43,676 bases of DNA, from the NCBI GenBank assembly GCA_002840555.1, contig PHBJ01000018.1, forward strand, positions 1-43,676, read 5' to 3'. This document shows positions 1 through 43,676 of the stretch, piece after piece. Both the position numbers and the translations under genes were made by a program. Below the pieces are notes generated by a model. That model had not been told where the DNA came from. It ran no database searches and saw only the letters and a list, made by a program, of their open reading frames with translations. This DNA comes from Deltaproteobacteria bacterium HGW-Deltaproteobacteria-13. Its GTDB lineage: Bacteria > Desulfobacterota > Syntrophia > Syntrophales > Smithellaceae. Within the stretch, counting starts at the first letter, position 1. The number at the start of each line of letters is the position of its first letter.

Positions 1-227
1 TCATAACATATCAAAGTGATTATGCTTTCAATGTTTTTATCTCAATCCCAGCAACACCTTACCTACCTTTATACCCATTTCCCTGTTCCCCGTCGGCGGG
101 GGTGGAAGAAATACGTAGTGAGGGTCTTCAGACCCGTTAAAACGCAGCTCAAGCTACGCAATGCATGAATCAATTATCAACTGAGAAGAGGCTTGAGTCT
201 TTTGCACGTTTGTGTGCCAAGATTACC
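1..227. other. Left-edge intergenic stretch without a recognised gene
   Basis: I see no convincing coding frame here. Two short inverted repeats are visible: a 5-bp stem with a TCGG loop at 88-101 and a perfect 14-bp palindrome (GGGTCT-TC-AGACCC) at 122-135. Neither is followed by a T-run, so neither is called as a terminator. They could belong to the 3' end of a gene outside the window or to a dispersed intergenic repeat. Confidence 0.4.
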
Positions 228-256
228 TTGACACACCGCACAGCGTCTCCTATACT
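228..256 (+). promoter_or_regulatory. Consensus sigma-70 promoter for the sialidase-like gene
   Basis: The -35 box TTGACA (228-233) and the -10 box TATACT (251-256) are separated by exactly 17 bases. This is nearly a perfect housekeeping promoter, about 60 bases upstream of the ATG at 319. It implies that the downstream gene is transcribed on its own from here. No operator-like dyad overlaps it. Confidence 0.75.
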
Positions 257-318
257 TCAGCCCCAAAAAAGAAAGGTCTTATTAATCAATTTAATAAGTA
301 TCCGGTGACCCTGAAAAT

Positions 319-1443
319 ATGAATAATAGGCATAATCATAAAGCAGGTGTGACTCTGCTGGTGTTGAGTATTGTTTTTCTGACGGGGATAATAAGCGGTT
401 GCGGAAAATCTCATTCGTCGGACAGCGCAAGTTCCGTGTCTTATGAGTTCAATGTCACCGATTCACCTGTCACGGTTGCATCCGGCGATGTACCTCTCAT
501 GGAAGAGGAAGCGGTTTTTGATTCGATTCCCGGGATGGCCGGACATCATGCCGCGACACTGACAATTTTTTCTGACGGTGAAATGCTGGCTGCGTGGTGT
601 TCTTACGTCGGACCTCATGAGCTGACGGGCCTGGCGATTTACCGGTCGCGAAAAAAACCCGGGCAGTCATGGGAATCTCCTCAACTTCATATCGATCGTT
701 CCGACGGCGACGGCAATCCGGTGCTTTACAGCGAAGGAGATCGTGTCTGGTTTTTTCAGGCAGTCGTTCCCGGCGGCTGGGATACGTCTCATATTGAATT
801 TCAGCAATCCGCCGACAGGGGAGTAAACTGGACCGATCCCGTCACTTTGGGATCAAGTTTGGGACCGGATGTCAAATATCCGCCGGTGCGCCTGAATAAC
901 GGGACCTTGCTTTTACCCGCGTACGATGAGATTACGCACAAATCCGTTTTCTATAAATCGACAAACGGAACAAGCTGGAGTGAACTGTCAACGGCAGCGA
1001 GTAACCCGGGTAATACCGAGCCGTCACTTGTCCAATTAAGCACGGGCCGGTTAATCAATGTGATGCGCAATGAAGGACAGGGGTGGCTATGGGTAACGGC
1101 TTCGGATGATAACGGAAATTCTTGGGCGGCTCCGAAAGATAGCGGTTTTTTAAATCCCGCGAGTGCTACTCAGATTATTCGTTTGGCGAACGGGCATTTG
1201 GTGTTGATTTATAATGACAGTGCCACGGAACGCAGACCCCTTTCGATTGCGCTTTCAGCGGATGAGGGGCGTACCTGGCCTTATAGAAAAGTCCTGAAGG
1301 ACGGCACAGACACGTACAGTTATCCTTTTGCAGTTCAGGCGCCTGACGGAGTCATTCATATTCTCTATAGTTTAAAGCGCGACAAGATCATGCATCTATC
1401 CGTCAATGAAGCATGGATAATTTTTGAGTCTTACATCTTCTAG
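319..1443 (+). CDS. Sialidase-like (Asp-box/BNR) lipoprotein
   Basis: This is a 374-residue exported protein. Residues 1-28 form a lipoprotein signal with a hydrophobic core ending in the lipobox ISGC, so the mature protein should be lipid-anchored in the envelope. Four Asp-box motifs (S-x-D-x-G-x-x-W type) lie near residues 163-171, 214-220, 263-270 and 313-320. They are the hallmark of the six-bladed beta-propeller of the BNR_2 sialidase-like family. The length fits one propeller with no extra domain. Family members hydrolyse glycosidic bonds of sialic-acid-like or rhamnosyl sugars, but many are uncharacterised, so the substrate is unknown. A GGTGA Shine-Dalgarno (304-308) precedes the ATG by ten bases. 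The gene stands alone and its neighbour is on the opposite strand. Confidence 0.75.
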   Translation: MNNRHNHKAGVTLLVLSIVFLTGIISGCGKSHSSDSASSVSYEFNVTDSPVTVASGDVPLMEEEAVFDSIPGMAGHHAATLTIFSDGEMLAAWCSYVGPHELTGLAIYRSRKKPGQSWESPQLHIDRSDGDGNPVLYSEGDRVWFFQAVVPGGWDTSHIEFQQSADRGVNWTDPVTLGSSLGPDVKYPPVRLNNGTLLLPAYDEITHKSVFYKSTNGTSWSELSTAASNPGNTEPSLVQLSTGRLINVMRNEGQGWLWVTASDDNGNSWAAPKDSGFLNPASATQIIRLANGHLVLIYNDSATERRPLSIALSADEGRTWPYRKVLKDGTDTYSYPFAVQAPDGVIHILYSLKRDKIMHLSVNEAWIIFESYIF

Positions 1444-1714
1444 ACCGGTTCATCTTTTTAGATTTCAAAGCCCACAAATTGCGCCATTCATGCTTTTTCG
1501 AACCGTAGGGATATTCGAAAGATTTCTGAAACAGCTTGGCGTTGTTGATGGGGTTCTTCAACCTGTAATCCGTCTTTTGATAGAAACGAAAAACTGAAGC
1601 TTAGAAGTTTAATCGATACACTCTTTCCATAGACATTTGTTTAATACATGCGTTTTTCGCCGGTACAAACCGATAATATAGGTAACAAAATAAACCTGGA
1701 ACAAAGCGAACAGA

Positions 1715-4700
1715 TTATATTGTCACATCAACGTTGTGCTCCACACCGTCGTCAACAAGCAGAATGTTTTTTTCTTTTTGCTCGATTCCGTCTATGGCAA
1801 CTTTCATTTCTTTTTCTTTACTTTCTGCGCGTGTAAAGGCAATGCGGTAGATGGTTTTACCATACCGGTAATTGAGGCTGAAACCTTCCCATTCCGCGGG
1901 CACAGACGGCTTGAAACTCAGTTTATTTCCCTCGCGCTTCAATCCCAGAAGGGATTCCACAATCAGCCGGTACATCCAGCCTGACGAGCCGGTGTACCAT
2001 GTCCAGCCGCCGCGGCCGGCGTGCGGCACGACCGCATAAATGTCGGCCGCGACAACGTAAGGTTCAACTTTATAGGTTGCCATCGCCTCGGGGGTACGTG
2101 CATGGTTTACGGGATTGATCATGGTCATAATTTCCCATGCGTGCCGATCGTCTCCCAATGCCGCAAATGCCATGGCCGCCCAGATGGCTCCATGGGTATA
2201 TTGTCCGCCGTTTTCCCTTACGCCGGGGACATACCCCTTGATGTAACCGGGATTCAAATCGGACTTATCAAAGGGCGGCTCCAGAAGCTGCACGATTCCA
2301 ATATCGCCGCGAATGAGGTATTGACTCAGCGCCTCCATGGCCAGACGCGAATGGTTGACGTTTCCTGCTCCGGATAAAACGGACCAGCTCTGGACGATGG
2401 AATCAATGCGGCATTCCCGATTCTTAGCCGAGCCCAGTACCGCGCCGTTATCGAAGTAAGCGCGCCGGTACCACAACCCGTCCCATCCGTGTTGTTCAAT
2501 ATTCAAACGCAATTGCAACGCTTCTTTTTTGCATTGTTCGCTGAAAGAAGTATCGCCGCGCGCGCCGGCGATTTTCTCGAATTGCGTGAGAACCTCATAA
2601 AGGAAAAACGCCAGCCAGACGCTTTCACCCTTTCCTTTTATACCGACAATGTTCATGCTGTCGTTCCAGTCTCCGGAGCCCATCAGCGGAAGTCCGTGCT
2701 CGCCGAAACGCAGACCTCTTCGGATAGCCCTTACGCAGTGTTCATACAAATCGGCTGTTTCGTGCGACCGGGCGGGTAAATCGTAATAGGAATCCTCTTC
2801 CATGTTGATCGGTCGGCCATTAATAAAGGGAATAGATTCATCCAATATGCCGTTGTCTCCGGTTCCTGCTATGTAGTAGCACGCTGTCAGCGGCAGCCAG
2901 AGATAATCGTCGGAACATTGCGTGCGCACACCGCGGCCAAGAGGAGGATGCCACCAGTGCTGAACATCTCCCGCTTCAAACTGGCGGGATGCGCAAAGCA
3001 GCAGTTGTTTGCGGGCAAAGTCCGGATCGGTATGCATGAGCGACATGACATCCTGCAGCTGATCGCGGAAACCGAAGGCGCCGCCCGATTGGTAGTATCC
3101 TGTTCGCGCCCAGAGCCGGCAGGCCAGTGTTTGGTATAAAAGCCAGCCGTTTGCCAGCACGTTGAGGGACGGATCAGGTGTTTTTATCTGCACGGCGTTT
3201 AGTGTATGATCCCAGTATTGCCGCACCGCATTGAGCGCATCGCCTGCTGCTGCCGAATCGCTGAAGATCTGAGCGAGTTTTTTTGCCTCACTTAAGTTTC
3301 TTCCCAGTCCCATGGTGAAGACGATTTCTTTTTCTTCCCCGTCCACCAGTTCAAAGGGGACCTGGATTGCGGCGCAGGGATCAAGGCCTGCGCCGATTTT
3401 GCCGGAGAGATGCATACGTTTCATGACGGCAGGATCTTGAAGCGTTCCGTTCCGTCCGAGAAATTCCGTGCGATTGCCGCTGATGGTTCGCGTTGTCGCA
3501 TCTGTGTTAAAGAAGGCGACGCGGTTGGGAAATTCCGTGTTGTAGGGGTTGCGCGCAAAGATAGCGCCGCTTTGGAAATCAACATCTGTGATGATATGCA
3601 TTGCCGTTTTCGTTCTGAGGTCGCCCAGAACCCATTCAGCGTACCCTGTAACGGAAAGGCGGCGCGATTGTCCCGTGTTATTTTTTATCTTTAAAACAGT
3701 GAACTTAACCGCCGAGTCCAGCGCCACGTAAACACAAACTTCCGAAGAGATGCCGCGTTCCGAATGCTCGAAAACGCTGTAGCCAAAACCGTGCCTCGTT
3801 ATATACGGCGTGGACCCGCGTCTGGGCAGCGGCATAGGCGACCAGAAGTGGCCGCGTTCGTCATCGCGGAGGTAGAAGGCTTCTCCGCTCTTGTCGCTCA
3901 CCGGATCATTGTGCCAGGGTGTAAGACGAAACTCATGGGCATTTTCCGCCCAGGTGTAGGCCATGCCGCTTTCGGAAATGACGGTGCCGAACATATCGTT
4001 GGCCAGCACATTGGCCCATGGCGCCGGCGTGACCTGTGTCTGAGAAGTAGAAATAACATACTCGCGTCCATCGGGGGTGAAGCCGCCCAAACCGTTAAAG
4101 AACATCAGGTCGTGACGTGGCAGAGCGGGTGTCGGCGTCAGTGCGGGGCGATGGGTGCGGCTCGGTATCAGGCGGGGCACGGCTATTTTCAGGCCGACAC
4201 GCTGTTTGGCCTGATTGACCAGTTTCCCCTTGTTTCCGGAGATAATAACGTGAGCCACCGTTTGAATCAGGATGCGGTCTTCTTCCGATATCTGGTCCGT
4301 GGATCTGACAAAAATACCGCCGGGCTGATCTTGCAAATCAACGACCATGCCTGAGGCGATGAGTCCCATAATCTGATCATGCAGAATCTGCCTGTATCCG
4401 CCGTGATCTTCATTCCAGATGACAAGATCCACGGCCAATCCCTTTAATCGCCAGTATACGTGGGCAAGAATGAGTTGCCGTACCAGTTCAATATGGGATT
4501 GCTCGGCAATCTTTAACAGGACAATCGGTAAATCGCCGGATATGGCATAGCCCCAGAGACCGGATTGCCCCCGGCGATTCTCTGTTATGATACCGGGATC
4601 GGCGCGCATGGAGTCATTGGCAAAAATAAGGGAACTGGCAATGTGGCAGTAAAGCTGCGCGTCGGCTTCCGTGGCGTTGATCTGCCTTAGCATGACCTGG

Positions 4701-7700
4701 CTCTGTGTCCAGGCCATATCGAAGACACGATCCGCGATCCGTCTGTCCTGATATTTATCGATCAGAATTAGGGCGGCATCTCTGGTTTCGTTGATTCCAA
4801 AAACCATGTCGATGGTAGCCGATTGTTCCGGTTCAAGCGTTATTCTGGACATGATGGAGACAATCGGATCAAGCACCGACCCCTGGCTGTCGGAGAGGGT
4901 TCCGAAAAGATCGGAAGGGGAACCTATTGCCTGTGGATCGTTAACCGTATTTCCCCTGCCGATAAAAAGCGACCGGTCTGTTTCGTAAGAAACCTGTTCA
5001 ATGTTCGTTCCATGAACAGCCATCAGGTGAAACATCCAGTAAGTTTTTTCGTCTTCGGAACGCGGCCGGCGTGTGCAAAGAATTGCCCGGCGTTGTTCGA
5101 TGATTTCGGTCTGAACAAAAAGATTGGAAAACGCCGGATGAATTTTATCCGCGGCGGGGTTCGCGATGACGACTTCCGCATAACTTGTTAAATCAATGGT
5201 CCTGCGCGACCGCGATTGATTGGTGATGGTGGTGCGGCGCAGTTCAATATCATCTTCCGGCGAGACAACGATTTCCGTATGGACGTCAAAATCATGGTCC
5301 CGGCGGCGGAATTCCACGCGGCCATCTGAAAAAATCGCTTCGTAATGCAGGGGCTGCTTGAGAGTGGGTTGATACGTTGTTGACCAGACCTCCCCGCTTT
5401 TTACATCGCGGATATAACAAAAAATTCCGGAGTTGTCGCAGGTGCTGTCCTCCCGGAAACGGGTTAAGGCGATATCCTTCCAGCGGCTGTACCCGCCGCC
5501 GGCATTGGTGAGCATGATGTGATATCTGCCGTTGGAAAGCAGTTGTATTTCCGGAATGGTCGTGTCGGGTGTGTTGAAGATACGCACCGGCGTTTCCATA
5601 CCGGCAGGTGCTTTGTTTGAGCTGGCAAGTTCGGGTGGAGCGGCGTAATACGTAATGGCTTGGGGAACCATCTCCTGGAGCAATAACATCGCCGACTGGA
5701 ATAACGGTTCCGATTCAAATCGTTTCTGCATCGGTTGATCCAGCAGTAAATAGGCCAACGCCAGCAGGGTCATGCCCTGATGATGCGCCATGAAGGAATG
5801 AACAACAGCGTTTGACTGGCCCCGCGTCAGACGTGATGGCGTGTAATCAATCGCTTCATAGAAACCGAATCTGCCTTCAAAGCCGGACTGCGCAAGTTTC
5901 TCCAGATTCAGGCACGCCTCTTCCGGTTCCACCATCAAAGCCAGCGCCGAAGCATAGGGAGCGATAACCATATCTTCCGCCAATCCCCGTTTGAGGCCCA
6001 GGCCGGGCACGCCGAAGGCTCGATACTGATAATTGAGATGGCTGTCAAAGGCGTTATAGGCTGATTCAGAAATGCCCCAAGGAACCGAGTGCTTTTTCCC
6101 GTATTCGATGTGCATGGCCACAGCCGCTTTATAGGTTTGGTCCAGCAGAGAGTTTTCGTATGTCGGCATGACCAGAAGAGGCATCAGGTATTCGAACATG
6201 GAACCGCTCCATGACACGAGAACCGGCTTTCCTCCTGCGGTCGTCAGCAATCTTCCCAGGGCGAACCAACTCTCCTGAGGCAGTTTCCCCTGGCCAATTC
6301 CCACAAAATTGCTGAATCTCGCTTCTGCCGCCAGCAAATCATAGAAACTGGTGTCGCGCCGCCAGTTGCTGACATTATATCCGATAGAGAGCAGATTACA
6401 CGCTTTATCAAACAGAAAATCGTATTCAATCCGGCTAAGATCGCCGCATTTCTTTGCCAGTGATTCTATATCCGAAATAATAGCTGCAGCGCTCCGGCCG
6501 GAGTCTGAGATTATTTTTCTAATGTCTTCAATCTCCGCCTGCTCATCGGCCGTCAGATTAAGATTGAATCTTTTTTCGACGTCGGATAGAAACTCTTCTT
6601 CAAGATTGATTAAATTCCTCAAAGTCACCACTTCATTAAGCTTTGGCACTTTGTTAATGATTCCGGAAAATCGCGGGTCAAATATCCAAGGTGCGAAAAA
6701 TTTCAATTCATCAAGAGCCGCTTGGCATTGATCAGCAAATGCTTTTGCCCAGTATCTTGGCGGGCTGTCCGGATCGCTGCCGGAAACATCGAGTTCGGCA
6801 GTCATCTGGATGGCGGCTGTTGAGAGCCATTCGAGATATGATCTTAACTCCATGAGTGTGGCCGGTTCGGAGGAAATCGCCGCCGCCAGATCATTTTTAA
6901 GCTGGCTGAATTGAGAAGGAGCGGATTTTCCTGCATTGTCCGCGAAAATTTGCAAAGTGTCTCCGAGGCCCGCGAAAATCTGCGGCCCGATGATTTTCTG
7001 ACCGGGAAGAGAAACTAATCCCGACCTCAATATGAGCAGGTACCCGGTGAGGTTTCCACTGTCCACGGATGAAACGTAGAGGGGGAAAAGCGGTTCAAGA
7101 GATTGCGTGTCGTACCAGTTGTAGAAATGACCTTTGTACTTTTCCATTGATTCCATCGTGTGGAGCGCATTTGCCGTGCGTTCGATGAATTGCCTCGTTG
7201 TGATATAGCCGAAATCACAGGCGCTAAGATTCGCCAAAAGCGACAATCCCATATTCGTCGGCGATGTGCGATGGGCGACGATGTCGACAGGTTCTTCCTG
7301 GTAATTATCCGGCGGCAGCCAATTATCTTCCGGACCGACAAAGGTTTCAAAGAAGGCCCATGTTTTTCGGGAAATTTTTCTAAGGAAAATATTTTGATCA
7401 GCCGTCAGCTTTGCTTCACGGCGTTGTAAAGGTTTACTGACCCAATAGGCTATTACGGGAGAAATTAACCAGATCAAGAGAAAGGGACCCGCTAATATTA
7501 TATTTACGGGACGGGAAAAAAAGATGGCGATTGAAGCGGCAACGGCAAAAAACGGGGCAAACCACATGGCTTGGCAGTAACCGCCAAATTCACCGCTTTG
7601 ATGGTTATTCACGTTTTCCGATGGATTCCATTCAAGAAGCCGTTTATGTGAAATCAGCATCCGCCAGAGCGTGCGGACGATTGCATCCGTGTGGAAATAG

Positions 7701-10447
7701 GCTTCATGAGGCAGGCAGATAAGTGCAAATACGGCTTGCAGCAGATTATTGCCGGCTTTCTGCGCGGCAGAAGTCAGATGATGCGTCCAGATGACATTGC
7801 GCGGCTTTTGAAACAGATGAAGGATGGACATGATTAGAGCGGGAAAAAGAATGATCCCGAGTACCGCCAGCGTCCAGAACCAGGCAGAAGGCAGCCATGT
7901 CCAGCCCAGCAAGATCATCATGGTTAGCGCTGCGGATGTAAGGCTTCTGCGCAGATTGTCGAATATCTTCCACTGGGAAAGCTTGGACAGGGGATTTTCC
8001 ACGGTGCTTCCATCGTAAGCGGGGACTGTCGACATGATCCACCTTGCAATCTGCCAGTCTCCGCGGATCCAGCGATGCCTGCGGCTTACGTCGGCTTTAT
8101 AGCTGGATGGATATTCCTCGTATAACTGAACATCGCTGATCAATCCCGACCGGGCGTAACATCCTTCAATAAGATCATGACTGAGGATTTTATTTTCGGG
8201 CAGATATCCATTCAGGGCGGTTTCGAATGCGTCAATATCATAGATGCCCTTGCCGATAAAAGATCCTTCGCCGAATATATCTTGGTAAACATCGGAAACG
8301 GCTCTCGTATAGGGGTCAATGCCGGAATAACTTCCATACAGGGCCAGATAATGCGAACGGTTCGTGTTGGGGAGACTTACGGAAACCCTTGGCTGCAGGA
8401 TGCCGTATCCCTGGCTGATGCGTTTTATCTTCTCATCATAGTGCGCGCGATTCAGCGGATGCGCCATCGATCCGACAAATTGCCATGCCGCGTCACGCGG
8501 CAATTTTGTATCCGTGTCGAGCGTGATGACATATTTCACATTTCTTAATACCGTCGTATCACCGACAACCCGTGAGAAGAGATCACCGGAATCATCTTTG
8601 GTCCTGCCGCGCAGATAGGCATTCAGGTCCGCCAGTTTCCCCCGTTTGCGTTCGTAACCCATCCAGATATTTTCTTCAGGATTGAAGCGGCGAGAGCGGT
8701 GAAACAAGAAAAAAAAGTCGCCTTTTGAGCTTCTGTATTTTTCATTCAACGCGTCGATTCCTTTATGAACCAGTGTCAGCAGTTGTTCATCGTCCGGCAT
8801 GGTTTGGACCCTGGCGTCCCGAAAATCGGTCAATAGGGCGAAACGCAGATGGTCGTCCTGATTGGCCAGAAACCTGATTTCCATTGCGTCGATCAGGTTC
8901 GTGACGCTTTGCGGGCTTGTGAGCATTGTCGGAACTGCAACCAGCGTGCGGTATTCAGGCGGAATGCCCCGGGAGAAATCCATCCGAGGCAAGGGACGGG
9001 GCGCCACCAGCAGAGTGGACAGCCAGTTTATCAGTGCCACCGCCAGATGGCTCGTACACACAAAGAAGAGAAGTCCGATGATGGCCAATAGCCAACCATG
9101 CAGTCCATCCGTATGCGCCTTGATCATTAAAATAGTTGTAAATATGACAGCCGATAAAGTTATCGAACCTACATACAGCAGTAAAGGGATTCGGCGGGAT
9201 AACCGCAGCATGACTTCAAACGGCGATAAACGCACTTTAACCAGACTTTCCAGTTCGGATAATCCCTTGTCAATAAGGTAAAAACCGACATGCGCCGCGC
9301 GATCAGAAGCTCCGTTTTGGGTGCTTGCTTTTTGGGCGAGGTTTATCGCCAGACGTGCTACTTCTCTTTCGGATAAATCACTTTTCCTGGCGAGTCTTTC
9401 TATGACGTGGCGATAATGGTCACGGGTGGAAAAATCCATTTTGACATAAATGTCGCCGGGATCTTCGCGCAGAATTTGATCCGCCGCGCTCATGGTCTCA
9501 ACAAATTCACGCCAGTTCATTGTTCCCAGAAAACGCAGGCTGGTGATACTATTGCTCATGGAAACCTGATCGGCGGCCTGTTGCTGACTTTCCAGATTCA
9601 AAAACGCCTTGATGGTCTGGCCGTATTCGGAGAGGCGCTGTTCTATCCAGGTAAGAGGCAAGGCCAGAGCCGGACCTTGTCCCTGTAATTGACGCGAGAT
9701 TTCCGCGACAAAAGCTCCAACCACAGGCGGGTCTGATCGGGCCATGTCCGCGATTTCCAAAAACAGGTTTTTGGGATCCTTCTGGGCCGTAGCCGTCATT
9801 TTACTGGCCCAATAATCGGCCAGATTTCGGTTGGTTCTGTCTTTGGATATGCGGACGGCTATACGTCTGATATTTTCTATCAACGCCAGGCGCAGCATAA
9901 TAGGGATAGCCCATAATTCACCCAGTTTAAGCTCGGTGATCGTTTGGTAAGAGGATACGAATAAACCGAGAGTCTTTGAATCCACGCGGCCGTCGCCGTG
10001 GGAGATCATCTCCTGAGCTATATCATACACCCGCGGAATATGGACGGAGGGACCGTTTGCCAGATGAGGCAGTTCTCTGCTGTAAACTTTAGGCAAATGC
10101 TTTCTGGCTGTGCGAATCTGTTCTTCGATCAGGTAAAAATTATCCAGAAACCATTCTTCGGCCGGTGTGATAGTGCGATTGTCCTTAACGGCATTCGTCA
10201 GGATGTTACGGACTTCAAACAGGACACCTTCATTATCTGTTAACCGTCTGAGCAACTGGTTCGATGTGCGGCCGACGCTGAGCTTGTGCGCGCCCGCTAT
10301 GGTCCTGCCATGCCGGCGCATCTGTTTGGAACTGAATAATTCCGATCTCAACAGTTCGTCGTCTGTTAATACTTTACTTAAATTTCCGCCTGGAAGTTTC
10401 GTTTTCAGACGACTGAAATATTTTAAAATGACACTGCTTACTTCCAA
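1715..10447 (-). CDS. ndvB: Cyclic beta-1,2-glucan synthase (NdvB/ChvB type)
   Basis: This giant 2910-residue membrane enzyme builds, elongates and cyclises beta-1,2-glucan from UDP-glucose at the inner membrane. Domains in order are: a helical N-terminal region (1-415); membrane segments (about 420-480); a GT84 glycosyltransferase (about 495-810) with a DTD metal motif at 644-646, an HDLIEG motif at 757-762 and an RRHRWIRGDW motif near 790; and further membrane helices (840-1040). These are followed by a glucoamylase-like domain (about 1400-1540), two GH94-type sugar-binding domains (from about 1620 and 2110) and a C-terminal GH94 catalytic domain with the GDWND acid motif near residue 2590. 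The length matches rhizobial NdvB (about 2830). The start codon is TTG, chosen because AAGGAG lies eight bases upstream and no ATG competes. Known roles of the product are osmoadaptation and surface interaction; its role here is inferred. Confidence 0.93.
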   Translation of the reverse strand: MEVSSVILKYFSRLKTKLPGGNLSKVLTDDELLRSELFSSKQMRRHGRTIAGAHKLSVGRTSNQLLRRLTDNEGVLFEVRNILTNAVKDNRTITPAEEWFLDNFYLIEEQIRTARKHLPKVYSRELPHLANGPSVHIPRVYDIAQEMISHGDGRVDSKTLGLFVSSYQTITELKLGELWAIPIMLRLALIENIRRIAVRISKDRTNRNLADYWASKMTATAQKDPKNLFLEIADMARSDPPVVGAFVAEISRQLQGQGPALALPLTWIEQRLSEYGQTIKAFLNLESQQQAADQVSMSNSITSLRFLGTMNWREFVETMSAADQILREDPGDIYVKMDFSTRDHYRHVIERLARKSDLSEREVARLAINLAQKASTQNGASDRAAHVGFYLIDKGLSELESLVKVRLSPFEVMLRLSRRIPLLLYVGSITLSAVIFTTILMIKAHTDGLHGWLLAIIGLLFFVCTSHLAVALINWLSTLLVAPRPLPRMDFSRGIPPEYRTLVAVPTMLTSPQSVTNLIDAMEIRFLANQDDHLRFALLTDFRDARVQTMPDDEQLLTLVHKGIDALNEKYRSSKGDFFFLFHRSRRFNPEENIWMGYERKRGKLADLNAYLRGRTKDDSGDLFSRVVGDTTVLRNVKYVITLDTDTKLPRDAAWQFVGSMAHPLNRAHYDEKIKRISQGYGILQPRVSVSLPNTNRSHYLALYGSYSGIDPYTRAVSDVYQDIFGEGSFIGKGIYDIDAFETALNGYLPENKILSHDLIEGCYARSGLISDVQLYEEYPSSYKADVSRRHRWIRGDWQIARWIMSTVPAYDGSTVENPLSKLSQWKIFDNLRRSLTSAALTMMILLGWTWLPSAWFWTLAVLGIILFPALIMSILHLFQKPRNVIWTHHLTSAAQKAGNNLLQAVFALICLPHEAYFHTDAIVRTLWRMLISHKRLLEWNPSENVNNHQSGEFGGYCQAMWFAPFFAVAASIAIFFSRPVNIILAGPFLLIWLISPVIAYWVSKPLQRREAKLTADQNIFLRKISRKTWAFFETFVGPEDNWLPPDNYQEEPVDIVAHRTSPTNMGLSLLANLSACDFGYITTRQFIERTANALHTMESMEKYKGHFYNWYDTQSLEPLFPLYVSSVDSGNLTGYLLILRSGLVSLPGQKIIGPQIFAGLGDTLQIFADNAGKSAPSQFSQLKNDLAAAISSEPATLMELRSYLEWLSTAAIQMTAELDVSGSDPDSPPRYWAKAFADQCQAALDELKFFAPWIFDPRFSGIINKVPKLNEVVTLRNLINLEEEFLSDVEKRFNLNLTADEQAEIEDIRKIISDSGRSAAAIISDIESLAKKCGDLSRIEYDFLFDKACNLLSIGYNVSNWRRDTSFYDLLAAEARFSNFVGIGQGKLPQESWFALGRLLTTAGGKPVLVSWSGSMFEYLMPLLVMPTYENSLLDQTYKAAVAMHIEYGKKHSVPWGISESAYNAFDSHLNYQYRAFGVPGLGLKRGLAEDMVIAPYASALALMVEPEEACLNLEKLAQSGFEGRFGFYEAIDYTPSRLTRGQSNAVVHSFMAHHQGMTLLALAYLLLDQPMQKRFESEPLFQSAMLLLQEMVPQAITYYAAPPELASSNKAPAGMETPVRIFNTPDTTIPEIQLLSNGRYHIMLTNAGGGYSRWKDIALTRFREDSTCDNSGIFCYIRDVKSGEVWSTTYQPTLKQPLHYEAIFSDGRVEFRRRDHDFDVHTEIVVSPEDDIELRRTTITNQSRSRRTIDLTSYAEVVIANPAADKIHPAFSNLFVQTEIIEQRRAILCTRRPRSEDEKTYWMFHLMAVHGTNIEQVSYETDRSLFIGRGNTVNDPQAIGSPSDLFGTLSDSQGSVLDPIVSIMSRITLEPEQSATIDMVFGINETRDAALILIDKYQDRRIADRVFDMAWTQSQVMLRQINATEADAQLYCHIASSLIFANDSMRADPGIITENRRGQSGLWGYAISGDLPIVLLKIAEQSHIELVRQLILAHVYWRLKGLAVDLVIWNEDHGGYRQILHDQIMGLIASGMVVDLQDQPGGIFVRSTDQISEEDRILIQTVAHVIISGNKGKLVNQAKQRVGLKIAVPRLIPSRTHRPALTPTPALPRHDLMFFNGLGGFTPDGREYVISTSQTQVTPAPWANVLANDMFGTVISESGMAYTWAENAHEFRLTPWHNDPVSDKSGEAFYLRDDERGHFWSPMPLPRRGSTPYITRHGFGYSVFEHSERGISSEVCVYVALDSAVKFTVLKIKNNTGQSRRLSVTGYAEWVLGDLRTKTAMHIITDVDFQSGAIFARNPYNTEFPNRVAFFNTDATTRTISGNRTEFLGRNGTLQDPAVMKRMHLSGKIGAGLDPCAAIQVPFELVDGEEKEIVFTMGLGRNLSEAKKLAQIFSDSAAAGDALNAVRQYWDHTLNAVQIKTPDPSLNVLANGWLLYQTLACRLWARTGYYQSGGAFGFRDQLQDVMSLMHTDPDFARKQLLLCASRQFEAGDVQHWWHPPLGRGVRTQCSDDYLWLPLTACYYIAGTGDNGILDESIPFINGRPINMEEDSYYDLPARSHETADLYEHCVRAIRRGLRFGEHGLPLMGSGDWNDSMNIVGIKGKGESVWLAFFLYEVLTQFEKIAGARGDTSFSEQCKKEALQLRLNIEQHGWDGLWYRRAYFDNGAVLGSAKNRECRIDSIVQSWSVLSGAGNVNHSRLAMEALSQYLIRGDIGIVQLLEPPFDKSDLNPGYIKGYVPGVRENGGQYTHGAIWAAMAFAALGDDRHAWEIMTMINPVNHARTPEAMATYKVEPYVVAADIYAVVPHAGRGGWTWYTGSSGWMYRLIVESLLGLKREGNKLSFKPSVPAEWEGFSLNYRYGKTIYRIAFTRAESKEKEMKVAIDGIEQKEKNILLVDDGVEHNVDVTI

Positions 10448-10690
10448 TTTCTAATACTCCTTATGACGGTTGAAGGGTTATTTAAAACAATCCCTGTTTA
10501 CGAAAAAGTTTCTTTAACAATGAAGGCAAGCGATGAATTGGATAGCCCTAATTTTCACGGGAAAATACATTTGAATAATGACGTTATCCTTGTACCAGTT
10601 TTGGGAAAACAGGTCAATAGATTAAATAAAACTAAATATTTAGAAATGTGCAACCGGAACTTTTGCCACCCGGCACGTTACAAAGTTTTG
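10448..10690. other. Intergenic region between rpoH and the glucan synthase gene
   Basis: This 243-base gap holds the glucan synthase promoter and an untranslated leader of about 135 nt. A 12-bp AT palindrome (CTAAATATTTAG) sits at 10631-10642. An imperfect GC-rich dyad follows the rpoH stop but has no T-run. No gene is supported in it. Confidence 0.5.
10589..10617 (-). promoter_or_regulatory. Probable sigma-70 promoter for the cyclic glucan synthase
   Basis: On the minus strand TTGACC (10617-10612) and TACAAG (10594-10589) are separated by 17 bases, about 140 bases upstream of the TTG start. The -35 box is strong and the -10 box matches four of six consensus positions. It would give the synthase a transcript independent of rpoH. 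Confidence 0.5.
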
Positions 10691-11536
10691 TTATTTGTTG
10701 GATTTAAAATACGGCAGAGCCAGCTGCATTTTTTTCAGGGCTTGTTTCTCAATTTGACGGGCCCGTTCCCGTGAAATATTATATTTGCTCCCTATCTCCT
10801 GCAGTGTTTTGGGATCATCCGCCATGACGCGGTTAAGAATAATATAACTTTCCCTCTCGTTAAGATTAGAAAGCGCTCCGGCTATGTCACGCTGGACCAG
10901 ACTCTTTTCTTCATTTTTAATTAAAGACACCTCTTGATCATCGCCTTCGTAAGCCAGAAAATCCATATGTGAGTTTGTGCTGTCATCATTGATAATTTCA
11001 TTTAAAGAAACATCCCGCGACCCCATGCGCAAATCCATTTCTTCCACCTCTGAATCCTTGACTCCCAGAGAGGTGGCGATTTCGCTGAATTCCGGATTTT
11101 TTCTGGAGAGTGACTCCAGCTCTTTTTTCGTCTGATTTAATTTGAAAAATAGTTTCCGCTGAGCCTGCGTCGTGCCTATTTTGACAATGCTCCACGATTT
11201 CATGAGGTAATTCTGAATGTAGGCCCGAATCCACCAAACCGCATAAGAAATCAACCTGTAACCTTTGTAGGGATCAAATTTCTTTACGGCGTGAATAAGG
11301 CCGATATTGCCTTCCTGAATTAAATCAGCCAGCTTAAAGCCATAGTTGCGGTATTCATGGGCAATCTTGACGACAAACCGCAAATTGGAAACAATTAACT
11401 TTTCAGCGGCTTTTACATCGTTATATTTTTTCAAACGCACGGCTAATTTAAATTCCTCTTCCGCCGTCAAAAGAGAAAAGCGATTTATTTCAGCTATATA
11501 TAGGTTAAGGGTACCGGTTATTACGGGTAGTTCCAA
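10691..11536 (-). CDS. rpoH: RNA polymerase heat-shock sigma factor, RpoH family
   Basis: This 281-residue group 3 sigma factor directs RNA polymerase to heat-shock promoters. Region 2 (about 50-115) contains the DLIQEGNIGL and WWIRAYIQNYL core-binding and -10 recognition motifs. The RpoH box QRKLFFKLN at 126-134 is diagnostic for sigma-32 and separates it from RpoD and RpoS. Region 4, with the helix-turn-helix LQEIGSKYNISRERARQIE, ends the protein. E. coli RpoH is 284 residues, so this one is full length. The start is TTG, supported by GGGAGG eight bases upstream. It is transcribed divergently from the diadenylate cyclase-clpB pair, which makes sense because clpB is a classic RpoH target, although I see no sigma-32 consensus in the shared intergenic region. 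Confidence 0.9.
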   Translation of the reverse strand: MELPVITGTLNLYIAEINRFSLLTAEEEFKLAVRLKKYNDVKAAEKLIVSNLRFVVKIAHEYRNYGFKLADLIQEGNIGLIHAVKKFDPYKGYRLISYAVWWIRAYIQNYLMKSWSIVKIGTTQAQRKLFFKLNQTKKELESLSRKNPEFSEIATSLGVKDSEVEEMDLRMGSRDVSLNEIINDDSTNSHMDFLAYEGDDQEVSLIKNEEKSLVQRDIAGALSNLNERESYIILNRVMADDPKTLQEIGSKYNISRERARQIEKQALKKMQLALPYFKSNK

Positions 11537-11569
11537 TGGTCAGGCCTCCCATTTATTTATACAAAATAA

Positions 11570-11598
11570 CTTTTATCCAACTATAATTTGCTGGTCAA
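11570..11598 (-). promoter_or_regulatory. Possible promoter of rpoH
   Basis: On the minus strand TTGACC (11598-11593) and TAAAAG (11575-11570) are 17 bases apart, about 35 bases before the rpoH start. The -10 box is weak (four of six). It lies back to back with the divergent candidate promoter at 11621. Confidence 0.35.
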
Positions 11599-11620
11599 GA
11601 TAATTTATTATTACCAATGC

Positions 11621-11649
11621 TTGACACGGAAAGTTTTGATGTTTAAAGT
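11621..11649 (+). promoter_or_regulatory. Probable promoter of the diadenylate cyclase-clpB pair
   Basis: A perfect TTGACA (11621-11626) is followed after 17 bases by TAAAGT (11644-11649), ending 28 bases before the ATG. The -10 box is moderate (four of six). A TACAAT at 11649-11654 is too distant from this -35 box. The arrangement suggests ordinary sigma-70 expression of both downstream genes. Confidence 0.45.
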
Positions 11650-11677
11650 ACAATAAAATCAAACCTGAGGCAATTAA

Positions 11678-12550
11678 ATGAAATCAATAAACAAAACAAT
11701 GATTGAACATGCCATCAAAATTGCACATGAAATAAAAGCTGACGCATTGCTTGTCTGCATAGATGTAATTGATGATATGAACGTTCCGCCGGATGAAATA
11801 AAAAAAGATATGAGTTTCATCGTTGTTTGCCGCGAGAATGAAAGCATCTCCGACGAAATGAAGAAAGACGCTCAAATATTGTACATCCCCAACGTAAATT
11901 TAACCCGTGTGGGAAAGATTAAAATTGCCATTGCCAAGGGAATAGTTCTGGGCACTTTTAAAAGAGGAGACAAAGTCGTGTGTTTGAGCGGAGTGCCCAG
12001 GTTTGGTTACGCCGACAGCATTATTGTCATTGATGTGGGTAAAGAATTTGAAATTTTAACGTCCGATTTTATTAACGATGTTATTGAAAATGTCCGGCCG
12101 GAAGTTTTTAACGCGGCTTTAAATATTGCCTGTGAACTGGCCGCTCAGGGCAGGGAAAACAAAAAAATAGGAACGATATTTGTTCTGGGAGATGATGAGA
12201 AAGTCATGCAGCTTTCCCGGCAAATGATTATTAACCCGTTTTTAGGATATTCGGAAGATCAACTTAATATATTAAACCCTGACTTGGAAGAAACGATTAA
12301 AGAATTTTCCGCGATCGACGGCGCCTTTATCATCAGAGAAGACGGTGTGCTGATCACCGCCGGAAGACACCTCAACGCTGCACTGGGCAGCCGTGATTTC
12401 CCTCCCGGTCTGGGGAGCCGCCATATTGCCGCCGCCGGCATTACCAGCGTAACGAAAGCTGTCGCTATAGTAATTTCCGAATCTTCGGGAAATGTAACCG
12501 TTTTTAAAAACGGTAAATTGTTTGTAACCATTGAAAAGCCGATAGAATAG
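11678..12550 (+). CDS. Diadenylate cyclase, DacZ-like (DisA_N/DAC domain)
   Basis: This 290-residue protein is predicted to make cyclic di-AMP from two ATP. The C-terminal half (about 165-285) is a DAC (DisA_N) domain with the DGA motif at 214-216 and the nucleotide-binding GSRHIAA at 246-252. The usual RHR motif reads RHI here. The N-terminal half (1-140) resembles the pyruvate-kinase C-terminal alpha/beta fold ([19 protein letters not shown]), the layout known from archaeal DacZ rather than from bacterial DisA, CdaA or CdaS. No membrane helix is seen, so it should be cytosolic. The ATG has CTGAGG seven bases upstream. Its stop adjoins the clpB start region, so the two are likely co-transcribed. 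The changed third residue of RHR makes activity likely but unproven. Confidence 0.82.
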
Positions 12551-12561
12551 TGAGAATGAAT

Positions 12562-15153
12562 ATGCGTTTTGATAAATTTACTTTGAAAGTCCAGGAAGCG
12601 ATTCAGGAAGCGCAGTCGCTGGCCGGTTCTCTGGGGCATCAATCCATCGAACCGGAACATCTTCTTGTTTGTTTTTTAAGGCAGGAGGAAGGCATCGCGG
12701 GCGCCATCATCAATAAACTTAATGCTTCACCTCAGAAGATTGAGCAGGAATTAACCAATTATCTGAAAAAGCAGCCGAGCGTTCAGGGCGGCGGCGCAGA
12801 CCAGGCCTATATGTCCTCGCGTCTGAATAAAATATTCGACAAGGCTCTGACCGAAGCGGCGCAGCTCAAAGACGAATACGTGAGCGCCGAACATGTCCTT
12901 ATTGCCATTGCCGAAGAAAAAGAAGGTCAGGCCGGTAAAATCCTGCGCCAGGCGGGCATTACTAAAGATAACATTTTTAAGGTGCTGGTGGATATTCGCG
13001 GTAATCAGCGTGTGACCGACCCGAATCCGGAAGGCAAGTATCAGGCGCTCGAACGTTACGCCAGAGATTTCAACGAACTGGCCAAGAAAGGTTCTTTTGA
13101 TCCTGTTATCGGGCGCGACGAGGAGATACGCAGAATCATGCAGGTACTCTCCAGGCGCACGAAGAATAATCCGGTACTGATAGGCGAACCGGGCGTCGGC
13201 AAGACAGCCATAGTGGAAGGTCTGGCGCAGCGTATTGTCAACGGCGACGTGCCGGAAAATCTCAAGAACAAACGCGTCATCGGTCTGGACGTCGGCGCTT
13301 TGATCGCGGGCGCGAAGTATCGCGGTGAATTTGAAGAGCGCCTGAAGGCTGTTTTAAAGGAAGTCATCAGCTCTGCAGGTGAGATTATTCTCTTCATCGA
13401 CGAAATCCATACCGTCGTGGGAGCCGGCGCGGCGGAAGGCTCGATGGATGCCTCCAACATGCTCAAACCTGCTCTGGCGCGTGGCGAATTGCGCTGTGTG
13501 GGCGCGACAACGCTCAACGAATATCGCAAATACATAGAAAAAGACGCGGCCCTGGAGCGGCGTTTCCAGCCTGTTTTGGTTAAGGAACCGACCGTGGAAG
13601 ATACGATTGCCATTCTGCGCGGACTAAAAGAACGTTACGCAGTTCATCATCGTGTGGGAATCAAAGATTCGGCCATCGTCGCCGCCGCGACGCTTTCACA
13701 CCGTTACATAACGGATCGTTTCCTGCCGGATAAGGCCGTCGACCTGATTGACGAAGCGGCATCCCGTTTAAAAATAGAATTGGACAGCAAACCTTCGGAA
13801 ATCGACGCTATCGACCGCAAAATTATTCAACTGGAGATAGAAAAACAGTCGCTGAAAAAGGAAACGGATAAATCGGCAAAAGAACGCCGGGACAAGATTG
13901 AAAAAGAACTGGCCGAGCTGAAATCCAGCGGTGATCAATTAAAGGTTCGTTGGTCGACCGGAAAAGATATAAACAATAAAATACAAAATATTAAAAAGAA
14001 AATAGAAGATTTGAAACAGGAAGAGGTGAATGCTCAGCGCGAGGGTAATCTCGAGAAAGCCGCGGAAATCCGTTATGGAAAGCTTGTTGCTTTGGATAAA
14101 GATCTTCAGAAAGAGCAAAAAAAACTGGAGGACGTTCAAAAAGACGATCATATGATCAAGGAAGAAGTGGACGCGGAGGATGTGGCCGAAGTGGTTTCCA
14201 ACTGGACGGGAATTCCGCTTTCCCGAATGATGGAAAGCGACGTACAGAAACTGATTCACATGGAAGAACGGCTTAAAATGCGTGTAATCGGTCAGGAGGA
14301 AGGCATCAGCGCCGTCTCCGCCGCGCTGCGACGGGCGCGCTCCGGCTTGCAGGATCCGAATCGTCCTATCGGGTCGTTCATTTTTCTGGGGCCGACCGGT
14401 GTGGGCAAGACTGAACTGGCGAGGGCTTTGGCGGAATTCATGTTCGATAGTGAACAGGCCATGATCCGCATCGACATGTCGGAGTATATGGAGAAACACG
14501 CAGTGGCCCGTCTGATCGGTGCACCGCCCGGCTATGTCGGTTATGATGAAGGCGGTCATCTCACCGAATCCGTGCGGCGCAAACCTTACAGTGTATTGCT
14601 TTTCGACGAAATTGAAAAAGCTCATCCCGATGTGTTCAATATTTTATTGCAGATACTGGATGACGGACGGCTAACCGATGGTCATGGACGGACCGTGGAT
14701 TTCAAGAATACGGTCGTCATCATGACGTCCAACGTGGGCAGTCAGTGGATTCAGGATCCGTCGCTGGATGATGAGGATAAAAAGAACCGTTCGATGGAAG
14801 TTCTGCGCGCGACATTCAAACCGGAATTTCTAAATCGAATAGACGACATCATTATGTTCTCCGCGCTCAAACTGGAGGATATTTACAGGATTGTCGATAT
14901 TCAGTTGGGCCTGATTGACAAGCGGCTTGCCGAACGCAAGATGAGCATCGAATTGACAGAGAAGGCGAAAAAATATATAGCCGAACAGGGCTACAGTCCG
15001 GTTTACGGCGCAAGGCCGCTTAAGCGTTCACTGCAGAAACTTATTCTGGATCCGCTGGCCATGGAAATTCTGGAGGGTAAATTTGCTGAAGGAAATAAAA
15101 TTTTAATTGACCTGTCCAAAAAAGGTGAAATAAGTTTAACTAAAAAATTATAA
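12562..15153 (+). CDS. clpB: ATP-dependent chaperone ClpB
   Basis: This hexameric AAA+ disaggregase works with DnaK to rescue aggregated proteins in the cytoplasm. The order is a Clp_N repeat domain (about 1-150), a first AAA+ module with Walker A GEPGVGKT near 208, a long coiled-coil middle domain (about 405-530), a second AAA+ module with Walker A GPTGVGKT near 610, and a C-terminal D2-small domain. At about 863 residues it is full length, and the M-domain confirms ClpB rather than ClpA or ClpC. I chose the ATG at 12562 because MRFDKFT matches typical ClpB starts. In-frame GTG 12550 and ATG 12556 are alternatives; all have weak ribosome-binding sites, which suggests translation coupled to the upstream cyclase gene. 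Confidence 0.95.
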
Positions 15154-15220
15154 ATATTTATCATAAAATATTTTAGATTTACCGATTTTATGACAACGCA
15201 GTAAGGGGAGGAAACTATCA

Positions 15221-15628
15221 ATGGATGAAAAGAAAAAGGATTCGGGATTTGTTGTAAAAGACAAGCGTCTTTTTGGAGAATCGGCTGAAGATCAGCCCCG
15301 GCAAGAGCCTGAAAGCGCCGCTGCTGAAGAGAAAAAGGAAATCCCGGAAAAATCCCAGGCAAAGCCTGATCAGGCCAATGATTATCCTCCTGTAAATTTT
15401 ACTAATTTTGTCCTGTCGCTGAGCACGTCCGCCCTTTTTCATTTCGGGGATTTTCCGGAATACGAAGGCGGAGCAACACAAAAGAATTTACCCGCGGCAA
15501 AGCAGACGATTGATATCCTGGATATGCTCAATGAAAAGACTAAAGGAAACCTCGACACCAATGAAAATAATTTAATTCAAGGAGTCCTCTACGAACTGAA
15601 AATGCGTTACGTTAAAGAAAAGGCTTAA
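15221..15628 (+). CDS. DUF1844 family protein
   Basis: This is a 135-residue cytosolic protein of unknown function. The first 55 residues are charged and low-complexity (Lys/Glu/Ala/Pro rich). The C-terminal 80 residues match the DUF1844 pattern: the NFTNFVLSLSTSALFHFGD segment, an AKQTIDILDMLNEKTKGNL helix and the ending NLIQGVLYELKMRYV. A strong GGGGAGG lies upstream of the ATG. It is followed after one base by ispE, an order I recall as common in related deltaproteobacteria. No catalytic residues are evident. Confidence 0.85.
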   Translation: MDEKKKDSGFVVKDKRLFGESAEDQPRQEPESAAAEEKKEIPEKSQAKPDQANDYPPVNFTNFVLSLSTSALFHFGDFPEYEGGATQKNLPAAKQTIDILDMLNEKTKGNLDTNENNLIQGVLYELKMRYVKEKA

Positions 15629-15629
15629 A

Positions 15630-16469
15630 ATGCTCTGGATGGCTCCGGCTAAAATTAATCTTTTCTTGCGCGTCTTACGGAAACGTGCCGACGGATACCA
15701 TGATCTTATTTCCCTCATGCAAAAAATCACGCTTTATGATGAGTTGATTTTTTCTCCCCGCCCGAAGGGTATTGTTCTTAATTGTCCCGGTAGTAATTTA
15801 CCAGCCAATGAAAATAATTTAGTGGTTCGTGCCGCACGGGCTATTTTTGCCTATTGCGATTATCCTTTTGGCATGGAGATTACTCTTGTTAAAAAAATAC
15901 CCATGACCGCCGGTCTGGGGGGAGGAAGTTCCGATGCCGCGACAACTTTAATAGCTTTAAATAAAATATGTTCTTTAAAGTTGAAAAAACATGAATTGAT
16001 GAAAATAGGGTCAAAAATAGGGGCGGATGTCCCATTTTTTGTTTTTGGAAACGCGGCCTTAGCTTCAGGAATAGGCGATAAACTCAAACACTTGCGAAAT
16101 TTACCTCAATTAAATTTAATCTTAATCAAACCCCGGTTCGAACTTTCGACAAAAATGGTTTATGAAAATCTCAATTTAAGATTGACAATGGGCAAAAATA
16201 ATTATAGCATTCCGCGAAATTTGGATCTGGGCGACATAATTCAGGGATTGCATAATGACTTGGAGTCAGTTTCACTGGAAATTCATCCCGAATTAGCCGA
16301 TTTTAAGAAAATGTTGCTCACGCACGGTGCGCTTGGCGCATTGATGTCGGGTAGTGGACCCACAGTCTTTGGTATATTTGGGAATGCAAAAGAGGCAAAA
16401 AAAGCCCTGGAAATCATAGAGAAAGAAGTTTCCGGTGAATGTCTGGTCTTTCTTGCCAAGTCTTTGTAA
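15630..16469 (+). CDS. ispE: 4-diphosphocytidyl-2-C-methyl-D-erythritol kinase (IspE)
   Basis: This GHMP kinase phosphorylates CDP-methylerythritol in the non-mevalonate (MEP) isoprenoid pathway. In its 279 residues the substrate motif PAKINLFLRVLRKRADGYHD opens the protein. The glycine-rich ATP loop GLGGGSSDAA lies near residues 95-105, and the third GHMP motif MSGSGPTVFGIF lies near 237-248. The length is normal. It starts one base after the DUF1844 stop, so the two genes are translationally linked, and it precedes tRNA-Gln and prs. Confidence 0.93.
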   Translation: MLWMAPAKINLFLRVLRKRADGYHDLISLMQKITLYDELIFSPRPKGIVLNCPGSNLPANENNLVVRAARAIFAYCDYPFGMEITLVKKIPMTAGLGGGSSDAATTLIALNKICSLKLKKHELMKIGSKIGADVPFFVFGNAALASGIGDKLKHLRNLPQLNLILIKPRFELSTKMVYENLNLRLTMGKNNYSIPRNLDLGDIIQGLHNDLESVSLEIHPELADFKKMLLTHGALGALMSGSGPTVFGIFGNAKEAKKALEIIEKEVSGECLVFLAKSL

Positions 16470-16522
16470 TTGTTAAATTATTCTGCTAAGATTGTGAAAA
16501 CACCCTTCATTGAATATGTTAT

Positions 16523-16597
16523 TGGGGCGTCGTCAAGTGGTAAGACACAGGACTTTGATTCCTGCATTCGGAGGTTCGAACCCTCCCGCCCCAGCCA
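16523..16597 (+). tRNA. tRNA-Gln (anticodon TTG), CCA encoded
   Basis: The 75-nt cloverleaf folds completely. The acceptor stem is TGGGGCG/CGCCCCA with discriminator G, and the genomic CCA is at 16595-16597. The anticodon stem CAGGA/TCCTG frames the loop CTTTGAT, giving anticodon TTG (reads CAA and, by wobble, CAG). The T arm contains GGTTCGAACCC. The U1-A72 first pair is typical of bacterial tRNA-Gln. It sits between ispE and prs on the same strand. Confidence 0.97.
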
Positions 16598-16622
16598 GTA
16601 AAAACAGCGGAGAATTGTTTAA

Positions 16623-17564
16623 ATGTTAGAAAGAATTAGGATTTTTTCGGGTAATGCCAACCTCGCGCTGGCTAAGAAAATCTGTGATAACTTGGGCGTT
16701 TCGATGGGAAAAGCCAATGTAACTACTTTCAGTGATGGAGAAACGCGTGTCGAGATTAATGAAAATGTCCGGGGTATGGATGTTTTCATTATTCAGTCCA
16801 CTTGCCCGCCGGTAAACGTTACGTTAATGGAATTACTCATTATGATTGATGCCATGAAAAGGGCTTCAGCCGACCGTATCACAGCAGTTGTTCCTTATTA
16901 CGGATATGCCAGGCAGGATCGGAAAGTCGCTCCCCGCGCTCCTATTACGGCAAAATTAGTGGCAGATCTTATTACGACAGCCGGCGCCCAACGCCTTTTA
17001 TCCATGGATTTACATGCCGGTCAGATTCAGGGTTTCTTCAACATTCCGGTGGACAATCTTTTTGCGACACCGGTTTTGATTGATTACATGAAAAAATATT
17101 ATCAGGACAATACGGTGGTTGTATCGCCGGATACCGGCGGTGTGGAGCGCGCCAGAGCTTTCGGCAAAAGGCTGGGAGCGTCTCTGGCTATTATTGATAA
17201 GAGAAGGGAAGGCCCCAACGAAGCCGAGGTTATGAATATCATCGGTAACGTAGAAGGGAAAAAAATTATTATTCTGGATGACATGATTGATACGGCCGGC
17301 ACCGTTGTACAGGCCGCCAAAGCCATGAAGGAAGCGGGCGCTCTGGAAGTTTCGGTCTGTTGCACGCATCCTGTTTTGTCCGGGCCGGCGCTGGATCGTA
17401 TTGAAAACTCGGAGATTAAAGAAGCCATCGTAACAGATACGATACCGCTTAGCGATCGGGCAAAGAATTGTGAAAAAATAAAGGTTTTGTCGGTATCCGG
17501 AATTTTAAGCGAGGCCGTGCGCCGAATTTATTACGACGATTCCGTAAGCTCATTATTTATATAG
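16623..17564 (+). CDS. prs: Ribose-phosphate pyrophosphokinase (PRPP synthetase)
   Basis: This enzyme transfers pyrophosphate from ATP to ribose 5-phosphate, giving PRPP for nucleotide, histidine and tryptophan synthesis. The 313-residue class I enzyme shows the ATP-site segment [10 protein letters not shown], the metal-binding [11 protein letters not shown], the catalytic flexible-loop segment following [14 protein letters not shown] and the PRPP-binding loop [18 protein letters not shown] Shine-Dalgarno precedes the ATG. It lies just after tRNA-Gln and ten bases before rplY, an arrangement widely conserved in bacteria. Confidence 0.96.
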
Positions 17565-17573
17565 GAGGAACAA

Positions 17574-18254
17574 ATGGAGGTAACAGATTTAACGGCTCAA
17601 GTCCGTAAAGAACAAAAGAAAGGACCATCTCGCCGTTTGCGACAAAAGGGATTTGTTCCGGCGATTTTTTACGGCCGCTCTACCGAAAACATTTTGCTGG
17701 CGGTAAAAAATGAAGCAATGGTCAAACTGCGTAAAGATAAAAAAGACCACGCCTTTATTAAATTGATTATTGATGACGGCGGCAAAAAAATAGAAAAACT
17801 TTCGTTGATTAGAGAGTTGCAGGTTCAGCCCCTGACGGGCATGCTTTACCATGCTGATTTTTATGAGGTCGATGAAAAACGTAAGATCACCATGGATGTG
17901 TCCCTGCGTTTTGTCGGCAAGGCTATCGGTGTGGAAATGGGCGGTGAATTGCAGCATTTAAGACGTGAAGTAAAAGTTTCCTGTCTGCCTTTGGATCTTC
18001 CGGATCATATTGATGTGGATGTAACAAAACTCGATATCGGTGACTCTATACGGATCAGAGATTTGAAGATCGCCGAAGGCATAACACTTTTAGACCGGCC
18101 TGATACATCGGTTGCTGCGGTTGCTGTCATTAAGGTTGCCAAGGTTGAAGAACCCGCGAAAGAAGAAGCTGCCGCTGCAGAGGGTGCCGCAGCGGAAGCA
18201 GCTGCTCCGGCAGCGGGTGCAGCTGCTCCGGCGGAAAAAGAAAAGGGGAAATAA
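17574..18254 (+). CDS. rplY: 50S ribosomal protein L25/general stress protein Ctc
   Basis: This 226-residue protein binds 5S rRNA in the large ribosomal subunit. Residues 1-90 form the L25 RNA-binding domain (RRLRQKGFVPAIFYGRS motif). Residues 95-185 are the TL5/CTC C-terminal beta domain found in the long form. The last 40 residues are an Ala/Glu/Pro-rich low-complexity tail, probably disordered and poorly conserved. AGGAGG lies directly upstream of the ATG. It is part of the prs-rplY-pth run. Confidence 0.95.
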   Translation: MEVTDLTAQVRKEQKKGPSRRLRQKGFVPAIFYGRSTENILLAVKNEAMVKLRKDKKDHAFIKLIIDDGGKKIEKLSLIRELQVQPLTGMLYHADFYEVDEKRKITMDVSLRFVGKAIGVEMGGELQHLRREVKVSCLPLDLPDHIDVDVTKLDIGDSIRIRDLKIAEGITLLDRPDTSVAAVAVIKVAKVEEPAKEEAAAAEGAAAEAAAPAAGAAAPAEKEKGK

Positions 18255-18352
18255 TTCATTTGCAGGGAGTTGTAATAATTGGGTGACAGCAGGTGCTTCC
18301 CTCGAATTTAAAGAAAATTTTTTTCTGGCGCGGCAATGAGGGAAAGCAAGTT

Positions 18353-18949
18353 ATGAATCTGATTGTAGGCCTGGGGAATCCCGGCAGTCGCTATCAATTG
18401 ACCAGACACAACATCGGATTCATGGTTCTGGAAAAGATTGCCGCCCGATGGGAAGTGGATTTAAAACAAAAAAGTTTCGACGCTCTTTGGAATAGAGGTA
18501 AAATCGCCGGCACGGAAGTGTTGCTGGCCATGCCTCAAACGTTCATGAATTTAAGCGGTAACGCGGCAAGAAGATTACTTGCTTATTTCAAGGTGGATAT
18601 CAATAATTTAATAGTGATTCATGATGATCTTGATTTGCCTTTCGGTTCGTTTCGTCTGAAGACCGGAGGAGGGGATGCCGGTCATAAAGGGTTAAAATCT
18701 ATTATTACCTGCCTGGGGTCCGCGGATTTTATGCGAGTCAGGATGGGTATCGGTAAACCTGCCGACAGAACTCCGGTTGAAGATTATGTTTTGCAAAGGT
18801 TTAATCCTGATGAATCCACCCTGTTGCAGCAAGTGATTCAATCCGCATCAGAAGCTACCGCCGATATCGTTACATCAGGTATGCAACAAGCTATGGCTAA
18901 ATACCATACAAAAAATAAAAATATGAGTCATAAAAAGGAGGATGGATAA
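18353..18949 (+). CDS. pth: Peptidyl-tRNA hydrolase
   Basis: This enzyme cleaves peptidyl-tRNA released from stalled ribosomes, recycling tRNA. The start is placed at the ATG at 18353, so that the protein begins MNLIVGLGNPG as in all Pth families. The longer frame from 18293 adds 20 residues with no counterpart and lacks a good binding site. The 198-residue protein shows the LGNPGSRYQLTRHNIGF site (catalytic His), MPQTFMNLSG, and HDDLDLPFGSFRLKTGGGDAGHKG. Its Shine-Dalgarno GAGGGAA (18338-18344) can pair with TTCCCTC at 18297-18303. The stop overlaps the hppA ATG. Confidence 0.95.
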   Translation: MNLIVGLGNPGSRYQLTRHNIGFMVLEKIAARWEVDLKQKSFDALWNRGKIAGTEVLLAMPQTFMNLSGNAARRLLAYFKVDINNLIVIHDDLDLPFGSFRLKTGGGDAGHKGLKSIITCLGSADFMRVRMGIGKPADRTPVEDYVLQRFNPDESTLLQQVIQSASEATADIVTSGMQQAMAKYHTKNKNMSHKKEDG

Positions 18950-21387
18950 TGTTACAAAACAAAAGAAGTATCTGGACATTTTTACTGAGCTCTTTGATGT
19001 TTCTGCTCATGGCCGGCGCAGCATTTGCCGGTGAGGCGGACATTAAATTGCCGGATCTGACGCAAGTCAGCTTTTTGGGTGGCGCCCTGGGCGGGTTGAC
19101 CATTCTTAATGCCGGTTTGATCATCTGCTTGATCGGGATGGCTTTCGGTATCATGCAATATGTGCAAACCAAGAATTTGCCTGCGCATAAAGCTATGCTG
19201 GATGTTTCCCAGACTATTTGGGAAACCTGCAAAACCTATTTATTCCAACAGGGCAAATTTTTAATCGCGCTGTGGATTTTAATTGCCGTATGTATGGTTT
19301 ATTATTTCGGCGTTTTACAGGGAAAAGCCGCATCAGACATCATCATCATTCTTGTCTGTTCGATTTTAGGTATTCTTGGTTCTTATACAGTTGCCTGGTT
19401 CGGAATCCGTATCAATACCGTGGCTAATTCCCGCGCTGCCTTTGCATCACTTAGCGGCAAACCCTTGAACATCGTAAACATTTGTCTGCGTTCCGGTATG
19501 AGCGTTGGACTGTTGCTCGTCAGCATCGAACTGTTTTTCATGATCATCATTCTGGCTTACATTCCTAAAGAATTGGCCGGTCCTTCCTTTATCGGTTTTG
19601 CCATTGGCGAATCTCTGGGCGCTTCCGCTCTGCGTATCTGCGGTGGTATCTTCACGAAGATTGCTGATATCGGTTCCGACTTGATGAAAATCGTTTTCCA
19701 TCTTCCGGAAGACGATCCCAAAAACCCCGGTGTTATCGCCGACTGTACCGGTGACAATGCTGGTGACAGCGTTGGCCCCACGGCAGACGGTTTTGAAACT
19801 TATGGCGTTACCGGCGTTGCTCTGATCGCTTTTCTGGCTTTGGCATTGGCGGGAAATCCGGAAATGGCCGGCAAGTTGATTGTCTGGATTTTTGCTATGA
19901 GAATCCTCATGATCATAACGTCTCTGGTTTCTTATTTTGTTAATGACGTTATCAGCAAAGCCGTTTTCGGCGGTACAAAAGCATTTAACTTTGAACATCC
20001 CTTAACCAATCTGGTTTGGATCACCTCTCTTGTTTCCATCGGTGTGACCTTCCTGGCCAGCTATTATCTGCTCGGTGACCTTACTGCACAGTATCAGGGT
20101 TTGTGGTTGCCTCTTTCCATTATCATCAGTTGCGGAACCATCGCCGGCGCGTTGATTCCGGAATTTACAAAAGTATTCACCAGCACCAGTTCACGTCATT
20201 GCGAAGAAGTTGTTAACGCTTCCAAGCAGGGCGGCCCTTCTTTGAACATTCTTTCCGGTCTGGTTGCCGGTAACTTCTCTGCTTTCTGGGAAGGTCTGAC
20301 CATCATGGTTCTCATGCTGGTTGCCTACCTGGTATCCAAGAACCCGGCTGTTATGGCTTTGATGCCTCCGGCATTTACTTTTGCCGCTCCGGTGTTTGCT
20401 TTCGGTCTGGTCGCTTTCGGTTTCCTGGGTATGGGCCCTGTGACCATCGCGGTGGACAGCTTTGGACCTGTTTCCGACAATGCGCAGTCCATTTATGAAC
20501 TGTCCTTGATTGAATCACGTCCCGACGTAAAAGAGCTTGTGAAAAAAGAATACGGAATTGCACCTAATTTTGAAGCTGCCAAGCACTGCCTCGAATCTGC
20601 AGATGGCGCGGGCAATACCTTTAAAGCGACAGCCAAACCCGTGTTGATTGGAACCGCCGTTGTCGGCGCCACCACCATGGTTTTCGGTATCATCATTCTG
20701 CTCGAAGGTCTCTTCGGTAATGTTGTCGCCAAACTGTCTCTGGTTCAGCCGGAAATCATTTTGGGCTTGCTGATGGGCGGCGCGGTCATTTACTGGTTCA
20801 CCGGCGCTTCCATTCAGGCGGTCACCACCGGCGCTTATCAGGCCGTTGTGTTCATTAAGAAGAACATCAATCTGGATAAGAAAGAAGCTTCGATTGAAGA
20901 TTCCAAGAAAGTCGTTCAGATTTGTACCCAGTATGCTCAGAAGGGTATGATCAACATCTTTATCGTGATCTTCTTCATGTGTCTGGCGCTGGCTTTCTTT
21001 AACCCCTACTTCTTCATCGGTTACCTGATCGGTATCGCTTTCTTCGGTCTGTATCAGGCGATCTTCATGGCTAATGCCGGCGGTTGCTGGGATAATGGCA
21101 AAAAGATTGTTGAAGTCGATCTCAAGATGAAAAACACTCCGCTGCATGAAGCCAGCGTTGTCGGCGACACCGTCGGCGACCCCTTCAAAGATACCTCTTC
21201 GGTTTCTCTGAACCCGGTCATCAAGTTCACGACTCTGTTCGGATTGCTGGCAACGGAAATTGCGGTTACCATGACCAATCAGAATTTAAAGACTGGTCTG
21301 GCTGTCTTCTTCTTTGCGATTGCTTTAATATTCGTTTATCGTTCATTCTACAGCATGAGAATTTCTTCTGATAAACTGGGCGATTAA
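18949..21387 (+). CDS. hppA: Membrane-bound ion-translocating pyrophosphatase
   Basis: This integral membrane enzyme couples pyrophosphate hydrolysis to H+ (or Na+) pumping, or may run in reverse to make PPi from ion-motive force. The 812-residue protein starts with a signal-peptide-like segment (cleavage likely after AFA, near residue 27) and then about 16 membrane helices. The catalytic loops are EDDPKNPGVIAD-TGDNAGDSVGP (about 250-272) and VVGDTVGDPFKDTS (about 737-750). The segment GNTFKATAK (about 554-562) has Lys where K+-dependent enzymes carry Ala, pointing to the K+-independent type. It deviates from the usual GNTTKA-x-TKG-x-AIGSA, so it may be a divergent subclass. GGAGG sits before the ATG, which overlaps the pth stop. 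Confidence 0.93.
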   Translation: MLQNKRSIWTFLLSSLMFLLMAGAAFAGEADIKLPDLTQVSFLGGALGGLTILNAGLIICLIGMAFGIMQYVQTKNLPAHKAMLDVSQTIWETCKTYLFQQGKFLIALWILIAVCMVYYFGVLQGKAASDIIIILVCSILGILGSYTVAWFGIRINTVANSRAAFASLSGKPLNIVNICLRSGMSVGLLLVSIELFFMIIILAYIPKELAGPSFIGFAIGESLGASALRICGGIFTKIADIGSDLMKIVFHLPEDDPKNPGVIADCTGDNAGDSVGPTADGFETYGVTGVALIAFLALALAGNPEMAGKLIVWIFAMRILMIITSLVSYFVNDVISKAVFGGTKAFNFEHPLTNLVWITSLVSIGVTFLASYYLLGDLTAQYQGLWLPLSIIISCGTIAGALIPEFTKVFTSTSSRHCEEVVNASKQGGPSLNILSGLVAGNFSAFWEGLTIMVLMLVAYLVSKNPAVMALMPPAFTFAAPVFAFGLVAFGFLGMGPVTIAVDSFGPVSDNAQSIYELSLIESRPDVKELVKKEYGIAPNFEAAKHCLESADGAGNTFKATAKPVLIGTAVVGATTMVFGIIILLEGLFGNVVAKLSLVQPEIILGLLMGGAVIYWFTGASIQAVTTGAYQAVVFIKKNINLDKKEASIEDSKKVVQICTQYAQKGMINIFIVIFFMCLALAFFNPYFFIGYLIGIAFFGLYQAIFMANAGGCWDNGKKIVEVDLKMKNTPLHEASVVGDTVGDPFKDTSSVSLNPVIKFTTLFGLLATEIAVTMTNQNLKTGLAVFFFAIALIFVYRSFYSMRISSDKLGD

Positions 21388-21412
21388 GAGCAGTTTAACT
21401 TTTAACTTGAAA

Positions 21413-21442
21413 GGCGCTCCCGAAACGGAGCGCCTTTTTTTT
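21413..21442 (+). terminator. Rho-independent terminator after hppA
   Basis: A perfect 8-bp GC-rich stem (GGCGCTCC/GGAGCGCC, 21413-21434) with a six-base loop is followed by eight T residues. It closes the ispE-hppA gene run 25 bases after the hppA stop. Confidence 0.93.
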
Positions 21443-21692
21443 ATTCTTGAAATGCCAGGGCGAAAGCGAAGATTTCGGGATTGAAAAGTTGAACAAAACC
21501 ACGAAGCGGAGAGAGTCTCCATGTCCGCCCGGTGTGAAACGGCATCACCGGTTGTTTGGCGTTCCTACCCGTGATTTGAAAATTCGATCTGATTCTTACT
21601 TCTGATTGAGCCAAGACATAACGCCTTGCCGCCTTTAGTCTGGCCGCCTCAATATCATCCGGATTTGGAAGTGGAATATCTGCGATTAATTG
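21441..21692 (-). pseudogene. Possible relic or frameshifted 3' extension, open for 83 codons
   Basis: Immediately downstream of the spermidine-synthase-like gene, the minus strand stays open for about 83 codons in the -1 frame relative to that gene and ends at a TAA inside the hppA terminator. There is no start codon near its beginning. The predicted peptide is soluble, with a basic and aromatic tail containing HTGRTWRLSPLRGFVQLF. I do not recognise it. It could be a decayed gene, a frameshifted C-terminus of the upstream protein, or a dispersed intergenic element that happens to be open. Confidence 0.25.
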
Positions 21693-23299
21693 ACCTGGAA
21701 CATTTCCCTGAGCATCATTTCCGTGCCGAAATAAGGATTGTTCAGAGTGTTTAACCTTTTATCCCTGCTGCTCAGCATCTGATTTAAAAAATTTATATCC
21801 TTTTCATCCAGAGTGATGTTGTTCTTTCCGGCAATATAATAAAGGTCATTAAATACTCCGGATATTTTAGGAAGAACATCGGGAAACACCATTTTAAGTG
21901 TATTATAATTTATTACTTGAGCATCGGGTATGGGTCTGTATGACCATTGTGTGAATATCCCGTCCTTGTTCAAAGCTTTTTTTACAAGCTTATAAAATTC
22001 AAGGGTATATAAATTACTGGAATAAATGACCGAGGGATGTTCAATGTCCATAATAATAAGATCATATTTTTTATTCGTGCCCAGCAGGTATTTATAACCG
22101 TCGTTAAAAATAAGATGAACTTTTGGATTATCCAGAACATTATCCGTAAATTCGCTGAAATATTTGGCCGCTTCCGGCATGACCGGATTGATCTCAACAA
22201 CATCAACCGTTTGAACTTTCGGATATTTTGCTATTTCATTGAGAGTAAACCCGCAGCCCAAGCCGATATTTAAAACCTTAAGATTATCTTTATTCATGGA
22301 ATCCAGGGACATATTAACAAAATTAATTTCACTGACGTTTTTTTGTTTCAATCCGGCGGTGGAACATTGAATCCGGGTGTCAATATATAAATACCTGTTT
22401 TGTTCCATGTCAAAGACTTCGTCAAATACGCTTAATTCGCCGAAGGGTGAATGAGAAAAAAATATTTTCTCTTTAATTTTCACCTTTTGAAAATATTTTG
22501 AGGTTTTTTTGTCTGCAAAGAGAAGATTGTTTTCGGGTATATATTTCCCCTTGCTTTCTTTATTGGAATAAATTTTAGCGATACTATCAAAGGGATTTAT
22601 TGCCAGATAGAAAAAAAAAGAAATCATTAAAAAACAAAGTGCCATTAAAACAAACTTTTTACTTCTCTGAAAAAAAATAAGCAGACCGATCAATAGATTG
22701 ATCAGCACCGAGAAGAAAATCAGAGTTTTAATACCCCAAAATGGAATAAAGAAAAACCCGCTGACTAACGCGCCTAAAACAGCGCCAAAAAGATCCAGTG
22801 CGTAAATGGTGCCGATTTTTTCAGGCAGTTGTTCGATTTTGTCAATCGACATAACAATAATTGCCGGAAATACCATCCCCATTAAAACGGTCGGAAAGAT
22901 AAGATAGAAAAAACTTATGATCAGCTTGTTGACAAGCATCATTTTAACCGAATCGCCGAATAACGGGTAGAGAAGATTAAAAGCGGAAGGAACCAGGTCA
23001 TAATTGGGGAAAATAAAAACGGCATAAAGCGAGATCAGCAATTGCGCGATCAGCATAAATTTCTTTTTATCGGATATTTTTTTTTCAAATTTACTGAAGA
23101 TAAAACTTCCCAGTCCTATCCCGAAAAGAAAGATGGAAATAACGCTGGAAGCGGTGATGGTACTCTCATTGAAAAAATAGTATAAAATTTTTGTAGCGAT
23201 GATTTCATAGGCCAGACTGACAAAACCAGCCAGAAAAGCTATGATCAGCAGCAAATTGTAACTTGGATATGTTTTCGTTCCCGTATGATTATTTGCCAT
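21686..23299 (-). CDS. Membrane-anchored spermidine-synthase-like protein
   Basis: This 537-residue fusion has seven or so hydrophobic helices in residues 1-225 and a Rossmann methyltransferase fold of the spermidine/spermine synthase type in residues 270-510. The nucleotide-binding glycine motif LNIGLGCG lies near 345, followed by the acidic VVEINP. The loop usually containing the catalytic D-x-x-D-P reads DIEHPS, so aminopropyl transfer is doubtful; many family members have unknown substrates. No transmembrane-free partner (SpeD-like) is nearby. Base composition is clearly AT-richer than the housekeeping block, which may reflect transfer. The ATG has no good Shine-Dalgarno. It converges with hppA. 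Confidence 0.75.
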   Translation of the reverse strand: MANNHTGTKTYPSYNLLLIIAFLAGFVSLAYEIIATKILYYFFNESTITASSVISIFLFGIGLGSFIFSKFEKKISDKKKFMLIAQLLISLYAVFIFPNYDLVPSAFNLLYPLFGDSVKMMLVNKLIISFFYLIFPTVLMGMVFPAIIVMSIDKIEQLPEKIGTIYALDLFGAVLGALVSGFFFIPFWGIKTLIFFSVLINLLIGLLIFFQRSKKFVLMALCFLMISFFFYLAINPFDSIAKIYSNKESKGKYIPENNLLFADKKTSKYFQKVKIKEKIFFSHSPFGELSVFDEVFDMEQNRYLYIDTRIQCSTAGLKQKNVSEINFVNMSLDSMNKDNLKVLNIGLGCGFTLNEIAKYPKVQTVDVVEINPVMPEAAKYFSEFTDNVLDNPKVHLIFNDGYKYLLGTNKKYDLIIMDIEHPSVIYSSNLYTLEFYKLVKKALNKDGIFTQWSYRPIPDAQVINYNTLKMVFPDVLPKISGVFNDLYYIAGKNNITLDEKDINFLNQMLSSRDKRLNTLNNPYFGTEMMLREMFQVN

Positions 23300-23525
23300 T
23301 TTTTATAAGTATTATCCCAATCTAAAAAATATATCTATATTTTTTAAATGAAGTTTACTGTACAATGACGACCATTCAAAGAGATTTCCGGGAATTCCGC
23401 TTATGATTTTATGGGTTTTGCCGGATGCATTCCTTGGGCTGATTTCTTTCAAAATTGCTCAAAAGCGCTATTGCCTGTTTGAAATGGATTCATGTCAACA
23501 CCTCTCCGATCAAGAGGATATTTAT

Positions 23526-25820
23526 TTAATATTGCGTGCCGATGGAATTGTAAATTTTGTGATGTGTGCAAACCTCATAATATTTCTTTGATATTTTCCC
23601 GGTAACATCCAGTGCCGTCGGTTGTAATTTATGAATCGGCGCTTCCCGAATGACGATGCGCTGATAATTGCCGTTGGTCAGGGGAACTTTACCCGTATAG
23701 AATTTTACGCTTTCATCATTTTCGGACGGATAAATGAATATTTGCAGGTTGATTTCCCTGGCCAGTTTGTTAAAGCCCTCATCGTTAAGCTCAATTCCGT
23801 TGACATTATAGCGATAAGTGGAGTCATCCGCCGCAGGGTCAATCATTTCTTCCGATTCGCTCTCAAAAACAAATAAATTAAACACGTCATTTTGACTTTT
23901 AAATATCTTACGCAGCAATTTATCGCAACTGGACAGCCGGTCTGCCTGATTGATAGCCTGAGAAATCATTATTCTGGAATTGCCGTCGAATAAAAAAGTG
24001 GGGGGATCCTGACTGTAGCAGATACCAATTCCCAGTTCCAGCACCGGCAGATTATTTTCTTTGTTTTTTTCATTATAGCTGCGAACAATCTGCAATATTC
24101 TAATCGCCAATCCGCATGCCCGCGCCACGCTGTAATTGCCCTGGACAGCGTCTTCATTTTCGAAGATGGACAGGATAATCGCATCTCCTTCAATGAACAC
24201 TTTGGATGCTCCATATTCAGAAAGAACAGCCGAAATAGGATCAAAAAAATTAAGACTGAAATAGGACGCCGGATTCAGCTTCATTTTTCTCATCGTATTG
24301 TTGATGGTCATGGAACCGCGGATATCCGCCTTAATGATCACATGATTGGCAATAGGTTTTTCTTCTTTGACTTTTTCATCCGGGAGCAGAAACTCATTCA
24401 GCGAGTGGTTTTCCCGCGATAATAAAACAATCTTCTCTTCCGTAATGAGATTGATAGAATCCATGGCTTCTTTGATAATACGAAAGTTGTAAAGATCTCT
24501 GTGATATTTGGAAAATATTTTTAGAAACATAATCAGATATTGTTTCTTTTCTTTAGTGGAACAGCGTCTGATCCTCTTGACCGTCTGCAAGAGAGGTTCA
24601 AGCGTGAACTGATCGCCATACAGCGTTCTAAGACGTCTTTTCTGATTTCTCATGGATATTCTTGTCCAGAAATCAACTAAAAATTCTCTGGTCTGTCTTG
24701 GAGACATGGGCGGACAATACTTTTCATATACCGGTTTCATTTCGAAATCAGCGACAACTCTTTGAAGAAGACGGGATTTGTTAAATTTACTGTAGAAAAG
24801 GTTAAGCAGACCTTTCTGTGTTTTGATTCGTTCTTTGAGTTTTTTTAGAGTCTCTTTTGATTCTTTTGTCTTTTTTGCTTTGTCGTAAAGGTCTTGTGAA
24901 TCGAAATAGTCGAACATCCGGTCAATATTATCCGGCCTCATGATTAATGAATCGAACACATAATTTTCAGTATCGTCAATGTCATTTGCTTCTTTAACTT
25001 TTCTGTCACTTGTGTCCGCATTATTATCCTTATAATATTCTCCCTTTAAATCAACCTGGCCAAGCAGTTCATATATTGCCGACTTGATGCTTTTGTAGTT
25101 ATCGATATCTTCAGATCTCTGTCCCATGAGCACATACTCTTCAATAAGAAAAAAATCATCATTGGGATTATTGGTATGGAACAGGGGGTTCGTAAGAAAG
25201 AAACCCGGCAGAATATCACGTGGCGGGAAATGAGTTTCCCGCATATCTCTTAATTTTCTGGTATTAACATCTGCCAGAAGTTCAAACAGTTCCTTTCCGA
25301 CAAGGCGAATGATTTGATTATAATGAAGCTTGGTTTCCGCCAATTTATCTTTAATAAAGAAAATATCGGTCTGGTCATGCTTTTCGGATAGCTGATACAT
25401 TCTAACCAGCGGCTCAATTTGGGCCACCATGTTTTTATATTGAACTTTGATTTCCTCGAGGAATAATTTTACCAGAGCCGTCTGCGCCAGGAAATCAATC
25501 TGAACTTCGGAGGCGGCTCTGGCTTTATTGATTCCATCAAGCAGCACATCATTACAAACGCGTCTCAGCGTCTCCTTTTCTATTTCACAAAATTCTCTCT
25601 TATAATCTTTAAAAAAGAATTCTGTCCCGCTGTATTTTACCATTAAAAGAAAAGCGGTCTTTTTCAAAGCATTGTGAACCTGACGGCTGATATGGACATC
25701 CAAATGAATATTGTCCACGCCTAAAGCGAGTCTGTTCAGGGAACAATAAATATGAAAGTGTTTAACGCCTAAATTTTTAATTGTTGGCGGTTGTTGAAAT
25801 GATTTTAAAATATTTAGCAT
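23526..25820 (-). CDS. Large protein with C-terminal class III nucleotidyl cyclase-like domain
   Basis: This is a 764-residue protein with no signal or membrane helix. Residues 1-480 are charged, helical and unrecognised. Residues about 490-665 resemble a class III adenylyl/guanylyl cyclase domain. They have a first metal Asp in KADIRGSM (near 498), a second in FIEGDAIILSIF (near 545), and an INQADRL motif whose Asn and Arg are four apart, as in the transition-state pair of active cyclases. The remaining segment (to 764) is specific to this protein. AAGGA precedes the ATG. It is AT-rich like its downstream neighbour. Product (cAMP, cGMP or none) and input signal are unknown. No CRP-like receptor lies in the window. 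Confidence 0.6.
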   Translation of the reverse strand: MLNILKSFQQPPTIKNLGVKHFHIYCSLNRLALGVDNIHLDVHISRQVHNALKKTAFLLMVKYSGTEFFFKDYKREFCEIEKETLRRVCNDVLLDGINKARAASEVQIDFLAQTALVKLFLEEIKVQYKNMVAQIEPLVRMYQLSEKHDQTDIFFIKDKLAETKLHYNQIIRLVGKELFELLADVNTRKLRDMRETHFPPRDILPGFFLTNPLFHTNNPNDDFFLIEEYVLMGQRSEDIDNYKSIKSAIYELLGQVDLKGEYYKDNNADTSDRKVKEANDIDDTENYVFDSLIMRPDNIDRMFDYFDSQDLYDKAKKTKESKETLKKLKERIKTQKGLLNLFYSKFNKSRLLQRVVADFEMKPVYEKYCPPMSPRQTREFLVDFWTRISMRNQKRRLRTLYGDQFTLEPLLQTVKRIRRCSTKEKKQYLIMFLKIFSKYHRDLYNFRIIKEAMDSINLITEEKIVLLSRENHSLNEFLLPDEKVKEEKPIANHVIIKADIRGSMTINNTMRKMKLNPASYFSLNFFDPISAVLSEYGASKVFIEGDAIILSIFENEDAVQGNYSVARACGLAIRILQIVRSYNEKNKENNLPVLELGIGICYSQDPPTFLFDGNSRIMISQAINQADRLSSCDKLLRKIFKSQNDVFNLFVFESESEEMIDPAADDSTYRYNVNGIELNDEGFNKLAREINLQIFIYPSENDESVKFYTGKVPLTNGNYQRIVIREAPIHKLQPTALDVTGKISKKYYEVCTHHKIYNSIGTQY

Positions 25821-25929
25821 GGCGTCCTTTATTAAATTGATAAGCGCTTTGTGTTGATAAGGCTTTTACGCTCCAACATAATACGGATAAAAACACGTCA
25901 ATTATTTCTGTCGCTCAGTACATTTCCGA

Positions 25930-26559
25930 TCAAAGGCAGTATCCACGGCTTTTAATCAAGTCCAGGCCTTTACAGAATCCCAGTGAGCAGGCTTTTTTCA
26001 AATCACTGCAGCCCAGTTTGTTATTGTTCTGCAGAAAATAAGCAAGGCCCCGATTGTTATAGGCGTTAGCATTATTGGGTTCCAGTTTAATGGCTTTATT
26101 AAAGTCTTCGATGGCCATTCGATAATCCTTTAACTTGTTGTAATTAATTCCTCTGTTATTGTACGCTTCGGCATAATCCGGTTTCAGACGAATGGCCTGG
26201 CTGCAGTCATCAATCGCCTGTTTATACTGCCCCATGTTATTATATACGGTTCCCCGATTGAAGTAGGCTAAAACAGAATCTGGCTTCAGACGGATGGCTG
26301 TGCTGAAATCATCTATGGCCGGCTGATTCTTGCCGAGGTTTTTGTAGGCAGCGCCGCGCTGGTTGTAGGTTTCCGCGTAATCCGGCTGTAATTTAATCGC
26401 TTTGTTCAGATATTCAATTGCCTTCGCGGGATCGGTATATTGTTTCCCATCCCATAAAAGGTTTGCCTCGTTAATCAAATCCTCCGGGTTTTCACTTGTT
26501 TTCGAACAGGAACAAATAAATGTTAATATGAGAAGTATGGAAATAATGATTTTTTGCAT
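25930..26559 (-). CDS. TPR-repeat lipoprotein
   Basis: The 209-residue envelope protein has a short signal peptide with a hydrophobic core (IIISILLILTFI) and a lipobox-like ICSC, so it is probably lipid-anchored. Four tetratricopeptide repeats follow (AIEYLNKAIKLQPDYAE and similar, 34-residue spacing), then a Sel1-like end with three cysteines. TPR proteins act as protein-binding scaffolds; the partner is unknown. I chose the ATG at 26559 because GGGGG lies six bases upstream and the signal peptide then has normal length. A start at 26604 would add 15 residues before the signal. Confidence 0.75.
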   Translation of the reverse strand: MQKIIISILLILTFICSCSKTSENPEDLINEANLLWDGKQYTDPAKAIEYLNKAIKLQPDYAETYNQRGAAYKNLGKNQPAIDDFSTAIRLKPDSVLAYFNRGTVYNNMGQYKQAIDDCSQAIRLKPDYAEAYNNRGINYNKLKDYRMAIEDFNKAIKLEPNNANAYNNRGLAYFLQNNNKLGCSDLKKACSLGFCKGLDLIKSRGYCL

Positions 26560-26642
26560 GACAGCCCCCATTGATAATTTTAGCACTCTTATTTTAGTTA
26601 CCATAACGACTAAGTAAATTTAATTAATATATTCCCCTTTTG

Positions 26643-28082
26643 TTACTTCATATGCAGAAAAAACTCTGCGGGATGGATACTGAGTTGATCCGGTGGAATC
26701 ACCCGTACAATATTTAAACGGTTCGAACCCTCCTTGATTTTCCGGTCAGCCAGATAAACCATCTCGCCGCGCTGCAAAGCGCCTTTTCCGTCATCCTCAA
26801 GAAGTAAAACAAGCGGCAGACTGCGTTCGGTCTCCTCCGGATAATCCATGACCAGACCGACGGTTCCGTCGCTCAGTTCCACAACAGAGCCGATGGGATA
26901 AATCCCCATCATATGAATAAAGCGCTTCAACAGAATCGTATCAAACCTTTTTCCCGCCTCCTCCCACATCTTTCTGAGCACTTCATCAGGTGTGAAGGAC
27001 TTGGGCCGGTAAACCCGCTCATTTGTCATTGCTTCATAGACATCGGCAATATGAATAATCTTCCCCATAAGACTCAGATGGCCGGTAAACAGAGTCCGGG
27101 GATAGCCGGACATATCCATATTCAGATGATGCTCAAACGGGCCGAGAATAATTCTCGATCTCAAAGACGGGGTGGCGTTCAACATGAGAATTTTTTTGAC
27201 CCCCATGACAGGGTGCGCTTTCAAGAGATCCCATTCTCCGTCAGTCAAAGCTCCGTGCTTGAGAAGAATTTCCTTGGGAACGTCCACCTTTCCCAGATCA
27301 TGAAAAAGACCGCAAATGGTCAAATGCTCAAGAGACGTATCCGATAATTCGATATGCCGGCCCAGACAGGTCGCCAGCAGAGCGACATTGACGGAATGGG
27401 CGTATATGTAATCGTCATATTCTTTGAGAGTTGTCAAACCGATCATCAGAGCAGAATCTTCCTGGACCATATCTACGATATTCTGAGCCAGACGTCTGCT
27501 CTTGCGCACTCCCACCATCCCCTGAGACACTTTATTGGCTACTTCTTTTACCGCCTCGATCGCCAGAAAATAATTTTTACGAGCCTTTTCGTATCGTTCA
27601 TCTTCCAGGCTTTCGCCTTCAACGGTGGTATCCGGCATTGCCGGTTCGACCTCCACCCAGGAACAGTTATGTTCCCGCAGCTTTTGTTCCAGCCACTGAT
27701 GGGGGTCGTCAGATCTTATGGCATCATTGAACAGGCGTGTAAAGGTTATGATGTTATCAGGCGAGGCATCGCCCGACGACTTTAAAAAATTCACGCTTCC
27801 GATGCCTCGCTTCGAAAAAAACTCAACCATGTTGTAAACGACAACTGCCGTGTCCCTGCGGTATCGAAGTTTTTCTCCTCCGAGGTGAAAACGGCTTCGA
27901 TAAAGAAGGAGGCCGACGTCTCCGCCGGCAGTCAGGTCCTTGAGAATATCCTGAAATGCGCGGACACTCATCCGGACAAGCTGATTGTTATCCTGATACA
28001 TACGCACGGTATTTAGCATGTGATACAGGGCTCTCAAAAAATCATGCCCCAATCGTTCCGGAATCGATTGCCGTTCTGACAT
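26643..28082 (-). CDS. HD-GYP domain protein, likely cyclic di-GMP phosphodiesterase
   Basis: This 479-residue cytosolic protein should hydrolyse cyclic di-GMP. Residues 15-125 form an unnamed N-terminal domain also recognisable in the upstream HEAT protein. The HD-GYP domain covers about 190-390, with HDLGK at 261-265, HH at 318-319 and GYP at 326-328. The canonical HHExxDGxGYP reads HHLNMDMSGYP, so one Glu and one Gly are replaced. The metal-binding His and Asp residues remain. A C-terminal beta-rich extension (about 395-479) follows, as in many family members. AAAGGAG precedes the ATG. It starts two bases after the HEAT-protein stop, so the two form an operon. Confidence 0.85.
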   Translation of the reverse strand: MSERQSIPERLGHDFLRALYHMLNTVRMYQDNNQLVRMSVRAFQDILKDLTAGGDVGLLLYRSRFHLGGEKLRYRRDTAVVVYNMVEFFSKRGIGSVNFLKSSGDASPDNIITFTRLFNDAIRSDDPHQWLEQKLREHNCSWVEVEPAMPDTTVEGESLEDERYEKARKNYFLAIEAVKEVANKVSQGMVGVRKSRRLAQNIVDMVQEDSALMIGLTTLKEYDDYIYAHSVNVALLATCLGRHIELSDTSLEHLTICGLFHDLGKVDVPKEILLKHGALTDGEWDLLKAHPVMGVKKILMLNATPSLRSRIILGPFEHHLNMDMSGYPRTLFTGHLSLMGKIIHIADVYEAMTNERVYRPKSFTPDEVLRKMWEEAGKRFDTILLKRFIHMMGIYPIGSVVELSDGTVGLVMDYPEETERSLPLVLLLEDDGKGALQRGEMVYLADRKIKEGSNRLNIVRVIPPDQLSIHPAEFFLHMK

Positions 28083-28084
28083 GA

Positions 28085-29827
28085 TTATCGTTCTCCTTTA
28101 TTTTTTGAGAAAAATTCTTTTCCCGCTTTGCGTGCGATCCTGCGCAGACCGGGATGAAAACTTCGTCCCGCCGCCTCGATAACCTGCCGGGCTTCCGGTA
28201 TCTTTAAGGCGACCAGCGCAAGCGCAGCGCCGTCACGATACACGGATTTCCTCAAACCGGCCATCCACATCCGGTGCAGCAGCGTTTTACGAAGAAAAGG
28301 AACTGACCGCAATGATCCGCATTGCCCGAGTGTCAGGAAACATTCCATGATGTGTTCGGTCTGTGTGACGCTGAATATTTTGTTTTGAAGATATTGTATC
28401 AGAAGATCTTCCGCTATTTCATTCCTGGCTTGGCCCAATTGCGTCATGATCACCCGGCGCACCGCGGCGTCCGGGTCGTCGATCAACTCAAATATAGCCG
28501 ATGTCTTATTGTTGCGTGTCTGACCGATTGACTTGATCGCCATAAGCCGAACGGTTGCCGACGAATGCCGGGCCAGTTTCATCAGGTATTTTAAAGAAGC
28601 CTCTTCCTCCAGTCTGGACAGGAGAGGAACAAGCCTTCTGGCTATTCTTTCATCCGTATTATTGATCAGCTTTTCCAGACAACTCATATCCCTGCGGACG
28701 AGGGAAAAAATGGTATCGTTTACAATTTGCTCAAGCTGCGATGGCTGTCCTAAGAGCAGGAAATGCATCAGGGTATCGACAGCGCCAGGATTCAGATGCT
28801 GAAAAATCTGCTTGAGTGTTTCGATCTGCGGTGCATTTAAATTACTCCAAACATTCTCCAGGGGTTTCAAACATCTGGAATCGGAGGAAATGCTCTTATA
28901 AAAGGACTCGATCAAAGGACCCGCCCAAGGCGTGCGCAGCCTTTCACTGTCCAAAACCTTGCGCACCCCATCAAGAATAATGAGGGCGGCTTCGAAATCA
29001 TGGCGGTTGAAAGAGACTTCAAATTCTTCCGATAAGACTTCCAAAACAATATTAAAATCTTTCTCTTCCTGATATTGCAGAAGCATGTCCAGCAGCATAT
29101 TCAAATGTTCTGTGGTGGACGACTTTTCCTCACGAGAGACCATTTCCTGCAATTCGACTTGTTCCCGGGGGGTCAGTACAAAAGAGGACGGATCCATGGC
29201 GTGGCTTGCCGGCGAGGCCGGTTTATCACCAATTTTATTTTCCGGTTCGACTTCCGTCGTACCGGGTGTTGTGTACGGTTCTGAAGGATGGTCAGTCTGA
29301 TCCGCCGCGTGTTCCGAAAAAAAATCTTCCTGATCCGCTGCTTGTCCTGCAAAATCATCAGCTTTATATTGGACATGATCAAAATGAGTTTCCCAGAAGG
29401 CGGTTACAATGTCTCCTTCCGGTTCCGTAGTCAATACCGAATATCTATGGATAATGGATAAAACTTCGCGTGTTTCTTCAAGTTCGATTCCTTCAGTGAA
29501 CTCCAGCCAGCGTATGCCGTCCCGGAAAAGTGTGAAAGGCAGCGTTCCTTCTTCGGATGGTCCCGTCTGAACCTCTACGCCCTGACAAATGACCCGATCC
29601 CTTTCAAATTCAATTTTGATATCGCCGTATTGATGAATGTAGGCCTCCAGCATTTTATGAAACTGCCTGATGGAATTGATACCGATGCTGTGGCCTTCGG
29701 GATACAAAGACACGTTTTTACCCGTCAGCAACAGGTAGGAGAACAATTTTCGGGTGTCATCCGATTGCTGCTTTGAATGACCTTTCCCCGCTTCCATGAC
29801 CATACGGTCTTTGACGTTCATCACCAC
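28085..29827 (-). CDS. HEAT-repeat protein with HD-GYP-partner N-terminal domain
   Basis: This is a 580-residue cytosolic protein. Residues 28-150 form a domain (LLLTGKNVSLYPEGHSIGINS...) that shares its pattern with residues 15-125 of the HD-GYP protein encoded next. An acidic linker (about 160-215) follows. The C-terminal half is alpha-helical, with HEAT-like repeats clearest between about 405 and 570 (VRLMAIKSIGQTRNNKTSAIFELIDDPDAAVRRVIMTQLG type). HEAT solenoids bind other proteins, so it is probably the signalling partner of the HD-GYP protein. The start is GTG at 29827 or, two codons later, ATG at 29821; both lack a strong Shine-Dalgarno. The leader contains a probable small gene. Confidence 0.7.
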   Translation of the reverse strand: MVMNVKDRMVMEAGKGHSKQQSDDTRKLFSYLLLTGKNVSLYPEGHSIGINSIRQFHKMLEAYIHQYGDIKIEFERDRVICQGVEVQTGPSEEGTLPFTLFRDGIRWLEFTEGIELEETREVLSIIHRYSVLTTEPEGDIVTAFWETHFDHVQYKADDFAGQAADQEDFFSEHAADQTDHPSEPYTTPGTTEVEPENKIGDKPASPASHAMDPSSFVLTPREQVELQEMVSREEKSSTTEHLNMLLDMLLQYQEEKDFNIVLEVLSEEFEVSFNRHDFEAALIILDGVRKVLDSERLRTPWAGPLIESFYKSISSDSRCLKPLENVWSNLNAPQIETLKQIFQHLNPGAVDTLMHFLLLGQPSQLEQIVNDTIFSLVRRDMSCLEKLINNTDERIARRLVPLLSRLEEEASLKYLMKLARHSSATVRLMAIKSIGQTRNNKTSAIFELIDDPDAAVRRVIMTQLGQARNEIAEDLLIQYLQNKIFSVTQTEHIMECFLTLGQCGSLRSVPFLRKTLLHRMWMAGLRKSVYRDGAALALVALKIPEARQVIEAAGRSFHPGLRRIARKAGKEFFSKNKGER

Positions 29828-29844
29828 ACCGCTTTTTTTATAAC

Positions 29845-30015
29845 TTATTTTTTTATTTTATATCGACATGCAATCGTCTTTTTGAAAAAATAACCGGATA
29901 GGTAAAAATTCGTCAAGGCATGCCAATTCTGCTTTTCATCACTTCGATCGTTCAACATAGCGTCAGCCACTCCGTAAGAGAAAGAATAATTGAAGCTCTC
30001 TGCGGCAAGCCTCAT
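29845..30015 (-). CDS. Probable 56-aa leader-encoded small protein
   Basis: Between the strong promoter at 30071-30099 and the HEAT-protein gene there is a 56-codon frame. It starts at the ATG at 30015, which has GAGGTG seven bases upstream, and ends 18 bases before the HEAT-protein start. The frame extends upstream to 30132, but that longer start would lie upstream of the promoter and is unlikely. The peptide is soluble, aromatic-rich in the middle and Lys-rich at the end (FFKKTIACRYKIKK). I do not recognise it. It may be a real small protein or a regulatory leader peptide. Confidence 0.4.
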   Translation of the reverse strand: MRLAAESFNYSFSYGVADAMLNDRSDEKQNWHALTNFYLSGYFFKKTIACRYKIKK

Positions 30016-30070
30016 AGAATGCACCTCACTGCCGGATGCGATTGATAAGAACTCCCTTTTTATGAAATAA

Positions 30071-30099
30071 AGTATAGGAAATGTGGTCATGTCTGTCAA
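30071..30099 (-). promoter_or_regulatory. Consensus sigma-70 promoter for the HEAT/HD-GYP operon
   Basis: On the minus strand TTGACA (30099-30094) and TATACT (30076-30071) are separated by exactly 17 bases. Transcription would begin near 30064, giving a leader of about 235 nt before the HEAT-protein gene, with the 56-aa frame inside it. Confidence 0.7.
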
Positions 30100-30117
30100 G
30101 ACAATCTTGGCTGTAAA

Positions 30118-30282
30118 ATGAAGGATGCGCATTTTGTTTTGGGCGGATGTGAATTCCGTATATTTGTTGATAATGATTTTCTGTTTGTTACAAGAAGTAA
30201 TCGACTTAAAGAAAAATATGCTGTTCTTAATGTCCTTACATTTATAAGAGAGACGAAATTAATTTCAAATTCTTTAGATTAA
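30118..30282 (+). CDS. Possible 54-aa small protein
   Basis: A 54-codon frame from ATG 30118 to TAA 30282 lies in the gap between the divergently oriented signalling operon and the convergent GntR gene. The peptide has protein-like composition (RIFVDNDFLFVTRSNRLKEKY) but no recognised family, no strong Shine-Dalgarno and no clear promoter. It may be a remnant. The rest of the gap to 30360 is AT-rich and holds nothing else that I can support. Confidence 0.22.
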   Translation: MKDAHFVLGGCEFRIFVDNDFLFVTRSNRLKEKYAVLNVLTFIRETKLISNSLD

Positions 30283-30360
30283 AAACCCGGCGGCATTGAT
30301 TTAAATTTTCATGCTTAATTTATCCGGCGTAAATTATAAATTGAACTATCTTTGATGCAC

Positions 30361-31131
30361 TCAAACGGCCGGTTTTGATTTTAAGGGTAAAGAAGTTTCC
30401 GCCCGCTGGACCAACGCCGTCTTAACGGCCTGACGCGTAAGGAAGAGCATTTCCCTGTATTTTTCCGAAGCGGCCAGTGCGTTAATCGGGGTGTCTGAAG
30501 TATATACCTTGAGAAGCCGCACCTTCTCTTTGGCGAATGTTTCCAGAGTTTTTCGGTCAATGGAATTGACGAATAGCTCTATAATTTTTCTGCGCATGGG
30601 GCGGGTAGAATTGGCCAGCAGCAGGAATATCGTATTATTGGCCACCTTGACCACGAGGTCCTGCTGTTTTTCCTGTAGTTCGATGACTTTTGCCCTGTCG
30701 TCAAGGTTGGCAAGTTCTTCATTGAAAAGCCCTACAATAGCCTTCACGTCGCGCGGGGAAAATCTGTTAGCTGCTATTTTGAGTATTTCCGGAAAAACGG
30801 CCGTCCAGAACTCCCATATTTCATCGACAAAATAATCATCAACAATCATCTTTTGCTCGTTTTCATCTTTCTGGGAAAAGAGAAGACTGAGAAAATCGAC
30901 GCCGGCATATTGCACATAGTCTTTGACATAGATTCCGTCACCCTGTTTGATATCGAGGACGTTCATGGATTCTAACTGTTTTAAACCGATTCGCAGAGAA
31001 CTCAAATCAACTTTCATTTGTCTGGATATTTCTTTTGCCGGAGGAAGTTTTGTCCCGGGTTTAAGCCTATTATTGAAAATATCCCTCATAAGAATGCGCA
31101 CAACTTTTTCCGGGACCTGTTGATTAGCCAT
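30361..31131 (-). CDS. GntR-family transcriptional regulator
   Basis: This is a 256-residue DNA-binding regulator. Residues 5-72 are a GntR winged helix-turn-helix (DIFNNRLKPGTKLPPAKEIS, then LSSLRIGLKQLES and GDGIYV in the wing). The remaining helical domain (about 90-240) resembles the FadR/FCD ligand-binding group, which often senses acids or acyl-CoA esters. AAAGGAG stands nine bases before the ATG. It is divergent from the BCR-like gene cluster, with a perfect promoter of its own and a palindrome in between. It is therefore the probable local, autoregulated controller of that cluster, presumably responding to its substrate or a CoA intermediate. Confidence 0.85.
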   Translation of the reverse strand: MANQQVPEKVVRILMRDIFNNRLKPGTKLPPAKEISRQMKVDLSSLRIGLKQLESMNVLDIKQGDGIYVKDYVQYAGVDFLSLLFSQKDENEQKMIVDDYFVDEIWEFWTAVFPEILKIAANRFSPRDVKAIVGLFNEELANLDDRAKVIELQEKQQDLVVKVANNTIFLLLANSTRPMRRKIIELFVNSIDRKTLETFAKEKVRLLKVYTSDTPINALAASEKYREMLFLTRQAVKTALVQRAETSLPLKSKPAV

Positions 31132-31153
31132 AGATATTTTCTCCTTTGTTTTA

Positions 31154-31182
31154 ATTATATACGATTATCAATACCTTGTCAA
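31154..31182 (-). promoter_or_regulatory. Perfect-consensus promoter of the gntR gene
   Basis: On the minus strand TTGACA (31182-31177) and TATAAT (31159-31154) are separated by 17 bases, a complete match to the sigma-70 consensus. An ATCAAT half-site (31167-31172) lies within the spacer. So strong a promoter for a regulator gene suggests that it is normally held down by repression. Confidence 0.8.
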
Positions 31183-31189
31183 ACAATAC

Positions 31190-31208
31190 ATCAATTATTA
31201 AAATTGAT
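31190..31208. promoter_or_regulatory. Candidate GntR operator palindrome
   Basis: The 19-bp inverted repeat ATCAATT-ATTAA-AATTGAT sits between the -35 boxes of the two divergent promoters. Its half-site ATCAAT recurs in the gntR promoter spacer at 31167-31172. Its position and symmetry fit a dimeric winged-helix regulator. Binding itself is inference. Confidence 0.5.
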
Positions 31209-31219
31209 ATATAAAATTC

Positions 31220-31247
31220 TTGACATTATATAACAATATGTTAAACT
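31220..31247 (+). promoter_or_regulatory. Probable promoter of the BCR-like cluster
   Basis: TTGACA (31220-31225) is followed after 16 bases by TAAACT (31242-31247), with a TG one base upstream of the -10 box (extended -10). The first gene begins 75 bases downstream. The candidate operator ends 12 bases upstream of the -35 box. Confidence 0.55.
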
Positions 31248-31322
31248 AAACACGTTGAAGATAAATTCCTCCATACTAACTTCTTGATGTATGATAGTTA
31301 GAGAAAAGCTTTAAAGGAAACC

Positions 31323-32114
31323 ATGATTGTAGCAGGATGCGACGTCGGATCTCTCACCGCCAAGGCCTTTATCATGAATGAAAAAGGTAAAATAGCCGGT
31401 GAGATCATCAGGGTAAGATCGACAACCATAGATTCGGCCACGGAAGTAATGGAAAAAGCTCTGGCATCAGCTAAACTCCGATTTTCCGATCTGGACTACT
31501 GCTGCAGTACCGGTTACGGCCGTTATGAAATTCCCTTCGCCCAGATGAACATGAGTGAGATATCCTGTCATGGATTGGGCGCCTTCCGGGCGGATCAAAG
31601 CATCAGGACAATCATCGATATCGGAGGGCAGGACTGTAAGATCATACTTATCGATGCAGAGGGTAATGTTCTTGATTTCATCATGAACGACAAGTGTGCG
31701 GCAGGTACGGGAAGATCTCTGGAGATACTGGCCAAAACGATCGGCCTTGATCTGGAGGAGTTAGGAGACCTGGCCATCAAATCCAAGAAACCAATCAATA
31801 TTACAAACAAGTGCAGCATCTTCATGGAACTGGAGGTTCTGAATAACCTCTATACCAGAAAGAAACTGAAACATATCGCCTGCGGGATTGCCGATGCCGT
31901 TGCCAAAAGAGTGGCATACCTGGCCAAAGCTATAGATATAGAGGATAACATTTGCATAACGGGCGGGGTTTCTAAAAATCCGGGAGTGGTAAGGCAGTTG
32001 GCCTATCATATGAACTCTTCGTTTACATCTCTTCCTGTTGATCCCCAGATTATCGGCGCCTTTGGCGCCGCCTTCTATGCCATGCAGAAATTGACGATGG
32101 AGCCGGGGCCATGA
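31323..32114 (+). CDS. BcrAD/BadFG-type ATPase (activator of 2-hydroxyacyl-CoA dehydratase/benzoyl-CoA reductase), subunit 1
   Basis: This 263-residue ASKHA-fold ATPase couples ATP hydrolysis to low-potential electron transfer through a [4Fe-4S] cluster shared across a dimer. The phosphate-1 loop is GCDVGSLTAKA (residues 5-15) and the phosphate-2 loop is DIGGQDCKII (99-108). The two cluster cysteines are Cys125 (NDKCAAGTG) and Cys164 (NKCSIF), spaced as in HgdC. The adenosine motif GGVSKNPGV is near 214-222. The length equals HgdC and BcrD and is shorter than BcrA. An AAAGGA site precedes the ATG. Its stop overlaps the start of the second ATPase (ATGA), so the two are probably made as a heterodimer. 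Confidence 0.9.
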   Translation: MIVAGCDVGSLTAKAFIMNEKGKIAGEIIRVRSTTIDSATEVMEKALASAKLRFSDLDYCCSTGYGRYEIPFAQMNMSEISCHGLGAFRADQSIRTIIDIGGQDCKIILIDAEGNVLDFIMNDKCAAGTGRSLEILAKTIGLDLEELGDLAIKSKKPINITNKCSIFMELEVLNNLYTRKKLKHIACGIADAVAKRVAYLAKAIDIEDNICITGGVSKNPGVVRQLAYHMNSSFTSLPVDPQIIGAFGAAFYAMQKLTMEPGP

Positions 32115-32926
32115 TCACAGCGGGAGTCGATATAGGGACAAGATTTATCAAGGTCTGCGTAACCGATGGTGAGAGTCTGCGCGGGTCCGCCTGCGAGGAG
32201 ATGGGTCCCCATTTTGACGCCATTGTTCGGTCTCTTTTAAAGGAGGCCAGGGTACAGGCTCAGGTCGGAAGATGGGAAATAAAAAAAATCATTGCCACGG
32301 GCTTCGGCGGTCACTTGGTGAAGAAGGCCGCCTTTACCCTGGGAGAAGCCGCTTGTACCGCCAAGGCAACCTTCTTTTTTGACCGGGATGTCAGAACAGC
32401 TATTGATCTCGGGGGACTTTTCATCACCATTGCCACTATTGATGAAAACGGCTTTCTGGAAACAACTCATATCAACGAGAGATGCGCCGCCGGAAGCGGT
32501 AAGTTTCTGGAAATGGTAGCTGAGGCGGTAGGCGTGCCTTTTGATATGATTTCCTCCTGTGCCGCCAAGTCTTGTCAACCCTACTCGTTCTCCAGCAGCT
32601 GCGCCGTCCTTGCCGAAAGCGAAATCATCTCACAGATTAATACCGGAATGAAGCCGAGCGATGTCCTGGCCGGTGTTATCAGGGCAGTAGCCTCAAAGGC
32701 CGCTTCACTCATCGACGGCGCCGGAGCAAAGGATCGTATTGCTCTGATCGGCGGACTCTCCAAGATTCCCGCGATTAAGGATACATTGACTAAGCTCACC
32801 GGCAAACAGATAACGACATTGCCCATCGATGGACAACTGGTTGCCGCTTTTGGCGCCGCCCTGATTGCCCAAGGTAAGATCATTCAGAAGAAGCGGAGTA
32901 TATTCGCGAAAAGAGGAGCCGCCTGA
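32111..32926 (+). CDS. BcrAD/BadFG-type ATPase, subunit 2 (divergent phosphate-2 loop)
   Basis: This 271-residue paralogue of the preceding gene should also be an ASKHA-fold electron-activating ATPase. The phosphate-1 loop GVDIGTRFIKVCV and both cluster cysteines, Cys125 (NERCAAGSG) and Cys164 (SSSCAVL), are kept at identical positions. The adenosine motif GGLSKIPAI is present. The phosphate-2 loop, however, reads DLGGLFITI instead of DIGGQDxK, losing the Gln-Asp pair. ATP turnover by this subunit may therefore be altered, while the cluster interface is retained. Two different ATPase subunits are the arrangement of ATP-dependent benzoyl-CoA reductases (BcrA+BcrD), not of the homodimeric dehydratase activators. 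Start and stop overlap both neighbours. Confidence 0.85.
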   Translation: MITAGVDIGTRFIKVCVTDGESLRGSACEEMGPHFDAIVRSLLKEARVQAQVGRWEIKKIIATGFGGHLVKKAAFTLGEAACTAKATFFFDRDVRTAIDLGGLFITIATIDENGFLETTHINERCAAGSGKFLEMVAEAVGVPFDMISSCAAKSCQPYSFSSSCAVLAESEIISQINTGMKPSDVLAGVIRAVASKAASLIDGAGAKDRIALIGGLSKIPAIKDTLTKLTGKQITTLPIDGQLVAAFGAALIAQGKIIQKKRSIFAKRGAA

Positions 32927-33678
32927 TGGAATTGACTGATTGTGCCCCCTTGATTAAACAGATTTTGGAGATGGTTAGAGATCAACGCCGGGGATTTTCC
33001 CGCCACCTTCCCGATAATGGTGAAGAGACGCGGCGGATCGGTTTTCTCCCCAAGGGTGAGAAAGCCGGCCGGCCGGTAATTGTCACCGCCGATAATGCAG
33101 CCCTTGAATTAGGATCGCCGCAACATCCTACGGTCAGCACGCTTCTTTGGACAAAACAAAAAGAGCTGCTGAGCAGGACAATTTGGATAGCCGGCAGAGA
33201 TTTCCCTCAGATAAAAGAAAGCCCCGTCAGTTTTGCGCAGGTGGTCATGGTGGAATTGGAAAGCGATTTTGATCCCACGGGTCCGAACATACAGACTCTC
33301 TCAAATCTTACTAATCGGATTCCGGGATACATGACCAGAAGCATTCCCGGTAAGGTCTGGATCAGAATCCATCGGGATCTCCTGAGCAGGGAATTTTCCC
33401 TGCTGTCTCTCGGGCAGTGTCTTACACAAGCCTATCATGAGTCTATCCCCGGGCTGAGAAACATCGAAGTCGTCCTTATCGCCGGCAACGCCGATCTAGT
33501 GGGGCACCTCATCCCGATTCATAACCGCGCCCGTGTCATTTATGGCGAGAACAAAAAACTGGCTCTGGAAGCCGACGGAACCATCAGTTGCGAGGATCTT
33601 GACTGCGAGAATTGTGCGGAAAAACCAGCCTGCGATACACTGCGGGATGTTATTGTGAAAAGGAGAAAATTATCGTGA
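32926..33678 (+). CDS. Stand-alone CdhC N-terminal-like protein (CO dehydrogenase beta subunit family)
   Basis: In this 250-residue protein, residues 105-215 follow the pattern of the N-terminal part of the CODH/acetyl-CoA synthase beta subunit CdhC: SDFDPTGPNIQTLSN, then GKVWIRIHRDLLSREFSLLSLGQCL, then an IEVVLIAG strand and a RARVIYGEN helix. The catalytic A-cluster domain is missing. Instead, the C-terminus carries a short Cys222-x4-Cys-x2-Cys-x5-Cys236 motif (CEDLDCENCAEKPAC), likely a metal or Fe-S site. The ATG overlaps the upstream stop (TGATG). It sits between the paired activator ATPases and a CooC-like ATPase, so a role in building or delivering a metal centre is more likely than catalysis. 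The similarity is judged by eye. Confidence 0.6.
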   Translation: MELTDCAPLIKQILEMVRDQRRGFSRHLPDNGEETRRIGFLPKGEKAGRPVIVTADNAALELGSPQHPTVSTLLWTKQKELLSRTIWIAGRDFPQIKESPVSFAQVVMVELESDFDPTGPNIQTLSNLTNRIPGYMTRSIPGKVWIRIHRDLLSREFSLLSLGQCLTQAYHESIPGLRNIEVVLIAGNADLVGHLIPIHNRARVIYGENKKLALEADGTISCEDLDCENCAEKPACDTLRDVIVKRRKLS

Positions 33679-34469
33679 GCGAACCTATTATCATTGCTTT
33701 CCTGGGTAAGGGAGGCGTCGGAAAAACGGTGCTTTCCGCGCTGATGGGAAGTATCCTTTCCGCTCAGAGCAGAAAGGTTCTTTTTGTGGATGCCGATCCG
33801 GCCATGGGATTGACCAGCGCCCTGGAGGTTTCGGATATAAAAACAATCGGTACCGCGCGGGAGGAAATCATCCGTCAGGCCAAGATTTCCAATTCTTCAG
33901 AAGAGAAAGAGCGGCTGGCCGATATCGTCGACTATCTGCTCATGGAGGCGCTTTATGAAGGACCCGATTTCGGGATGATTGCCATGGGTCAGACCAATAC
34001 TCTGGGTTGTTACTGCCCCATTAACAATCTTCTGCGCAGCACGATCAAGGAAATAGCGTCACAATACGAAGTCGTGATTATCGACGCAGAAGCGGGCATC
34101 GAACAGGTCAACCGACAAGTCGTGGAATCGGTTCATTACCCCGTCATCGTTACGGATAATTCCAAACGGGGAGCCCAGACAGCCACAATGATTTCCCAGT
34201 TGCTGAAAAAGGTCCCTCAGATGGCGCCTGTAAAAGTAGGAGCAGTTTTCAACCGCGTCATCGAGGCGGATAAAGATCTGATGAATATTATTCGGAATGC
34301 GGGAATGGAGTATTACGGCAACGTCAAACCGGATCCCGCGATCAGCAAACTGGACAGACACGGCACTTCCATCGCGAAAATTGACATCACATCCCTTGCC
34401 ATAAGCGGGATGATATCGATACTGGAGAAAATGGGAGCCTTTGGTCAAAAGATTAAGACCGGAAAGTAA
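33675..34469 (+). CDS. CooC-type nickel/metal-insertion ATPase
   Basis: This 264-residue MinD/SIMIBI-class ATPase resembles CooC/AcsF, which loads nickel into CO dehydrogenase or acetyl-CoA synthase. The deviant Walker A GKGGVGKT is at 11-18. The VDADPAMGL switch I segment is near 38-45. The CxC metal-binding motif GCYCP has Cys112 and Cys114, the same positions as in Carboxydothermus CooC1. The DAEAGIEQ switch II is near 137-144. I chose the GTG at 33675: AGGAG lies nine bases upstream, it overlaps the previous stop (GTGA), and the protein then starts right before the first beta strand. No CODH or ACS catalytic gene is in the window, so its client is unknown. Confidence 0.85.
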   Translation: MSEPIIIAFLGKGGVGKTVLSALMGSILSAQSRKVLFVDADPAMGLTSALEVSDIKTIGTAREEIIRQAKISNSSEEKERLADIVDYLLMEALYEGPDFGMIAMGQTNTLGCYCPINNLLRSTIKEIASQYEVVIIDAEAGIEQVNRQVVESVHYPVIVTDNSKRGAQTATMISQLLKKVPQMAPVKVGAVFNRVIEADKDLMNIIRNAGMEYYGNVKPDPAISKLDRHGTSIAKIDITSLAISGMISILEKMGAFGQKIKTGK

Positions 34470-34482
34470 AGATATTAAACAG

Positions 34483-34503
34483 GACATGCCCACACGGCAT
34501 GTC
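34483..34503 (+). other. Intercistronic hairpin without a T-run
   Basis: A perfect 8-bp stem GACATGCC/GGCATGTC with a five-base loop lies between the CooC-like gene and the thiolase gene. With no downstream T-run it is unlikely to terminate. It could act as an mRNA stability or processing element dividing the maturation genes from the pathway genes. Confidence 0.5.
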
Positions 34504-34529
34504 TCAAATATATGTGTTTGGAGTAGGTT

Positions 34530-35939
34530 ATGCGAAATGTTTATGTAGTTGCGGCTCATACGATCAAGTTTGGCAAGTATCTGGAAAAAACGATTTCCGA
34601 TTTATCTGCGATGACGGTTCTTCCGTGTCTGAAAGAAGCGGGCTTGGACAAGAAAGATATTCAGGCCCTGTGGTTTTCTAATTCCGCATGGGGAGAATAT
34701 AAAAGGCAAGTCTGCATCCGCGGCCAGGTGGCTCTCCGTCCTTTGGGGATCGACACCATCCCGATCACCAACCTGGAAAACGCCTGCGCCGGCGGGTCCA
34801 CCGCCTTTCATCATGCCTGGATGGGCGTGGCCAGCGGGATGTACGATGTCACTATGGCTCTGGGTGCGGAAAAGATATACGACCAAAACCAGTCCCTCGT
34901 GTTTTCCGGATTTCTTACCGGGTTGGATGTGGGGAATTTCGGGAAAACTCTGGAAACATTGGGCGATGTCGCCTTAAGCAATGACGAAAAGAAGGCCATG
35001 GCGTCTCATATAGAGAAATACAGGGGGTTGGCGAAGAAAGGATCAGGCAGTAAGAAAAAAAAGTCCCTCCGGGATAAATTCATGGCGCAGCGGGACGCCT
35101 TGGTTATCGCTGTCAGGATCGGGGAGACCATGGGGTATGACATGCTGAAAAAACTGCGGAAGTTAGGCAGCGGCGACCATTCACCCTTCATGGATGTTTA
35201 CGGCTACGAGGCTCGCCAGCACATGAAAAGGTTCGGCAGCACTATCGAACAGCTGGCTTTGATTGCCTCCAAGAATCATTTTCACTCTTCCCTGAATCCC
35301 AATGCCCAGTATCAATTCTTAGTATCACCTGAAGAAGTGCTGGCGGACCGTCTGGTCACCTGGCCGCTGACCCGTTCCATGTGCGCCCCCATTGGCGATG
35401 GCGCCGCCTCGGCGATTCTCTGCGATGAAGCGACAGTAAGGCGTCTGGGCTTGACTGCTCAAGCCGTTAAGGTAAGGGCTTCAATCCTTGGCTCCGGCAT
35501 GGCCAGAAATCGCGACGGAATCGACATCGGCGAGCGCTTGAGCCGCTTGGCCTACGAGAAGGCAGGTGTGGGACCCGCCGAGATCGGTTTTGCCGAAGTG
35601 CATGACGCCACCGCTTACGGAGAACTTCATCAGTGCGAGTCCCTGGGGTTCTGCCGTTTGGGTGAAGGAGGAAGATATGCTGAAAGCGGGGCGACCAAAC
35701 TGGGAGGCAAGCAGCCCGTCAATCCCAGCGGCGGTCTGGAATCGCGCGGTCATCCCATCGGAGCATCCGGCCTTTCCCAAATTCACGAATTGGTGACTCA
35801 ATTAAGGGGGGCCGCCGGGACAAGGCAGGTCGCCGGGGCAAAGATCGCACTGGCGGAAAACGGCGGCGGCGCTCTGGGAGTGGAAGAGGCCGCCATGTGT
35901 ATCCATATTCTGGAAGCACCCTCATTGACGGTTTCGTAA
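34530..35939 (+). CDS. Thiolase-family protein (SCP-x/sterol-carrier type)
   Basis: This 469-residue thiolase-fold enzyme should cleave or form a carbon-carbon bond next to a CoA thioester. The nucleophile is Cys86 in NACAGGSTA, His358 lies in EVHDATAYGE and His408 in GHPIGASG. The usual second catalytic Cys of CxGGG is replaced by Asn in ENGGGALG, as in SCP2-type thiolases. A Lys-rich insertion (about 168-182, KKGSGSKKKKSLRDK) is unusual and may be surface-exposed. GGAG stands seven bases before the ATG. It begins the second half of the cluster and is followed by a CoA ligase, so it probably performs the terminal thiolytic step. The acyl substrate is unknown. Confidence 0.78.
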   Translation: MRNVYVVAAHTIKFGKYLEKTISDLSAMTVLPCLKEAGLDKKDIQALWFSNSAWGEYKRQVCIRGQVALRPLGIDTIPITNLENACAGGSTAFHHAWMGVASGMYDVTMALGAEKIYDQNQSLVFSGFLTGLDVGNFGKTLETLGDVALSNDEKKAMASHIEKYRGLAKKGSGSKKKKSLRDKFMAQRDALVIAVRIGETMGYDMLKKLRKLGSGDHSPFMDVYGYEARQHMKRFGSTIEQLALIASKNHFHSSLNPNAQYQFLVSPEEVLADRLVTWPLTRSMCAPIGDGAASAILCDEATVRRLGLTAQAVKVRASILGSGMARNRDGIDIGERLSRLAYEKAGVGPAEIGFAEVHDATAYGELHQCESLGFCRLGEGGRYAESGATKLGGKQPVNPSGGLESRGHPIGASGLSQIHELVTQLRGAAGTRQVAGAKIALAENGGGALGVEEAAMCIHILEAPSLTVS

Positions 35940-36086
35940 AGAGTCCGGATGCTGCGGATGCTTCATCCTTCGTCGTTACGACGCAGGTTAAGAGTATGAA
36001 GCACTTCTCATAATTTGCGCACTTCGCCTGTTAAGTTTTTTACAAAGCCGTTTAACTTAGAAGATCAGAGTGTAAGGAGAAATAGT

Positions 36087-37787
36087 TTGAACAGAAATTT
36101 AAGAAAATTGGATTTGGGGAAAAATATTTTAAAATCTGTCTGTTTGTTTTCCGCAAATGAAATCGTAAGAGGAACCTTCCTGAAAAATATACGCGGCGTT
36201 CCCAGGACGGAAATTATCGAAGAGATGTCCTGGGGGGAACTGCTGGAAGAGAAAGCGGCCCGCTATACGGATAAGGTTTTTCTCATGTTTGAGGATCAAA
36301 CCTTTACCTATCGCCAAATGAACGAAAATGCCAACCGGATAGCCCATTACTTTTTGTCAAAAGGCGCAGGGCAGGGCAAAGGGGTGGCGATCCTGATGGA
36401 CAATTCACCACGGTTTCTGGACATATTCATCGGCATCCAGAAGATCGGCATGTACGCTGTTCCCGTCAATACATCTTTGAAGGGAGATAGTCTTCTTTAT
36501 ATTCTCAACCATTGCGACGCTGAATATCTGGTCATCGATGAAACCCATCTGGAAACTTTGAGCAAGATTTCCGATCGTCTGGAAAAAATAAAAACAATTA
36601 TAGTCAATCCCTCCTTGTCCCTGCAGAAGAAATACCCTAAGAACGGCCATGTTCTTGATGAAGCATATAAGGAATCGTCTTTGAATCCGAAGATGGGCTA
36701 TCGCAAAGATGATATCTGCTTTATCACCTATACCTCAGGAACAACAGGTCTTCCCAAAGGCGTCGTTTACCGCTACCGTAAATCATCGGTGAAACTGCTT
36801 TCTTTAGTGGCCGTCATGCTCTTCAAGAAAAGCGACATACTTTATACAGGGATGCCTCTTTTCCACGGCAATGCCCTTTTCGTAACGGTGACAAGCGCTC
36901 TGCATGTAGGCGCCCAGGTTGTTCTGGTAAGAAAATTTTCAGCCAGCCGTTTCTGGGAGGATATAAGAAAGTATAATGCCACTGTTTTCAACACCATCGG
37001 CGCCATGATTCCTATCCTGATGAAGCAGCCGGAAAAGAATACCGACCGCGAGCATAATGTCCGTTTCATCATCTCGGCGGCCTGTCCCGCCGATCTCTGG
37101 GAGAAGTTCGAGAAGCGTTTCGGGGTGACCATCTATGAAACCTACGGAGCCGTTGACGGGGGCGGCAAGACGATTCTGAATCTGGGCACTGCTCCGGTTG
37201 GTTCCATCGGCAAACCGCCCATGAAGGTCAAGTACCGGCTTGTTGATCCCAATATGAATGATGTTCCCGAAGGTATGCCGGGCGAACTGGTTTTCCCCGT
37301 TTCCAAAAAGAAAAGCACCTCCTCCGTTGAATACTACAAAAACGAAAAAGCCTCGGCGGAAAAAATGAACGGAGGCTATATCTTCACCGGTGATTTGATC
37401 AGACGCGACGCCAAGGGATATCTCTACTTTATCGGTAGAAATACCGAGTCGATGCGCATTAAAGGTGAAAACGTTTCGGCGTTCGAGGTGGAACAGGCGA
37501 TCCAGAAACATCCGGATGTTCTGGAGGCCGCCGTCTACGCCGTTCCTTCGGAATTGGCGGAGGACGATATCATGGCTTCCATAACTCTGGTAGAGGGCCG
37601 AACACTGAAAGAAACCGATTTGATCGAATACCTGAAAGAGAATCTCCCCAAATTTGCCGTTCCCAGGTATGTGAAGATTGTTACTGATTTGCCCAAGACC
37701 GAAACCCACCGTGTTAAGAAAAAAGAGCTGGAAGTTTTGAAGGTGGTATCCGGAACCTGGGATGAGAGTAAACTGGTCTATTTATAG
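36087..37787 (+). CDS. AMP-forming acyl-CoA ligase (FadD/CaiC/FATP-like)
   Basis: This 566-residue ANL-superfamily ligase activates a carboxylic acid through an acyl-adenylate to its CoA ester. It shows the P-loop YTSGTTGLPKGVV, the KFSASRFWEDIRKYNATVFN segment typical of CaiC and FATP-like enzymes, YETYGAVDGG, and YIFTGDLIRRDAKGYLYFIGR with the hinge. The catalytic Lys motif comes near the end (PKTETHRVKKKEL). The TTG start at 36087 was chosen because AAGGAG lies seven bases upstream. A longer frame from 36015 has no binding site. It probably supplies the CoA-activated substrate for the cluster. The 147-base gap before it contains two short dyads but no clear promoter. Confidence 0.88.
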   Translation: MNRNLRKLDLGKNILKSVCLFSANEIVRGTFLKNIRGVPRTEIIEEMSWGELLEEKAARYTDKVFLMFEDQTFTYRQMNENANRIAHYFLSKGAGQGKGVAILMDNSPRFLDIFIGIQKIGMYAVPVNTSLKGDSLLYILNHCDAEYLVIDETHLETLSKISDRLEKIKTIIVNPSLSLQKKYPKNGHVLDEAYKESSLNPKMGYRKDDICFITYTSGTTGLPKGVVYRYRKSSVKLLSLVAVMLFKKSDILYTGMPLFHGNALFVTVTSALHVGAQVVLVRKFSASRFWEDIRKYNATVFNTIGAMIPILMKQPEKNTDREHNVRFIISAACPADLWEKFEKRFGVTIYETYGAVDGGGKTILNLGTAPVGSIGKPPMKVKYRLVDPNMNDVPEGMPGELVFPVSKKKSTSSVEYYKNEKASAEKMNGGYIFTGDLIRRDAKGYLYFIGRNTESMRIKGENVSAFEVEQAIQKHPDVLEAAVYAVPSELAEDDIMASITLVEGRTLKETDLIEYLKENLPKFAVPRYVKIVTDLPKTETHRVKKKELEVLKVVSGTWDESKLVYL

Positions 37788-37824
37788 ACAGCTCGGAAAT
37801 ATCAAAATTTGGAGGTTTAGCGTT

Positions 37825-38241
37825 ATGAAAAAAGTCAGTAACGATCTGTGGCGGGAGATGTTCTTTCTGGGTTCACTCTGGAACATCGGAATCGGTCTTA
37901 TCGGTCTTTGCTTTTATGATTTGGCCATTACCATGCTCTTCGGGGCCCATGCGGTAACGGACAATCTCCTGGCCTTGATCTTTTTCAGGTTCTTCATGAT
38001 TGCCGTGATCCTCTTCGGTGTCGGCTACTATGTTGTCTCACGCAATCTTTCAGCCAACCGGGCCGTTATCTGGCTGGGGCTTACAGCCAAATTGATCATT
38101 TTCTTTACCTTCGTCTATTACTATGCCCTGGGGCAAGCCACTTGGTTCTCTGTCTTCGGCTGCTCAGGAGACTTCGTCTTCTCCATCTTATTCATCCTTT
38201 TCCTCTATCAGACGAAAGGCGGAGTTTACCAAACGTTCTAA
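37825..38241 (+). CDS. Small four-helix membrane protein
   Basis: This 138-residue protein has four predicted membrane helices (about 14-36, 45-68, 80-102 and 108-130) with short loops. The aromatic-rich character (FYDLAITMLFG, FFTFVYYYALG) is seen in small uncharacterised inner-membrane proteins. I do not recognise a catalytic motif. A GGAGG nine bases before the ATG at 37825 fixes the start; a longer frame from 37762 overlaps the ligase and lacks a binding site. Its place inside the cluster suggests a role in transport or membrane anchoring of the pathway, which is inference only. Confidence 0.65.
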   Translation: MKKVSNDLWREMFFLGSLWNIGIGLIGLCFYDLAITMLFGAHAVTDNLLALIFFRFFMIAVILFGVGYYVVSRNLSANRAVIWLGLTAKLIIFFTFVYYYALGQATWFSVFGCSGDFVFSILFILFLYQTKGGVYQTF

Positions 38242-38268
38242 ACAATAACTAAGATGAAGAGGTATGCT

Positions 38269-39018
38269 ATGGCAAAAAAAACGACAAATAATCTTTCACC
38301 TCTCTACACCTATCAGGAGGGCATGGAATGGAACCCCGTGGAAAAAGTGATCATGGAGCGTCGCAGTATCCGGAACTTTAAGAAAGAGCCGGTTGGCGAC
38401 AACCTGATCAGAAGGATTCTTGAGGCCGGAAGATTCGCTCCTACTGCGGGGAATGCCCAACCCTGGAAGTTCATCGTCATCAAGGATCAGGCACTGATCG
38501 CCGAAATGGAGAAAGCGACGGTTACGCTGAGTAAATTTCTCATGTGGTTCGTAGATTATAACCGCAACGCTTTCCGGCGTATCTTTCTTGCTCCCTATAC
38601 AAAATTTTTGACACGTTTGATGCCCAACAAACTCCATCCCATCCCTTTTAATCTTCTCCAGCAGATAGCGGCGGAAAAGGCGGCCGCATACCACAAGGCT
38701 CCCGTCATGATCTTGCTTTTGATCGATAAGCGGGGCATAGGCGATCCGGCTCTGGATGCCGGTATCTGCGGTCAAAACATGGTTTTGGCCGCTCACAGTC
38801 TGGGATTGGGAAGCTGCTGGATCGGAATGATCACGGTACTGATGATGAATCCCTTCTGGCGGAGAAAATTAGGTGTCATGTCTCCCTATGAACTCACCGA
38901 TTGCATTGTTTTAGGGTGGCCCAAGGGCGACTACGACGGTGAGGTGGAAAGAGAAGTGCAGTTGGTCGAATGGATCGATGCCGACGGAGTAAAGAGAATC
39001 GAAAGGCTGGGGGTGTAA
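38269..39018 (+). CDS. Nitroreductase-family flavoprotein
   Basis: The 249-residue FMN-binding oxidoreductase shows RRSIRNFKKEPV near 31-42, FAPTAGNAQPWKF near 56-68, and the LAAHSLGLGSCWIGMI segment that closes the FMN site. An insertion of about 40 residues around 85-125 (MWFVDYNRNAFRRIFLAPYT) is larger than in classical nitroreductases. The family includes nitro, ene, quinone and flavin reductases. Followed directly by a ferredoxin gene, it is more likely a redox partner or ene-reductase of the pathway than a nitro-compound enzyme. The ATG at 38269 is preferred because AAGAGG lies six bases upstream. An ATG at 38254 has none. Confidence 0.82.
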   Translation: MAKKTTNNLSPLYTYQEGMEWNPVEKVIMERRSIRNFKKEPVGDNLIRRILEAGRFAPTAGNAQPWKFIVIKDQALIAEMEKATVTLSKFLMWFVDYNRNAFRRIFLAPYTKFLTRLMPNKLHPIPFNLLQQIAAEKAAAYHKAPVMILLLIDKRGIGDPALDAGICGQNMVLAAHSLGLGSCWIGMITVLMMNPFWRRKLGVMSPYELTDCIVLGWPKGDYDGEVEREVQLVEWIDADGVKRIERLGV

Positions 39019-39019
39019 C

Positions 39020-39370
39020 ATGTTGAATCTATCATTAGGCAAGAAAGGAAAGATTCCCGATTATTTTAAAGAGAGTCAAATGACCTACGGCATTGTTACC
39101 TTTGATTCCAAGGTATGCACTGGCTGCGGCATCTGCGTCTCCATCTGTCCGGCCCGAGGGTTGAGGCTTACCGACAGGAAGGACGATTCCGGCAAGAAGA
39201 TACCCTTATTAATTGAAACCGCACCGGGGATATCGCTGTGCATGGCCTGCGGGGACTGCTCCGCCGCCTGTCAGGAAGGGGCTATCAGAATAAAACGGGG
39301 ATTCAATGCAGGGTTCTTTTTCCGAAAACTGTCTCAGAAATCGGACCTAACCCTGCCGAAGAAATATTAA
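39020..39370 (+). CDS. Ferredoxin with two [4Fe-4S] clusters
   Basis: This 116-residue protein carries two classical cluster motifs: Cys33-x2-Cys36-x2-Cys39-x3-Cys43 (CTGCGICVSICP) and Cys74-x2-Cys77-x2-Cys80-x3-Cys84 (CMACGDCSAACQ). They are separated by a 30-residue insertion. The N-terminal 20 and C-terminal 30 residues are basic extensions. It is the natural electron donor for the ATP-driven activator pair. A 2[4Fe-4S] ferredoxin gene is also present in known benzoyl-CoA reductase clusters. It starts just after the nitroreductase stop. Confidence 0.9.
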   Translation: MLNLSLGKKGKIPDYFKESQMTYGIVTFDSKVCTGCGICVSICPARGLRLTDRKDDSGKKIPLLIETAPGISLCMACGDCSAACQEGAIRIKRGFNAGFFFRKLSQKSDLTLPKKY

Positions 39371-39392
39371 TGATGAAAAAAGGAGAAAGTCA

Positions 39393-40784
39393 TTGAAGAC
39401 TAACCCAAAGCCATTAGAATATTTGAAGTGGAGCGCCAATTTCCTGAAGTTGGGATATTACATCACGGCCCTTCCACGTTTTAGTTACTGGGGAATGAAG
39501 CTCGTCCGGCCTCTCTATGTCAAAGGAGAAAACTTCCTCAATCGCAAACTGCGCTGGTCACTCCTTACATTGGGCGCGGGTATCCTGCCTCCGGAAGAGA
39601 TAAAGGCCTTTCGTTACGCTGTAAAGGTCTTCTCCGATAATATGAATAACGCCATGAATGCCGATAAAATTGGCAAGCCAGTCGTCTGGGTGGAATGGAT
39701 TCTCTCCAACGAAATTGTGGGAGCCTTTGACGCCTTACCCTTCAACCCGGAAACGCTCAACGTATTTGGCAACATGTCCGGGCAGGATATTCCCCCGCAG
39801 CTTATAGAAGAAGCGGAAAGCAGAGGTTTTGCGCCCGAGTACTGTTCCGCCATTAAGCTCACGGCGGGCGCCTATATGCTGGGACAAACCCCGCAACCCA
39901 CGGCGATCATAGCCGGATCACATCCCTGTGACACCAACGTTTCCGGTTATCAGGGTATTTCACGTCTCACGGGCGCTCCGGTATTCTACTTTGACGCCCC
40001 TTACTGGCGAAATGATGATTCTTTCAATTATTATGAAAAGAACATGTGGGATCTGGTCGCGTTCCTGGAAAAAAGTCTCCACCAGAAAATTAACTGGGAC
40101 AAGCTCCGCGAGATCGTGGACAATGAAAACAAGTTCAATTTCTATCTGCACGAAATCTGCGAGATGATGCGGGCCACTCCTTGTCCCTCAACGATGATCT
40201 CGCCTCTGTTTGCCTGGGTGGTAAGAGAATTGGCCATCGGTGATCCCAATGGTACGGAAATGACCAGAATACTACATGGGGTTGTCAAGAATCGTTATGA
40301 AAAGGGCATTGGCGTCGTCAAAAAGGAAAATATCCGTGTCATATGGTGGAATCCGCCCATCGCCTTTTTCACCTATGTCTTCAAGTGGATGGAGGATGAG
40401 TTTGGGGCCGTTGTTGTGAAAGATTTCATCGGCGACGTTCAGGTGCCGCAGGTGGATACCTCCTCAGAAAAAACCATGATCCATGATCTGGCCAGGAACC
40501 ATCTCTTCCTGGCTATGGCCAGGCAGTGTCACGGGCCGGTGGAATTTATTACACAGGAGCTGGAGAAGGCCATCGACGAGTACTCGCCGGATTGTCTGAT
40601 CTTCGCGGGACATGCGGGCTGCAAACACGGCTGGGGCGTTATCGGCATCATAAAGGATCTATTGAAAAAGCGGGGACTGCCGTCGCTGTTTATGAACATG
40701 GATATCATGGACCAGAGGCACGCCACGGAGGATGACATCAAACGCTGGATAACGGAATTTTTTAGGAGCAACGGATTCGCATGA
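39393..40784 (+). CDS. 2-Hydroxyacyl-CoA dehydratase/benzoyl-CoA reductase family subunit (BcrB/HgdA-like)
   Basis: The 463-residue catalytic subunit of the HgdAB/BcrBC superfamily is expected to hold a [4Fe-4S] or double-cubane cluster. Candidate cluster cysteines are Cys151, Cys179 (GSHPCDTNVSGYQ) and Cys410 (GHAGCKHGWG). The C-terminal Rossmann-like part (SLFMNMDIMDQRH) fits the family. BcrB is about 435 residues. The N-terminal 60 residues are basic and aromatic and resemble a membrane-associating extension. The start is TTG at 39393, supported by AGGAG seven bases upstream. It overlaps the next gene by four bases (ATGA), as expected for obligate partners. The substrate class, dehydration versus ring reduction, cannot be told from sequence alone. 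Confidence 0.82.
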   Translation: MKTNPKPLEYLKWSANFLKLGYYITALPRFSYWGMKLVRPLYVKGENFLNRKLRWSLLTLGAGILPPEEIKAFRYAVKVFSDNMNNAMNADKIGKPVVWVEWILSNEIVGAFDALPFNPETLNVFGNMSGQDIPPQLIEEAESRGFAPEYCSAIKLTAGAYMLGQTPQPTAIIAGSHPCDTNVSGYQGISRLTGAPVFYFDAPYWRNDDSFNYYEKNMWDLVAFLEKSLHQKINWDKLREIVDNENKFNFYLHEICEMMRATPCPSTMISPLFAWVVRELAIGDPNGTEMTRILHGVVKNRYEKGIGVVKKENIRVIWWNPPIAFFTYVFKWMEDEFGAVVVKDFIGDVQVPQVDTSSEKTMIHDLARNHLFLAMARQCHGPVEFITQELEKAIDEYSPDCLIFAGHAGCKHGWGVIGIIKDLLKKRGLPSLFMNMDIMDQRHATEDDIKRWITEFFRSNGFA

Positions 40785-41968
40785 AAACTATACTAGACGA
40801 AACAAAAGAACTGGCATCTTCGACCTGCAACCGATATCTGGATGAGGCTAAAAAACAGGGCCGGGGCATTATCGGATATTTTTGTTCATATATGCCCGAA
40901 GAGATTATCCATGCCGCCGGATTTGTTCCTTACCGCATGCGGGCTGTGGAAAGCAAAGGGACAACCCGTGCGGACGCCTATTATTCTTCGATCAACTGTA
41001 CTTTTGTCAAACGCTGCTTCGACAAAGCTCTAAACGGCGACTTTGCTTTTCTGGATGGTGTGATCTTCGTCAATGGCTGTGATCATGCGCGTCGCATGTA
41101 TGATAACTGGCGTTATTCCAAGATTAATCCATCCTTCCTTTACATGTTTTTCGCGCCCCATGTGATACGGGAGGCCGCCTACGAATATTTCGTCATGGAG
41201 TGCGAGAAGCTTAAGAAGGCCATTGAAGAAAATTTTAATATTTCCATTACAGACAAGGCGCTCAAGGAGTCGATTCGCCTTTATAACGAGAAAAGGCGGC
41301 TTCTGGCGGAGATTTATTCCCTGAGGAAGAAGAAAGATGTTCCCATTAAAGCCAGCGAGCTTTTAGGTGTTATGCTGGCGATCACGGCGGTGCCTGTTGA
41401 AAAGGCCATAGAAATACTGTCGGACGTAAAGAAATTCCTTGATGGGCGCGTTGTTTCCGAGCCTGGGGACCTGCGGCTCTTTATTTCCGGAGGCTGTATC
41501 GAGGAAATGGATCATCTGGAACTCATTGAGAACTGCGGATCCGTGATCGTGGCCGACAATATTTGCATGGGAACCCGTCATTTTCTCGATGATGTCAAGG
41601 AGGGAGAATATCCTCTGAAGGCCATTGCCGACAGGTATTTAAGTCATCTCTCCTGTCCCCGGATAATGAATGACTTTGACCGGAGATTCGATTATTTGCT
41701 TAGCGTCAAGAATGAATATGGCATCGACGGCGCCATCATTGAAAAACTAAAGTTCTGTGATCTCTGGGGCGGGGAAATATACAACTACCGTGTAGAAGCG
41801 AAAAAGAAAAGTGTTCCCTTGCTGGCAATGGAGAGAGAACTCTACGGCGGCGGCGCCGGCCAGATTAAAACCAGAGTACAGGCTTTTTTGGAAAAGCTGA
41901 GAAACAAACAGGTTACGGATGAAGGTTTGGTTCAGGCGGCCGGATCGGATTATAAACCCAAAATATAA
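40781..41968 (+). CDS. 2-Hydroxyacyl-CoA dehydratase/benzoyl-CoA reductase family subunit (BcrC/HgdB-like)
   Basis: This 395-residue partner of the preceding subunit shows the family pattern PEEIIHAAGFVPYRMR (39-54), INCTFVKRCF (Cys73), VNGCDHARRMYDNW (Cys100) and KFCDLWGGEIYNYR (Cys326). It ends with LLAMERELYGGGAGQIKTRVQAFLE, typical of the substrate-binding C-terminus. BcrC is about 386 residues. Cys73, Cys100 and Cys326 are the likely Fe-S ligands. Together with the upstream subunit, the two activator ATPases and the ferredoxin, it completes the four-subunit-plus-ferredoxin set of class I benzoyl-CoA reductases, although the order is split by seven genes. Confidence 0.87.
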   Translation: MKTILDETKELASSTCNRYLDEAKKQGRGIIGYFCSYMPEEIIHAAGFVPYRMRAVESKGTTRADAYYSSINCTFVKRCFDKALNGDFAFLDGVIFVNGCDHARRMYDNWRYSKINPSFLYMFFAPHVIREAAYEYFVMECEKLKKAIEENFNISITDKALKESIRLYNEKRRLLAEIYSLRKKKDVPIKASELLGVMLAITAVPVEKAIEILSDVKKFLDGRVVSEPGDLRLFISGGCIEEMDHLELIENCGSVIVADNICMGTRHFLDDVKEGEYPLKAIADRYLSHLSCPRIMNDFDRRFDYLLSVKNEYGIDGAIIEKLKFCDLWGGEIYNYRVEAKKKSVPLLAMERELYGGGAGQIKTRVQAFLEKLRNKQVTDEGLVQAAGSDYKPKI

Positions 41969-42016
41969 CCCAATATTAAATATAGAAAAAGCGATAAAAC
42001 CGGGAGGATGGATAAT

Positions 42017-43381
42017 ATGAATAAAGCGGCAAACGATTACGAATACATCATCATCGGCACAGGGCCGGGAGGCGCTCCGGCGGCCAGGGAATTGGCGAAG
42101 GCCGGCAAAAAGGTTCTCATGGTTGAAAAAGGAGATTATCACAAGAAGTTTTTGGGACTTCCCTTTGGCATCAGATTGCTGGAACGTTATATGCTCTTTG
42201 CCAGATCCAGGGAAGGCGTGATCATCGAAAGAGGCATCACTGTCGGCGGTTCTTCGATGGTTTATCAATCGAACGTAATGGACCCGCCCGAAAAGCTGAT
42301 CAACAATATGGGAATTGATTTCAGACCTGAGGCCAAGGAACTGAAAAAAGAGATCGGCGTCGAAGTTCTTCCGGAAAAGTTTTACCGGAATAATAAGGGG
42401 CTCTACCGGATGCTGGAGGCGGCCGCAAAGATGGGAGTTCCTTTTCGGGAACAGGAGAAGTTTGTCCATGCCAATAAGTGCAAGCTGGGTTGTGACTGGT
42501 GTATGTTAGGCTGTCCGGAGAATGCCCGCTGGACGACAAGAGAGCATGTGGAAGAGGCAAAATCACACGGCGCCACGCTTATTTACAATTCTCCTGTCAA
42601 TAAAATTATTTTCAATGCCGGAAAATCAAAAGCAACAGGCATTCAGCTGAAAAACGGCACGGTTATCAATGGCGATAACATCATCCTTTCCGCCGGCGGT
42701 ATCGGCTCTCCCGCCATTTTGTTAAGATCGGGCGTGAAGCGTTTAGGTACACAGGATGTCGGAACAAGGTTTTTTATGGATCCCATGAACATCATGCTGG
42801 GTTACAGCAAAGATCCCGATGGCGGCTTGTGGGGTATTCAGACCTTTTCCCATGCAATTGAATCCATGGCCCAGAGTGAAGGGTTTATGATTGGCAACGC
42901 TTCCGCCTTTGGAACCTGGACGGTTTTGTCCTTCTTCCGCATGCAGACAGCCAAAGAAAATCTGCTAAAATTCCCCATCATGAAGAGGGGTATGGGATTA
43001 TTTCTGAAGCTTTCCGATGAAGCCCATGGACAAATCTTTCCCAACGAAAAAACGAGTAAGCCCTTTACCGCCGTTGACGAGAAAAAACTGAAAAAGGGAA
43101 CGGATATTATGCGGGAGATCATCATTAAAGCAGGCGGTGATCCTGCAACAATTTCCGTTCTGAAATGGGCGGGAGGTCATCCCGGAGGCACACTGGCCAT
43201 GGGGCAGGCGATCAACAAAGATTTCTCCACTGAGATAGCGAACCTTTATATCTGCGACGGCAGCAGCATGCCCGTATCACCTGGTGCGCCGCCGTCGCTC
43301 TCTATCTGTTCCATGTCGTTGCTTTTGGGTAAGATGCTGTTGAACAAGGTAAAGGCCCAGGACCGGTTTGTTCATAAATAA
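42017..43381 (+). CDS. GMC-family FAD oxidoreductase with a four-cysteine motif
   Basis: This 454-residue flavoprotein should oxidise an alcohol or reduce an enone. The FAD-binding GTGPGGAPAAREL (14-26) and GGSSMVYQ (78-84) are in the N-terminal half. The C-terminal GMC signature GGHPGGTLAMG with its active-site His, and the DGSSMPVSPGAPPSLSI segment, end the protein. Between them, Cys155-x3-Cys159-x2-Cys162-x3-Cys166-Pro (CKLGCDWCMLGCP) suggests a bound Fe-S cluster, found in only part of the family. The ATG at 42017 is preferred because GGGAGG lies nine bases upstream; the ATG at 42008 abuts it directly. It is the last gene of the cluster and probably an oxidation step. Confidence 0.82.
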   Translation: MNKAANDYEYIIIGTGPGGAPAARELAKAGKKVLMVEKGDYHKKFLGLPFGIRLLERYMLFARSREGVIIERGITVGGSSMVYQSNVMDPPEKLINNMGIDFRPEAKELKKEIGVEVLPEKFYRNNKGLYRMLEAAAKMGVPFREQEKFVHANKCKLGCDWCMLGCPENARWTTREHVEEAKSHGATLIYNSPVNKIIFNAGKSKATGIQLKNGTVINGDNIILSAGGIGSPAILLRSGVKRLGTQDVGTRFFMDPMNIMLGYSKDPDGGLWGIQTFSHAIESMAQSEGFMIGNASAFGTWTVLSFFRMQTAKENLLKFPIMKRGMGLFLKLSDEAHGQIFPNEKTSKPFTAVDEKKLKKGTDIMREIIIKAGGDPATISVLKWAGGHPGGTLAMGQAINKDFSTEIANLYICDGSSMPVSPGAPPSLSICSMSLLLGKMLLNKVKAQDRFVHK

Positions 43382-43553
43382 TAGCGTCTTTATTTTGGTT
43401 TTGCACATAATTCGAAGATCATCCGGGTTAGATTAAGAAGCGCGGGGAAGATATAATGGAAGCCTATCCCATTATGCATAGTTGCCCAGGCTTCGTTGTA
43501 AAAATTTTCAAGATTAAAATTTCTTTAATGTAGTTTACAATAGATCCTGCGTG
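43382..43553. other. Intergenic region after the cluster
   Basis: No gene is visible. A 7-bp inverted repeat (GAAGCCT/AGGCTTC) with a 22-base loop lies at about 43460-43496 and is followed by an AT-rich stretch. It could be a weak terminator for the cluster. The strong stem further on (43562-43590) may also end plus-strand transcripts, though T-rich sequence follows it mainly on the minus strand. Confidence 0.35.
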
Positions 43554-43590
43554 AAATAAAAAAGGGCTTAACGAAATTCGTTAAGCCCTT
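43554..43590 (-). terminator. Rho-independent terminator of tRNA-fMet
   Basis: A perfect inverted repeat of 14 bp per arm (43562-43575 and 43577-43590) lies nine bases past the tRNA 3' end. On the minus strand it is followed by a run of six T (43563-43558). Its symmetry could also stop transcripts arriving from the GMC gene. Confidence 0.85.
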
Positions 43591-43598
43591 GATCTTAT

Positions 43599-43675
<77 letters not shown>

Positions 43676-43676
43676 A

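What the first reader, a model, noticed from the sequence alone, without database searches (positions are those of the whole stretch)
31323..43381. A twelve-gene ATP-driven reductase/dehydratase cluster of unassigned substrate, with its own GntR switch
The sequence shows two BcrAD-type ATPases, a CdhC-like protein, a CooC-like ATPase, thiolase, acyl-CoA ligase, membrane protein, nitroreductase, ferredoxin, two BcrB/BcrC-like subunits and a GMC oxidoreductase, all on one strand. Known class I benzoyl-CoA reductases need four subunits plus a ferredoxin, and all five types are here. The sizes (263, 271, 463 and 395 residues), the interrupted order and the extra metal-handling genes match no cluster that I know. 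Syntrophs such as Syntrophus are known for ATP-independent class II reductases, so an ATP-dependent type would be notable. The inferred order is CoA activation, two-electron reduction or dehydration, oxidation and thiolysis of an alicyclic, sterol-like or branched acid.
Basis: partly seen in the sequence, partly recalled or inferred. Interest (0 to 1): 0.85.

Follow-up and report, generated by a model that had tools for sequence, protein, structure and literature searches.

The report
ATP-driven acyl-CoA reductase operon, substrate unknown
A Smithella-type syntrophic bacterium carries a conserved gene cluster that seems to attack a fatty or cyclic acid with an ATP-powered iron-sulfur radical enzyme, which belongs to the benzoyl-CoA reductase family but falls outside the branches with a known job that could be compared.

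Summary
Orthologous clusters occur in 6 of 16 other genomes of the genus (one only as a contig-edge piece). Nine of the twelve genes plus GntR recur together in two genomes of another Desulfobacterota family, and nine in a Spirochaetota MAG. The 463/395-aa pair forms well-supported clades that leave out BzdN/BzdO, MbdN, HadB/HadC and DCCP. The 395-aa subunit has all six cysteines shared by the double-cubane proteins BzdN and DCCP. The 463-aa subunit keeps BzdO's three cluster cysteines, Trp46 and Glu65, but not Tyr97 or His131. Two unlike ATPases are present, as in class I reductases; one has GGLF in place of GGQD. No Oah reaches its cut-off in 17 of 17 genus genomes, so benzoyl-CoA is unlikely. 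A FATP-type ligase and an SCP2-type thiolase point to a long-chain, branched or cyclic acyl-CoA. The ferredoxin gene travels with the nitroreductase, so it is not clearly the reductase's donor. The CdhC-like/CooC-like pair is an optional companion. Substrate and reaction remain inferred.

The parts
30361..31131 (-). GntR-family regulator, divergent
   Evidence: PF00392 44.6 bits; homologue (57-92%) beside the orthologous clusters of G004, G010, G015 and G007, and (55%) after gmc on the G043 contig L066; divergent from the thiolase in related loci
31190..31208 (.). 19-bp palindrome ATCAATT-n5-AATTGAT between the divergent genes; candidate operator
   Evidence: lies in a block conserved in the five aligned regions (window included), but the arms pair perfectly only in the window; function not tested
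31220..31247 (+). promoter-like site TTGACA-16-TAAACT ahead of act1
   Evidence: 10 of 12 matches; the scan as a whole found 19 sites against 15.8 +/- 4.2 in shuffles; CTTGACATT identical in the five aligned regions
31323..32114 (+). act1: ATP-dependent activator subunit (BcrAD/CoA_E_activ) with DIGGQD
   Evidence: TIGR00241 220.7 bits, cut-off 125.4; C125 and C164 conserved in 55 of 55 rows (a few overlapping loci counted twice)
32111..32926 (+). act2: second activator subunit, GGLF in place of GGQD
   Evidence: TIGR00241 149.2 bits; GGL[FS] in 16 of 19 rows, C125/C164 in 19 of 19 (two loci counted twice)
32926..33678 (+). CdhC-like protein: acetyl-CoA synthase/CdhC domain with C-terminal DCxxCx5C motif; candidate maturation factor
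   Evidence: PF03598 26.4 bits; AF2 model matches CODH/ACS chains, best E 8e-11; C227/C230/C236 invariant in 12 rows
33675..34469 (+). CooC-like MinD/ParA ATPase with GCxC motif
   Evidence: PF01656 56.2 bits; GCxC in 25 of 25 homologues of the fetched loci, GKGGVGKT in 20 of 25
34530..35939 (+). SCP2/BbsB-type thiolase with about 100-aa insertion
   Evidence: PF22691, PF00108; nearest solved structures BbsB and SCP2-thiolase; matches that run through the insertion in 8 of 395 phylum genomes
36015..37787 (+). acyl-CoA ligase, FATP/very-long-chain type
   Evidence: NF004808 433 bits, below its cut-off of 722; nearest solved structure human FATP2
37825..38241 (+). small membrane protein, no family (ORF as listed from 37762)
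   Evidence: no Pfam match; found in the orthologous clusters and beside gmc in G213
38254..39018 (+). nitroreductase-family flavoprotein
   Evidence: PF00881 117 bits
39020..39370 (+). [4Fe-4S] ferredoxin
   Evidence: PF12838 51 bits and related models; 1 bp after the nitroreductase gene
39393..40784 (+). B subunit (463 aa): predicted catalytic [4Fe-4S] subunit
   Evidence: PF06050 186.5 bits; W99, E120, C151, C179, C410 match BzdO W46, E65, C95, C128, C380; AF2 pLDDT 85.7, best PDB match BzdNO
40781..41968 (+). C subunit (395 aa): predicted double-cubane subunit
   Evidence: PF06050 296 bits; six cysteines C35, C73, C100, C262, C292, C326 as in BzdN and DCCP
42008..43381 (+). GMC-family FAD oxidoreductase with Cys-rich stretch
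   Evidence: PF00732 69 bits; beside B/C in three Desulfobacterota families (f1, f56, f51) and one Spirochaetota MAG
43562..43590 (.). 13-bp-stem hairpin, terminator-like, end of the unit
   Evidence: T-rich tail is better on the - strand; the scan found 13 such sites against 15.3 +/- 5.1 in shuffles

Best explanation
The cluster is most likely a regulated catabolic operon around a new clade of ATP-driven BCR/HAD-family enzyme. A FATP-type ligase makes the CoA ester of a long-chain, branched or cyclic (not benzoic) acid. The act1/act2 heterodimer, sharing one [4Fe-4S] cluster, spends ATP to push low-potential electrons into the double cubane of the C subunit. From there they pass to the water-bearing [4Fe-4S] cluster of the B subunit, which carries out a difficult two-electron reduction of the acyl-CoA. 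The GMC flavoprotein (joined by an acyl-CoA dehydrogenase pair in related operons) oxidises another position, and the SCP2-type thiolase cleaves the 3-oxoacyl-CoA. GntR holds the unit off until the acid or its CoA ester is present. Where present, the CdhC-like and CooC-like proteins help build or load a metal cluster. Shown by sequence: gene set, conservation, cluster ligands, clade membership. Inferred: one transcript, electron path, reduction rather than dehydration, substrate class, order of steps, roles of GntR, GMC, nitroreductase and the maturation pair.
For: Six-Cys set in C, as in BzdN and DCCP, against four in HadC and three in MbdN. Two distinct ATPases, both with the cluster cysteines. 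Cysteines, Trp and Glu of BzdO kept in B (BzdO residues from PMC11971306). AF2 model of B matches BzdNO, HadB and MbdO chains. Clade support 100/99 for C (17 rows) and 100/100 for B (20 rows, two identical), leaving out the references. Thiolase, ligase, GMC, nitroreductase, ferredoxin, GntR, act1, act2, B and C recur together in G437 and G094; nine genes in Spirochaetota L076. In the 395-genome phylum sample the through-insertion thiolase (8 genomes) and the B clade (8) share 7; GMC (7) and B share 6. Ligase nearest FATP2, thiolase nearest BbsB and SCP2-thiolase. Oah cut-off reached in 0 of 17 genus genomes.
Against: His131, an acid/base catalyst of BzdO, and Tyr97 are replaced (N182, A153), so BzdO's chemistry cannot simply be carried over. 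act2 has a changed ATP-site motif. MbdN is from a reductase and lacks three of the six cysteines, so the six-Cys signature is not a strict reductase marker. The ferredoxin follows the nitroreductase. A paralogous thiolase-ligase-dehydrogenase-nitroreductase-ferredoxin cluster in the same genome has no reductase within the 20 kb read (L141). One related B/C pair sits beside olefin-synthesis-like genes (G013). ATP-driven two-electron reduction is costly for a syntroph.
Confidence: 0.45

Rival explanations
1. The B/C pair is a radical 2-hydroxyacyl-CoA dehydratase for hydroxy fatty acids. An even-numbered hydroxyl (for example of the 10-hydroxy acid made by an oleate hydratase) ends up at C2 after beta-oxidation, and the enzyme removes it so that beta-oxidation can go on.
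For: B lacks BzdO's His131, as HadB does. In G008 a related act1-act2-B-C set follows thiolase, ligase, two acyl-CoA dehydrogenases, nitroreductase, ferredoxin, SDR, an oleate-hydratase-family (MCRA) gene and TRAP components on one strand. FATP-type ligase.
Against: Six-Cys C subunit, whereas HadC has four, and two unlike ATPases. The same genome has a separate pair with one ATPase and a three-Cys C subunit at C21, whose B scores best with HadB. MCRA is in 5 of 17 genus genomes, on a B/C contig only in G008.
Confidence: 0.25
2. It is a true aryl-CoA reductase for a larger aromatic or partly reduced polycyclic acid, comparable to tetrahydro-2-naphthoyl-CoA reductase.
For: BzdN-type cysteines and BzdO-type Trp, Glu and cluster ligands. 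Tyr97 to Ala would leave room for a larger head group (inference). Strict anaerobes N47/NaphS2 use such an enzyme (PMC12016498, passages).
Against: None of the twelve genes is of the hydratase, MaoC, CoA-transferase or AtuA-lyase kinds listed for the thn operon (not sought elsewhere in the genome). No Oah over cut-off in 17 of 17 genus genomes. The ligase scores 433 bits with NF004808 but 210 with the benzoate-CoA ligase family, and is nearest FATP2.
Confidence: 0.17
3. The operon makes, rather than degrades, a lipid: the thiolase condenses acyl-CoAs and the ATP-driven enzyme modifies the product, as PlsA-type proteins do in plasmalogen synthesis (recalled).
For: In G013 a related B/C pair follows two KAS III-like genes, an oleBC-like fusion, an oleD-like gene and a START-domain gene on one strand (OleC 641 bits, cut-off 850; OleD 425, cut-off 580). 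The own genome has a fused protein with two BcrAD domains and DUF2229.
Against: OleD-like genes occur in 11 of 17 genus genomes, none over the cut-off, and on a B/C contig only in G013. G005 has the same two-OleA type of cluster without B/C in the 17 kb read. Dehydrogenases and SCP2-type thiolase of related operons look catabolic.
Confidence: 0.1

Closest known systems
BzdNOPQ, class I (BZD-type) benzoyl-CoA reductase of Aromatoleum sp. CIB
   Same: two HGD-D subunits, one with six double-cubane cysteines and one with a 3-Cys [4Fe-4S] site, Trp and Glu; two ATPases
   Different: far below TIGR03190/03191 cut-offs (152.6 against 453.8; 51.2 against 448.6); Tyr97 and His131 replaced; other gene neighbourhood; Oah not found over cut-off
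Double-cubane-cluster protein DCCP (Carboxydothermus)
   Same: C subunit scores highest with this NCBIfam family (205.4 bits) and has its six cysteines
   Different: below the 350-bit cut-off; DCCP is a homodimer, here B has only three cluster cysteines; the own genome has a separate gene that groups with DCCP at 100/100 (L067)
HadBC and other 2-hydroxyacyl-CoA dehydratases
   Same: fold, catalytic-cluster ligands, Trp and Glu of the B subunit, no His131
   Different: HadC has four of the six cysteines; HadB keeps the Tyr97 equivalent; one kind of activator (recalled); scores 42.9 and 152.2 against cut-offs of 750 and 700
Tetrahydro-2-naphthoyl-CoA reductase and the thn operon (N47, NaphS2)
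   Same: ATP-dependent class I-type reductase with ferredoxin and thiolase genes in a strict anaerobe (PMC12016498, passages)
   Different: no hydratase, MaoC, CoA-transferase or AtuA-lyase gene in this cluster; ligase, GMC and nitroreductase are not in the thn table as shown
CdhC/ACS beta subunit and CooC
   Same: domain fold; P-loop ATPase with CxC
   Different: the CdhC-like protein ends after a three-Cys motif, without the Ni-binding C-terminal part (recalled); found beside BCR/HAD clusters in 12 of 12 genus hits (with 10, 16, 80)

Membership tests
class I benzoyl-CoA reductase (BCR/BZD) | two ATPase subunits able to share a bridging [4Fe-4S] cluster | tested here: met
   act1 and act2; C125/C164 in 55 of 55 and 19 of 19 rows; act2 lacks GGQD
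class I benzoyl-CoA reductase (BCR/BZD) | BzdN-type six double-cubane cysteines | tested here: met
   C35, C73, C100, C262, C292, C326; 56 of 59 C-type rows have all six (one search had used 263 by mistake)
class I benzoyl-CoA reductase (BCR/BZD) | three cluster Cys plus Glu65 and Trp46 equivalents in the catalytic subunit | tested here: met
   C410 equated with Cys380
class I benzoyl-CoA reductase (BCR/BZD) | Tyr97 and His131 equivalents | tested here: not met
   A153 and N182
class I benzoyl-CoA reductase (BCR/BZD) | score over the Bcr or Bzd curated cut-offs; same clade | tested here: not met
   trees (BcrBC not in the trees, MbdO not in the B tree)
class I benzoyl-CoA reductase (BCR/BZD) | benzoyl-CoA lower pathway in the genome (Oah) | tested here: not met
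   0 of 17 genus genomes over the TIGR03200 cut-off; best 97.9 bits against 464
class I benzoyl-CoA reductase (BCR/BZD) | ferredoxin as electron donor | tested here: inconclusive
   the ferredoxin gene follows the nitroreductase also where no reductase is seen nearby
class I benzoyl-CoA reductase (BCR/BZD) | ATP-dependent dearomatising activity | not testable with these tools
   needs protein
2-hydroxyacyl-CoA dehydratase (HAD) | single kind of activator (recalled) | tested here: not met
   two unlike ATPases
2-hydroxyacyl-CoA dehydratase (HAD) | four-Cys beta subunit | tested here: not met
   six cysteines
2-hydroxyacyl-CoA dehydratase (HAD) | BCR/HAD fold with the 3-Cys catalytic cluster | tested here: met
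double-cubane-cluster protein | six cysteines in the one subunit that forms the homodimer; score over 350 bits | tested here: not met
   C 205.4 bits; B 65.1 bits with only three cluster cysteines
CODH/ACS beta subunit (CdhC) | score over cut-off, Ni-binding C-terminal part | tested here: not met
   32.3 against 355.95 bits; protein ends at residue 250
CooC-type ATPase | P-loop and CxC motif (motif recalled) | tested here: met
   GCxC in 25 of 25 homologues and in the window protein

The most novel reading that the evidence does not exclude
A new branch of ATP-driven radical enzymes that works on non-aromatic, long-chain or branched acyl-CoA, with an asymmetric ATPase pair in which one subunit has lost its ATP-site motif, and whose double-cubane cluster is built with the help of a domain taken over from acetyl-CoA synthase and a CooC-like ATPase.
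Probability: 0.3. Interest if true: 0.88.

Novelty: new variant of a known kind. Interest (0 to 1): 0.62.

Why it matters
The BzdNO paper (PMC11971306, sections read) names only two double-cubane proteins, DCCP and BzdNO; how the [8Fe-9S] cluster is built is, to my knowledge, open. This cluster gives a defined clade with a fixed set of pathway genes, so substrate, reaction and cluster content can be tested directly. It also offers a candidate maturation pair: in the genus all 12 CdhC-like hits lie within a few kb of a BCR/HAD cluster. Genes of this kind can be annotated as bcr and read as benzoate degradation (a Syntrophaceae MAG in PMC10936416 had two bcr subunits by Prokka, none by BlastKOALA, and no other pathway genes; whether they belong to this clade was not checked). 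For the present cluster that reading is unlikely.

Tried and rejected
Benzoyl-CoA as substrate: judged unlikely. Oleate hydratase as a regular partner: 5 of 17 genus genomes, on a B/C contig once. Ole genes as a regular partner: 11 of 17 genus genomes, on a B/C contig once. Virus-borne element: no relative confirmed among 72 pattern matches in viral contigs. thn-type naphthalene pathway: gene set differs.

Literature: CooC with benzoyl-CoA reductase (four papers; only PMC10936416 opened, where the one CooC hit is the word 'cooccurrence'); 2-hydroxyglutaryl-CoA dehydratase with nitroreductase, thiolase and GMC (none at three of four terms); with Smithella (one paper, PMC6776118, passages); a five-term search (none); benzoyl-CoA reductase with Smithella (13 papers, listing, two of them opened). 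None of what I saw describes this cluster; most papers were seen as listings only, and only the open-licence PMC library was searched. Searches were also listings. PMC11971306: passages, outline, sections 8, 9 and 12. PMC12016498, PMC13365417, PMC6776118: passages. PMC10936416: passages and section 23.

Limits: thresholds for the co-occurrence counts were chosen after seeing the hits, and several genomes are close kin., 58 counted only C-type proteins over 300 aa with over 250 aligned residues (59 rows, window included), so split or fragmentary copies (for example G004, G013, L194) were dropped; L049 repeats L050. The three rows without six cysteines are L051 (three), L058:11471 (five, in the window's own clade) and L197 (five). 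The C tree dropped L049 (62 rows), the B tree L068, L188 and L248 (74 rows, two identical). Loci L074, L075, L078, L079 and L087, on the same contigs as G-loci, were left out of those sets. In one search a few overlapping loci are counted twice. BcrBC, HgdAB and FldBC sequences were not to hand; BcrBC is tested only by NCBIfam scores, HgdAB and FldBC not at all. MbdO is not in the B tree. Both trees carry long reference branches and the tool warns that their joins may be false.


Full report
What is there. The window is contig C26 of a 3.51-Mb genome. Twelve + strand ORFs run from 31323 to 43381; with the starts used the junctions lie between -4 and +75 bp. A GntR gene diverges at 30361-31131. 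The 191-bp gap between GntR and act1 has a 19-bp palindrome at 31190-31208 in a block conserved in the five regions aligned, window included; its arms pair perfectly only in the window. Sigma-70-like sites lie on both strands there, one of them a 12-of-12 match facing GntR, but the scan as a whole finds no more sites than shuffles. A 13-bp-stem hairpin (43562-43590) and a tRNA-Met gene on the other strand close the unit. That the genes share one transcript is inferred.

The organism. 

Conservation in the genus. Orthologues of the 463-aa protein at 77-85% occur in G002, G004, G007, G010 and G015, and a contig-edge fragment at 94% in G011, of 16 other genomes of the genus. A further one (83%) is in G043, classed in another family of the order; the matching record has a coverage of 1.97 in its title, so misbinning is possible. 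By tblastn act1, act2, thiolase, ligase, membrane protein, nitroreductase, ferredoxin, B, C and gmc are present in these loci as far as the contigs reach; in G004 the nitroreductase, ferredoxin, C and gmc genes are gapped or cut. The CdhC-like and CooC-like genes lie between act2 and thiolase in 3 of the 7 loci where that junction is visible (window, G004, G043) and not in G002, G007, G010 and G015. Those four genomes carry a copy elsewhere, in G007 one just beyond GntR.

Wider conservation. In G437 and G094 (another Desulfobacterota family, f56) the order is thiolase, ligase, two acyl-CoA dehydrogenase subunits, act1, act2, B, C, gmc, with GntR, nitroreductase and ferredoxin on the far side (identities 35-67%). 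In Spirochaetota MAG L076 ligase and thiolase diverge from act1, act2, CdhC-like, CooC-like, B, C, gmc. In G125 gmc-B-C are adjacent. In G213 the parts lie on three short contigs. In G008 a related act1-act2-B-C set ends a long run with thiolase, ligase, dehydrogenases, nitroreductase, ferredoxin, SDR, MCRA and TRAP components. In G013 B-C follow ole-like genes. In the 395-genome phylum sample a thiolase match running through the insertion is in 8 genomes and the B clade at E <= 1e-130 in 8, sharing 7; gmc at E <= 1e-100 is in 7, sharing 6 with B. Hypergeometric values are 2e-13 and 4e-11, but thresholds were set afterwards and relatives are counted, so they overstate the case; at family level the overlap rests on three families for the thiolase and four for gmc.

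The enzyme. B and C are HGD-D proteins below every equivalog cut-off that they match. The C tree puts the window with 16 others in a 100/99 clade that leaves out BzdN, HadC, MbdN and DCCP. The B tree has a matching 20-row clade (two rows identical) at 100/100 that leaves out BzdO and HadB. Reference branches are long, so the order among clades is not claimed. Using the BzdNO structure paper (PMC11971306, sections 8, 9 and 12), C has the six cysteines shared by BzdN and DCCP; 56 of 59 C-type rows have all six, HadC has four and MbdN three. One member of the window's own clade (L058) has five. The residue list for the BzdN ligands was not in the text read; the six positions are those shared by BzdN and DCCP in the alignment. 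B keeps Trp46, Glu65, Cys95, Cys128 and Cys380 equivalents but has Ala for Tyr97 and Asn for His131. Within its clade the W, E and three Cys are kept, with L062 (C and V for W and E) and L076 (Y for W) as exceptions and one row (L188, cut) without the last column. The AF2 model (pLDDT 85.7) matches BzdNO, HadB, MbdO and DCCP chains, E 6e-17 to 1e-12.

The ATPases. act1 has DIGGQD, as 48 of 55 rows of its family do, and C125 and C164 are kept in 55 of 55. act2's family has GGLF or GGLS in 16 of 19 rows and keeps the same cysteines in 19 of 19. The bridging cluster is thus kept while one nucleotide site may be weakened. Best matches to act2 at 34% also occur beside other B types (L093, L096), so the act2 type is not strictly confined to this clade. 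The second system of the same genome (C20:203.7-214.9 kb) has three ATPases, each nearer act1.

The CdhC-like/CooC-like pair. The AF2 model of the CdhC-like protein (pLDDT 84.3) matches CODH/ACS chains. Three cysteines near the C terminus are invariant in 12 rows. In the genus all 12 hits (10 of 17 genomes) lie within a few kb of a BCR/HAD cluster, judged from coordinates. G013 has a B/C pair and no such hit (87% complete). The other loci in which the pair was seen were all chosen by their HGD-D gene, so they do not test the link. A maturation role is an inference from CooC (recalled).

Substrate class. The ligase is nearest human FATP2 among solved structures, the thiolase nearest BbsB and SCP2-thiolase, and related operons carry a two-gene acyl-CoA dehydrogenase. 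This favours a long-chain, branched or cyclic acyl-CoA. The Oah marker stays under its cut-off in 17 of 17 genus genomes. The own genome has two further thiolase-ligase-dehydrogenase clusters without a reductase in the 20 kb read around each (C20:24 kb, C3:117 kb; one search reports a stop inside the matched range of the C3 thiolase). The reductase thus seems to add a step for a special substrate. A pathway of CoA activation, oxidation by GMC or dehydrogenases, ATP-driven reduction, and thiolysis fits; the order of the middle steps is open.

Reduction or dehydration. For reduction: six-Cys C and two ATPases. For dehydration: no His131, and cheaper for a syntroph. I give reduction the larger share, not a decision.

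Verdict. It is a conserved branch of a known enzyme family, for which I found no description, in a conserved operon-like cluster: a new variant of a known kind, with substrate and reaction still to be found.

Noticed in passing
G000:C20:203697-214940 (L049, L050); L090, L091, L063, L065: A second, different BCR/HAD system: C, B, two ATPases, CdhC-like, CooC-like, C', B' and a further ATPase, in the genus with a 436-aa ferredoxin-domain protein; two acyl-CoA dehydrogenases and a 415-aa protein without a family precede it in the own genome. A similar order of C, B, ATPases, CdhC-like, CooC-like, C', B', ATPase is in a Spirochaetota and a Bacillota MAG. Two catalytic pairs in one cluster are unexplained.
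   Followed up: partly
L060 (G013:C5:1-18000): B and C follow two KAS III-like genes, an oleBC-like fusion, an oleD-like gene and a START-domain gene on one strand; a radical-SAM gene nearby has a sub-cut-off match to a ladderane-associated lipid family (98.5 bits against 360).
   Followed up: partly
L099-L109: A clade of B'/C' homologues in gut and rumen Clostridia (Mogibacterium, Ruminococcaceae and others); Gln at the catalytic Glu position in 9 of 9 B rows, and an activator hit within 6 kb of C in 1 of 11 loci.
   Followed up: no
G000:C21:24089-28677 (L051): A pair with a single ATPase whose B subunit has BzdO-type Tyr97 and His131 equivalents while its C subunit has only three of the six cysteines.
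   Followed up: no
G000:C20:106133-107167 (L067): A lone gene that groups with DCCP (100/100); the BcrAD matches on that contig lie about 100 kb away.
   Followed up: no
G000:C25, L255:2577-6857: 1426-aa protein with two BcrAD stretches and DUF2229, the layout of PlsA-type proteins (recalled).
   Followed up: partly
L080, L081, L086: Chloroflexota B homologues (4 rows) have His where the third cluster cysteine should be, and lack the Trp and Glu.
   Followed up: no
L202 (G094:C34:140000-152000): act1, act2 and a second C homologue (52-56%) without a B gene seen beside them, a few kb from the main G094 cluster.
   Followed up: no
window 1715-10447 (-): 2910-aa protein with glucoamylase-like and GH94 domains, like cyclic beta-glucan synthases (recalled).
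   Followed up: no
window 11678-21387 (+): A DisA/DacZ-type cyclase, a Clp-type ATPase and a membrane H+-pyrophosphatase gene on one strand.
   Followed up: no
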